DNA of 64,000 nucleotides from Polytrichum commune. Lineage: Eukaryota > Streptophyta > Polytrichopsida > Polytrichales > Polytrichaceae. Under the pieces are notes generated by a model. The model did not search any database. It was not told the origin of the DNA and was given only the letters and a program-made list of their open reading frames with translations. Both the position numbers and the translations under genes were made by a program. Positions 1 through 64,000 of the stretch are shown here, one piece after another; positions within the stretch are counted from its first letter, which is position 1, and every line of letters begins with the position of its first letter. Location: the NCBI GenBank assembly GCA_950295325.1, contig OX485806.1, positions 36,768,001 to 36,832,000 on the forward strand, given 5' to 3'.

Positions 1-360
1 CTTGTGGTAGAAGTCACAGAGAAAAATTGGCCCATTCTAAATGATGGAGAGTTCTACGTAGTTGACAGCCAACATAGTGTGATGGCTGCAAAAGCTCTTC
101 TTGAAGACGATAAGTGGAAAAACCCATTGAAAGAAACAATCCGATACTGAAAGTTATTCGTCGTGCATTCCAAGGACTCGAACCAACTCATTGCAATATC
201 TGCTTTCATGAACCAAAAGAATAAAGTGAGGCAGTTTCAGGCTTCATGGGCAACCAACATCGTGGTTGGGAGGACCTTGTGGGTGGAGCACGAATGTCCC
301 CTAAAATATAGAGAGAATGCAATCATCAAGAACCTCAAATGGTAGGTATGTCATTCATAT

Positions 361-388
361 AAATTTACGGACACGCGTCTATAAATTT
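361..388. repeat. Palindrome in intron 1 of the decayed paralogue
   Basis: Arms reading AAATTTACGGAC and GTCTATAAATTT face each other across ACGC. It lies in the intron that, in the better copy at 40334-40596, holds four TTTGGGTCG palindromes. The half-site sequence differs, but the layout (a T/A-rich outer arm and CG next to a free centre) is the same. Confidence 0.7.
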
Positions 389-1830
389 GGCCCTTCTCCT
401 CGCACTGTTTTAATAATCTTAATTTAATTTCTACTGATGTCTTGCAATTCATGCCTCTTGCAGACATTCAGCAATGTCATCTTGACAAAGTTCTCAAATA
501 TAGACATGAAAACAAGCGGCATGAAGACAATGCAGGAATTAAAGCGTGAACTCAAGCTCATCACTGCCACAGAAGAGACATGGGCAATATGGTTGCGACT
601 CTTCGATGCCTATAACGACGGGGACCTTGTGAATCCAGATACGGAGAACACCTACAAGAGCGACTCAAAAATTAAGGTACCGCCAATCTTGAGAGAGTTA
701 TTTCGTCCCCTCCAAGGGTTGATGGACTCAGAGTTGTACAGGGCGACATAACACATTCTTCTAGAAACTCCTAAAAGGACTCTGCCCTATCCCAATATTT
801 TCTTGAAGCAGCCGAAGCATATGAAGCCCTCTACGTACCACATTAAGGAATGGTGCGAATATATAAAGAAGAAGACTTTGGCTATAAGGGAGATAAACAA
901 ATTGTTGCCCTCCCACAACCTCACTAATACAGATGGTTAGATTGTGTGGGAAAATTGGAGGAACTAAAGGATGAATACCATATTAATGGCGTCTCCATGC
1001 AAGCTTTGATAAGAGGGGTATCACCCTTCCTAGCCAAACGATCTTGAAGGAACGAAAAGAAAGGATCCATCGACAAGAGGGAGGCAAGGTTGTACGTGAA
1101 TTTTCTCGATATTAGGAAAAAGAAAGCGAAATTCGGAGGGGTTGCAAGATTCTGCACAGTCACATCGACCATGAAGTTCGGCACATGGGACACCCATGCT
1201 TAAAAAGCCTCTGTGAGATATGACCCTCGGAGTTGTCATTTTGTCATATTCGATTTCCGTGCATTGCCCGGAGCTTGGAAACAAGACACTCCGGGAGCCC
1301 CCTTTTACGACACCTTCTTAAGAGCCTTCAAGAGCTATCGGTCGCCTGCCCTCTTGGAGCCACATGTGTGGCTATGGATTGTAGAGCAAGAGAGGTCCAC
1401 ATCCATTGTCCAGCTATACACATGAACGATGGACCTCCAATACGATCTCTAACACACCACATATATCCTAGTGAAGACAGAAGGGATCATTGTTATTTAA
1501 TAGGCAAGGAGAGAGAAGCAAGTGGGAGTTGTGCAACTTTATTTCTTGACACGCAAGTCTGCACCAACTGGGCGACTGCCTATTAAACCACACGACGTAT
1601 TCAAGAAAGTCTACTCGTTGCCCCCACCACACCCCAAAGAGGTTGTGGAGGAGACTATGTATGCAATCTACCCGGCGTACGAGCTCCGGATGGACTTTTA
1701 TATTGGAGTCTTGAAGGCTTTAACTGTCATGAGTGAGACAGTTTACAACGTCTTTGGAGGCACCAAGTTTGTTTATGCAGCATTGGTGAGTAGTTGTTTG
1801 TCCTTCCATCCACTGATCTTTTGCATGGAA

Positions 1831-2060
1831 ATTTTACGACCGCCCGTTCGTAAAATAACCCAGTATCATGTGCATGATAATACTACGACCGCGCGTCTGT
1901 AAAATAGCCCAGTATCTTGTGCATGGTAATATTACGACCGCGCGTCCGTAAAATAGCCCAATATCATGTGCATGGTAATATTACGACCGCACGTCCGTAA
2001 AATTACCCAAACATCTATTGCATGGGAATTTTACGAATGTGTGTCCGTAGATTATGTTGA
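1831..2060. repeat. Tandem palindromes in intron 2 of the decayed paralogue
   Basis: About five units of roughly 50 bp each contain a palindrome of the form TTTTACGACCG-NN-CGTCCGTAAAA. The centres vary (CC, CG, CA) and some arm bases have decayed. The intron at the same gene position in the better copy (44710-44991) instead carries five TTTGGGTCG-NN-CGACCCAAA palindromes. Confidence 0.75.
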
Positions 2061-2320
2061 CATCTAGCCTCTCATTTATATGCCATCACCACAATCGTTC
2101 CTATCTAATTTTCTTGTTATGGTGCAGATGCTTGGGTTGTAGGTGAATTCTTTTGTGGACGCTTCCAACTACAATGACCCAATTCTCATAGGGTTATTGG
2201 CTCCAAAATGGATATCCAGGACATCATAGACGTCCTTACCCCCCCCCCCCCCATCCTGTGGTGTCTCTTGCATCTAGATAAGAGGCTATGTCTGGAATGG
2301 AGACAGACACTGACGGGGAC

Positions 2321-2935
2321 TGTCAACCACAAACCCCCACCCTTATGCGTTGTAGTCCGGGTGAGAGCACATAGCTCACATGTACTCACTTGACTCCCTT
2401 TAGCTAAAGAATCCAATTCCCACTGCTCCAACCATGTGAATATTGAACACACAACTCTTTATTCCAAGGGTCTGAGGTGACAAGTATTCAAAAATACTTT
2501 ACTCCCCAGTGACCATTGTCACACCTAACACTTAAATAATCATCAACACCTAATCTGAAGTGCCCACCCAACAATGGTGAATCACTGAACTACCCTAGGC
2601 AATCTCTACTGGCATTGAAGCGACACCAATTGTACATTTGGATCGCTCAAGCCCCACTAGCTCACAACACTTGAGTTCTTAACCACGCTCTAATGTCCTA
2701 AGTAATAAATCATCCACACATCAAAAAGTTCAAACCAGATGTCATTCACGACCCTCTGCAGTGCCCAGCCTCCCTCCAACCTTAGTTGGATTGAGTCACT
2801 CCCTATTCTGGTTGCCTTCACTCCAGTAGGTCCAGCTTCGAAACCCCTCAACTGCCTCGGCAGACTGAAGTGTTGCTCTCCAGTAGACAGTCTCTAGTGC
2901 TGAACCCGCAGCCAACCTCTAGCCCTCTTTAGTAT
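2321..2935 (-). mobile_element. LTR-A fragment (3' end only)
   Basis: It begins TGTCAACCACAAACCCCCACCC, the reverse complement of the LTR-A 3' terminus found intact elsewhere in the window. It keeps the poly(A)-signal complement TTTATT (2458-2463) and the hairpin AAGTATT/AATACTT (2482-2499). No matching 5' end (GGGCTCACA) follows, so the copy is truncated near 2935. A C homopolymer at about 2236-2252 lies just before it. Confidence 0.7.
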
Positions 2936-3607
2936 GACACGTTTTGGAAACACCAAAATTGTCGTATTATTGAGGTTTCATTTTCTTGTTAATATGACAA
3001 ATGACATAAAATTGTCGTACTATTGAGGGAATACAAAATCATAAGAAATATGAGCTTAAAAATATAAATTTAAGGAGTTTAAGCAATATAGATGGTATGA
3101 AAGAATAACTTATAACTTCAAACAAATATAAATATTCTTAAGACCTCTTGAAATAAGAGTCTAAAGGTCTATGGTATTGCCTACCCAAGTTAGCAACTGT
3201 CATATTATCTAAATTTCCTACTAACTTTTCAAAACTAATAATATCATTAACACCAAAATATAAAGAGTTGTTTAACAAGAAATTAAACAATAATGATGCA
3301 TGACATTTAGCATCACTAAGCTTTACTATAAGTGGAGCAACATCATCCACATCTAGTGAAAGTAGATCAACATTAACCATGTCAGCATGAGGCCACTCTA
3401 ACCCTAACCATGTCCATTCTACACTAGTAACCCTAATTATCATTACATTCCCAATGATGAGTAAAGTTTCCAAATAGTTCCCAAATAGTTCCCAAGTGAA
3501 ATGGATGTATTTTAGATGTACATAACATAGACGAAAGATATTTTAGCATTAAGTACCTTTTTGATAGAGGATTGATATTTCCACACCTTTTTTGGCTAGA
3601 TTCACAC
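2936..3607. other. Intergenic spacer
   Basis: AT-rich sequence with a short imperfect duplication around 2940-3035 (a 'gtcgta.tattgagg' phrase occurs twice). I see no credible coding frame or RNA gene. Confidence 0.5.
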
Positions 3608-3881
3608 CTTTTTGCCGGTTCGGTTGCCGTGTCATTGAGGCGCTATATATGAGATTCTTCATGGTGCATCCAGACCGTTGATCCACCAAGGCCCATCCAA
3701 GGGCCTCAATGATCCTAGGTGGCGGTGGGGTGGGGGGCGGGGGTGGTTCATGCCACCAAGGCGGGGTGGGGCCGTAGGCCTCGTGTCTTTTTTGGGAGGC
3801 CGGATTTAGGGTGGTGTCGGGCCTAGTGGCTAGGCGGGCCCAGTGGCTAGGCCTACTTATTATATAACTAGTTGGTTACCC

Positions 3882-5039
3882 GGCTAGGGTGAACCAGCAC
3901 CTACACTTGTACCTTCGGGGGATGAAAGCCTCGCGGATGACACTGAAAACTTCATCCTTCTTTATGGGGAAGCCCGCTTGACTACAAATCCCATATTGAG
4001 TGCACTTCGCCTTCAAGGTCTAAAATCCAATATATATGTGCACTTCCAATTAGTAAATAAGCAATTCTTTGGGATTTCATTCTGGAAGTGAAACCATCAA
4101 TGAAGCATGTAATAAACTTGGAGGTCAAATAAAATTACAAAATCCTCATTAACATTGAGGTTATAATTTTTTTGACTTACCATTTGAAATTGTCTTTGTC
4201 ATTCTAAAATGACACTTAAATTTAGTGTGCTGATTTAGTATGTATATTTTATAATATTTTAATAACGCCGCCTACTTTCACAAGTATTCATAAATAAATA
4301 AATAAACTACTGGAATTAATTAATTAATTAAATGTAATTACTGGAATTAATTAAATAATTAAATGTAATTACTGGAATTAATTAATTAATTAAATGTAAT
4401 TACTGGAATTAATTAATTAATTAAATTGCTGAAATGAATTACTGGAATGAATTGGTTCAGTTAATTACTGGAAGTAATTGAATTAAATTACAGTAATTAA
4501 ACATTATAATTAATTAGTCTTACTTTATTTGGTAAGCACACTTTTCTGATTTATTTGGGCTTAAATAGGATTCATCAGAATTAATTAAACTTAATGACAT
4601 TAAATCACACTTAATTGGTTTGAGTGTGTATGAATACTTGTGAAAGTAGGCGGCGTTATTAAAATATTATAGAATATACATACTAAATCAGCACACTAAA
4701 TTTAAGTGTCATTTTAGAATGACAAAGACAATTTCAAATGGTAAGTCAAAAAAATTATAACCTCAATGTTAATGAGGATTTTGTAATTTTATTTGACCTC
4801 CAAGTTTATTACATGCTTCATTGATGGTTTCACTTCCGGAATGAAATCCCAATGAATTGCTTATTTATTAATTGGAAGTGCACATATATTTTGGATTTTA
4901 GACCTTGAAGGCGAAGTGCACTCAATATGGGATTTGTAGTCAAGCGGGCTTCCCCATAAAGAAGGATGAAGTTTTCAGTGTCATCCGCGAGGCCTTCATC
5001 CCCCGAAGGTACGAGTGTAGGTGTTGGTTCACCCTAGCC
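3882..5039. mobile_element. Mutator-like TIR element, 1158 bp
   Basis: The termini GGCTAGGGTGAACCA and TGGTTCACCCTAGCC are inverted, and the match continues for about 410 bp on each side, leaving an AT-rich centre. A perfect 10-bp direct duplication TTGGTTACCC flanks it (3872-3881 and 5040-5049), within the 8-11 bp range of Mutator-like elements. The centre (about 4310-4500) is made of short repeats built on TTAATTAATTAA and TACTGGAATTAA. It has no coding capacity and sits inside the left arm of the foldback element. Confidence 0.85.
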
Positions 5040-5044
5040 TTGGT

Positions 5045-5200
5045 TACCCTTACTCTACTTACTAAATGACTTGTTGGTTATCCTTACTCTACTTACTAAA
5101 TAACTAGTTGGTTACCCTTCCTCTACTTACTAAATAACTAGTTGGTCACCCTTACTCTACTTACTAAATAACTAGTTGGTTACCCTTACTTGGTATTTTG
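5045..5200. repeat. 34-bp tandem repeat, left arm
   Basis: About four units of the type TTACTAAATAACTAGTTGG followed by TTACCCTTACTCTAC. The same unit is tandemly repeated in inverted orientation at 7443-7680 and once more near 8251-8285, in the opposite arm of the foldback element. Confidence 0.8.
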
Positions 5201-5572
5201 GTAGGCTATCATGTTACAACCATTGCAAGGAAGGAGACTATCCACAATCATATAGCATAGAATTACAACATAATGGTAATGTTATTAGAGGCATTACATT
5301 TCCGGATGAAAATATTCGATTTGCTTGACAATAGGGATGATACATAGATTATGTAATGTAAGTGACATTAAGTAGGATACAATTATTTACAAATGTATAT
5401 GGGCCTTTTGTGGTCACTCTTCTTAATTGGACATGTATATTTGAGTGGTATATGTGCAAGTCTTGAAGTTAGGTATGAACACCTATATGATCATTATTGA
5501 CACCATAATCTTCACTTTAATAATGACTAAGATATTCATATGAGCTCCTAAATTTTGATTTGGATTTGCTAA

Positions 5573-5919
5573 CTCGGGGGGGGGGGGCAGTGTGTTAAAA
5601 AGTTAAGGATATAGGTGCGAACAACCAATATTTTATAGGGAGGTATTACTTTTTATTTTTTTATTTTTTTTCACATGCTATCATTATGAAAATTTCTACT
5701 TTGGGTTAATAGAAAAATGGCTTGCATTACTTATAATTCCAAATTACTTATTATTCCATACCCTTTAGTACTTTAAAGATGTCCAGTGCCATTTTTTATA
5801 CCCTATATTACTCTTAAGTCCATTTATAATTTTTTGCCCCCATGTTTTTAAAATACCCTATCATTTGTTCGCACATATATTGCTACTCCAACCAATGACT
5901 ACCCCCCCCCCTTCCCGAG
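5573..5919. mobile_element. hAT-like MITE, 347 bp
   Basis: It begins CTCGGG followed by a long G run and ends with a C run and CCCGAG, giving inverted termini. It is flanked by the 8-bp direct duplication TTTGCTAA (5565-5572 and 5920-5927), the size typical of hAT elements. A second internal inverted pair contains GTGCGAACA and TGTTCGCAC. It is non-coding, and the homopolymer runs near both ends may be length-variable. Confidence 0.75.
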
Positions 5920-6483
5920 TTTGCTAACCATCTCATACAATAATGATCATATAGGTGTCCCATTTATGTTGACTATTCAACCTATAGTAGTTATCATGTT
6001 TGGAGGATGCAATTCAATGTCGTTTGAGACCATGTCTTTTTGGCATCCATTTTTGGAGTAACATCAACACCACGGAGCACTCAAATATATTCAGTTCAAT
6101 AAGAAAAATACCATTATTAGGAATATATATCTAGTTAACATGAACTAAGATCTAATCCTCGAAATGTTAGTTATCTTCGCTTGTCATATATGGTAGATGA
6201 GGGCAATATAGTTAGCTTCTTCAATCATACACCTAATTTTGGCTCCTAATTAGATGTACAGTCGCTCTAATTTGGTGGGTGAGTAATACAATTGATTTAG
6301 CCTCCATCTTGATGACATTTGAATTAGACACCTTCACAAAACTCAAACTTCATCCACCATCCTCCATCATTTATGATTAGGAGTGTTGTCCACCCAACTG
6401 TGAGACACTTGATTTTTGTGGGCGAGATGGGCAAATTAGGAGGTGGCATGTGGTTGTGAAGTGCCAACCAAAAGCACATATAC

Positions 6484-6520
6484 TTGTATTGTATTGTATT
6501 GTATTGTATTGTATTGTATA
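6484..6520. repeat. (TTGTA)n microsatellite
   Basis: Seven or so tandem copies of a TTGTA pentamer in the core of the foldback element. Confidence 0.9.
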
Positions 6521-7175
6521 AATACTTTAGAGACATGACGTAACCAATATTGGCATTAGACACATGTAACAACTTCACTACTGATGTTGTCCACTTACAC
6601 AACAATGAATGATGGAAGAGTCCACCATGAAATCCCGAATTAGGAAGCAAAGAATCTTCGATTCCAAAGCCTAGATCAACATATTCCTCGATTATGATGT
6701 CAATGATTTCAAATTCTTTGGTCTTGATTCAAAATTCCTAACATGCTCAAGCTTGTAATGCTCAAATCCATGAGTTGGATGATTCTACATGGATGGAGAT
6801 GTCCACATTATCCTCGTCTACCTTCAAGTACATAGTGTAATCTTATTATATCTCAACACTTATAGGTGTCCATGCCTAACTTCAAGACTTGCACATATAC
6901 CACTCAAATATACATGTCCAATTAAGAAGAGTGACCACGAAAGGCCCATATACATTTGTAAATAATTGTATCCTACTTAATGTCACCTACATTACATGAT
7001 CTATGTATCATCCCTATTGTCAAGCAAATCGAACATTTTCATCCGGAAATGTAATGCCTCTAATGACATTACCATTATGTTGTAATTCTATGCTATATGA
7101 TTGTGGATAGTCTCCTTCCTTGCAATGGTTGTAACATGATAGCCTACCAAAATACCAAGTAAGGGTAACCAACTA

Positions 7176-7440
7176 CCGTAGTACCATAGCTGGTTCGTTC
7201 AAAAATAATTCTAAAAATAAAAAACGTAAAAATTATGAAATTATGAAGACAGAAAAACGAAAATAAAATTAATTAAATTTTGCAATCTTTTGGTGTTTCT
7301 AAGCAATTTAAGGTCATTTTTACTGATTTTTTTGCTAAAAATGAAAATTGAGAAATTCAGTTTTTTGAGAGGCGAACCTTATTTTTTCAAAATAAATAAA
7401 TATTCGTTCGCCAGGGGATGAACCAGCTATTGTGTTACGG
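7176..7440. mobile_element. TA-target MITE, 265 bp
   Basis: Inverted termini CCGTAGTACCATAGCTGGTTC and GAACCAGCTATTGTGTTACGG. The element is bounded by TA on both sides (7174-7175, 7441-7442). Removing it with one TA restores the AACTAGTTATTTAG phrase of the surrounding 34-bp repeat, which proves the insertion. The interior is very AT-rich and non-coding. Confidence 0.85.
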
Positions 7441-7442
7441 TA

Positions 7443-7680
7443 GTTATTTAGTAAGTAGAGTAAAGGTGACCAACTAGTTATTTAGTAAGTAGAGGAAGGG
7501 TAACCAACTAGTCATTTAGTAAGTAGAGTAAGGCTAACCAACTAGTCATTTAGTAAGTAGAGTAAGGCTAACCAACTAGTCATTTAGTAAGTAGAGTAAG
7601 GCTAACCAACTAGTCATTTAGTAAGTAGAGTAAGGCTAACCAACTAGTCATTACGTAAGTAGAGTAAGTCTAACCAATTA
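7443..7680. repeat. 34-bp tandem repeat, right arm
   Basis: About seven tandem units of the inverted form of the repeat at 5045-5200 (TTTAGTAAGTAGAGTAAGG followed by CTAACCAACTAGTCA). The array is cut by the MITEs at 7176 and 7681. Confidence 0.8.
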
Positions 7681-8249
7681 CAGTCCACCCTCTATAAATG
7701 TTACACGTGTAAGTATTAACCCTCTCTAAATGTTAACTTTCTTCTACTCCCCACATATTGCACACTATAAATGTTAAACGTGTTAATTGTTAACAAAATG
7801 GTACTCCCTTCTTTGTAAATTTGACTCTATAAATGTTAACGAATGAAATACAACCATAATATGGATGATAAAAACTACACATCCAGTTACATTCCTCTCT
7901 CTCTCACTACATGGAATCACGTTCATCTGATGTGTCCAAGTATGTGGGTTTGTTGGTGCAGATTGAGAAATATTTGCAAGTTGTGCATGCAGATGAATCT
8001 CACCAAAGAACCATTGATTCATACTTCACCCGTGATTTGTAAAGTTGATATTGAATAAAGTTTTGATTAGGTTTGCAATTTTATGAATGGTATTCTCTCA
8101 CAAGGACTCTTCACAATTGCTTATATTTATAAATGTTAAGATTTGTATATTGCTCAAAAAAATAATTTTATAATTGTTAAATGTTAACACCTCTATAAAT
8201 GTTAACTTTGATCCACTCCCGAGGGTAAACATTTATAGAGGGTAGACTG
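7681..8249. mobile_element. Emigrant/pogo-like MITE, 569 bp
   Basis: The termini CAGTCCACCCTCTATAAATG and CATTTATAGAGGGTAGACTG are inverted and flanked by a TA duplication (7679-7680, 8250-8251). The start closely resembles plant Emigrant/Lemi1 (pogo, Tc1/mariner) ends, which also begin CAGT and contain CCTCTATAAAT. The phrase CTATAAATGTTAA recurs inside both ends as subterminal repeats. The ORFs inside are short and unconvincing. Confidence 0.8.
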
Positions 8250-8567
8250 TAGTTATTTAGTAAGTAGAGTAAGGGTAACCAACTAGTTATATAATAAGTA
8301 GGCCTAGCCACTAGGCCTGACACCACCCTAAATCCGGCCTCCCCCAAAAAGACATGAGGCCCACGGCCCCACCCCGCCTTGGTGGCAAGCACCACCCCCG
8401 CCCCCCACCCCACGCCACCTAGGATCATTGAGGCCCTTGGATGGGCCTTGGTGGATCAACGGTCCGGATGCACCATGAAGAATCTCATATATAGCGCCTC
8501 AGTGACACGGCAACCGAACCAGCAAAAAGTATGAGTGTCCAAAGGCAAGGATTGAGATGTTGAAATC

Positions 8568-9437
8568 TCAAATGAGCTCCGTATTGTAGATTTTTTTATC
8601 ACTTGCCATAATAGACCTCATGGTAGAGTTTGAGATGTGCTTACGAGAGTCCTCGAAATTGAGAGTTGTTTGCTTTCTAAATCGTATGGCAGCAACGTCA
8701 TACGCTCGTGCAGCTTCCTCTGGAGTATCATAGTTACCAAGCCACATCTTTTTCTTGGCGTTTCTAGAGACTTTGATTTCAGCAACCCAAGGATGTTTGT
8801 GTTCAGGACGCCAACGTACGCCTTTGTAGCGTGGGATGATTCCACCTATAAGTTGCTCCAATTCTCGAGTCATCACTCGTGTCATGGTCCTTTCCAACCT
8901 CCAAACTCTTCCACATTTAGATTTAGAAAATCGTGTTGCACGAATATCATAGTAATCAGTTTGTAAATAAAAACTTATATGCTCTCCTTGTTGAAGAATT
9001 AATGAAGAAAGATTTTCGAAGACAAAGTTTGAGAATACCTTATAATTGTTTCTAAATAAATCTATGGAGTGGGAAGGCTCTGGACCAAAAGATTGTAGTG
9101 GAGGCTCATGAAAATCACACAGGTTCAACTTACTAGAATCCAATACTAAACGATGTTCAGGTGTTGTTGTTGATGTAACATTGTAATATGGTGGTGCACT
9201 TGGATTTGATAAGAATGAAATGAACCCACCTAACTCTCTGTTCCTCTTTGATTTCAAACTCTTAAATTGACTAATGAACATGGAGAAAGTAGACGGTTTT
9301 AGCATATGTGGGACAAAAACATAACTACATTTTACAAAGTAATTGTTCCATTGAGCATAAATCTCTAATTTGTAAGTACCATTCTCAAGTATTGAAATTT
9401 GACGTGTAGCATTGGTGAACTCCATAAGTTCTTTCAA
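8568..9437 (-). CDS. AP2/ERF domain transcription factor-like protein, 289 aa
   Basis: Residues about 204-262 form one AP2/ERF DNA-binding domain: [18 protein letters not shown], then [19 protein letters not shown] and a LNF ending. This is the GCC-box/DRE-binding fold of plant nuclear regulators. Residues 1-200 match nothing I recognise. They contain an aromatic-rich stretch and a basic segment around 168-185 ([19 protein letters not shown]). A single AP2 domain argues for an ERF/DREB-type rather than an AP2-type protein. The start at 9437 is the first ATG of the open frame; upstream exons are possible. It ends about 40 bp from the right end of the foldback element, so its 3' flank is transposon DNA. 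It is the only likely host gene in the window. Confidence 0.7.
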
Positions 9438-10147
9438 CTTGTTACTCTCAATAATGGCCTCTAAATTTGAGAAAATTTGGAAATATATTTAGATCATGTA
9501 CAATTGTAGTTTGTACCTCTCGGTTTCGCAAATAGAGACACTATTGCAGTAGTTTTTTTATGGTGCAAACCAACAATTTGTACCATAGTGCACATTGACG
9601 TTAAATAAGATCCATAAGTCTCACATATTGTTTTTTTTTCACACATTATCAAGGACTTGCATAAACATATACAAAGTCACCTATGCACCCCAATCCACTT
9701 TATGACAAGCAAGTTATTCAACACCAACTATGTTAAGGTAAGGAACCAAAAACCTCAACAAATCTCATACTCTCGAAGTTTGTTGGATACATTGTGGTGA
9801 ATCTCAAGCTAAAAATGAATTGCATCAAAAAACAAAACACAATTATAAGGACTAACATTCATGTGCAACAAACTCGCGCATCACCGAAGTTCTTCTCACA
9901 AGCAAAGAATGAAAACGTGAAAGAGCACCCAAAAAACCTCCTTGTGACTCTATCACTAAGTGAAGGTATGACGTCCATGAATACTCTCAACAATGAAGAA
10001 AAATCTTTGTTGTACACGCTACTTGTTGGTGTTGCCTTTCACAATATATTAATACATTTTGGTGTTATCGTTGACTTCACGTAACACTTTGGGGTGGACC
10101 TTACCATTCACTAAATTGACTTCACTTTACATGATTTTCAAACCACA
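9438..10147. other. Upstream region of the AP2/ERF ORF
   Basis: AT-rich and without a convincing gene. Any promoter or 5' exon of the AP2/ERF ORF should lie here. A small ORF at 9794-10084 has no recognisable features. Confidence 0.4.
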
Positions 10148-10481
10148 TGCATTGAAATTTTGAAGTGGAACATGTAGTCAATCTTGGTGACTATTCTTGA
10201 AGAAGCATGACCAAGGAAATGACATCATTTTTGGTATCTTGTATAATGGTAGCATGAAATAAGTGTATTGTTGACGATGTATTGTTAACGATGTATTGGA
10301 ACCTATTTTGAAAGTGCGTTGAAATTTTGAAGTGGAACATTTAGTCAATCTTGATGACTATTCTTGAAGAAGCATGACCAAGGAAATGACATCATTTTTT
10401 GTATCTTGTATAATGGTAGCATGAAATAAGTGTATTGTTGACGATGTATTGTTAACGATGTGTTGGAACCTATTTTGAAAG
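10148..10481. repeat. Tandem duplication, 2 x 167 bp
   Basis: The block starting TGCATTGAAATTTTGAAGTGG at 10148 is repeated almost exactly from 10315. Each unit ends with a small internal repeat (TTGTTGACGATGTATTGTTAA). Confidence 0.9.
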
Positions 10482-11434
10482 TTGGGTGAAAACTTTAGAA
10501 CTCTTCTTTTTACCTCTCAAACTTTAAGGAAATCTTCGGATCTAAAATAAGGTATGCACATGGGACCCATTATCATAAATTTGGGATTGGCTTATGCAAG
10601 GGTAGCTTGGCCCACCCATTCTAGGATGACAAGCTAGAAAATTAATTTTTAACAGCCCAACACCACTCTTTGTGTATGATAATTTAAGCATTAAGAAATC
10701 TTGAGTGACTTTTTGTTTATTCTTATAAACATAGGGTTGGGATTAAACCTATGGTTTCATCTGCTTCACTTTACAACTAACTTAATTACACAGAAATATT
10801 GTTCAACCTACAGAAAAACCCCAGGTTGCAGATCATGGGTGTTGCCATTCATTTTCTTTTGTAAAACTTACAGTAGCCTGAACCTAATTCAGTACTCCTT
10901 TGTTGATAAATCTAGCCAATTATAAGTAACTTTTTCTATGTCATTCACATTGGTCTAGCAGATGTATGAGGTTACTAATCCTGAGTAAAATGCACAAATT
11001 AAAAAAAAAGTGCAGTTGAACAAGAAAACCCCATAGTGGAGGCCATGGCATTTCTGCCATATCCATTTGTGCAATTTACAATAAGCTAAACCTCCTCCTT
11101 TGCTAATAAATATGTAGTTCATGTGTGAGTACTTCCACCTCATTCATAAAATTGGTGTACCAGATGTTTTAGGTTACTGGATTCACACAAGCACTAAGTT
11201 TCACCACATACAGATGCATCTCCATATACGGATGATTCGGTTTGTAACCTAAAAAGATACATTGAAAAAGATTGTGAAAGTATCCTCATTGCACATGCTA
11301 AAAAGTACGATGCCATCCGTACCAGACAAATGGCCCCCCAACAATGATGCTCACTGAAAGTGGTCCAATTTTTATGGTACGATCCTTGCTTTACACATGC
11401 ATAGATTGTGCAAATCTTTAGATTCCAATATGGC
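10482..11434. other. Non-coding spacer
   Basis: AT-rich sequence. Two related segments around 10790-10935 and 11020-11140 share phrases such as 'gaaaaccccA...tgccat' and 'aaatctag/aaatatgtag', suggesting an old duplication. I see no supported gene. Confidence 0.4.
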
Positions 11435-11942
11435 AAATACTTACGAAACTACCGCAAGGAGCACGTCTCTAAACAAGACATATCCTCACTATGCAACCTA
11501 CGCACATCCCACCAAAATGACACATGCCTACACCTATTACCATGTTGTAAAAAACAAACACATTACAAGAAAATCTACGAACTAACCGACATAACAAATC
11601 AGTACACACACTAGGAAATTACCGCAAGAAGCATACCTTTAAACAAGACATATCCCCACTATGCACCCTATGCACATCCCACCAACACTGCACATTCCTC
11701 CACCTATTATCATGTTGTAAAAAAAATCACATTATTTTTTTGAATGAATTAAGTGACATAACAAATCAGGTTTTGTATTAGGAAGCTACCGCAAATAGCA
11801 TATTCTTTGACAAGACATGTCCCCACTATGCAACCTATGCACATCTGGGCAAATAACACGTGCCTCCACCTATTATCAAGCTATTAAAAACAAACACATC
11901 AAAATCTACGAACTAATCAACATAACAAAGGAGTACACACAC
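11435..11942. repeat. Tandem array, 3 x about 170 bp
   Basis: Three diverged units start near 11435, 11611 and 11778. Each carries TACCGCAAG/AT, AACAAGACATATCC, ACTATGCA and CACCTATTA in the same order. ORFs in this region are by-products of the repeat. Confidence 0.85.
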
Positions 11943-12339
11943 TAGCAACCACACTATTAGCCCACCCTTCAACACAATTTTAACCTAATGAATGCAAACA
12001 AAACTAAAGACAAAACGCTTGAAACATCATACCCTAATGGCTCCTCCCACTTATATTCTAAAGAATATCTTCCTCTTGCATACTAAAATGTAAACACATG
12101 ACAATTGCCATTAGTACACTCGGAAATATCTTGCTCTCGCATCGTACTAAAATGCAAGATTATCATCTAAAGCATCCCAATGTGCTACTCTACTAGTCAT
12201 AATGTAAATATTTTTTTCATTTAAAGGAGCTACTTATGTTAATGAATGCAATCAATTTGGCAATTTGTGGGTGTGACACTTTGAGACCTCTAGGCATCTA
12301 GTTTAGGCCCTTCATGAATAGTGTACATGACACTAAATA

Positions 12340-12795
12340 CCATGAATGGTGTAGTGTCAACCTCAAGCCTTGCAACTTCAAAGTTTCATAGAAAGTACAA
12401 ACAAATTCCGATTTCAAGTTATTTTTTTCCCCCAATGTTCATGAAATTCTCTCATCTACATGTATATGAGCTTGCCATTCAAGTCTAGTATTGTGCAATA
12501 CCACTATCAACCTCAAGCCCTCAACCTTCAAAGTTTCACAAAAAGTACAATCAAACTCCAAGTTCAATAAACTAAAAATTTAATAGAGTCAATATTCATG
12601 AAATTGTCTCATTTGCATGTATATGAGCTTTGCCATTCAAGACTTGGTATTGTGCATTACTAGTGCCGACCTCAAGCCCTCAACTTTCTAAGTTTCACAA
12701 AATGTCTAATGAAGGTCCAATGAACTCCAATTTCATTTTCATTTTTAGTTGTTTTTCAATAGTCTTGAAATTCTCTCATCTACATTCTTTTTGAG
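12340..12795. repeat. Tandem array, 3 x about 155 bp
   Basis: Three units each contain AACCTCAAGCC, AAAGTTTCA, GAAATTCTCTCATCTACAT and GAGCTTGCCATTCAAG in order. Divergence is moderate, so the array is old. Confidence 0.85.
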
Positions 12796-15360
12796 CACCC
12801 TCAAAGCATGGAACCCCATTTGTCACACCCTATCATGTTGCAAAACATGCATCATAAAAATGATAATGGGCAGGTCCCAAAAAGTTGGTAATAGGGGTGT
12901 ACTCATGCTCATGTCCTCTCCACTTCTATCCCAACAAGGGTGGGAAGTACTACCGCCTATCACCATCATTACATGTAAGTCCCTTGTAATTTAAGGGTTC
13001 ACATGTTAATATTAACATCTATATGACTTAAAGATCTACAAAACTACATATTGCAAGATAGAATTCAAATATGAGAATATGAGTTCAGGACTCATCAATT
13101 TCACTCTCAACGGTTAGGGGCGTGGAGTATTGGTTTGTGCATTTCTATGATTATTTTTTTGTATTCGTTTTTTTCAGGATACAATTTCTTAGTTTCAGGA
13201 TACAATTTCATTTTGGAGAAACCATTCGATGGCTTCCTTATTCAACTATTAACATTCATTATCAAGAAGGGGATTGTAACATGATATTACTTTAGCTCCT
13301 TGGTTGTGTTCCATAGGACTAGGTATTGGGCGAGGATAATACACCTTTATTTTTGGGATTCCTCATTGATGAAGAGCACTCAGGCTGTAAATTGTGGAGT
13401 TTTTAATAAGAAACTATAAATTCAGAGCTTTTTTTATTTTAGTCTCTTTCTTTGGAAAGAAACCACCATCTAGCTGCTTAGTAATGTTATGGAATACCAT
13501 AGTATAGTACTTTACCAGATAGGGGATTGTACTAGGAATGAGGCCTAGTTCATCACCGGAGTTATGAAATATCCATTTATTTGGATGATACCGGTTTGCA
13601 GGGCTTCTTGGAAAATTTACAAGAAATTCATCGTGGATTCAAAAATATATTGAAATAGGGAAGATCATGTAAACACGATGGAAATAGAGTGACATTACAA
13701 GTCTTGATTTATTGCTCCTATGTCAAAGTTTCATTTTCCAGATTTTCATTGTCATGGCTCCAATATTTGTCATGTTTACACTTTTGTTTTTTGATGAAAC
13801 AATTAGTTTGTCAAATTACAAGATATATTTTTCATTGATAATCCTTGCATTTAACCAGTTCTAGTAAGTTTAAACATGCACTAAATTATATATCAACCTT
13901 AAATCATCCAACCCTCATAGTCCTATCTCATGTAGAATAACAATCCAACCATTATAAGCTGTACCACTAAGAACTAAATAGAAAGGACTTGTTACATTTC
14001 ATACGTATTCATGTTTGACGCAAATATTAAATTTTGGGGCACCTTCGACAATGTTGAAATTGTTACATCAACATACAACAAACTTGTCCTAAGGAGGATT
14101 TTGGGCATATTCAATCAAGATCCTATTGTTTTCAAGTCCAACCAGTTACACGTTGACATCTTTCAGTTTTTCATTATTCAATTGGGATTTGTTCTATAAA
14201 TTCCTCTAAAATGATCAGTATTTGTCATGAAGTCTTGGACTTCAACCAATTATTTCTCAAATTCAACCGGTTCATCTGTAACTAGCAGTTGGTTCTCTCC
14301 ATTCATTGAACTTATCTACCTTGCCAATTTATAGTCAAATCTAGTTTCTAAGTCTTACATCATAAAGGAAAAAAGGAAAAAGAAACACTCATGTGTCTTT
14401 TACACCGGCGTGCATTTGAGCCCATTGGCCTTAGATTGATTCATGGTTATTATGATATGGTTTAAGACATATATGTTTTTTTTTTTATGAAAGGAGGGCT
14501 CATTGCATGTCTAGGTGGGGTGGAGGGGAGACTATGGTCAAAGGCTGTGGTGGTTATGGGGGGGGGCCCGGGGGGGGGGGGGGGCGTTGGAGGGATATGG
14601 GTGCTTGTATGTTATCTACTTTTCTTTGGTTGAGTATGAGGTAAGTGAGGTATTTTATGGCAGTTTGATGTATGTATTTCATGAGGCGTTTGGTGTGGTA
14701 TTGTGAGATTTTGAGAGTGTGTTTATTTTAGTGTTGGAGTGTTCGTGGATGGCTCCTTTTACTCCCACCATTATGATGATGAGGGGTTTGACATGCCATC
14801 TTTTATATTGTAGAATTGTTATGAGTGCATCGTACTATTATGTTCATGTTCAATGGCATGTTCTGAGTATCTATCATGGCAAGTTGTGAATTCTATGAAT
14901 TGTAATGTAAGGGTTGGGGATGGGGACATGGGTGTTGGGATTTGGCTGGGTGTTCCTAGAATGCATAGTATGACGGGTCTTAATATATATAACTAGGCAT
15001 TGACATGGTAGGTTGTGACACACGCATTTGAGTAGCCAATTGGAAATTGTCGAGTCAAGCAATTTGATTGTTGTGCGTTCCAACATTTGTTAATATGTAG
15101 AATCTCGTGTTCTTGTTGGCTTGTAGTGTTTGGGCAATAAAGTGGATGGCTTTGTTATGGCGGACTATGCAAAGGCCTTTTAGGTGTTGGTTGTCACATT
15201 TGGATAGTAGGTGGGGCCATGTGTCTCTTGCATTATTTAGAATATTGTGCAATTGGGGTTGGGTGTGTGCATGGCCAAAATAAGTTTTTGCAATGGTTGC
15301 CCATGTATGGTGTGTATCTAAATTTTAAGGTTTGTGTGATTTGGGCATCTATCATACTTG
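12796..15360. other. Gene-poor spacer with a long G tract
   Basis: I see no recognisable protein, RNA gene or mobile-element ends. A G-rich stretch at about 14556-14584 includes two long G runs around CCC. A T/G-rich half (14.5-15.3 kb) is strongly strand-asymmetric compared with the preceding 2 kb. Confidence 0.4.
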
Positions 15361-16078
15361 AACACTATATTCGTTAAATTGAGACTTTCTCTAGTCTCAA
15401 ATTAATATATGAATCAAACAACATGAAGATGCCCGAAAATATATTGTCAATAATCTCAAATATATTATATGTTCTAATATCCCAAATCTATGATGTTTGG
15501 ACATAAGCACATATGGTAGAGCACTCGACACCAACTTCATCAACAAAAACACATTGGGTAGAGCACTCCAAACCAGTTTCACCCAAAAAACATATAAAAT
15601 GATTTCTATTATTAGCATGCACAATAGAATATAGACATTGCAACATACAAAGTGCATGTAATAAATGCATATTTCTTCAATTGACAATATAGTCCCAAAC
15701 TTAATAATAAGATGAACTTCACATTTTTTTTGAAATATAGTAAATGGATATTCATCCAACCCCAAACAATATAGCATTCGTAAGTTCTACCCAAACTCTG
15801 CCCCAATTTTGAAGAGCACACATATGAGTAATTTATATTGCTATAATTACGTATTAAACTATAATCATGCTAACACAATCCTACCAACTTCTCATTCAAC
15901 GTTGGTTGCTTCTTGTGCGATCCGAGCAAGGTTGTCTTTTGCAAAAGTTATGTACTATTGAGGGATGGACATTGATCCACTATGGTTTTTCCGTGGTTTC
16001 CATGCTATGAATATGGAATTTGTATCTACCCAAGATGGACCGTGCTCAAAATCCACCTTCCACCAAAAGTTAGGGTTT
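15361..16078 (-). mobile_element. Left-end fragment of a giant-transposon copy (DUF7869 gene 3' end)
   Basis: It starts AACACTATATTCGTTAAATTG, identical to the terminal inverted repeat at 29660, and stays colinear with 29660-30370. It includes the last codons of the DUF7869-type gene on the minus strand (about 15905-16078). It stops where an LTR-A copy begins at 16079. The rest of this copy is not found next to any LTR end in the window. Confidence 0.85.
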
Positions 16079-16142
16079 TGTGAGCCCAATATGGTGCCCA
16101 CATGTGTTCTTAACCCTTGGAAACCACTAAAGATTAGACTTG

Positions 16143-17964
16143 TGTCAGCCACAAACCCCCACCCTAAAGCGTCGTAATCCAGGTGGAGGCCCATGACCAA
16201 CATTTGCTTGTGTGATCTTCCCTTACCCCTTGGGGTTGAAATCCCAATGCCAGAACTAGATGAACATAAAAACACACTCCTTTTTATTCAACTGGGACAA
16301 GGTCCAAGTATTTAAAAATACTCTTTGCTCGTGTGATCCTTGCTAACCAAATTCATCTACTAACATCAACACTCTTCCTTAACTCTTCCTACACCCATGT
16401 TTACTCAACCAACACTAACCAAATCCTAATGGCATTATGGCCACACTACTTATGACCTTGGCATGCCTACACTTGTTGCATCAATCTGTTCTTCTACCCA
16501 AGCACCCTATTAACCCTACTTGAGACCCTACCAACTACCATTCAATTCACCTCACTCAATTACACCCCTCCAACCTTCAGTCCTTGAGGATTGTCACGCC
16601 CTGATCCTCCTTCAAGCCTTCTCCCCTGTTTCGGCAGTAAGGTTGTCTCCCTTGCCTAGTGAGTCGGCAACCCCCCATGATGCACCAGAGTTCTAACAAT
16701 CCTTCCTCGGCAGAGAGCCCTCTGCCAATGCCCCTCACGATTTCCCCTGGTTCCAGCCTCGGATGTCATGGTAGCCGCCCTAGACTAGCCTCCACCTTCA
16801 GCTCTCTGTCCACGCCCACAGGCGGCGTCTCAGGACGCAATCGACTCCTTGAGTCTTAAAGGGCGGTGGAAGCCACCAATGCTCATCAATTTAGAGCCCA
16901 GAGTTCAGCCACCTGTTTTACGAGACAACCACTCAAGTCGGAGTGGGGGGACATCCAAGCAGCTGCGGCCCCGAACTACGGTCTGTGAATTAGCTGGGAG
17001 CTATGAATGAACAACTAAATTGATGCGGAAGAATCTACCTCAAGAGACAGGGTGGCAGATGACCCCTCCAGCCACCACCTCGTTTTTCGACATGCTAGGC
17101 AGTTACCTCAAATTCCAACCCTCTGTCAGCCACATTGCACACTTGAGTCGGAGAGGTTCACGATCCAAGTGGGCATTCGATCAAACAACGCCCTTTTGGC
17201 ACCTGCCACTTAGTCTAGTTGCTTCCCAAAACAAGTGACTAATGTGTGACCGGGCCGAGCATGCTTCCCTGTAGTCGGCATCCCTTCCTGGCAGCGCAGC
17301 TTTTTCACAGCTCGGTCACACCCAAGAATTGTTGTCCACAGAATCTTCAAGCTTTTGATCTCATCCTCCTCTTCACCCTTGAGCTCTACCTTTCTGTGAG
17401 AGGATTCCTCTCGGCCGCAGGTGCCATGACTCCTGCGCTTTCCCTCCTTGAGCCAGATTCTAGCCACATTCCCAAAGAACCCATTTTTGCTGCACCGGCT
17501 AGTGCCTCGAGTCTCCTTGCCTCACTCCTCATGGCCACTCTCCTGTGCTCTCTTTCCCTTATGTCCTTCCCCATTCCCGGCTGCCAGCCGCTTCGAAAAC
17601 CAACGCCAGAGAGAGAGGGAGTCTGCGGCCTCCGCAACCGTTACAGGTCCAGAGGCCCGGAAAATGCTAGGGTGAGCAGTGCTCCCCCCCCTAAAATGAA
17701 CAGTCACGCTGCCTAACTAAAACAATTAAAACCCAACTCACGTTGGCCTAAGAATGAAGCCTAAGAAAACCTTTAACTAACTTCCAATTCACTCCCTCTA
17801 CTCTTCAAGCACTAAATACTACCGTACAAGTCTAGAGTTTAAATTGCAATCCAACTCAAGGTCCACTCTTTTTATGTTTTTGAATGCTTGACTAAAAATC
17901 CAAACCTAGGTTTTAATAGATAAAAAGGGTTAAGAACACATGTGAGCGCTGTATTAAGCTCACA
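16143..17964 (-). mobile_element. Solo LTR-A, 1822 bp
   Basis: On the plus strand it starts TGTCAGCCACAAACCCCC and ends AGCTCACA, so termini are TG...CA. The 5-bp target duplication ACTTG lies at 16138-16142 and 17965-17969. It is inserted about 65 bp into another LTR-A copy. The poly(A) complement TTTATT (16283-16288) and hairpin AGTATT/AATACT (16307-16322) are intact. Confidence 0.9.
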
Positions 17965-20326
17965 ACTTGGATGTTATTCAGTTATTCAAAAAAATAAAAA
18001 GAGTGAGACCATGTGTTTTGAATTGTAGTTGATTTAAAAGGATTAAGTTAGGAATTAGGATATTCTCTAGAAATTAATGCTTGGAAAGGGAATTAGATTT
18101 GAAGCGAGTAAAGTTTAGCGGGGTAGAAGTTTTTGATTTGGTTTTAAAGAAAGAGTGAATTTGGGTAGAGCCAGATGGTGGCAGCTGGAATTTAGTGGCT
18201 TGAATGGGATGAGGCTGTGTTTGTTTTAGGCTAGGGGGGTTTCCACCCTAGAGTTTTCCGGCCAGAGGGACTGGCAACAGTTGAGGCTGGGAACCATGTG
18301 CTACAGTTTGGAGGAAAAAAAGCGAGCAGGCAGAGGGGAGCCGCCAGGGGGGAAGATTTTGCGGCTGCGGCAACTCTCGGAGGCATGATGTTTCCTTCAG
18401 GGAAATCGGTTGGGTGAAGGAGCTGGGAAGAGGGAGTAGATTGAAACAAGAAGGGAAGAGAAGAAGAGTTGAGGGAATGCACTGAAGTGCGGCAGAAAGC
18501 TGCATAAGGCCGGTTTAGGGATGGAGGCGAATGGGTGAAACGCTGGGCGCAGGGTAGGCATGAAATCAGAAGGGCGAGGGAATGGTTGAGGTGGCCAAAA
18601 TGTGAGAGAGACTTGGAGTCCAAACGTGAGCTGCCAGTGGTAACCGTTCAGAGTGGATGTGGAAATCTGCCACCTGTGCGGATTGGAATTAATGGTGGCA
18701 TTGCGGAGAAAAGGAGGCTATGGCACGAAGCATACTGAATCACCCAAAAACACATTTTTTGGTATGGGGTTGTAGACGAGGCTAGCTGGTTGTTAGAGAA
18801 TTGCCCATGATTCAAAGAGCTGAAATAAACTTGGACATTAGGGAGGGGGTAGTCGTTGTGTGGGAAGTTTGGATCCCCAGCCTAAGAGGCCAAGGCGGTT
18901 GCCCACAGGGATTTCTACACAGGAGTTCAGAAGGAATTGATGAGCAGCTGAAGGCCCGGCTGTGGTGGCGACTTCGTAGTGAGCAACCAGGGGCTGAGTG
19001 GGGCAGTTGGGCGTCCAACAACCTCTAAGCAGAGGTCGCCGACTGGATGGAAGGAAGCGACTCACTGCTGGAACCGAGGAGGCTCAAGACCGAGCATACT
19101 GGCTGCCTCAGGTCGATCGGACCTGCACTGTTCACTAATTAGACAGTTGGCCAGTGACCATGGCTAAGCTTATAGTTGCAGGTGTTAATCTTAGTTAATT
19201 AGGCAGTAGTATTAGCGGAAGTTGTGAGCCCAATATGTTGCAAACATGTGTTCTTAAACACAAAAGAATCATTGATTCCCCTAGTTAGTACTTGCTCAAT
19301 CAATTAAAAAGATAAAAAAAAGTGAAAGTGATTTCTTTTCAATTATTGTGAGTTGTAAGATTATACTAGAAGTTATGTGGGGATTTCATCTTGAAGTTGG
19401 ATTACGGGTTGAGATGCTTGAATTACTTTGAAGTAAGAAGTGATGGTTGTGAGTGTGGATTAGATTTAGGATTAAGTTAACCTTCAAGTTAATTAGGTAA
19501 TGTGATTTGCATTTATTAAATTAGGAAGGGGATGAGATTGGGCGGTGCCTAAGGCAAGGGGCCTAAGCAAGGGTTTTAGTGGTCGAACTGGGATCCCCAC
19601 TGTTCATATTAGGAGGGGTCCAGTCTCTAAGAGATAAACCCTGGGTTAGGAGCAGAGGGATGCGGGAAAAACCAGGGGCCTCAGGAAACCAATGGGGATC
19701 TGGAGACTCTCTCTCGGTTTGAAGACGGGAGGCAGCCGAGATGCGGCTAGGGAATGGCGCAACGTCTCTCTTTGGCGAGGGTGTCTGAGATCGGTGAATG
19801 GTGGGAGAGGACAGGGGGCTAAGACCCTTCAAGCCGCATTTTTTACAGCTGCAGTATTGGCCTTGGATTTGAGGGAGAATCTGGGTAGAAAGGAGTACGA
19901 CAACCTGGAGGCAGCCGGGAATTGTGACAGGGTGATAGGATGGGTGCACACTGAACCCGAATGGCCATTCTGAGGGGCATCGACATGGATTGAATTGATA
20001 TGAATCCGCAGCTGGGTGTAAGTGATGTGGAGTGACCTCCTCATTTAGTGGTAGCGCGAGAGGACTGAAATGCAATTATCAAGGGGAAAACTGTGATAAT
20101 GAGGATGAATCAGTTGGATTGCACTCAGGGCGGTATCGGTGGCGAGGGGAGGATTGCCCTCGGCGAATCAAGGAGGTAGTTCGCCGAAATTCTGTAAATG
20201 CTCCGCAGCTGGGATGGAATCCAGCAGCTCTACTTGCTGGATCAGATAACCTGCTGGATAGGTGGTTGCGCACCTGCTGACTTACAATGGGAGGTTGTAG
20301 AGGAGAATCAGCGGCCGATGTGCCGA

Positions 20327-22075
20327 GGGGTTAAGAGCCCAAAATGGTGCTCACATGTGTTCTTAACCCTTTGAAACCATTGGAAGTTATGTTTTGATGT
20401 TTTATGTTACTCACAAAAATATAAAAAGAATGAAGTGTGGTGTTGATTTAAGTTTAGACCTTAGGTCGTGTTGTGTGGTAGTTTTGAAGTGTGATTTGAA
20501 TAGGGAGTTGCCTTGACTATGTGAGTAAGGCGTATGGTGAGGCAAGAGGACATCCGCGGGTTAAATGCCCACTTTAGGATCCACCTCGTTGGTTTAGGAA
20601 TTGACAAGCCTTGTGGATGGGATGAGTCCCTACTTAGAAGGAGAAGGTTAAGGAATTGTGATTGGAGGCTCTAATCCTTTCACCCTATCCTTCCCTCATG
20701 TGCTCTCCTCTCCTCTCCTCTTATCTTCCTCTCTCTCAATTTTTTTTTTCTTCACCTCTCCACTCTCCCCTTGAGGAGATGGAAGTATGCGAGAGTGTGT
20801 GGATGAGCTTGTGTATGTGTGGAGTAAGATAGAGGCACGTGGATGTGTGAGGTTATAAGGTGAAGAGTCAAGATCAATTAGTCTTGAAGATTAGCCTTAC
20901 ATTATTAGATGTGGTTTAGACTCAAGGTATTCATGAACAAGTGCCTAGCTCAAGCATTTAGATTTTTAGTATCGGGCTTGTAGTATTTAGATTTATAGTA
21001 TTCACTCTTATAGTTTTTAAACTCATGATGTTAGATTTATAGTGTTGGATTTACATTGGAGAGGAACACTCTATGGAAGTTTAGTGTTTGGAGAGCTCAC
21101 GGCCGAAGGCCCTGGACTGTTATCAAGCCAACCTGCTGGCCGAAGGCCCCTGGAACTGTTATCAAGCCAGCCTCACGGCCGAAGGCCCCTGGAACTGTTA
21201 TCAAGCCAGCCTCACAGCCGAAGGCCCCTGGAACTGTTATCAAGCGAGCATGTTGGCCGAAGGCCCTGGAACTGTTATCAAGCTAGCCTCACGGCCGAAG
21301 GCCCCTGGAACTGTTATCAAGCCAGCCTCACGGCCGAAGGCCCCTGAAACTGTTATCAAGCCAGCCTGCTAGCCGAAGGCCCCTGGAACTGTTATCAAGC
21401 CAGCCTGCTGGCCGAGGTGGCTGGGACGGACAGTAATCTGGCTCAAGGCCTAGGGTGGCTGTAATTAGTGTTTAGCTGGGCTTAAGGTTGGGTTAAGCCT
21501 AGGTTAGCTAGGTGACCTTTAATTAGTTAGGTTAGCTAAGTAGGATGTGGGTGAGGCAAAACCCTTGCAAGATTACAATCTTGCAATCAAGGCCTAGCAA
21601 CTTAGTTGCTTAGCAAAATTTAACCTAGACCATGCTAGAATTATCTTAGGCCATTTTAGCTCTTAGGTAAGTGTTGGATTCATTAAGCTAGGTAGGGGTG
21701 TGTGTGATTCTTGAATGTATTGGTGATTGACCATTGAGGTAAGTGTTTTTAAACACTCGCACTCTTTGGTTGAAATGAATCACGTGCACAATTAATGGAG
21801 AAGGTGGAGGACCTCCGTGATGGCAAGACAAAGGAGGTTGGGTTAAAAGGTGTAAGAGAGAAATCATTGAAGGCATGTGTGGCCAAGGCTAAGGGTTGGA
21901 CCTTTGAGAAGGGCAACTCCCCACCCATTCATGAGGCTAGCATTAATAAAATGACTTGATTCTAAGTAAGGTGTGTGCCCAATGAGATGGCAATCACATT
22001 TCACATTACTACAAGTTTACATGGAGTGCATGTGATTCTCAAAACCATCACCCGGACTAGGACGCTTAAGGATGG
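20327..22075 (+). mobile_element. Probable nested LTR-A with altered ends
   Basis: The 5' part reads AGAGCCCAAAATGGTGC and keeps the conserved ATATAAAAAGAATGA block near 20417. The 3' part ends with CCCGGACTAGGACGCTTAAGG but lacks the last 15 bases or so. The word GGCCGATGT occurs just outside both ends (about 20313 and 22077), possibly an unusual target duplication or chance. It contains a 39-bp minisatellite. Confidence 0.5.
21097..21418 (+). repeat. 39-bp minisatellite inside LTR-A, about 8 copies
   Basis: The unit is built on GGCCGAAGGCCCCTGGAACT followed by GTTATCAAGCCAGCCT. Overlapping open frames with repetitive peptides exist in all three frames, which shows they are artefacts of the repeat. 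Confidence 0.95.
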
Positions 22076-22613
22076 TGGCCGATGTTGACGGGCGTTGACG
22101 GGCTTGAGGTCCGGTTGGACAGCATAGATTTAGGCCGGTAGGGCCAGACTGTGGGAGAGATACCGGGTTTAGGTGCCGCATCCGGGTAGTTAGAACTTAA
22201 GGTTTAAGGCATCAACTAGTCAGAGAGGGGGAAGGCCATGATAATGTGGTTGATAGGTAGAGGTGGGGGGTTTTATGTGGAAGGTTGGAAAAATGTGAGG
22301 ACATTGGCCTATCACCATGCATTAGGGCAAATCCTGGATGAAGGGGTGGGTTGTTAGTTAAGTAGTTGATGTGTGTTTTGATAGCTTAGGAAAAGTGTGG
22401 TGTTAGGGAGGAATTGGCTAATGTCAGGGAACCCAGGAGTGAGGAGCATTTCTAAATGCTTCAGTCTTGTTAAGTGCAATAAAGGGGGTTGTTACATTGA
22501 CAAGGGTGAATCTTGGTGACAAACATTTGGTGGGGAAAGACGTGTGAATTGTATGTGAGTGGTAAGCTCTCACTTGGACTACGACGCATAAAGGTGGGGG
22601 TTTATTGCTGACA

Positions 22614-23597
22614 TAAATGATGCGTCCGCCGGGAGTGAAGTAGGATTAGGAGATCGGAAGTTTGGAGGCATGAACTAGACGATGAGGAAGGTGAGTACAT
22701 CCTTGGATTTTGAATTTTGTTATTTGATAAGTAAGTTTAAGTTCTTTTCTTTGGATGAATTACAATTTCATTTAGTCATTTTGTTTTGAGAAGGGAGCGC
22801 GGCTTGAGGTGATGTTCTAAATTTTCTTGGGATGGCATAAGGACATAACGTTAATAGCGCGATCATTAGCTCATTAAGATTTTAGAGGGATAATTAATTT
22901 TAGGAAAAGTCAACTTTGACACTCACCTTGGAGTGAGCTTCCAAGTTATGGTCGGGGAAAATCAATGCTTTTAGAGTTGGGGTTTGCTTGGTTAGACAAT
23001 TGCTAGGTTATTGAGTTGAGTTCGCATCACAGTCAAGTATGAGTGCTAACTTGCAGAGGAAGAGCGAATTGCTTAAGGTATGACATTTTTCAAAGTGAAT
23101 TATTAATTAATTAAGGAATGATTTTTGTAACTGTTTTTGTCGTTATTCAGTGGAGAGGGTAACTCCCTAGTTGTGACATTGTGTGGAAGACAAGAGGGTG
23201 AAGCCTCAATCTTCAGCATAATGCACAGCAAAGGTCAGCCCCTCACATGTGGTATTGTGGCGAGTGTCAATTGGAGGAAGGGTTCTAGAGGTGATGTTCT
23301 AATCCAACTGAAGATTGACATGAGCATGCTTATCCCCTGTTTGGGATCGTTCACTTAAGTGGGCCTGCAAGTTTCTTTTTCCTCATCTCTTTAAAATTTA
23401 AATCCACACCCAGAGAAGTGAAAATGCTAAAGAGGGAAAAGGTCAAGGGTTATTGCTTGGTCAAGTGAAGGTTGATCGAATGTGCAGGGAAATACAAGGT
23501 AAGACTCGATCTCACAAACCTAAACTAGAGTTAGGATTATGAAGAAGGACGATTAGGAAGAGATTGTCTAGGAGTAGCAAAGTTGTTTGAACGTGGA
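22614..23597 (+). other. Retrotransposon leader with candidate primer-binding site
   Basis: Immediately after the LTR 3' end come the spacer TAAA and TGATGCGTCCGCCGGGAG (22618-22635). The same junction occurs on the minus strand at 55140, where the site reads TGGTGTGTCCGCCGGGAG and so starts with the expected TGG. The rest is an untranslated leader with frequent stops. It ends at a solo LTR inserted at 23598. Confidence 0.6.
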
Positions 23598-25381
23598 TGT
23601 GAGCCCAAAAGGGTGCCCACATTTAGTCTTAGACCCTTGAAACGTTAGTTGATGCACTTTGAAGTAGCATGTTACTTCACAAAAATATAAAAAGAGTGAA
23701 ATGTTAGTCTTAGAAGTACCATGTTGTAAGAGGCTAGGATGTGAGTTGTTATTGTGTTTTTACCTTCGGAAGGATTTGAGTGAATGAGGATAGGTAAGGA
23801 GAACTTGGATTGAGTAGTTAGTGAGTAGGCTAGTACAAATGGATGGAGACAACCAAAGTGACTCAAGAGGCAAGTGCATTCGAATTGGGATGAATGGAGG
23901 ATCACATGGAGCGCACAAGTGGACCACCTCATCATGGCCACTTAATGGGGAAGGCCCAAGGAAGAATGCAAGGTGGAGGATAAGCAAATTCTCAAAGCAC
24001 CAATCAAATCACGAGTTAAGCATCGTGGTTTGAATTAAGTGGTGAGCGACGATTTGGGAAAGTAAGGGGAGAAAGTTATGGCGGCGGAAAGCGAAGGAGG
24101 CTAAGTTTGGGTTGAAGCATCCCAAGTTTGGTAAAGTGTGGTAGGTAGAAAGCCAAGGCTAGTTAAATGTTCGAATTAGGATCCTTGTTGATCATTTGAG
24201 GGAGGAAGGCTTAGAAGATAGGATTGGCGCCTACTAAGTAGGAGGAAATCTCAAGGGCTTATCGTGAGCCTTGAGGGTGCTCACCCCCTCAAGCTTACTA
24301 TATAATCCCTCATTCTTCCCTCACTCATCCTCTCTTTCCTTTGTGCTCCAAGGCACCCCACGAGTTATAAGTGTGGGTGTGGGAAGCCATATTGGAGCAC
24401 ATGTGTGTGCTTAGTTTTTAGTTTGAGAGCCAAGGCTTGTTAGCCTTGAAGAGGGCTTGACCTCTTGGTAGAATTAGTGTTGATGTGAAGGATTTTAAAG
24501 TTAATTCATGATTCCAATTTGTGGTACTTAAAGTTCATGTTTTGAATACACGTGGTTGCAAGTTCCATGTTTAAGAGTTGAGCACTTGATGTTGTGATGA
24601 GTGCAAAAATATACTTGTGTGGATTAGTTAGTCTTAGTGAAGTTAGGAAATTCTCTCTCCCCCTCTCCTCTCTAGGATTTTAGGATTTTAGGATTAGAGA
24701 AGAATTGTGTGATTAGAAAGGGGTTGTTAGTAGAATTAGGGAAATTAGGTAGGAAGATTAGTTAAGGGCTTGAATAATTAGTGAGGTAGTTGGAGATTAC
24801 AACTACAAAGTTGTGGGTTCATGAAGGAGCTGGGTTTATGAAGGAGCTGGGTTTGTTTAGTTAGAAAGTAAAGAGCTGGGTTTATGAAGGAGCTGGGTTT
24901 ATGAAGGAGCTGGGTTTGTTTAGTTAGAAGCTAAGAAGCTGGGTTTATGAAGGAGCTGGGTTTATGAAGGAGCTAGGTTTATGTAATTAGAAAGTAAAGA
25001 GATGGGTTCATGAAGGAGCTTAGTAGATAGCCTACCTAATTAGCTCATAGACAAGTAGTTAGTTACATTATGCTAGTTAGTGTTATGTGTGGCTTTCACA
25101 AGTAAATGTATTTGAGATTGACTATAGAGAATAGTGTTTTTTTTAACACTTGCATCCTCTCTTTAAAAATAAACCACGTGCACAAATTAATGGAGAATGT
25201 GGAGCACTCTCGCGATGGCAAGACAAAGGAAGCAAAGACCAAAGTTAAATCCAAGACCACTTGAAGGGTGAACCTTGCACTATGGACTCATCCAAGTCCA
25301 AATCCAATACCGCGGAGGAATGTGAGCCCAAACCCACTACTCGGACTACGGACGCTTAAGGGTGGGGGGTTTGGCCTCACA
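23598..25381 (+). mobile_element. Solo LTR-A, 1784 bp
   Basis: Termini TGTGAGCCC...GGCCTCACA with the 5-bp duplication GTGGA (23593-23597 and 25382-25386). It carries the ATATAAAAAGAGTGA block near 23683, a TATATAAT box near 24300 and a degenerate 'aaggagctgggttt' tandem repeat at 24825-25020. The hairpin AGTGTT/AACACT is at 25133-25150 and AATAAA at 25168-25173. It interrupts the gag leader just upstream of the likely gag start. Confidence 0.9.
24825..25020 (+). repeat. Short minisatellite inside LTR-A
   Basis: Repeated blocks of GGTTTATGAAGGAGCTG mixed with GTTTAGTTAGAAAGTAAAGA. It occupies a similar part of the LTR to the unrelated minisatellites in other LTR-A copies. Confidence 0.8.
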
Positions 25382-25390
25382 GTGGAGTCC

Positions 25391-26544
25391 ATGGTTAGTC
25401 CAGTACTAGAAAATTTAGAGGTACATGCCCAACTTGAGAAGGAGGCTACTTCCTCCAAGTTGAGTGGCGAGACACCTACAAAGACTGACACATTTAGAGA
25501 AGAGATACAAGTAGAAGTTGAGAGGGGAAGAGGAGCGGACACACCAGTCACCATGGCTCAGGAAGGAGACATAGGAGTTCCTCCTCCCAATCCCCCCATT
25601 GATCCATTGGTGTGGCCGAGAGGACTCCCAATTTGAGTTCCACAGAACTTGGTTGCGGTGGACATGCCATCCAACCTTCCTAAGTTTTGGGGAACCAAGG
25701 ATGAGGACCCCTGTAGATACATAGAGAGATATATTGAGAGGTTAGCCAATTCTCTTGTCACGAATCCGGGATATTGGTTGGTGTGGTTTCCTACCACTCT
25801 AGATGGCGAAGCCTATGAGTGGTATAGAGATCATGCAGAGGGTCATTTTAAAGGATGGGAGCAGATGTAGAGGGAATTCTTGAATGAGTTTAGACGAGAG
25901 GTTGGGCAAAACACTATTTTGAGGGCATTAGCATCGCTGAAACAAAGAAGGGAAGAGGAGATCTCGGCGTATATTAAGAGGTTTGATTTGGTGTGTACAC
26001 ACTTCGTTGGCACAATGCTCAACGATGACACATTGAAACAATTCTTCATTCAAGAATTCTTTAAGGCGGGTACCATTAGAGGCGTGTTAGAAAGGAATCC
26101 TCAGACTCTAGCAGAGGCTAAGGTAGCAGCTAGGGAGATGGAGAACATAGACAAGGATTATGAGAGATTATGGAGGAAGGAGGACGAATCCATTCCTCAA
26201 TTCATTCCCATTCGTCCAAGGATGGTAGAAGGAGAGTCAGGTAGGCATGGGAGCCAACCTCCACATGCTCTTATGGATTCAGGTCCATGTCCTTTAGCAA
26301 CGAGAGAACCGGCTTCATTGTTAGCATTGCCAGCTCCTCGACCGGATCCTCACTTAGAAGATGTAGAAAGAAGGTTAGGAGCTAGCCAATTGGGATTTCA
26401 CGAGGCCATGATGAAACAAATGCAGAGCTTGACCGGTCAAATGTCATTGATGATTAGGAGTCAACAACCAGGTCTTCCTCCACTAGTTGAGTCGGGTAGA
26501 CACGCTTCAGGATTGTGATGTGTTCAATGTGGCCAACCGGGACA
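25391..26544 (+). pseudogene. Ty3-like gag, first segment
   Basis: This is the start of a retrotransposon capsid polyprotein. The likely start is ATG 25391, since the frame upstream enters an inserted LTR. An acidic N-terminal stretch is followed by the plant gag core (WYRDHAEGHFKGWEQM, then REFLNEF and LASLKQRREEEISAYIKRFD) and a Pro-rich linker. The frame contains stops at 25634 (TGA), 25868 (TAG) and 26516 (TGA). It is cut inside the first CCHC zinc knuckle by an LTR-A at 26545 and resumes at 28033. Confidence 0.85.
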
Positions 26545-28032
26545 TGTCAGCCACAAACCTCCACCCTTGAGCGTCGTAATCCGGGTGAGAGTCTGTGGCT
26601 TACATCCATCACCAATCACCCTTAGTTGCTCAGGGTACCTGGATTTCCACACTGAATTCGTTAACCACACCAGTTTATTCCATATAAGCAGTACAAGCAT
26701 TGAAAAATACTATTATCCCTTGACCCTTCTTTCTCCTACCCTCTCACTATTCACTTCCCCCCTCTATGCCTCCCCAACTACTTCCCCACATTGTAAGTAC
26801 TTCTAGTTATGGCTAACTTTCCCCTTATTACCCATTAAACCCTAAGTTAAACCCCTAGTTAAACCACTCTTTAATGCCAGAACTTAACCCAACACTGCGC
26901 CATCATTAACCCCAACCAGGGGTACCGGCCATTTGGTCTCAGTCTCCCAGGCTGTTAAATAATTCTACGCTGTTTCCCACTACCCTTGGCCCGTCACTGC
27001 CCGTCAGCAGTTAGTGGTTCTTGGCCAGGGGGCCGGTAGCCATCGAACTCCTCACATTTCGATGAGGGTATCGGTCTGAGCCACGATCTTGTGCGCCATC
27101 TCCTCTCGGCGGTTCAGGTACTTTGCTGGGCCGCCAACAATCCTCCTTCAGCAATCCAACCTCCACTTTGCTTTCCAACAATTCCAAATTCATAATTTGA
27201 CTTGGCTCTCACTAGATCCAACTGAGGTCACCCAAATTGGTGATCCATCCCCCCTTTCTTGTTGCATTTGGCACTTTGAACCTGATTATGAACCTGCTTG
27301 GTTGAGACCCGCTCTCTCTTTCGGCAGACTGAATTTTGAGCATATTCACCTTGCGGAGTTGGCCAACAATTCTAAATGCCAGCAGCTTCCTCCCCGGCAA
27401 TTCCCCAATCCCAATCCCTCTTCCGTTCTCAGTTCATCAATCATCACTCACCTCTTCTTCCTCACAGTTCAGAACATTCGCATTTCGGCAAGCAGCTCTC
27501 GAACCGTGTCAGGCGGCAATGGCCGCAGTCTGAGCCAACTTCCCAGCTGCCCTTCATGTTTGTTGAAAAAAATCCCTTGGATTATGTAACCCAGCCTCGC
27601 ATGCCCATGACCCAACCACCTTGCCACAGTAGTAGAAATCCTCCGAACCAGGGCTCCGCCCCCAAACCTTGTACCTTGAGTGAGGAGAGAGAGAGCAGCC
27701 GCTACCTAGCAGCCACCTTCCAGCCCGGTGTTGCCCTCCGGGCTTCTCTAGGTTGGGCACTCCCTAGCCTAAAACAAACACTAACGAAGTCTAAATAGCC
27801 CAATTATCTTACAACGCCACAAGGGCCCCTCCCCAACAGTCTAACAGTCCCCTAACCTGTTAATTAATTCCTCAAGACCAACACCCTTACACACTAAAAT
27901 AAATCAAATCACCAATCCTATCCCTACTTGCACTCTTTTTAGATCTTTGAATGATAGCATAAAACATCAAAGTCCAACTTCTAATGGTTTTAAATGGTTA
28001 AGAACACATGTGGGCACCAAATTGGGCTCACA
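26545..28032 (-). mobile_element. Solo LTR-A inside the gag zinc knuckle, 1488 bp
   Basis: It starts TGTCAGCCACAAACC and ends GGGCTCACA, with the 5-bp duplication GGACA (26540-26544, 28033-28037). The gag CX2CX4HX4C knuckle is divided exactly at this point. The poly(A) complement TTTATT is at 26674-26679 and the hairpin at 26696-26711; in the RNA sense its stem contains one G-U pair. ORFs within it are not genes. Confidence 0.95.
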
Positions 28033-28444
28033 GGACACACTAAGCAGTTTTGTAGAGTGGGCCAAAATCGCGATCAAAGAATGATCGGAGCTCCACCTCC
28101 ACAAAACCAAAGGGGTCAAGGAAAAAATCAGTACGGTCAGGGTAATTTTAGGGGACCTCCTCCTGGAGGACATGTGGGTCAGAATGCGGAGAGAAAATAA
28201 TTTCATTCTTTTTGTGGGAGATGGCACGCACAAGGCCAATGTTGGTCTGAAGGTCAGAATTATGGGTGTAGTAATTGCGGAGGAAATCACCCTTCATATG
28301 AGTGTCGTTATCCTGACAATGTCATTAGAATGCCTCAACCAGTGGTCAATCCATACCAACAAGCTAGAGACAACATGAGAGGTGTCAGACCACAAGGTGG
28401 ACCTACTAATGAGCTTAGGCCACCGAATCTTTATTATGATCAAG
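28033..28444 (+). pseudogene. Gag, second segment with zinc knuckles
   Basis: It continues the gag frame after the LTR: the second half of the first knuckle, a Gln/Gly/Pro-rich basic stretch (nucleocapsid-like), then a Cys/His segment ending in CSNCGGNHPSYEC. An in-frame TAA lies at 28198-28200. It ends at another LTR-A insertion at 28445 and continues 21.6 kb away at 50018. Confidence 0.85.
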
Positions 28445-28974
28445 TGTGAGGCCAAATCCACCACCCTTAAGCGTCCTAGTCTGGGTGATGGCTTTGCGAG
28501 TCACATGTATCTCTTACAAACTTGAACCATGTGCAAAGTAATTTTTATGTCCAAAAGAACACATATTGTTTCCACTCATTGTACTTTATTAATGTTAGCC
28601 TTTTGGCTTGTGGTAGAGTTGGTTTTCTCAAGCGTCCAACCCGTGGCTTTAGCCACACATGCCCTTAAGGACATTCCCCTCGCTCGTTTAATCTTCACTT
28701 CCTTTTTCTTGCCATTGCAAGAATCTTCCACATTCTCCATTAATAATGCAAGTGAGTTATTTTGACCAAGAGGTGCAAGTGTTGAAAAACACTTTTCTCA
28801 ATGGTTAAACACACTCATACAAACCCACACGTGGCACCAACTAGCCTACATGAATATAACTTCTTAGCTACCACTAAAGATGGCCTAATGTGATCTAGTT
28901 TTTTATGTGCTAATACTTACTACTTGAGCTAGCCTTGCTAAACCCTAGATAGTCTAAATGAATTGTTGCTAGGC

Positions 28975-29400
28975 AACCCAGCTGCCTTCTGATTCCAGTC
29001 CCGGGTGTGGTCTAACCTCCAAGCCCAGCTGCCTTTGATTCCAGTCCCGGGTGGTCTAACCTCCAAGCCCAGCTGCCTTCTGATTACAGTCGCGGTGTGG
29101 CCTAACTTACCAAGCCCAGCTGCCTTCTGATTACAGTCGCGGTGTGGCCTAACTTACCGAGCCCAGCTGCCTTCTGTTCCAGTCCCGGGTGGTCTAACCT
29201 CCAAGCCCAACTGCCTTCTGATTACAGTCGCGGTGTGGCCTAACTTACCGAGCCCAGCTGCCTTCTGTTCCAGTTCCGGGTGATCTAACTTACCAAGCCC
29301 AGCTGCCTTTGATTCCAGTCGCGGTGTGGCCTAACTTACCAAGCCCAGCTACCTTCTGTTCCAGTCCCGGGTGGTCTAACCTCCAAGCCCAGCTGCCTTC
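28975..29400 (-). repeat. 45-bp minisatellite inside LTR-A, about 10 copies
   Basis: The unit is CCCAGCTGCCTTCTGATTCC followed by AGTCCCGGGTGTGGTCTAACCTCCAAG in plus-strand reading, with two variants (AGTCCCGGG and AGTCGCGG) interspersed. Confidence 0.95.
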
Positions 29401-30189
29401 TGATTTCAGTATATGAAGTTATAATACCCGAATGGGTATCCCAACCACTAGTTACACCCTAATCCAAACTCTCTCCTTCCCTAATCACATGTTTTCTAAG
29501 TTTTTTTTTTTTTTTTTTCCTTGCTCCTAAATAATAAACTAATCTAACACACTAATTCCACTAACTACTAACTAATCAACACGTGCAACTTTAAGCTCTA
29601 AGAGCTCCCTCAATTGGGAGGCATTGAGAGAGAGAGCTTAACTAATTAACTTCACTAAGAACACTATATTCGTTAAATTGAGACTTTCTCTAGTCTCAAA
29701 TTAATATATGGATCAAAGAACTTGAAGAGGCCCGAAACTATATTGTCAACAATCTCAATTATATTATATGTTCTAATATCCCAAATCTATGATGTGCGGA
29801 CATAAGCACATATGGTAGAGCACTCGACACCAACTTCATCAACAAAAACACATTGGGTAGAGCACTCCAAACAAGTTTCACCCAAAAAACATATAAACTG
29901 ATTTCTATTATTAGCATGCACAATAAAATATAGACATTGCAACATACAAAGTGCATGTAATAAATGCATATTTCTTCATTCGACAATATAGTCCCAAACA
30001 TAATAATAAGATGAACTTCATTTTTTTTTGAAATATAGTAAATGGATATTCATCCAACTCCAAACAATATAGTATTCGTAAGTTCTACCTAAACTCTACC
30101 CCAATTTTGAAGAGCACACATATGTGTAATTTATATTGCTATAATTACGTATTAAACTATAATCATGCTAACACAATCCTACCAACTTC

Positions 30190-33100
30190 TCATTCAACGT
30201 GGGTTGCTTCTTGTGCAATCCGAGCAAGGTTGTCTTTTGCAAAAGTTATGTACTTTTGAGGGATGGACACTGATCCACTATGGTTTTTCCGTGGTTTCCA
30301 TGCTATGAATATGGAATCTGTATCTACCCAAGATGGACCGTGCTCAGAATCCACCTTCCACCGAAAGTTAAGGTTTGTATCCCAGCCTGTATAATGCCGA
30401 ATCACATCTTCATTCCTTGCTGTCGGTCGATAGTACTCCACTTGTATCTGTCGAAAATGAGGGCTGGAAGTTACAAAATTGGGTTTGGACAAAGCTCTTG
30501 CCACCCACACTGGCTTTGCATATGTCTCGTCTCCAGGACGTAAAATGAGCATATAACCTTCATGACAATCCACTGCAATGCGGAAAGATGGTGGGGGACG
30601 ACTACTAGCCGGCCCCACGTAATGGTCGTCCACATCAAACTCCTCTCGAACCTCTCCATTTCCCAAAAGACTAGGCTCCGAAGCTTGTACATCGACTCGT
30701 GTTTGTGGCCAAAATCCATGCCTCAAAGTATGAGGGCTATCTTGGTGGAGGTCTGCCAAGGCGGCACGAACACGTGTCCAATAATGTATCCAACTCCCAT
30801 AACGATGCCAACATGATCCGCCAACATCCGCTATTTTAAAACTCTCCCAATATTGTATGAAGCCTGATATACCTTTCAAAATATCCTCCAAATTCTTCAT
30901 GGCTATTGGCTTGCAAGGCCTAGGCTCCCCATCCGGTAACATGGTCTTTCCATCCGCATCCACGCGCCACACAAGAAGACCCTCCGGCGGGCTCCAGTCT
31001 TGTGTCGTGCACAACAACTTATATTGCATGGCCGGGACACCATCGTCACGCATATAGAAGCGGAATTGTTGTGCCTTCGTATGCCCGATCAATCGGTGAG
31101 CTCCACTTCGAATATAAGGTTCTATAAATGCCTTGAAGTCTGGCACCTCCTCAATCATATGGGGGATGACCGGAACGTTATCCAAATCCATGTACGACTT
31201 CATCAATAACGGGATTGTAGGGAAATCCTCCTCCCGCAACTTCATGCTCCACCGCCCAAAAGATGCATCAATATCATCGTGCGTGTGGCCTACCAATAGG
31301 AAGGACACAAAAACCTCCTTGAAAATACCTTTCGCAACCAACAACGACCAATATGCAAAAACATATCTACTTTTATTGTCCTTGGCACAATTGTCCAATT
31401 GGACACGCAAAGTGGGAGGCAACTTTTTGGCAATCACGGGATCACTGGGTGGCTCTGGCAACGAATGAAAGCATACATCTTTTCCATCCAACAACGCTTC
31501 ATATAGAGGTGTTGAACCCGTGTTTTCAAATAACAATCCTGAAGAATAGGCTGGCGGTTTCTCTAAATCACGTAAAAGCCTTGCAAATGACCCTATTGTG
31601 TGGTTTGAATCCGCTGGATACAAATCAAGAGCATAATGAGCAAACTTGACATCACCGTGTCCATGTGCAATCATTCCTGCAATGCCAACCCAACGTGATT
31701 AGATATAATTAAACCATTTTGAGTGAATCCATGTTCTCAAGTACATCACGGAATAAAAAACCACAACATTTAGGGTATGTCATGACATTGTTTCGAAGTT
31801 CACCTGTAACCGATACAGGCAACTTAAAAAACCCATCCGTGGCCTTGATTCGATTTGCAAAACATGGGGAGGCTATTTTGGCATGGTCCATTTTGTCATG
31901 GATGACCGTAAGAACCTCCAAGGGCCTGGAGATGGACAAAGCTCTATTTGTGTAATAATCATTACGGTGTGCCTCTTGCATGTTTACGTGCTTGAAATAG
32001 TTCAATTGATGCGCTGCATATGACTCGGTACCCATCGTGTGTGCATCCCGGAGGCGCTTCAACTTCTCGCAATTAGAGCACCTGGCAAATTTGTCCCCTC
32101 GTCTTTTTGTAATGTATTCGCTAAAGTTTTGTTTCTTAATTGCACTCAATTTTGACAATGAAATTGGCTCCAACCCAATCTTCTCGCCAACTGCATTCAC
32201 GTCCAACAATATGTCTTTCCATTTTGTGCCTGTGGGAAGAACTTTCTCCACAACCTTTTCACCGGTTGTGAGCGTGCGTGTTTTGTGCGGCATTGCATCG
32301 GCAAGGGGGACAATGATGGTTGCTAGAGTGGCCGTTGCTTGCCTTGTTGCTTCCCTAGGCTTCTTTAAACCCACATTACCATGGTGACGGGACCGGCGGC
32401 CTTCCTTGGCATAAGCAGCTTGTCGATAAAAGTCCGCTTTCGACACACCGTGAATGGTGTACCATGCCTTACAACACACGTCCATGCTTTCAATGGTGAT
32501 GACCTTGCGACCCATCCCATTCACATGTATCGCCCTATGGACATCAAGTTTTCTTGTGGATCTTAGACGGAAATCTCCAAGCCACATTTCTTCGCGGATG
32601 GCCTTCAATTTATCCCTTGGAAACAATTGGCAACAACGATGCACACAACAATCCTTTGTGGCAACTTCTCTAATGGACTCCTCCCCGAGCAACCTTTGAC
32701 GTTTACAATCAGTTGCAGACGGAGCAGGACGTGCCAATGTATCGTACTTTCTTTGACCCTTGCGCGGCCGCATGTTTGCTTGCACCTCCTTTTCGATTTG
32801 CATGTGTCGTTGCTCATGTTCACGCAAGCTAACTCCATCAATTGTGACATTCCTCAACGGCCACCTGCGGAGGGAGAACCTATGAGTGGGATCCACCTCG
32901 GAATGAACGACCGACTCCAATATGACAACCCCAACGTCCTCGGTGCCAAGCGGGTTTTCATCAATGCAATCTTGCGGATGGGTGTTACGGCAAATCCCCT
33001 CCGCCACAACAACTCCACTATCGTTAAGAAGTATCACCTCCAAATTCACCCACGAAGCCCTTGAAAGTCCCGTACATTCAACAATGGGACACTGCGGTAC

Positions 33101-33247
33101 GGAAGACGAAGGTAAATCCAAATGATCTTCATCCGCACTGTCAGCCATAGTAGCCTCCCCGACAATGTCTAAGTCATCATCAGATGCAGATGGCCAAGTG
33201 GCCATGTCATCAGATGACCAATCCCCAATTTCACTAAACCCATCCAT
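30190..33247 (-). CDS. DUF7869-type transposase-like protein, two exons, 976 aa
   Basis: Exon 1 runs 33247-31804, the intron 31803-31677 (CAG|GTGAAC donor, TTGCAG acceptor, 127 bp), exon 2 31676-30190. The exons total 2931 bp, exactly 977 codons, and no stop remains. I chose ATG 33247 because a TAGGCAG acceptor lies just upstream, suggesting a 5' UTR intron. Exon 1 has an acidic N-terminus, Cys/His-rich motifs near residue 200 (CCVHRCC) and 260-270 (CCKAWYTIHGVS), and a CSNC pair near 410. Exon 2 has the family's hallmark blocks: TGMIAHGHG at the junction, VQLDNCAKDNKSRYVF near 573 and LLVGHTHDDIDASFGRWS near 610. From family knowledge this resembles an RNase H-like, D-rich transposase core; catalysis is inferred. 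It is probably the element's transposase. Confidence 0.75.
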
Positions 33248-33461
33248 TCTGCCTACACACATGAACATTGAACATTGTCAAAAAATCACAAAAATTGTAG
33301 GTTCAAATCGAAGACCACAAAAACCATCATATATAAACAAAATTGCAAATACTCAGTGCTCATACAAGTTCATATGACTAATATGCCATTGGGTTCGTAA
33401 AGGTTTTGGATGGCCAGTGGCCACACTGTCATCCAGATCCCATCCACACTTAGAGGCTGGG
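33248..33461 (-). promoter_or_regulatory. 5' region of the DUF7869-type gene
   Basis: Holds the presumed 5' UTR intron end (acceptor about 33250). It runs directly into the palindrome array, so transcription probably starts within or beyond that array. Confidence 0.4.
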
Positions 33462-34889
33462 TTTGGGTCGAGCGACCCAAACCTTTTGGGAGGAGGTTTC
33501 AGGCTCAATACAGAGAGCACCCACACTTAGGCGCTGGGTTTGGGTCGAGCGACCCAAACCTTTTGGGAGGATGGGTTTAAGGTCACGACAAGGAGCACCC
33601 ATACTTAGGGGGCTGGGTTTGGGTCGAGCGACCCAAACCTTTTGGCAGGATGGGTTTAAGGTCACGATAATGAGCACCCATACTTAGGGGGCTGGGTTTG
33701 GGTCGAGCGACCCAAACTTTTTGGCAGGATGGGTTTAGAGTCACTCCAGAGAGCACCCACACTTAGAGGGCTGGGTTTGGGTCGATCGACCCAAACCTTC
33801 TGGCAGGATGGGTTCAGGCTCATTAAAGACAGCACCCACACTTAGAGGGCTGGGTTTAGGTCGATCGACCCAAACCTTCTGGCAGGATGGGTTCAGGCTC
33901 ACTAAAGACAACACCCACACTTAGAGGGTTGGGTTTGGGTCGAGCGACCCAAACCTCGAGGCAGGATGAGTTCAAGCTCACTACACACAGCATCCACACT
34001 TTGGGGCTGGGTTTGGGTCGACCGACCCAAACCTTTTGGCAGGATGGGTTCAGGCTCACAACAGTGAGCACCCACACTGTAGGGTTGGGTTTGGGTCGAC
34101 CGACCCAAACCTTTTGGCAGGATGGGTTCAGGCTCACAACAGTGAGCACCCACACTGTAGGGTTGGGTTTGGGTCGACCGACCCAAACCTTTTGGCAGGA
34201 TGGGTTCAGGCTCACAACAGTGAGCACCCACACTGTAGGGCTGGGTTTGGGTCGACCGACCCAAACCTTTTGGCAGGATGGGTTCAGGCTCACAACAGTG
34301 AGCACCCACACTGTAGGGCTGGGTTTGGGTCGACCGACCCAAACCTTTTGGCAGGATGGGTTCAGGCTCACAACAGTGAGCACCCACACTGTAGGGCTGG
34401 GTTTGGGTCGACCGACCCAAACCTTTTGGCAGGATGGGTTCAGGCTCACAACAGTGAGCACCCACACTGTAGGGCTGGGTTTGGGTCGACCGACCCAAAC
34501 CTTTTGGCAGGATGGGTTCAGGCTCACAACAGTGAGCACCCACACTGTAGGGCTGGGTTTGGGTCGACCGACCCAAACCTTTTGGCAGGATGGGTTCAGG
34601 CTCACAACAGTGAGCACCCACACTGTAGGGCTGGGTTTGGGTCGATCGACCCAAACCTTGAGGCAGGATGGGTTCAGGCTCACAACAGTGAGCACCCACA
34701 CTGTAGGGCTGGGTTTGGGTCGATCGACCCAAACCTTGAGGCAGGATGGATTCAGGCTCACATCAGTGAGCACCCACACTGTAGGGCTGGGTTTGGGTCG
34801 ATCGACCCAAACCTTGAGGCAGGATGGGTTCAGGCTCACAACAGAGAGCACCCACACTGTAAGGCTGGGTTTGGGTCGACCGACCCAAA
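33462..34889. repeat. Array 1: 19 palindromes, about 77-bp period
   Basis: Nineteen copies of TTTGGGTCG-NN-CGACCCAAA (first 33462-33481, last 34870-34889) are each followed by a near-identical spacer (GGCAGGATGGGTTCAGGCTC and so on). Centres are AG in copies 1-4 and 7, AT in 5-6 and 16-18, AC in 8-15 and 19. Long open frames exist on both strands because the unit avoids stops; these are artefacts. The array abuts the 5' side of the DUF7869-type gene. Confidence 0.95.
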
Positions 34890-37250
34890 CAATTCCGCAA
34901 AATCCGCCTATTTATTCGGGTGATTCTCTATTAATCTATATATAACCTATTTGGAACAACTGAACTCGTAGATATTTGTTGTAATTAGCTGCTCATGAAT
35001 GGAAACGTACACAAACCGTGTATTACAGCTCCAACTTAGAGAGCTTGCAGCAATCTCAGGATTGGGACATGAAAGAAAGAACCAGCATTTGGGGGGGTTG
35101 GGCTCTTTATACTACCCGCCTCCGCTTTGGGCATCCTCTTTGGATGCCTTTCCCGCCTGGTCTCCTTTGGACGTTAATTCAAACCTTCTGACTCAATTTC
35201 CCGCTTCTTGTCAATAATAGACAATGTATATTTAGCTTGGCTCTTCGTTGCCCCAACCATCAAATGAATAATTCAACATATATTATTTAAAGTTGTTACC
35301 ACCCTAACTTGGTCAACACTATTCTTCAACTCTTTCATAATTAGTTTTATACATGAATACACCACCACCTTCCCTATTGCCATCTCCTTTCTCCTTTTAT
35401 CATTGTTGTATTTTTTTCTCACATCCTTACTAATACTAAATTCCTATATGTAACTTCCATATATCACCACAGTGGATATTTAGTGTTTGAGTTTACATTT
35501 AATGTTACTTACTCTCATAGGGTTAGTAATAGGAAGTGTATGCGTTCGTTTTAAGTGTATCAAACACTAACTATCATATAACTAAAAAGGATATAAAGAT
35601 TTTCATACACTACATATGAACGCATACACTGAATACCAATAACCCTGTGACAATATGTAAGATTATATCTATTAAGGGGTTTTACTCTACTTGTAGTCAA
35701 ACATTATGGTATATTTCAAACAATATATTGACAAAAGATGTGCATGTATTACAAAACTTCATATACTAAAAGTCACTAAAAGTCACTAAATATAATAGTT
35801 AATGCAATTACTTACACTCTCACATGAGGACTTATATTTTGAAAACAAATAATTAATGCCATGACAAACTTGAATAATTTGGCCAACTTTCAATTTCCGC
35901 TAGTTAAAAGAACATCTGTTGTGTTGTAATGTGTGCACCCAATATTGCTTCATCCTCAAGGCTCCAAGTGTGACAATAACCTAGTACCTATGTGGAAGTC
36001 ATTAATGGAACCATAAACCACAAATGACATTTGGCACATTCAATGTTTCAATGATGTTTGAACCTATCGTGAAGTCCCTTGAACTCTAGCAATGTGTGTG
36101 AGCAAAACATGCAAAGTTCAAAAGGTATGTCCTCATATCATTCACAACATGAAATCTACCTTAAATTAATATATAATATTTCACTATTCCAAATAACATG
36201 TTAACATGAACAACATCCTATCTATTATAATCTAGTTCTTATGCTCTTCTTACCAGGTGACAAGGTTATAGGTTAATATTGTATCACCTACTTGTGACCA
36301 CAATATCATTTATTTCCTTTAGTGCGTTCATTCGTGAAAAACCACACATCCATCTTTCACGTTTGTGAATTAGGATGTTGTGATGACATTATACATTTGT
36401 ATTGGAAACTACAAGCACCAAGGCCCATGTCATTTGACCTATGTGCCATCCAGTTATGGTTTGTGTTGTTTAGGGTTTAGGGTTTAGGGTTTAGGGTTTA
36501 GGCATCATCAAACATCAAATTGAATGTTTAAATGACTTCATATGATATGTGAACTCCATGGGGTTGCAGTAGATACATTTGTAATCATTTGTTTCTCCCA
36601 TGTACTTCAAATGTGAACTTCTAAGTACATATATTAATGTTCACTCTAATGCTACTTGTTAGGGTATCCATTATAGACTAGAGCATTGTCCTCTACCAAC
36701 AACCATCATATAAATTACAATACATAATCCTAAACTGTTAACCATGTGAATGGTTACCATATTTATATTATTGCACCGTGTAATTGCCTTTGTGGATTGC
36801 AATATAATTATGACTTACTCCTCTTAGACTTTGTAACACTCTCATATGATTCCATAAATTACATTATTCATACACCAAAACGATAATGGCTACATTCTAC
36901 GATGTTATCAATTCCAACGGGTGATCATTCAATTGAACACCATTAAAATATGAATTGGCGATGGTGTTAATTTTGTGGAATACCTTAGTCCACGTAGGTT
37001 TTTGAGTGGTATTGAATTGCCGCTAATGAATAGCGGGTTAGAAGGCCGGGGCCGGGCGGCCAAGAGAGGCGCCGGCCCTCCTATGTCCCGCACCTAGGGG
37101 CAAGGACAACCAGGAAGGCAATCTGCCTAGGGTGGCAGGTGTCAACACCACAAGCCTCGCGGGCAACCACCTTAACCAAGGAGGTGTCGACACCTGGCAG
37201 GGTGTTGGCCCGCGAGGCTTCTGAGCCGTTGATGGGCCCGGCGCAATCTA
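34890..37250. other. Central intergenic region of the giant transposon
   Basis: AT-rich and non-coding. It contains a small inverted repeat around 35521-35548 and 35608-35640 (GTATGCGTTC/GAACGCATAC) and about five telomere-type TTTAGGG units at 36469-36502. A GC-rich patch at 37040-37230 has an inverted pair around CCTCGCGGGC/GCCCGCGAGG. No gene is supported. Confidence 0.5.
36469..36502 (+). repeat. Interstitial telomere-type repeat
   Basis: Just under five tandem TTTAGGG heptamers, the plant telomere unit, flanked by ordinary AT-rich transposon DNA on both sides. It is not a chromosome end. Confidence 0.9.
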
Positions 37251-37887
37251 ATGGTTCGGATTCGAGGGTTTAGGGTGACCCCTTCTGCTCTCTCCTTCTC
37301 TCCCCTCCTCTTTTTTCTTTCTCTTTTTTTCTTCCTCTCTTCCTCTCTTCCTCCGCGCCAAGCGCCGCTCTTGGAAACGCCGCCGCCGCTTTCCATAGCA
37401 CCGCGCCAAGTGCTTCCTTTCGCACCTTTTGCTTTTGTCTTGGTCGCGCCGCTTCCTTTCATTCTTCTTTCTCCTTCATTCCTGTCCTCCTCTCTGATGC
37501 TTCTCCTCCTCTTCTCTCATTCTATTCCTCTTGTTATTGTCTTCCTCTTGTTATTCTCTCTTCTTGGTCCAGAGTGTTAGCTTTGAGTGAGTTCGGAGCG
37601 GTTTATTGTGTTGAACTCCTTACTTGTTTTGTAAATTTCATGCATGGAGTGATTTTAGGTTGAGTAGAAGTGAGCACGGTCGAGTGTGATAGAAAGGTAG
37701 AGGTCTTTCAAATTAGGCCTGAGTTTGCAAGAATCAGGGGGTTTGTGAGAAAGTTTTAGGGTGCTTGAGAGATTCATTGTGTTTTTGAGGTCTTTGTGAG
37801 AGTTGTTCTTTAGTGCCACAACAGAGTTTCTGAGTCTGGTTGTAAGAAGCAGATTGTGAGAGCAACTTTCAAGAGTTTGAAAGACAA
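37250..37887 (+). promoter_or_regulatory. Candidate promoter and 5' UTR exon of the plus-strand gene
   Basis: A telo-box-like GGGTTTAGGGTGA (about 37266) is followed by a strong CT-rich tract (37280-37350), both common in plant promoters and leaders. A consensus donor AAG|GTAAGC at 37887/37888 can pair with the acceptor GGTTGCAG right before ATG 39009. That would make a leader intron of about 1.1 kb holding palindrome array 2. No reading frame here is convincing. Confidence 0.45.
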
Positions 37888-38082
37888 GGTAAGCAATTTG
37901 CATCAGTGCACACAATTTGCATCATTCCTTTTAGGTTCCTGTTACATATACAATGCATAAGCATTGTATATGTTGCCCAAGCATTAAACATGCATCTGGA
38001 AACACAGTAGTTTGGGGAGACGACCCAAACTCATATTAAAATATAATAAATATTTGAATTGCAGCCTAAAATGAACTAAATG

Positions 38083-38842
38083 TTTGGGTCGTTCGACCCA
38101 AACATTGCAGCGTCTTGTTTGGGTCGAGCGACCCAAACATTGCAGCCTCTTGTTTGGGTCGAGCGACCCAAACATTGGAGCCTCATTATGTTTGGGTCGC
38201 TCGACCCAAACATTACAGGGAGAAGAACTAAACCACATTGTAAAATATAAAAGAACTTTGAAAATTAAGTAAATGTTTGGGTCGTTCGATCCAAACATTG
38301 CAGTCTGAAATGAATGGGTTGAGCTTCCTAAATTTGCAGCCTCATCATGTTTGGGTCGCTCGACCCAAACATTACAGGGAGAAGAACAAACCACATTGTA
38401 AAATATAAAAGAACTTTGAAAATGAAGTAAATGTTTGGGTCGTTCGACCCAAACATTGCAGTCTGAAATGAATGGGTTGAGCTACCTAAATTTGCAGCCT
38501 CATCATGTTTGGGTCGCTCGACCCAAACATTACAGGGAGAAGAACAAACCACATTGTAAAATATAAAAGAACTTTGAAAATGAAGTAAATGTTTGGGTCG
38601 TTCGACCCAAACATTGCAGTCTGAAATGAATGGGTTGAGCTACCTAAATTTGCAGCCTCATCATGTTTGGGTCGCTCGACCCAAACATTACAGGGAGAAG
38701 AACAAACCACATAGTAAAATATAAAAGAACTTTAAAAATGAAGTAAATGTTTGGGTCGTTCGACCCAAACATTGCACTCTGAAATGAATGGGTTAAACTA
38801 CCTAAATTTGCAGCCTCATCATGTTTGGGTCGCTCGACTCAA
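38083..38842. repeat. Array 2: 12 palindromes in the presumed leader intron
   Basis: Twelve copies of the TTTGGGTCG-NN-CGACCCAAA palindrome. From 38275 a 158-bp unit with two sites repeats, so centres TT and CT alternate. A further site with one arm mismatch lies at 38961-38980, just before the start codon. Spacers differ from those of array 1, so only the palindrome is shared. Confidence 0.9.
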
Positions 38843-39008
38843 ACATTGCAGGGTGACCACCTAAACCACAATTTAAAATCTAAAAGATCTTTTAAAACGA
38901 CTTTGAAAATTAAGTAATGTTTGAGTCAATCCTCCAAATGTTAAATGCACATTGCAATACTTTGGGTCGATCGACCGAAACTCACAGTTTCGATTTCTTG
39001 GGTTGCAG

Positions 39009-40333
39009 ATGGCCCCTAAAAAAAGACCAGGTGAAAGGTGGTTCATGCTCGCGCCAGACCACCTTTGGCAGGAGTATGAAACTCCACAGGACGATTCTTA
39101 CGTCCCAAAAGATGGCGTCGTTCTGGCATGGTCCGTTCAGGTGGTGAAGGCATCCATGTTCAAGCTGCTATTCGTGGTGAAGGTGGGGACCCACGAGCAG
39201 CACACCTGGGCAACGCTGACGGGATGGGAGGTTGCGTCTGTCCAGTCTCTCGGGGACTATGTAGACGTCATACTGGAGAACTCCGCCGTGCAGAACGTCC
39301 ACATGTTCATGCACCAGTTCTCCGAGCCCTTCGACCCCCTGTACGCCAAGGAGACCTGCGTCGACCCTGAAACCATACAACCGGAGGCCATATTCATAGA
39401 TGGCAGTGTAACCAACACGAAGGTTGCGAGCAGGTTCACGAAGTTAAAACAGGCCATCACGGTTCTAAACAAGGCGCTGCAAAGCAAACCCAAGACACAA
39501 CAGCCTGTGAGGCGGAAGGCAACGACGGAAGAAGGCGCAGGGTCCTCAAGACCACAAACTGTGAGGAAACCGCGGGCGGTCCCTGTGGAGTCGAGACGGA
39601 CAAGTACTACAACAACGCCGGCTAATAGCGAGACGCCAACGCCATCAACAAGCCGTCAAACGACCCCTTCCAAAAGGGGAAGAGAGTCATTGGTGATGAC
39701 TGACGAGCCTGTTTCCCCGGAGCTCCGGATGCCGAAGCCTGGCCAGGAGGTGGATGCAGGCGAAATACAAAAAATAAACACCAACTTCGAAACAAAATGC
39801 CTGCACTGCTTCTTCATGGGTAGGGACTTCAAGTTCGAGGTCAACATTGCGCAGTGCCACCTTGCGCCACCCGAGAAATGTGTCCGAGCCAAGGAGGACG
39901 CCTACGTCGACTGGATGGTCGCTCAAATCTTGGGCGGGCAGTTCAAGGACGATAGGCAGACGATTGTTGTCATGCCACAAGGGTTGAAGAGAATGCCGAC
40001 GCCTGATATGTGGCCGACAATGTCCAAAGGAGACTTCTGGTTGATTGACGGGAAGCACAGTGTGGAGGCATCAAAAAAAATCCAGCTGATGACCGAGTGG
40101 AACGACCCGAACAACCAGAAGGAAAACTAAAAGTTTGGAAGGCTTTGGTGGTTTGGTCGGACAACGAGACAGTCCTCAGCGACATCTCCAGGTTCTTCAA
40201 CATGGGGAACAAAAAGAGGGCCTATCAGGCATCGTGGATCAGAAACATCATGGCCTCGAGGGAGGTGTGGGAGTTTTATGGCAGGCCTCCCAGGGAAAGG
40301 GAGAATGCTAAAGATAAGAACCCCAAATGGGAG
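39009..40333 (+). pseudogene. Exon 1 of the transposon gene: N-terminal and ParB/sulfiredoxin-like segment
   Basis: Starts MAPKKRPGERW right after a TTGCAG acceptor. Residues 1-150 are a compact unrecognised domain. Residues about 160-235 are Ser/Thr/Pro-rich and basic. Residues about 255-365 fit the ParB/Srx fold pattern: a strand ending in P-x-x-K-x-V-R-A, a helix (VDWMVAQIL), a strand QTIVVMP, then FWLIDGKHSVEASKK, where D347-G-x-H corresponds to the DGxHR signature. The frame then hits TAA at 40128, while homology continues in another frame (KVWKALVVWSDNETVLSDIS) to the donor at 40333. A single-base indel explains this. The ParB/Srx reading rests on motif spacing only. Confidence 0.6.
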
Positions 40334-40342
40334 GTGAGTATG

Positions 40343-40533
40343 TTTGGGTCGACCGACCCAAACTCTTTCATTGTTTTAGTGTCTTCAACAAATTCATAGT
40401 TTGGGTCGGTCGACCCAAACTCTTGCATGACTTTGTTGTCTTTACCAAGTTTATAGTTTGGGTCGCTCGACCCAAACTCTTCCATGACTTTGTTATCTTT
40501 ACCAGGTTTATAGTTTGGGTCGATCGACCCAAA
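40343..40533. repeat. Four palindromes in intron 1
   Basis: Sites at 40343-40362, 40400-40419, 40457-40476 and 40514-40533, exactly 57 bp apart. All four centres differ: AC, GT, CT, AT. Confidence 0.95.
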
Positions 40534-40596
40534 CTGCTGTTACATTTGTTATTCCATGAGATGTTGTCTAACATGAATTGTTGGCTACGTGTGCAG

Positions 40597-43500
40597 GACT
40601 TCAAATATCAGATGATCAATAAATTCTCCTCGATAGACAATGCTAGCCACAAGCAAAAAAAGTATAACGAGTTGCGAGGAGAAATATATTTGATCACCGC
40701 GTCCGACTCCGTGTGGGGAAAATGGAGGAGTGTTTTTGAAAAACACGAGACGGGGGACCTTATGGACCCCGACACCGGCATGCTCTTCAACCAGACTACG
40801 CGCTTCAAGCAAATGAAGCCTCTGGTGAGGGAGTTCTTCAGAGCGCTTCAAGGTCTTTCCGAGACAGAGATGGGAAAAGCGGCGTCCCACATCCTACACG
40901 TGGAGACGACGGCGAAGAGATGCTGGGTCCACCCCAAGATCGTCTTCACCAAACCCAAGATCTTCGTCCCTTCATGCTACACCATGAAGGAATGGACGGA
41001 GAACAGGAAGAAGAAGACGACCATCGTCCAAGAGCTGCACAAGCTGGTGCCCGAGAAGAAGCTCATCGTGGACGGAGAGGTCGACGAGGCGTGTGAACCC
41101 TTTGAGTGGTCCACCACTCTGCGGGATCACTTTTAGTTAGAATGTTAGCATTAAAAGTTAGAATTGATAGGGAATTTAGGGAAAAATTAGTTCATTTAGC
41201 ATTTAGCCTAGAAGAAGGAAGGTCAAAATGAAACTAAGTAGTGCTAGAAGATAGCAAAGTAGAAAAAATATGCTAGCTAGTAAAAACAACTAGCTAAGCA
41301 AATATTAGTAGATGCTAGCTATTAAGCAAATGTTAGTAAATGCTAGCTAAGCAAGTGTTAGTTTATTAGTTAGTGTGAGGCACATAAGACTATTAGAGGT
41401 GGTTTAGGTAAGAAGATAAAATCGGCTTGAAGACTTTTGAAGACAAAAAAGAAAGAGAGCAAGGGGGATACTTGCCCACTTGCCCCCTTGCCAACTCGAT
41501 GGCGGAAAAATTAGAAAGATTTCTAAAGGTTTTTTGTCGGAGCCACCTCGGCGAGAGGGTGGCAACCTCAACCGGGAAAACCCCCGAGCCAAAATTTCGG
41601 GAAAGGGTTTGAAAAATGGATCCGGAGGAGGGGTCTAGTTTTTGGGCGAAGCCGTGCTTCAATGTAGTTAGGAAAAAATCCTTTAGCATGTATTCTCAAT
41701 GGTCTAAAAGAAAGGCTTGAGAACCTCCTCTACTCTCTCTCTCCTAGTTAGGTTGTGTGTTTATTAACACACCAACAAAATTATTCCTTCTTTTGTAGAG
41801 GTAGGTTGGATGGTAGAGTTTTGAGTAGAGGCATTATAGACCTCATCTGCCAATGCCCTGAAAGCTTAGTTCAAAAGCTAGAACAAGATACTTATCATTT
41901 TTCTCTTAGAGAGATTTCATATAGCTATCCATAGCCGTTTCCCATTTGTGATTTGGTTGAGATGACAATTAGTTATGGATTTTCAAAGATGGAGTAAAAA
42001 AACTGGGTGGTCTTGTGGGTAGCGGCTGCTGGATCAGACCTGCGAGCCCAATAGGAATTTTAATTCCAAGAAATTATATTTTTCCCAAGTAGAACTTTTG
42101 TGTAGCTTTCCAAAATGGCTTAGAACATTTGATTTGAGCATGATTTGAATTAGATATGAATTGTGCAAGATGGGACACATAGTTTGAGAACTTTTGGTTG
42201 ACTGCTGCATTACAGAGGACCTGCTGGGTTCACTTCGGCTTACCTTTCTAATCACATATTTTTATCAAATACATCTTTTTAATATCTCTCCAGGGTCATA
42301 TAGAACGTTTGATTTGACTAAGATTTGAATTAGATATGAATTGTTGAAGGCGAGATACATAGTTTAAGCCTTCTTGATTGACTACTGTGTTACAAGGAGT
42401 CCGCTGAATTTCTATTAGCTTAACCTGCTGATGTCATAATTTTTTCTAGTTAGAGCTTGTTCATAGCTTTCCAATGGTATAAGGAAAGCCTAGATCCAAG
42501 TAGTAAGGAATGTGCTATGAATTTTTGAAGTTAGAAGGTAGATAGGTGGGTTGGAAGGGTCGGTTGAATCGACCTCACACTTCCAACCCTCATAACTTTT
42601 GCATTTCTTATCCGATTAGAGTGATTTTTAGATCATTGGAAAGATAATTTGGTGCACTAAGTATAAATATTATGCTTAGGATTAAATTACAGGGCAGAAT
42701 AACACTTTATATTTTAATTGTTAACTAAGGTACGCTTACTACCAAACTAGTTACAAAGAAGGAGGCAAGGTCGACGCTCGGAAAGTGGAGCAAGGAAGGA
42801 GGTAGCGGCTCGGCCTACATCAAGCCCAAATCAACCGAGGAAAATTGAGGTAAATTAACTAACCTTAAGCCTTCCATTTAGGATTGGAGGGAGCACGGCT
42901 AAGGTACGCATCTCTAAACCCACTCACCTATCTCGTAAGGTCAAGTGGCTTGACCACTTGACCGCCAAGGGAGTACCCAATTCCATTGTTTTCGGGGCCC
43001 TTGGTATGTTTTGTGGTAGTAGCTTCATTTATTAGCAAGTTTCGTGTGTGGTAAGTCGGATTAATCACCGACACGACCACTCTGAATGTTGTTGGTGGAA
43101 AGGTGGGGTTAATGACCCGCGAATCCACTATTATGTTGTTGGCCCCATAGATTGGGAGTAATGGCCCCAATTTATGAAGATTGCGCAACAGGTTGAACCT
43201 ACAGGTCGCCCGTCACCCTGGTCCCATTGAGTTGCATTTCGTGGTCTATCCAGTGTAAACACATTTAACAATCAAAACATACAAAATAAATCGTAAACCC
43301 TTGTTGGCAAGAGAACCGAGGTAAGGGGTGATGCCTAATATGTTAATGTAGTAAGTTAGGACGTGCAAACAAAAGTAAGTAATTAAGAAGGAATTTGTGT
43401 GAAGGGTGGGACTTAGGCCAAGTTCCCCCGCTTAGAAAACTAAATAGAACTAAATAAAGAAATAGGAAGAATTGAATGGTCCATCAAATTGTCGTTATTC

Positions 43501-44709
43501 CGTTCGTTGAGTTAGGGTGGTATGAGTCACACCCGGTTGGGTGTATCAGAACCATCCCAATTCACAAATTATGATTGCCTTGGTTTCAAGGCTGGTGCGT
43601 CTGCGCGTAGAATAGGTTGTAGGTTAAGGTTAGAACTAGATATGAAATTGGTTAGTGGAGTTTAAAGCCACACTAGTAAAAAACTAAGGCCTAACCTCCG
43701 GAGGTACTACGACGCATATTTAATCTCCCTTAAAAATCTAACTACTCACGTTATACACCTATCATCCGGGTTCGGCTTGGGCGCCTGCAAATGCAGGCCA
43801 CCTTCACCGAAGGGCTTGTGTGATACTTTTAGGCTCCCTCGAAAGGGGGTGGCCCAAAAGTACCACAAGGCGCACTGGAGGGCCTTCAAAGCCGAATATA
43901 AGTTCACCAGTGCGTCCATGGCGGCACTCATGAGGGAGGCGGGAGACGACTTCCTCAGATCCAAGCTCGTGAAGGGGGGGAGGAACCGGGTGCTTCCCGA
44001 ACACTCAGCGCGGGCCTTCTCCAACTTCATAAAGGAGAAGAAGATCGTCAGTTTCGAAGGCGATGCGCAATTCAACATGGTCACCGTCGAGCCTCTCAGG
44101 ATCCAAGGTTGGCCGGGCTCTGAGTCCAGGAAGGCGATCAGGACTAAAGCCGGGGACCGCTTCCCCTTCGGAATGATAGACTTCAGGAATATCCCTGGAG
44201 CCTCATTCGAGGGGACTATGAGCACCCCTTTTTACGATGCTTTCTTGTCGAAGTTTGTGGACTACGCCAGCCCCAAATTCAGGGAGGTCGACGTCTGGCT
44301 CTGGATTGTCGAGGACAGGAGGGCAGAGCAGGTTTACGAGATCGTGCGCAAATTGCAGCCGGAGTATGCCGTCTCGAAATCTCACTACGTTGCTGCACCG
44401 GCGGAGGGGGCGTACAGCACGTTGAAAGACAAGAAGACGAAGATCATCAACGTGTTGTGCTTGTACTTCGTGTACAAAGCTGATCTACTTAAGGTGCCCA
44501 ACCATCCTATAGCCAGGATGGAAAAGCTCTTCCAAGTCTAAGAAGGGTTGGGTACCAGCAGGAGCTTGTATGACGAGGCGAAGTACGCCAACTACCCCGC
44601 GGATGAGCTGCGCATGGAGTTCTACCTGCGGATGATGAGGACCCTCACCAAGAGAGGGGACTGCATCTTCAACGTTTTCAGGGGATCCAAACCGATTTTT
44701 GCAGCAATG
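40597..44709 (+). pseudogene. Exon 2 of the transposon gene, split by LTR-B
   Basis: Part one (40597-41091) encodes DFKYQMINKFSSID and LITASDSVWGKW, matching the paralogue at 464-940. Part two resumes at 43873 after the 5-bp duplication, in the same frame. It encodes HWRAFKAEYKF, FGMIDFRNIPG, DVWLWIVEDRRAEQ and, after an in-frame TAA at 44539-44541, YPADELRMEFYLRMM. The exon ends at ATG|GTAAAC. I recognise no named domain. Conservation with the decayed paralogue across both halves shows it was a constrained part of the protein. Confidence 0.75.
41092..43867 (+). mobile_element. Solo LTR-B copy A, 2776 bp
   Basis: Termini TGTGAACCC...GTACCACA with the 5-bp duplication AGGCG (41087-41091, 43868-43872). 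It is nearly identical to copy B at 56143-58982, apart from about 65 bp missing near 41632. No coding capacity is seen, so it is a solo LTR or a terminal-repeat-only element. Strand is nominal. It lies inside a coding exon of the giant transposon and is therefore younger than it. Confidence 0.9.
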
Positions 44710-44744
44710 GTAAACAAAGAACCCTGAAAGCCCTATACGGACGG

Positions 44745-44907
44745 TTTGGGTCGAGCGATCCAAACTATGTTTGCCCCTAGTTTGGGTCGAGCGACCCAAA
44801 CTGGGTATGCCCATAGTTTGGGTCGAGCGACCCAAACTGGGTATGCCCATAGTTTGGGTTGAGCGACCCAAACTGTGCATGCCCTAGTTTGGGTCGCTCG
44901 ACCCAAA
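44745..44907. repeat. Five palindromes in intron 2
   Basis: Sites start at 44745, 44781, 44817, 44853 (36-bp spacing) and 44888. Centres are AG four times, then CT. Two sites have one arm mutation each. Confidence 0.95.
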
Positions 44908-44991
44908 CTAACTATTCTTATTTTATTTTGGATGTCATTTTTCCTTACTCTTCATTAGTTTATACTAATACTATTGATTTGGATTGTGCAG

Positions 44992-46457
44992 ATGTCTGGG
45001 TTGAACATCTACTCCTATGTGGAGGATGCCGATGTTCAATTTTACAGGACCCAGAAGGCACTGGCCAAGAAAATGGACATCCTTGACTGGATACCCGGAT
45101 CCTACGTTGAAGAGATAGTCGAGGGGGGCGAGAATCCTTTGGATATGGCGAGGCGAATCAACCCGGGTGAATTCGCCATGCGTGCCCCCGTTCAATTGCC
45201 AGAGCCGCTCATCGGGTTGCATCCGGGCAATCCGTCGATGGGAGCAGGTGGCGAGGTTGGGGAGGAGGGGGGGAGGAGGAGGAGGAAGCAGAGAAAGTGG
45301 AGGGGGAGGTGGAGGAAGGGGCAACAGGATTCACTCAAGAATCCGAGGCCCCTCAGCGGAAGAAGGCCATGCGGGCTGCCACGCCGCAAAGCAGGCTGGT
45401 GCCCGCGTTGACGGTGGACGACGCGAAGGACATGTACTCGAGGGACGCGACGGCCACCTTCAGGGAGCGGAGAAGGATGAAGGGGAAGAAGCTGTACGGG
45501 GACTATGCGGTGGAGGAGACAATCGCAATAAGCTCAGAGGACGAGGACGACATGGAACTCGCCAAGAGGCTGAGGTCGGATCCTGCCTCCCCCAGAGCGT
45601 TCGCCGGGAATGTGAGGGTGAAACCGGAGGTCCTCACCGTGGAGGAGGCGAACGCAAAAATGCTCCGAGACGAGGAGCAGCGTGTGCGACTGCAGAGGGC
45701 TGCCGCCGAGGAACCCTCGGTCCGCAACGAAGTCGCGGAGTTGAGGGCTCTCCTGTTGGAGCAGGAGCGGCAAAGGGCGATGGCCCAAACTCCGTCCCAA
45801 GCGGAGCTCATCACGCAAGTGATCCAGGGCATGCTGGCGCAGGGATTGGTGATGGCTCCCCCGAGTTCATTCCCGCACTTGCCCGCAGGCTTCCCGCCAC
45901 AGGATATCGCCCTGCGGCCCACGCTGCAGCATTCCTTCAGCTTCGCGCAGTTGCTGCAGCCGCACGCCCGCCCTTACGCGCCCGTCCAGCAGGTGGACGA
46001 CCCCAACCTTTGGCGCGTCGCCGGAGCGTCCAGCTCGTTGGCGCCCCCGCCGCTCCGGCCTCCCATCCTCTCACCCCCACAACACCAGCGGGACGACCCC
46101 CACATGTTTGGGTCGTCCGACCCAAACAGTGCCCACGTTGCAGCGTCCCAGAGCGACGCTCGCCAAGCAGCAGGGTTTGGGTCGGCCGACCCAAACCCCG
46201 TCCCCGACCAGACCCCGGTGGATGAGGGCATGTTAGACGTTGAAGGCCCGCAAGGGCCTGGTGATACCTCTACTCCTAACCCAGTCGATGAACCAATGCA
46301 TGATGCGCATGCGGAGGTTGGGTTGGGACAAAGGCCTGACAGTCAGCCTTTGCAGGAGCAGGTTGCGGCTGACGTCGTCGTCGGAGGCGGCGGGGACAGA
46401 GGTGGGGCAGCGCAGGCGATGCCGGCATCAACGTCGTCAAGGCACGACCAAGGCGAG
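44992..46457 (+). pseudogene. Exon 3 of the transposon gene: acidic and coiled-coil region
   Basis: Starts MSGLNIYSYVEDADVQFY after GTGCAG. A run of G and GA repeats at about 45250-45300 carries a frameshift. Read across it, the protein has a Glu-rich stretch, then AMRAATPQ, a charged helical region (about 45650-45790, EVAELRALLLEQERQRA, likely coiled coil) and a Pro/Ala-rich tail. Two palindromes lie within this coding sequence (46107-46126 and 46176-46195), each read as FGS-x-DPN. The exon ends GAG|GTAATG. Confidence 0.65.
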
Positions 46458-46968
46458 GTAATGCACTGACCCCACTCAGTTTGGGTCGGTCGACCCAAAC
46501 TCCATGGGTCTTTGTCTTCTTGCCTTGGTCGTGTCCCCTAGCTACCCTAAACTCACACACACGTCGCCCCCCCGGCACTCGCGCCCTTCGCCACATCCCC
46601 CCGACCATTCGTTCGTCCACCTACCCCGGCTTGCGACGAAGTCTTCATCACGGCGGCCCGTCTCTTCAAATTTTCCTAGATTTAGAAATAGGCTAGTTTG
46701 AACGCATCGTTCAACGCGGCTCCCCCCAATCAAAATGTACATAGAGCATTGTATACAATACAATCACCATTTTTGACTCCTATATACTTGTATATTGTGT
46801 TTGAATGTATTTTGTATGCTCTTGTCTCTCTTGTATCCCTTGTTGCACCCCCTCCAAAATGAATCAATTGGTTTTGTGTTTGCACCAAGAACACTCGTTT
46901 CCTTAATGCTTCGTTTGGACATAGCATGACATAAGTCGCCCACCGTTTTCTCTTGATCGTATCCGCAG

Positions 46969-47781
46969 GGCTCGGAGCACAGCGTAGCGGCTCCCCGACG
47001 CTCTTCTCCAAGGAGCGCAGAGGGCAGCACGGCGGCCCCCCCGGTTTTACCCGCCCCGCCCCCGCTGCCGAAGAAACGATTCCTGGTGTTAGACCTGAAC
47101 GGTGTCCTCGTGCAGTGCGTTCATTGCCCTAGGGCCCCCACAGTGCCCTTTTGCAAGCCCGAGGACGCTAATTACGACAGGCCGCCCACGTTCATAAAGA
47201 GCAAGCTAGTTCACCTCCGCCCGTGGCTTCGGACCTTCCTCCAGATCGCCCAACAACGATGGTGGGTGGTCGTGTGGAGCTCCATGACGGCCGAGAACAC
47301 CAATGCGGTCGTGGAGTTCATCTTCAAGGGCATCGAGCCCCCCTGCATGGTCCTAGCACAGGAAGCCTGTAGAATATTGTACACACCGGACGGCAAAGTC
47401 GTCAAAAAACCAAACAACCCCGCTTCCCCCCAATACCTCAAGGTCTTGAAGCCCATTTTTTGGGACCAGCGACCGTCCTTGATAGGCGTCCCCTACGACG
47501 TCCGCCCCACCCGCGAGAGCACGCTCATGGTGGACGACAGCGCCGCAAAGAACATGTTGAACCCGACGGCCAACTTCATAGTGTGCCCTACGTGGACGGT
47601 CGAGAAGGTCCGGGACCGATTTTTGTTAGACCTTAGTAAATACCTCCAGGCGCTCTGGGGAAGCGGACTTCCCGTAAACAATTTTGTTAGGAATAATCCC
47701 ATAGGCGAGAGATACTTGGATCCACGAGACCATTTGTACAGAGAGTTGTTATCTCACGCGAAATTTAACAAGCTCATTTGA
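46969..47781 (+). CDS. Exon 4 of the transposon gene: FCP1/NIF-type HAD phosphatase domain
   Basis: The open exon reads through a Pro-rich stretch into a HAD-fold domain of the FCP1/NIF group. Motif I is KRFLVLDLNGVLV (first Asp codon 47092, Asn 47098). Motif II is VVVWSSMTAENT (about 47266-47301). FWDQ follows near 47460 and motif III is LMVDDSAAKNML (47524-47559). Canonical FCP1/SCP enzymes have D-x-D; a plant subgroup I know has D-x-N-G, as here, which replaces the usual acid/base Asp. Activity is therefore uncertain. The domain ends near LWGSGLPVNNF, and the frame closes at 47781. It may have been captured from a host gene. Confidence 0.8.
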   Translation, partial: GSEHSVAAPRRSSPRSAEGSTAAPPVLPAPPPLPKKRFLVLDLNGVLVQCVHCPRAPTVPFCKPEDANYDRPPTFIKSKLVHLRPWLRTFLQIAQQRWWVVVWSSMTAENTNAVVEFIFKGIEPPCMVLAQEACRILYTPDGKVVKKPNNPASPQYLKVLKPIFWDQRPSLIGVPYDVRPTRESTLMVDDSAAKNMLNPTANFIVCPTWTVEKVRDRFLLDLSKYLQALWGSGLPVNNFVRNNPIGERYLDPRDHLYRELLSHAKFNKLI

Positions 47782-47924
47782 GACAGTACGTGTGTTTGTA
47801 TGTGTGTGTGTGTATATGCGCCTGCCCATTTTGTGTAATTTATGCTTCATATGTATCTTGATTTTCACGCGCTCTATCTCCCCCCTTTTCCTTGGGTTTT
47901 GTTTTGTTCCAATTTTGGCTCCAG

Positions 47925-48734
47925 CGTTTGGAGCCCTCGATTGACGTCGTCAGCGAGTCAGACTTGGGGAGCTTCTTCTACGAAACCGTTTACGACGCCG
48001 CGTCAACCATCGACTACTCCAAGGAGCCTCTTGACGCCGGCGTCGTCGATAGCCCCCCACCCAAGCAAATCTTCCGGCGATCTGCGTCCCCGTCACCGCT
48101 CAAAGGCATAAATCGCAAATGCGTCCGGACATCCCCCTCTCGGCCCGGCGGCAGTAGTACACCTCAACGGCGGCTGCGGATGGACGCTCGGCCTACGAAG
48201 AGTGGAACCCTTCCTATTCCTTTGCGGGATGCCTTGCCCCTCCTCGCCAACTCCGACGGGAACGCCCCCGGTGACAAGGTGAACCCCCCCCAACCCCCCC
48301 AAAAAACATGGTTATCCGCGCATTACAATCATTTTGCACTTAAAAAATGAACGTGTGACACGTTTGGGTCTTCCTCCCTAAACTAACACATGTGTTCTTG
48401 CGTTGACGCGTTGCAGGTTGCTCCCACCCGTAAACCTATGCGGTCTAGTGCGTCCATCGAGTTGGAGCGTTTCTACTCCATGACCAGAAATGCAAGACAG
48501 TCCACTTCATCGTATTCGAATTCTTCGTCGTATAATTCGGGCGGCCGACGGAATACAAAATGTGTTATTGATGGCGTTCACCCCAAGAATGGCTATAGTC
48601 GCGGGGCGGAGATTTTCAGGAATGTTGAAGCAATGCGAGCAAAAGAAGCTGCAGCAAAAGAAAAAGAGGCAAAAGAAAAAAAAGCAAAAGAAAATGAAGC
48701 AAAAGAAAAAGAGGTAGTATCCGAGGCTAGATAG
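47925..48734 (+). CDS. Two further coding exons, Lys/Glu-rich C-terminal tail
   Basis: Exon 47925-48278 (acceptor GGCTCCAG, donor AAG|GTGAAC) encodes RLEPSIDVVSESDLGSFFYE followed by a basic, Pro/Ser-rich segment. Exon 48417-48734 (acceptor GTTGCAG) encodes a Ser/Asn-rich stretch and a tail of repeated KEKEAKEKKAKE. Both are phase 0. They could be joined to the phosphatase exon through a CCC|GTAAAC donor near 47673, or form a separate small gene. No domain is recognised. The intron contains a decayed palindrome at 48362. Confidence 0.5.
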
Positions 48735-49284
48735 GCCATAGTAGGCGTAGGGTTTTGGGCCATAGGCAAGAACATTTTGGGTCGCACTATCCAATGCATG
48801 TGTGGTGTTAGCATGATATGCATTTTACATGCCACACTTTGTATGTTTTTTTTTGCAATAATACAAGTTAGACATGATTTCCCCTTCCATATGGTCTAAG
48901 GTTTGGATTGCCCTACCTAAACCATCACAAATATGAGTTTGGAATATTTTGTATGCAATATTATATTGGTTAACATATTAACCCTTCAATAAGATCTATG
49001 GTTTGGATTGCCCTACCTAAACCATATTCATACAAGCTCTAATATTTTGTGTGCAATAATATGAATGTTTTAAGGTTTCCCCTTAAATGTGGTCTAAGAT
49101 TTGGATTGCCCACCCTAAACCATCACAAATATGAGTTATTTATGGGGTTCTTGGTCTAAACACCTGCTTCAAAGTGTTCGCATCTTACAACTTTCTCCAA
49201 TATGTGTTCCATTTATCCTTGCTCTTATTTATGTGAATGTCTCAAAATGCCCAAAAAGTCTCAATTTAACGAATATAGTGTTTA
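48735..49284. other. Right subterminal region of the giant transposon
   Basis: Non-coding. At least three phrases of the type GGTTTGGATTGCCCTACCTAAACC (near 48900, 49003 and 49093) look like decayed forms of the palindrome, evenly about 100 bp apart. It ends in the terminal inverted repeat. Confidence 0.6.
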
Positions 49285-50017
49285 AGAACTAATGTCTCAC
49301 ACACGTGGCTCAAGCTCTTTAAGAGCTTGCTCTCTTGAGAGCGCTTGATGAAGAGAGAGAAAAATGAGAGAGAAAACACCTTAAGTAGTAAAAAGGGAGA
49401 GAGGGAGAGAGGGAGAGAGAGGTGAGGATAGGGTGAGAGGATTAGCACCTCCAATCACAATCCATTAACCCTCACCTTCAAAGTAGGGACTAATCCCCTT
49501 CCACCAAGCTTCCTTCTTCCTAAACTACCAAGGTGGATCCAAAAGTGGGCATTTAACCCGCGGAGCTCACCTTGCTTCACCTTACCCCCTACTCACATTA
49601 TCAAGGCATACTCTTATTGAATCAACCTTGAAATAATCACACGACACATTCTAAAGCCTAAACTTAAATCCAAACCACACTTCACTATTTTTATGTTTTG
49701 TGAATAATCATAACACATCAAAGTCAAACTAAAATTGGTTTCGAAGAGTTAATCACCACATGTGGGCACCATTTTGGGCTCACACCATCATAATTTAAAC
49801 ATAATATTAATAAATATGGGAGTTTTACAATCCCTAAATTTGGGGGAAAAAATGGGAATTATATATTATGATGAACTTGGGTACAGTATAACACTCCATA
49901 GGGAACGTGGAAACACGATAATACAATGGGAAGATGGGCACAAATTTGCATAAATTTCAAGCATCGCATATTTCAATAAGTTTTTATAAAAATTGGTTGA
50001 TGTAGTTTGGGCTCACA

Positions 50018-51493
50018 TCAAGGGAATGCTAGGCAGACATTCCATCCTCCAGCTGGCTTACAGACAGCTAATGGATACATTCCTATTCAGAATAGGCAAG
50101 GGGGTCCACAACCTCACGATAATAGAAGGCAAGTTCCACCTTATGATCCGGGTCCATCAAACTCTCAAGATGTTAGGTTTATGGATGGGATGGTGGATGA
50201 CCATCATGACGGGTCTTTTCTTCTACAAGTGCCACCTGGTGAAGAACACCAATGGCCTCCAAATACTAATGTGATTACTTATAAGTTGAGAAGTTTGGAT
50301 GAAGAGACCACACATGAGGCTCCTGCATTAGCAGTCATCACTGGAGCAATGAGAGGTAATATCCAACCGGACAACGAAATGGAAGAGCAAGAGGAACATT
50401 ACTCGGGTGAGGCTCCGCACTTGTTAGATTTGGAAAGGGTAGCTAGGACAGCTAGGAGAACCACTAAGGCTTTAGAGGTGGAGAATGAGATTCTTCAAGA
50501 TAGGGAGAGGCCGAATGTCATTCATGATCTAGAAGGTAGTGAAATGGGAGAATGGGAAGGACCTAGCATTCCGTTAGACGAGTTTGATGGAGTGAGAAGG
50601 ATAAGGGAGGACAAGCCGAATGGATACGATTTGTGGGCCGACCTTAGCTCACTCAAAGCAGATATTACCTTCGGACAATTGTTGGAGATATCACCCATAG
50701 CTCGGAAGACTCTCAAGGAAATGATGCCTGTGACTAGGAGGACGAGGAAGGTGAAGACTAGAGTGGCTGCTAGAGTTCAACTACAAGGAGGAGGTCGTGA
50801 TGTCAAGGCAATAGAGATAGAGGTTATGGTCGTGGACAAGGTCGTGCCTAATGTGTTGGTAGATGGAGGAAGTGGGCTAAACATCTTGCCAGAGCACACC
50901 ATGAAGAGGTTGGGTCTTAGCCTAACAGGTCCATCACCTTTCATCATTAACATGGCAAATCAAAGTCCAGCAGTGCCTTTGGGAATGATTAAAGATTGTA
51001 GAATTAACACGGGAGGAGAAGAGTATGTGGTCACTTTCCATGTCATCAAAATGCATTCCAACAAGGATACATTTCCCATTTTGTTGGGAAGGCCTTGGTT
51101 GAGGATGGCGGACGCCATAGTAGATTGGGGAGGAGCTAAGCCGTCCATCACTTATGGTCCTAAAGATAATAGAGTCAAGGTGTCCATAGGGTCACTAGGT
51201 AGTTGGGTGAGGAAGGATGTCACGTCTTCCGACGTAGAAGAGGAAGCCAAGGAGGGTGATGGGAAGAATGAAACATTAGTGGGAGTGGTCCAATCTGGAA
51301 ATCAAGGAGCTAAACTAGATGCAGGGTTAGGCCATCTAGGTCATAGTTTTTACCATTGGAGTGACAATGGCGAGTATGCTCAATGGTTGAAAGAATACCT
51401 AGAATCAGTGTGTGATGTGATGGCGACTTCTCACAACGAATATTTGAGGGATGATATGGATAGTTCAAGGACAGAAGAATACAAATTGATGGA
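50018..51493 (+). pseudogene. Gag C-terminus and retroviral-type aspartic protease
   Basis: The third segment of the gag-pro frame continues in register after the TCAAG duplication. A Gln/Pro-rich stretch and an acidic linker lead to a retropepsin-like domain. Its active-site motif is VLVDGGSGLNILP (D-G-G-S instead of the common D-T/S-G) at about 50856-50895, with the second conserved motif ILLGRPWL near 51079-51102. The open frame ends because a fragment of the DUF7869-type gene begins at about 51494. No reverse transcriptase, RNase H or integrase occurs in the window, so this copy is incomplete. Confidence 0.85.
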
Positions 51494-53786
51494 GCTTCTT
51501 GTGCGATCCAAGCAAGGTTGTATTTTGCAAAAGTTATGTACTTTTGAGGGATGGACACTAATCCACTATGGTTTTTCCGTGGTTTCCGTGCTATGAATAT
51601 GGAATTTGTATCTACCCAAGATGGACCGTGCTCAGAATCCACCTTCCACCGAAAGTTAGGGTTTGTATCCCAGCTTGTATAATGTTGAATCACATCTTCA
51701 TTCCTTTGCTATCAGTCGGTAGTACTCCACTTGTATTTGTCAAAAATGAGGGCTGGAAGTTACAAAATTGGGTTTGGACGAAGTTTTTGCCACCCACACT
51801 GGCTTCGCATATGTCTCGTCTCCAGGACGCAAAATAAGCATATAACCTTCATGACAATCCACTGCAATGCGGAAAGATGGTGGGGGACGTTGACTAGCAG
51901 GCCCAACGTAATGGTCGTCCATATCAAACTCCTCACGAACCTCTTCATTTTCCAGAAGGCAAGCCTCCGAAGCTTGTACATCAACACGAGTTTGTGGCCA
52001 AAATCCATGCCTCAAATTATGAGGGCTATCTTGGTGGAGGTCTCCAAGGCGGCACGAACACGTGTCCAATAATGTACCCAACTCCCATAACGATGCCAAC
52101 ATGATCCGCCAACATCCGCTATCTTCAAACTCTCCCAATATTGTATGAAGCCTGATATACCTTTCAAAATATCCTCCAAATTCTTCATGGCTATTGGCTT
52201 GCAAGGCCTAGGCTCTCCATCCAGTAACATGGTCTTCCCATCAGCATCCACGCGCCACACAAGAAGACCCTCCGGCGGGCTCCGGTTTTGTGTCGTGCAC
52301 AACAACTTGTATTGCATGGCCGGGACACCATCGTCACGCATGTAGAAGCAGAATTGTTGTGCCTTCTTATGGCCGATCAATTGGTGAGCTCCACTTCGAA
52401 TATAAGGTTCTATAAATGCCTTGAAGTATGGCACCTCCTCGATCATATGGGGGATGACGGTAACGTTTTCCAAATCCATGTACGACTTCATCAATAACGG
52501 GATTGTAGGAAAATCCTCTTCCCGCAACTTCATGCTCCACCGCCCAAAAGATGCATCAATAGCATCGTGCGTGTGGCCTACCAATAGGAAGGACACAAAA
52601 ACCTCCTTGAAAATTCCTTTCGCAACCAACAACGACCAATATGCAAATACATATCTACTTTTATTGTCCTTGGCACAATTGTCCAATTGGACACGCAAAG
52701 TGGGGGGCAACTTCTTGCCAATCACGGGTTCAGTGGATGGCTCGGGCAACGAATGTAAGCATACATCTTTTCCATCCAAACCGCTTCATATAAAGGTGTT
52801 GAACCTGTGTTTTCAAATAACAATCGTGAAGAATTGTTTGGCGGTTTCTCTAAATCACGTAAAAGCCTTGCAAATGACCCTATCGTGTGGTTTGAATCCG
52901 CTGGATACAAATCAAGAGCATAATGAGCAACCTTGACATCACCGTGTCTATGTGCAATCATTCTTACAATGCCAACCCAGCATAATTAATATCTATGTAT
53001 ATCTAAACCATTTTGTATGAATTCATGTTCTCAAGTATATCACGGAGTAAAACACCACAACATTTAGAGTATGTCATGATATTGTTTTGAAGTTCACTTG
53101 TAACTCATACATGCAACTTAAAAAACCCATCCGTGGCCTTGATTCGATTTGCAAAACATGGGGAGGTTGTTTTGGCATGGTTTATTTTGTCATGGATGAC
53201 TGTAAGAACCTCCAAGGACCTGAAGATGGATAAAACTCTATTTGTGTAGTAATCGTTACGGTGTGCCTTTTGCACGTTTACGTGCTTGAAATAGTTCAAT
53301 TGATGCGCCGCATATGACTCGGTACCCATCGTGTGTGCATCCCGAAGGCGCTTCAACTTCTTACAATTAGAGCACCTGGCAAATTTGTCCCCTCGTCTTT
53401 TTGTAATGTATTCGCTAAAGTTTGCTTTCTTGATTGCACTCAATTTTGACAATGAAATTGGCTCCAACCCAATCTTCTTGCCAACTACATTCACGTCCAA
53501 CAATATGTCTTTCCATTTTGTGTTTGTGGAAATAACTTTATTCACAACCTTCTCACCGGTTGTGAGCGTGCGTGTTTTGTGCGGCATTGCATCGGCAAGG
53601 GGGACAATGATGGTTGCTAGAGTGGCCATTGTTTGCCTTGTTACTTCCCTAGGTTTCTTTAAACCCACATTCCCATGGTGAGGAGACCGGCGGCCTTCTT
53701 TGGCATAAGCAGCTTGTCTATAAAAGTCCGTTTTCGACACACTGTGAATGGTGTACCATACCTTACAACATACGTCTATGCTTTCA
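51494..53786 (-). pseudogene. Fragment of the DUF7869-type gene (second copy)
   Basis: Colinear with 30205-32485 of the better copy at high identity. It keeps the two hallmark blocks (VQLDNCAKDNKS and LLVGHTHDAIDASF, where the first Asp of DDID is Ala). It has frameshifts near 52010 and 52775 and a stop close to the exon 1 end near 53105. Both edges are internal to the gene and lack terminal repeats, so it is a transduced or deleted fragment rather than a whole element. Confidence 0.9.
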
Positions 53787-53879
53787 ACACACTCCTAAGT
53801 AGCAGTGTCACTTTCAAGCAAGTGTAGTGGATACAAAAACTACAAGTCAGCCTTCAGATTTTGAATGAATATAGCTCTT

Positions 53880-54650
53880 TATGTAAGCTTTGCAAAAAGC
53901 CTAAGATTGTTAGAATCAAAATTAGAGAGAAAAAGTTATGAATGTTTGAATGAAGGTGTCTCAACTGCCTTTTAAATTACAAGCGCTGACTTTGCAAATG
54001 CATAACTAAAAGACAAATCATTCACTTGCTTTGATATTTCTGTTTGTTATAGGTTTTGTTGTTAGATTTTTAAAATGTGTAAGCATGCTAGAATCTAATT
54101 TGATGTGTGAAAGTTATAAGTGTTTTAATGGAGGTGTTTTAGCTGCCTCTCAAACTACAAGAGCTCACTTTGTAAGCTTATACCCGCAAGAGGAAACATG
54201 GAGTGGTTTTCATATTTAAGGCAGTTGTAGATCTGATTTTAAGGTTACTAAAAAGCTTAAGCTTGCTAGAATCTAAATTAGTAAGCAAAATTTATGGGTG
54301 TTTGAATGAAGGTATTCCAACTGCCTCTTAAAATATAAGAGTTGAGTTTGTAAGCTCATACCTATAAGAGGAAGCATGCAATTGTTTTGATATTTAAGGC
54401 TGTTGTAGATCTAATTTTAAGGTTGCTAGAAAGCCTAAGCTTGTTTTAATCTAAATTAATAAGAAAAAGTTATGGATGTTTGAATGAAGGTATCCCAGCT
54501 GCCTCTTGAATTCTAAGAGCTGACTTTGTAAGCTCTTATCTTTAAGAAGATATATGCAGTTTTTTTGATAATTGAGTGAGTTATAGCTCTTATTGTTAGC
54601 TTTCCATATTACTAACAATTATTCTAATTCAAGCTTGTGAGCAAAAGTTG
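53880..54650 (+). repeat. Tandem array, about 4 x 178 bp
   Basis: Units near 53930, 54110, 54290 and 54465 share AAAGTTATGAATGTTTGAAT, CAACTGCCTC, AAGAGCTGACTTTGTAAGC and AAGCTTGCTAGAATCTAAAT in order, with moderate divergence. Confidence 0.85.
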
Positions 54651-54699
54651 TAGCCGTTTAAGCAAAGGGGTGTCTGCTGCCTTACAAGAAGAGGTTCAT

Positions 54700-55140
54700 C
54701 CATTCAAGGTTGGCGGGTACGAGTTGGTGTTGTGGGCGGCCTAGCATTGGAGTAGGGGTTCCGCACCCACCATTACCAATCCAAGATGAGAGTCACTTGG
54801 TAAGCTTTTTAACCCTACACCCTTCAATTTATGAATGGAGAGAGCGCGACAAAGGTAAATTTTCACCCCAACCCAACTATCCATGTAAGGCTAGGGGGGC
54901 ATCACCCACCTAGCCGCCGAGGGGAATTCGAATTCTCATGTGTGCGAAGCCTCTTGGTTAAATGTTGTGGTAGTAGCTTTCCATTCATAGCTCGTTCGTG
55001 TGTGGTGAAGTCGGGTTAATAACCGGCATGACCACTCTCAAGCGGGTTAATCGCCTCGAGTGCTCCTTCCTCACCCTCAAGTTTGTGCCTCCAGCTTCGA
55101 TCTCCTAATTCCGCTTCACTCCCGGCGGACACACCATTTA
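54700..55140 (-). other. LTR-retrotransposon leader on the minus strand
   Basis: Read leftwards from 55140, the spacer TAAA is followed by TGGTGTGTCCGCCGGGAG and then sequence homologous to the leader at 22618 onward. A block around 54890-55040 also resembles the LTR-B region 42940-43080 (GTGGTAGTAGCTT, GTGTGTGGTAAGTCGG). Small ORFs are not supported. Confidence 0.6.
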
Positions 55141-58100
55141 TGTGAGACCTAAACCCCCACCCTTATGCGTCCTAGTCCAGGGGGGGTCCAAAGTTCACAT
55201 TTACTTGGCAAACTTTTCTTCCTCCTTGAAGTGAGACCAAATGCTCGCACAACTCCAATACAACCCACACTTTTTACTTGAATAATATCAGGCTACAAGC
55301 ATTCAGAAATGCCATTTTCCTGGTGGGCTTGACCTACAGTGTAAATGATCTAAATCTCTAACCACACACACCCCCAACACTACCGAATCCTCATCTAACC
55401 TAAATTATTGACCACTGGGCAACCTCAAATGAGCATAAAAAATTGGATGCTAAAATCCCAACTAGGCCTTATGGCCACACTGTTCGATGATGCTCAAGCT
55501 CTAGAGGCCCCGCCTTCTCCAGTAACCGAGCCAGCAACTTATCAAGCCGAAGTCCACAGTGCAATGCCCATACCAGTCCCTTGTTTCTCCCAGATGCCTA
55601 GTGCCATGCCTCAGTGCACACTTCCGGCCCTGGAACCGGCCTATTGCCTCGTCAATCCACCTGGCCTTAACCGGCACTGAACTAAGCCCATGTTCAGGCA
55701 CCGTTGCCTGCTGGTCCTCCCCTCGTAGATCTGACCTCCTAGGCTCCTGCCCTCGCTCAATGTAGCTACCGCCCCTCAGTTCCCTCCAACAATTCACAGA
55801 ATCACCATAGACTCACAATTTGAAATACTCCCCTGCACTTTTGTTGGAGTTCGACCTTAGCATTCGCCCAACGCCGCTCCTCATCAAGCCCAACTGTTCC
55901 TACCCAGTGTCAAATGCTCACTGCATCTCCCCTGGGAGGAATCCACCCAGCTGCCTCCACCTCCTTGCCGTCCCTTTGGGTTGCCGAATCAGTCGAGCTA
56001 CACTTCCAAAGGGGAAGATCTACACCTGAATTTCTTGCCATTCTCAGACCTCCGAGAGGCTCCGCATCCACCTTCCAAGGTCATCCCCCTGCCGCAAGGC
56101 TGCCGCTTCCTCGACTGCAAGCCTGCCTACCGAGACGCTATCTGTGAACCCTTTGAGTGGTCCACCACTCTGCGGGATCACTTTTAGTTAGAATGTTAGC
56201 ATTAAAAGTTAGAATTGATAGGGAATTTAGGGAAAATTAGTTCATTTAGCATTTAGCCTAGAAGAAGGAAGGTCAAAATGAAACTAAGTAGTGCTAGAAG
56301 ATAGCAAAGTAGAAAAAATGTGCTAGCTAGTAAAAACAACTAGCTAAGCAAATATTAGTAGATGCTAGCTATTAAGCAAATGTTAGTAGATGCTAGCTAA
56401 GCAAGTGTTAGTTTATTAGTTAGTGTGAGGCACACAAGACTATTGGAGGTGTTTTACGTAAGAAGATAAAATCGGCGTGAAGAATTTTGAAGACAAAAAA
56501 GAAAGAGAGCAAGGGGGATACTTGCCCACTTGCCCCCTTGCCAACTCGATGGCGGAAAAATTAGAAAGATTTCTAAAGGTTTTTTGTCGGAGCCACCTCG
56601 GCGAGAGGGTGGCAACCTCAACCGGGAAAACCCCCGAGCCAAAATTTCGGGAAAGGGTTTGAAAAATGGATCCGGTGGAGGAGGGGTCCAACCCTTTTGT
56701 GAGAGGGTTTAAAAACCCCTCCTTCCACCTTGTAGCTCTCTCTCTTTCTCTAGTTTTTGGGCGAAGCCCTGCTTCAATGTAGTTAGGAAAAAATCCTTTA
56801 GCATGTATTCTCAATGGTCTAAAAGAAAGGCTTGAGAACCTCCTCTACTCTCTCTCTCCTAGTTAGGTTGTGTGTTTATTAACACACCAACAAAATTATT
56901 CCTTCTTTTGTAGAGGTAGGTTGGATGGTAGAGTTTTGAGTAGAGGCATTATAGACCTCATCTGCCAATGCCCTGAAAGCTTAGTTCAAAAGCTAGAACA
57001 AGATACTTATCATTTTTCTCTTAGAGAGATTTCATATAGCTATCCATAGCCGTTTCCCATTTGTGATTTGGTTGAGATGACAATTAGTTATGGATTTTCA
57101 AAGATGGAGTAAAAAAACTGGGTGGTCTTGTGGGTAGCGGCTGCTGGATCAGACCTGCGAGCCCAATAGGAATTTTAATTCCAAGAAATTATATTTTTCC
57201 CAAGTAGAACTTTTGTGTAGCTTTCCAAAATGGCTTAGAACATTTGATTTGAGCATGATTTGAATTAGATATGAATTGTGCAAGATGGGACACATAGTTT
57301 GAGAACTTTTGGTTGACTGCTGCATTACAGAGGACCTGCTGGGTTCACTTCGGCTTACCTTTCTAATCACATATTTTTATCAAATACATCTTTTTAATAT
57401 CTCTCCAGGGTCATATAGAACGTTTGATTTGACTAAGATTTGAATTAGATATGAATTGTTGAAGGCGAGATACATAGTTTAAGCCTTCTTGATTGACTAC
57501 TGTGTTACAAGGAGTCCGCTGAATTTCTATTAGCTTAACCTGCTGATGTCATAATTTTTTCTAGTTAGAGCTTGTTCATAGCTTTCCAATGGTATAAGGA
57601 AAGCCTAGATCCAAGTAGTAAGGAATGTGCTATGAATTTTTGAAGTTAGAAGGTAGATAGGTGGGTTGGAAGGGTCGGTTGAATCGACCTCACACTTCCA
57701 ACCCTCATAACTTTTGCATTTCTTATCCGATTAGAGTGATTTTTAGATCATTGGAAAGATAATTTGGTGCACTAAGTATAAATATTATGCTTAGGATTAA
57801 ATTACAGGGCAGAATAACACTTTATATTTTAATTGTTAACTAAGGTACGCTTACTACCAAACTAGTTACAAAGAAGGAGGCAAGGTCGACGCTCGGAAAG
57901 TGGAGCAAGGAAGGAGGTAGCGGCTCGGCCTACATCAAGCCCAAATCAACCGAGGAAAATTGAGGTAAATTAACTAACCTTAAGCCTTCCATTTAGGATT
58001 GGAGGGAGCACGGCTAAGGTACGCATCTCTAAACCCACTCACCTATCTCGTAAGGTCAAGTGGCTTGACCACTTGACCGCCAAGGGAGTACCCAATTCCA

Positions 58101-59544
58101 TTGTTTTCGGGGCCCTTGGTATGTTTTGTGGTAGTAGCTTCATTTATTAGCAAGTTTCGTGTGTGGTAAGTCGGATTAATCACCGACACGACCACTCTGA
58201 ATGTTGTTGGTGGAAAGGTGGGGTTAATGACCCGCGAATCCGCTATTATGTTGTTGGCCCCATAGATTGGGAGTAATGGCCCCAATTTATGAAGATTGCG
58301 CAATAGGTTGAACCTACAGGTCGCCCGTCACCCTGGTCCCATTGAGTTGCATTTCGTGGTCTATCCAGTGTAAACACATTTAACAATCAAAACATACAAA
58401 ATAAATCGTAAACCCTTGTTGGCAAGAGACCCGAGGTAAGGGGTGATGCCTAATATGTTAATGTAGTAAGTTAGGACGTGCAACCAAAAGTAAGTAATTA
58501 AGAAGGAATTTGTGTGAAGGGTGGGACTTAGGCCAAGTTCCCCCGCTTAGAAAACTAAATAGAACTAAATAAAGAAATAGGAAGAATTGAATGGTCCATC
58601 AAATTGTCGTTATTCCGTTCGTTGAATTAGGGTGGTATGAGTCACACCCGGTTGGGTGTATCAGAACCATCCCAATTCACAAATTAGGATTGCCTTGGTT
58701 TCAAGGCTGGTGCGTCTGCGCGTAGAATAGGTTGTAGGTTAAGGTTAGAACTAGATATGAAATTGGTTAGTGGAGTTTAAAGCCACACTAGTAAAAAACT
58801 AAGGCCTAACCTCCGGAGGTACTACGACGCATATTTAATCTCCCTTAAAAATCTAACTACTCACGTTATACACCTATCATCCGGGTTCGGCTTGGGCGCC
58901 TGCAAATGCAGGCCACCTTCATCGAAGGGCTTGTGTGATACTTTTAGGCTCCCTCGAAAGGGGGTGGCCCAAAAGTACCACACTATCCCTTCATTCCCTG
59001 CCCTTCTGTGCGTAATGCCACAGTCGCCTCTCTTTCTCCAGAAGCCATGCTTCTAACTTGCCACCCGAGAGCCTGCTCTGAACCGCGCCCCAACTGCCTC
59101 TAGAGAGAGAGAGAAGAAGAAGAGACTACCTCGGCCGAACGGCAGAGGCCCCTGTTCCTGCCATCCGGAATTCGAGCAACCCCATCCATCGTAACCAACT
59201 TCCCCCTTTACGAACTAACACCAAGCCCAAAACGAACACCCCACACATACTTGCAAGCCTAAGTGATCACTAAATTCATGGCCGAAGGCATGAATCTCCA
59301 CCAATGCCCTTTAAATCTAAACTTAACACAATCACTAGTCTCTCCTACCTCTATCCAACTTCAAAAATCCATACTTGTTCCTAAAACTCCATGATAACTT
59401 CCACTAAAGCATTTAATTCAATTGCAATGCTAATACTACAGTTTTCACTCTTTTTATCTTTTCGTCTGATTGAACAACATCAAGGTCAGGTTATAACAAT
59501 CTTTTGAGATTAAGGACACATGTGGGCACCATTTTGGGCTCACA
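55141..59544 (-). mobile_element. LTR-A (5' LTR, minus strand) containing an LTR-B
   Basis: Starts TGTGAGACCTAAACCCCC and ends TTGGGCTCACA. Flanking 5-mers (ATTTA, CCCTG) do not match, but a primer-binding-like site adjoins the left end. Both facts fit a 5' LTR of a longer minus-strand element rather than a solo LTR. Removing the nested LTR-B leaves about 1.56 kb. A hairpin with stem GCATT/AATGC is near 55298. Confidence 0.75.
56143..58982 (+). mobile_element. Solo LTR-B copy B, 2840 bp
   Basis: Same termini as copy A, with the 5-bp duplication CTATC (56138-56142, 58983-58987). Identity to copy A is very high throughout, so both insertions are recent or come from the same active source. It contains the conserved phrase GGCTGGTGCGTCTGCGC near its 3' part, also seen in a diverged third copy. 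Confidence 0.95.
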
Positions 59545-61648
59545 CCCTGCCGGGTTCTAGAATCAGATTGTGCCCAGATGGTTGGAATTCTGTGCTAACG
59601 GAAGCGACTAGGTGCTATTGGTTTGCTGACATCTTTCCACCGGGGCAAGAGGATGGCGGCCGAGGAAGGGCGAAGGCAAACCGCCTCATAGAGGTATGTG
59701 TTGACATAGATTGATTTTTGGGCGCAGAATGGAAGGCAGTAGCTCCTGGTTGTGTCACTGAATGGGCAAAGAGGCACCATCGCCGAACAAAAAATTTGAG
59801 ATACTGGATTCAGTGGCAATGTGGATGGTCGAGAGCCAAGCTTCACGACTATCAGTGTTGTGGTTTACTTCAAGGTCAATTACCAGCTGCTATGGGTACT
59901 AGCTGGGATGAATTATGCCAGGTTGCTGCTCTCCCGAATGGAAGGAGTCTTGAACAGTGGTTGAAGCTGCAAGTCCAGGCTGCGGCAGTCAGTGTGTGAG
60001 CTCAAATTGAGGGCGCCTGTAGCACATCCCGAACTTCAAATGCCTGATTCAAGAGGTTTAGTCTGGACAAGCGAAGGCTCAAAATTAGGAAGGAAGAGAA
60101 AGCAGCTGGGGGGGATGGTCGTTCGTAAGGGTTGCAGATGGTTCAGGCAGCCGAAGTGTCGCAACCCTTGCTAGCCCCCCTTGACAATCTCGCCAATTTT
60201 CCTTTCTAGCAAAGGTTACGAGCGCTAACCCTTCGCATACCGCCATGCTAATGGTTAGCTCTTCTTACCCCGGACCATATAATTCAAAGGAGGGGAACCA
60301 ACCCTCCTACTTTGCTTTCGGGACTCACCCCTTAATCGGTAACCCATTCCTAGATGTGGACTTCCATCCATGGAAGTCCAATCCCATGTTGATCATCGCG
60401 TTGCCGGAGCAACACTACAACAACCCGAACCATACTAGGCAACTATGGCCTCACATTGGGCCAATGCCCATGGAGGCCGTGCCGTTCGGCCTCGGGTGGG
60501 TGAGGCCACACCACCTCACCCATATAAGCCTCTAGGACTCTACGCGGGGCCCCTACCCCACCGTCAACCAACCTCTTGTCTCTCCACCAAGAGTTGGGGC
60601 CAAGTGGACACTTTCCTTTAGCCGCTGGGCCTAGAAGCCCCCAGCAGCTTCAGACCATCATAACTTCCTTGTATGATGTCGGATTCCACCCACCAACCAT
60701 TCCATCGTCATCTACGCTTCACGTAGATGCCGATGGACTCCTCACTTGCCCCATTCAGGCAAGTATTGATGAAGTTATGCCTGTTTGAACCTTGGCAGTC
60801 CCGGGAATCACTCCCAGGCACTGCTGTACCAGGCGCCCCACTCAAATGGCCATAACTCCTAGCTCACACCTCCGATTGAGGTGTTCTTGAGCATTCTAGA
60901 ATCACCACGCCATGAGCTACGCATAACTCATGGCCTTACCCTTGTGCCTCCTAATCTTCGTGGGTGGGAGGCGTTCCCAACGCCCGGGGCCCTCACCCAC
61001 ACTAGGATCACTTGGGCCCTCTCACCAACGGCGCCACAAGTCCCGGGTGTCACTCCGGGGTCCCCCTTGTGCCCATGGTGTTTCGGGCACTCCTCATGGA
61101 GAGGTGCGCGACACGAAGGGTAGTCTAGAAGGAGGCATCTACTGGGAGCAGTTCAACAGCCTAAGGGAAGGCTGGCTAAGTTCAACCAGTGGGAAAAAGG
61201 GATTCGGCATTGCCTTGAGATTGACTGTGTTTGGCTTAGTGCAGTGACAAAGTAAGGAACCTTGGTTAGGTAATTAGTGTGGGGCAGAGTAGGTGATTGT
61301 TTGGATTTTATGAGGACGGCATGGGCAAGCCATTTGTGTGAGGCAATATTATGTAATGCCGTTAAATAAAAGCAGCCTAGGGTATCCTAGTGATTAAGGA
61401 GAATAAGAGTGAGGCACTTGGTTGTGTTGTTGTTGGTTGGATGATTGATAATGGCTATGATTACACGGCGGGCAAGTATTTCTTAATACTTAAGCCTTGT
61501 GCCATGGAATAAAAGTTGTGCATTTGGAGTTTATGATTGAGGAATCATTGGGTGCCAAGTTCACATCTAAAGGAAGAAAAGGGAATGTATGTAGGTCTTG
61601 AGCTTCCACCCGGTTACGACGCATTAGGGTGGGGGTTTATGGCTGACA
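59545..61648 (+). mobile_element. LTR-A 3' portion plus unassigned GC-rich sequence
   Basis: The right end is a clear LTR-A 3' terminus (GGTTACGACGCATTAGGGTG...GGCTGACA, 61648), with the hairpin AAGTATT/AATACTT at 61474-61491 and AATAAA at 61508-61513. No LTR-A 5' end is visible upstream. The stretch 60180-61130 is GC-rich and unrecognised. The following GTGGT and downstream sequence match the interior of LTR-B, so this LTR-A sits inside an older LTR-B. Confidence 0.55.
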
Positions 61649-62118
61649 GTGGTCAAACCGTGTTAAACTAATTAATAACCATCAAAATTCGTACGACCCC
61701 CGTGGGCAAAAACCAATCATAAACTTAACTCGGAGGATTGAGACTACCCCTTTGATGGCAAAGATCGGAGGGTGTAAATATCAATCAACCTTCAAGAGAC
61801 CCGCACAGGGCCTTGAAGGGTTTGGGTTAGGGCGTGCACCAAACAGGTAGGTGGTGATGACATATATTATGAACTTAGTAACATAGGCTTTGTTCAATCA
61901 ACCATAAACTAAGAATGAAGGTTGAGAGGGTGAGACTTAATTAAGGTCCCCCCGTTTAGAGAATTTAATATATAAGAAGTAAAGAATTAGAGGTGGCCCA
62001 AGGTAAAAGTTAAGGTTGATTTCATTAATTAGGGTTAGGTTGCCTTGATCCCAAGGATGGTGCGTCTGCGCATAGACTATGATAGATTAGGCATTAAGTT
62101 AGGGAACTTGATAATTAC
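61649..62118 (+). mobile_element. Diverged LTR-B copy C, first part
   Basis: Matches LTR-B from its GTGGT...GTGTAAACAC segment (about 58360) onward, including CCGAGG..., the CCCCCCGTTTAGA block and GGTGCGTCTGCGCATAGA. Identity is clearly lower than between copies A and B. It is interrupted by the solo LTR-A at 62119. Confidence 0.7.
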
Positions 62119-63589
62119 TATGAGCCCAAAATGGTTGCTCATATTTATTTTATGTGTAGAATTTACTTAGAATTGCATTTGAGGTCATTATTGAAATATC
62201 AAAAAGTATAAAAAGAGTGAGGCTTGATGTGGACTTAGGTTTTAGGCCTTAAGCCTATTTTGTGTAGTAATTAGAAGCTTAGTGGCATTAGGGAGTGTTT
62301 TGGTTAAGTGAGTAGTGTTTGATGAAGCAAGGGGAAGTGCCTCGGGGTTTAAGTATTTGAATTAGGACCCATGGTGTTGGTTTAGGGGGTGAAGGTTTAG
62401 TGGATAAGATAAGTTCCTACTAAGTAGGAGAGAGGTGAGGGGTTAAGCTTCTTGCTTCTTTTGGTGTTTTTTTTTTTTTTTTTTTTTTTTTTGGAGCGAA
62501 GGAGGAGCTCAAGGAGCTCTCGGCCGGAGGTGCTCTCGGCTACTGGATTGGGGCCTTAGTTGCTGGGTTAAGGTAGTCTCAGCTACTGAAATGGTGTATT
62601 AGCTGTTGGATTAAGGTAGCTCTCAGCTACTGAAATGGGGTATTAGCTGCTGGAGCAGGGCAGTCTCAGCTACTGAAATGGTGTATTAGCTGCTGGAGCA
62701 AGGTAGTCTCAGCTACTGAAATGGGGTATTAGTTGTTGGGTTAAGGCAGTCCTCGGCTACTGGACTGGAGCACTGACTGCTGGAGCAGGGCAGTCCCAGC
62801 TACTGAAATGGTGTATTAGCTGCTAGAGCAAGGTAGTCTCGGCTACTGAAATGGGGTATTAGTTGCTGGGTTAAGGCAGTCCTCGACTACTGGACTGGAC
62901 CACTAACTGCTGGAGTAGGGCAGTCTCAGCTATTGAATTGGTGTATTAGCTGCTGGAGCAAGGTAGTCTCAGCTACTAAAATGGTGTATTAGCTGCTGGA
63001 GCAAGGTAGTCTCAGCTACTAAAATGGTGTATTAGCTGCTGGAGCAGGGCAGTCTCAGCTACTGAAATGGTGTATTAGCTGCTGGAGCAGGGCAGTCTCA
63101 GCTACTAAATTGGAGCACTAGCTGCTGGAGCAAGGTAGTCTCGGCTATTGGACTGGGGCCTTAGTTGCTTGGTTAAGGCAGCTCTCGGCTACTAATGTAC
63201 GGTTGATATCCGGAGGGGAGTCCGGGCATGGGACGGTTATAAGACCGGGTACGAGCCGGGTATATGCCGGGTAGGGCCAAAGGCCAAGGTCCAAGGGCAA
63301 CGGGCATAAGGGAGATGTTGGCTTCACAATTAGGGGATGGTCTAGGGGGAGTAGCTTTTAGTAGAGAGTAAGGGTGATGTGTAAATTAGTGTAGGGAGAA
63401 AGGGATAGATAGGGAAGAGCATTTTTCAATGCTTGTACTCTTCTTATGAAATAAATTGGTGTGCAAGAGTTGATGGGAAACGAAATGGATTTTGACGAAG
63501 TTGGTAAGACGGAGTTATGTGAACATGAATGTGATACCCATGCCCTCACCCGGACTAGGACGCTTAAGGGTGGGCGGTTTGGCCTCACA
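62119..63589 (+). mobile_element. Solo LTR-A, 1471 bp
   Basis: Starts TATGAGCCCAAAATGG (TG mutated to TA) and ends GGCCTCACA, with the 5-bp duplication ATTAC (62114-62118, 63590-63594). It has the TATAAAAAGAGTGA block near 62207, a poly-T run at about 62467-62492, a large minisatellite, the hairpin AGCATT/AATGCT (63418-63433) and AATAAA (63450-63455). Confidence 0.9.
62505..63195 (+). repeat. About 43-bp minisatellite inside LTR-A, about 15 copies
   Basis: The unit is built on TTAGCTGCTGGAGCAAGG and TAGTCTCAGCTACTGAAATG, with variants of the linking GGTGTAT. Higher-order patterns occur, such as the repeated 'cctcggctactggactgga' version. Confidence 0.95.
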
Positions 63590-63594
63590 ATTAC

Positions 63595-63732
63595 CTTAGG
63601 CACTTAAAATCTAGGCACAACCTATCGAAAGGATACAACGCGATTATCAAATCCCTCCACAAACACAAAACACCTTTTAAATATCATAACACCCGGGTTC
63701 GGCTTGGGCACCTGCCAAGGCAGGCCACCCTC
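63595..63732 (+). mobile_element. Diverged LTR-B copy C, second part
   Basis: Continues LTR-B copy C after the solo LTR-A. It ends in CCCGGGTTCGGCTTGGGC...CAGGCCACC, matching 43765-43802, and is cut by another LTR-A at 63733. Confidence 0.75.
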
Positions 63733-64000
63733 TGTGAGCCCAAAAAGGGGACACACAGGGGTTCTTACTCCTAAGAGTTCATTGTTGTTTTAGTTTAGAA
63801 TTATAATATACCATATAAAAACTTAAAAAGAGTGAAAGTTAGAGTAGGGCTTTGAATTCGAATTAAGTAGTTGTTTATTGATTAGAGGCTAGATAAATGA
63901 AGTAGATATAGTTAGGAAATTGCTACACCCCTAGGCTGGACCTCGGTCGAAGAGGACTGTAATTGGGCAATTTAGGCTTCTCTAGTGTTCATTATGGGAG
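63733..64000 (+). mobile_element. LTR-A 5' part, runs off the window
   Basis: Begins TGTGAGCCCAAAAAGGGG and has the conserved CTTAAAAAGAGTGAAAG block about 85 bp in. The right end lies outside the window. Confidence 0.85.

Follow-up and report, generated by a model that had tools for sequence, protein, structure and literature searches.

CACTA (En/Spm) transposons have two genes, CACTA ends, a 3-bp target-site duplication (TSD) and subterminal TNPA motifs. In the VANDAL elements of Arabidopsis, a short motif is dense in introns and other non-coding parts, where it has spread by tandem repetition, and the VANC work describes plant transposons that use such intronic motif arrays for anti-silencing (PMC5735166, PMC10398659; both available in part). 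According to the same partial texts, the VANC21 motif, YAGTATTAY, is rare in other transposable elements and VANC6 also acts on AT9TSD1, an element unrelated to VANDAL; the word 'palindromic' is absent from the parts at hand. In bacteria, excerpts describe VirB as a ParB-type antisilencer that works at a distance from parS-like palindromes (PMC10770331). The OB site of KorB is 16 bp long and the VirB site, virS, is parS-like (PMC12704722, PMC11790492, PMC10770331; excerpts), and phages have ParB-methyltransferase fusions (PMC12704722; excerpt).

The locus considered here lies in a 64-kb stretch of moss DNA, which we refer to as the window. The exact pattern TTTGGGTCG-NN-CGACCCAAA occurs 38 times in it, always within 33462-46499. 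When up to one arm mismatch was allowed we counted 44 palindromes, all inside a single transposon (29660-49282). Array 1 holds 19 of them and array 2 a further 13, two introns have 4 and 5, an exon has 2 and the last intron has 1, with introns placed by eye. A preliminary description of this DNA had listed about 44 palindromes with the same spread and eight different centres; the site counts were reproduced at this mismatch level, and the window does show eight centres. The features of the element are as follows.

29656..29659 (left) and 49283-49286 (right), unstranded: target-site duplication TAAG
29660..49282, unstranded: whole transposon copy, from its terminal inverted repeats, alignment with three further copies and the empty site in copy B
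29660..29684, plus strand: left terminal inverted repeat AACACTATATTCGTTAAATTGAGAC
30190..33246, minus strand: gene 1, putative transposase with DUF7869 (PF25273; Pfam E 1.9e-42 on ORF 30190-31698)
33462..34889, unstranded: array 1, 18 exact palindromes and 1 with a single mismatch, repeating every 77-79 bp ahead of the start of gene 1, probably inside a 5' UTR intron
38083..38980, unstranded: array 2, 10 exact palindromes and 3 with a single mismatch, probably inside the 5' UTR intron of gene 2 (about 37890-39008, splice sites by eye)
39009..47781, plus strand: gene 2, multi-exon, read by eye as 39009-40335, 40598-41090 plus 43868-44710, 44992-46458 and 46970-47781
39816..40219, plus strand: predicted ParB-fold domain of gene 2, frame broken near 40128; coordinates transferred by eye from homologue P0004
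40343..40533, unstranded: 4 exact palindromes, period 57 bp, in a gene 2 intron
41091..43867, unstranded: 2.77-kb insertion inside gene 2, missing from copy A
44745..44907, unstranded: 3 exact and 2 one-mismatch palindromes in the following gene 2 intron
46107..46126, plus strand: coding-exon palindrome, translation FGSSDPN
46176..46195, plus strand: coding-exon palindrome, translation FGSADPN
46480..46499, unstranded: one palindrome, alone in the final gene 2 intron
47083..47655, plus strand: NIF/FCP1-like phosphatase domain (PF03031; Pfam E 1.2e-14) on the C-terminal side of gene 2
49258..49282, minus strand: right terminal inverted repeat

The three further copies (A, B and C) lie on contig C1 near 0.62, 1.18 and 2.12 Mb. 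Copy B, one of whose two ends is degenerate, contains the target of the window copy in its unoccupied state, CTTCACTAAGAACTAATG, and all four copies have 4-bp TSDs (TAAG, AAGT, CCTT and ATAA; target and TSDs read by eye). Intron positions rest on splice sites placed by eye in genomic sequence, and for array 1 on a splice-like acceptor directly ahead of the ATG.

Genome-wide, over 407.8 Mb in 64 contigs, the exact pattern was found 9731 times and its reversed counterpart 0 times. With up to four mismatches, the 235,600 bases made up of the window and the fetched loci contained 353 palindromes, as compared to 4 when the same bases were read in reverse; on both contrasts, the palindromes are not a product of chance. 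Freeing the spacer to 0-8 bp raised the genome count by only 4, to 9735, and a C-for-G variant of the TTTGGG half added 556 sites (10287 versus 9731). In the fetched DNA, the 20-mer was preceded by G and followed by C at 255 of 261 exact sites, so the arms are 10 bp long and not 9 bp as first described. The full site is a 22-bp palindrome of two-fold symmetry, GTTTGGGTCG-NN-CGACCCAAAC, with the spacing fixed at 2 bp.

The centre, which the preliminary description had taken to be free, is constrained. Pyrimidine-purine steps occupy 38 of the 9731 centres, every one of them CA/TG, while TA and CG are both at zero, and without a constraint one would hardly expect TA to be missing altogether from so large a set. 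The first centre base is A in 5310 sites and the second is T in 5413, the two coming together as AT in 1661 (2954 expected under independence). An A adjoins at least one arm in 9062 centres (93%), and centres with no A beside either arm number 669 where independence predicts 1962. We give these contrasts without p-values because family copying inflates them. The resulting rule (an A beside at least one arm, no pyrimidine-purine step) gives binding assays a specific expectation to test. Among sites with one to three mismatches, 96 arm pairs had changed, of which 95 were changed on one side, 1 on both sides with the pairing lost, and 0 in a compensatory manner. Asymmetric centres occur in both orientations inside single arrays and alternate along part of copy C. 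Taken together, the fixed spacing, the nearly invariant arms, the lack of compensatory changes and the two centre orientations fit a dimer on double-stranded DNA rather than an RNA structure.

The arms had been said to change rarely, and this held when they were compared with the DNA around them. In array 1, 18 units (the last was omitted because its right side runs out of the array) differed from their consensus at 1 of 324 arm cells, 10 of 36 centre cells and 99 of 1043 spacer cells (arms versus spacers, p = 3e-11; here and below p-values are guides only, since tandem copying makes cells non-independent). Between the window and copy A, intron 2 differed at 0 of 72 arm positions, 3 of 8 centre positions and 51 of 183 remaining positions. 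Around the two palindromes of the coding exon, the window and copy B differed at 0 of 36 arm positions and at 172 of 609 others (p = 2e-5). When exon 3 of this pair was read in frame, synonymous differences amounted to 0 of 10 inside the palindromes and 148.5 of 270.3 (55%) outside, with both centre codons changed, a contrast suggesting that the nucleotide sequence itself is selected, albeit from few sites. Intron alignments covered the window and copy A for intron 2, and the window, A and L029 for intron 3; copies B and C are absent from them because the exon anchors had no match there, and their introns each keep 2-3 palindromes at a different spacing. Arms were again conserved over the rest of intron 3 for the window against A (p = 0.016) and against L029 (p = 1e-5). 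The preliminary description had named arms that change as fast as spacers as the outcome that would speak against it; most comparisons lacked that outcome, but intron 3 of A against L029 had equal rates (10/70 in arms, 19/133 in the rest, p = 1). In the exon, no arm effect was seen for window-A (p = 0.26) or B-C (p = 0.62), pairs with few changes anywhere.

Genes 1 and 2 are divergent, and the arrays lie in likely introns of both. Among the proteins related to gene 1, those with names come from Ceratodon and Physcomitrium, for which reason we take the host to be a moss; the dN/dS of gene 1 between copies was 0.14-0.16. Gene 2 is broken in the window copy by the 2.77-kb insertion and by frame breaks; comparison of copy A with the window nevertheless gave dN/dS values of 0.12 for exon 1 and 0.09 for exon 2, so that gene 2 is under purifying selection. 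This estimate excludes exon 3, which is out of frame in copy A; the in-frame test of that exon is the one of the window against B. A ParB fold was predicted for residues 277-411 of the homologue P0004 (87% identical) with AlphaFold2, Foldseek and VIA-align; on this model gene 2 falls with the ParB-CTPase fold, and the gene 2 product of the window element is accordingly a predicted ParB-fold protein. At the profile level, searches of gene 2 against Pfam, NCBIfam and PDB sequences returned no ParB, and PHROGs gave a weak ParB match. Public data contained 52 gene 2 homologues, and the nucleotide-binding arginine of the GxxR motif was found in 0 of the 37 in which that motif was readable. In many of the homologues the reading frame continues beyond the first coding exon into the intron that follows. 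It does so for at least 14 residues in 20 of them, and 13 of these 20 have in that stretch a codon signature of the palindrome (VWVxRPK, FGSxDPN or LGRxTQT), although these are not 13 independent cases, as three are 99% alike; the signatures occurred in none of 150 other fetched proteins.

The same palindrome is carried by a second transposon. The first 100 of the 9731 listed sites, at the start of contig C1, fell 38 in copy A, 18 in copy B and 25 in copy C, with 14 of the remainder at C1:438,280-478,027 (two of these in nested DNA) and the other 5 in copy F of the second element. Loci D and E we take to be the two ends of one copy of that element (C1:433,656-483,275; the intervening 15 kb are outside the fetched DNA), since both ends carry the duplication TGGATGGAG. 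The second element has 9-bp TSDs (TGGATGGAG at D/E and AGTTGGCAT at F, read by eye) and a 57-bp inverted end match at 88%, and its ends differ from those of the window element. At the DNA level the palindromes are the sole match between the two elements, and the spacers differ. On one strand it has a gene that is MULE-like by eye, with no Pfam match among the ORFs scanned, and its putative transposase showed no detectable similarity to the gene 1 ORFs (best E 1.6 and 0.55). The gene on the other strand contains WDGNHR, a GxxR-like motif, and its C-terminal part resembles a DNA methyltransferase (PHROG E 5e-5). The structure model of the MULE-type protein had a pLDDT of 39, at which a ParB fold was not confirmed, and comparison with gene 2 gave no detectable relation. 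In both genes of this element the palindromes are in an intron-like position by eye. Loci E and F also contain 11 occurrences of another palindrome, CCTGTGCG-TTAA-CGCACAGG. The preliminary description had also named sites equally common outside the one transposon family as an outcome that would speak against it, and this outcome was seen in part, in that the MULE-type family has the same sites. We read this sharing as strengthening the binding-site interpretation.

We propose, with a probability of roughly 0.45, that a dimeric protein, likeliest the gene 2 product, reads the 22-bp palindrome on double-stranded DNA, and that its loading marks the element and keeps it expressed. The gene 2 protein, as the candidate binder, would load onto the intron palindromes of the element that encodes it and of related elements, and accumulate there, and both element genes would remain transcribed. 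Such loading could mark the element copies and either antagonise host silencing or regulate the element's genes, in function resembling VANC of the VANDAL elements or the antisilencer VirB. With the arrays in likely introns of divergent genes, many loadings could take place along transcribed DNA, clear of the ends that the transposase needs. We infer palindrome binding by the gene 2 protein, the formation of a clamp and an anti-silencing outcome. A wider version, in which two transposon superfamilies each have a ParB-fold protein and arrays of a common palindrome in introns, hold off silencing by these means and came by the arrangement as plant transposons, is possible though doubtful.

The main rival to gene 2 as the binder is a host transcription factor or chromatin protein of the moss, whose site two transposon families would have hijacked independently as an intronic enhancer. 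An identical 22-mer in two elements that share neither ends, TSD length, spacers nor detectable transposase similarity is what this would produce, as is the location of palindromes near gene starts, and the lack of a detectable relation between gene 2 and the MULE-type protein agrees with it. We nonetheless consider a host factor unlikely, since the first 100 listed sites were all read as belonging to transposon copies or to DNA inserted into them, coding-exon and late-intron sites are atypical of enhancers, and the predicted fold of gene 2 has palindrome-binding members in bacteria. The moss LEAFY site was considered as a host-factor candidate, and the accessible part of PMC6588583 yielded no motif letters for comparison. 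More improbable still is that the transposase or an accessory protein binds the sites and thereby folds the element ahead of transposition, in the manner of the TNPA sites of CACTA. One much-repeated motif with its centre in both orientations, the CACTA-like end AACACTA, and, less than 1 kb from the right end (48363-49021), four degenerate matches that have 3-4 mismatches all suit such folding. The good sites (up to one mismatch), however, are internal, staying 3802 and 2783 bp from the transposon ends, and the site is common to two elements with different putative transposases.

Three further explanations concern the palindrome itself. Intronic RNA hairpins, acting in splicing or in dsRNA or small-RNA control, would agree with the 42 of 44 window palindromes (up to one mismatch) that lie in likely introns, placed by eye, as against 2 of 44 in an exon, and a stem of 8-9 bp is possible for each. 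We regard hairpins as very improbable, because 0 of 96 changed pairs were compensatory (double changes of this kind would be rare anyway at so few changes), conservation extends to letters beyond the pairing and to the coding sites, and asymmetric centres take both orientations within one array. Neutral tandem duplication with gene conversion could keep repeats alike, and the arrays are indeed tandem, with neighbours that frequently have equal centres; yet within one and the same unit the spacers have diverged and the arms have not, sites persist at non-tandem exon positions in diverged subfamilies, and they occur in another transposon amid different spacers, which leaves this account little credit. 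The preliminary description had offered a dimeric binder or a recombinase core as alternatives, of which the former is the better supported. Two-fold arms around a variable 2-bp centre do resemble a site-specific recombination core with the centre as crossover overlap. The centre rule bars pyrimidine-purine steps, however, a Pfam scan of ten ORF stretches found no recombinase domain, and dozens of such sites per array would presumably self-delete, so that we give recombination hardly any chance at all.

No account of such a system appeared among the listed matches (titles and abstract starts) in the open-licence literature on moss transposons, palindromes and ParB, and DUF7869 had no match in open-licence literature. 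The main text of a 2025 survey of ParB folds (PMC12704722) has no words starting with 'transpos', 'plant' or 'moss'. If gene 2 does bind the site, a ParB fold, the DNA-loading module of bacteria, would serve plant transposons as a self-recognition system, for which a single genome already offers some ten thousand sites. This would be a second, unrelated instance of the VANC strategy, would explain the constancy of the intron motif amid drifting DNA, and would provide a sharp sequence-specific DNA reader that is testable in moss. Should the reading with two superfamilies be true, ParB-like antisilencing, known from a bacterial plasmid, would exist in plant transposons as well.

Compared with known systems, the window element resembles CACTA transposons in its CACTA-containing ends, its many repeated motifs and its two genes, but it differs in having a 4-bp TSD, a DUF7869 gene and good motifs that are internal and mostly intronic. 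The phage ParB-methyltransferase fusions find a parallel in the gene of the MULE-type element that combines the GxxR-like WDGNHR with a C-terminal DNA-methyltransferase match, whereas that element is a eukaryotic transposon whose ParB fold is unconfirmed (pLDDT 39). With ParB-parS, Noc, KorB and VirB the moss element has in common the ParB fold, as predicted for gene 2, and palindromes of similar size; unlike ParB-parS, which belongs to plasmids or bacterial chromosomes, the moss system belongs to a plant nuclear transposon, has as many as 19 sites in a row and lacks the GxxR arginine in gene 2. VANDAL is Mutator-type, which the window element, by its 4-bp TSD and DUF7869, is not, and the VANC21 motif is not called palindromic in the available parts of its reports, whereas the window motif is a palindrome. 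The VANDAL/VANC system and the window element are alike in their intronic motif arrays and in an accessory protein beside the transposase, and the action of VANC6 on AT9TSD1 is a precedent for the sharing between families that we observed with the moss palindrome.

Pieces of a further copy of this DUF7869 element were found on both sides of the window copy, which, to judge from these flanks, looks nested inside that other copy. These pieces and the relevant features of the window element itself are located as follows:

15361-16078 and 51494-53787: pieces of another DUF7869 element copy
36469-36496: (TTTAGGG)4 block, lying in the element's divergent promoter region
38961-38980: final palindromic site ahead of the ATG of gene 2, a one-sided TTTCGG/CCGAAA variant
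47083-47655: NIF/FCP1-like domain of gene 2, with DLNGV at the phosphatase motif position
48847-49131: tandem repeat close to the right end, containing the imperfect palindrome GGTTTGGATTGCCCTACCTAAACC

Three further copies (A, B and C) were compared, all on contig C1 of the genome. Contigs C1-C7 (77.9, 70.3, 59.2, 59.1, 52.9, 44.7 and 42.1 Mb) together cover 406 of the 408 Mb, and we take them to be the seven chromosomes, the number being that of Polytrichaceae mosses. At synonymous sites, gene 2 had diverged far more (pS 0.77 for exon 1 between A and B) than the exon of the transposase, gene 1 (dS about 0.3, window copy versus B and C), and the elements therefore look mosaic, or else gene 2 would have a different history.

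In all four copies, the site closest upstream of the gene 2 start codon was the one-sided variant. The (TTTAGGG)4 block, which is telo-box-like, also recurred in A, B and C, at equal or shorter length. With four mismatches to the site, GGTTTGGATTGCCCTACCTAAACC is a distant look-alike.

The MULE-type element, a second transposon family sharing the site, contains two further features (L023 being a sequence that carries one of its genes):

L023 2500-4060 and loci E and F: second palindrome, CCTGTGCG-TTAA-CGCACAGG
L023 7273-7734: DNA-methyltransferase-like end of that gene (PHROG match, E 5e-5)

This palindrome occurred 11 times exactly at loci E and F, always with the TTAA centre, and is a possible second site system.

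Finally, phosphatases of this kind carry the motif DxDx(T/V). DLNGV stood in its place in 4/4 copies, and for this reason the NIF/FCP1-like domain is perhaps a pseudo-phosphatase.
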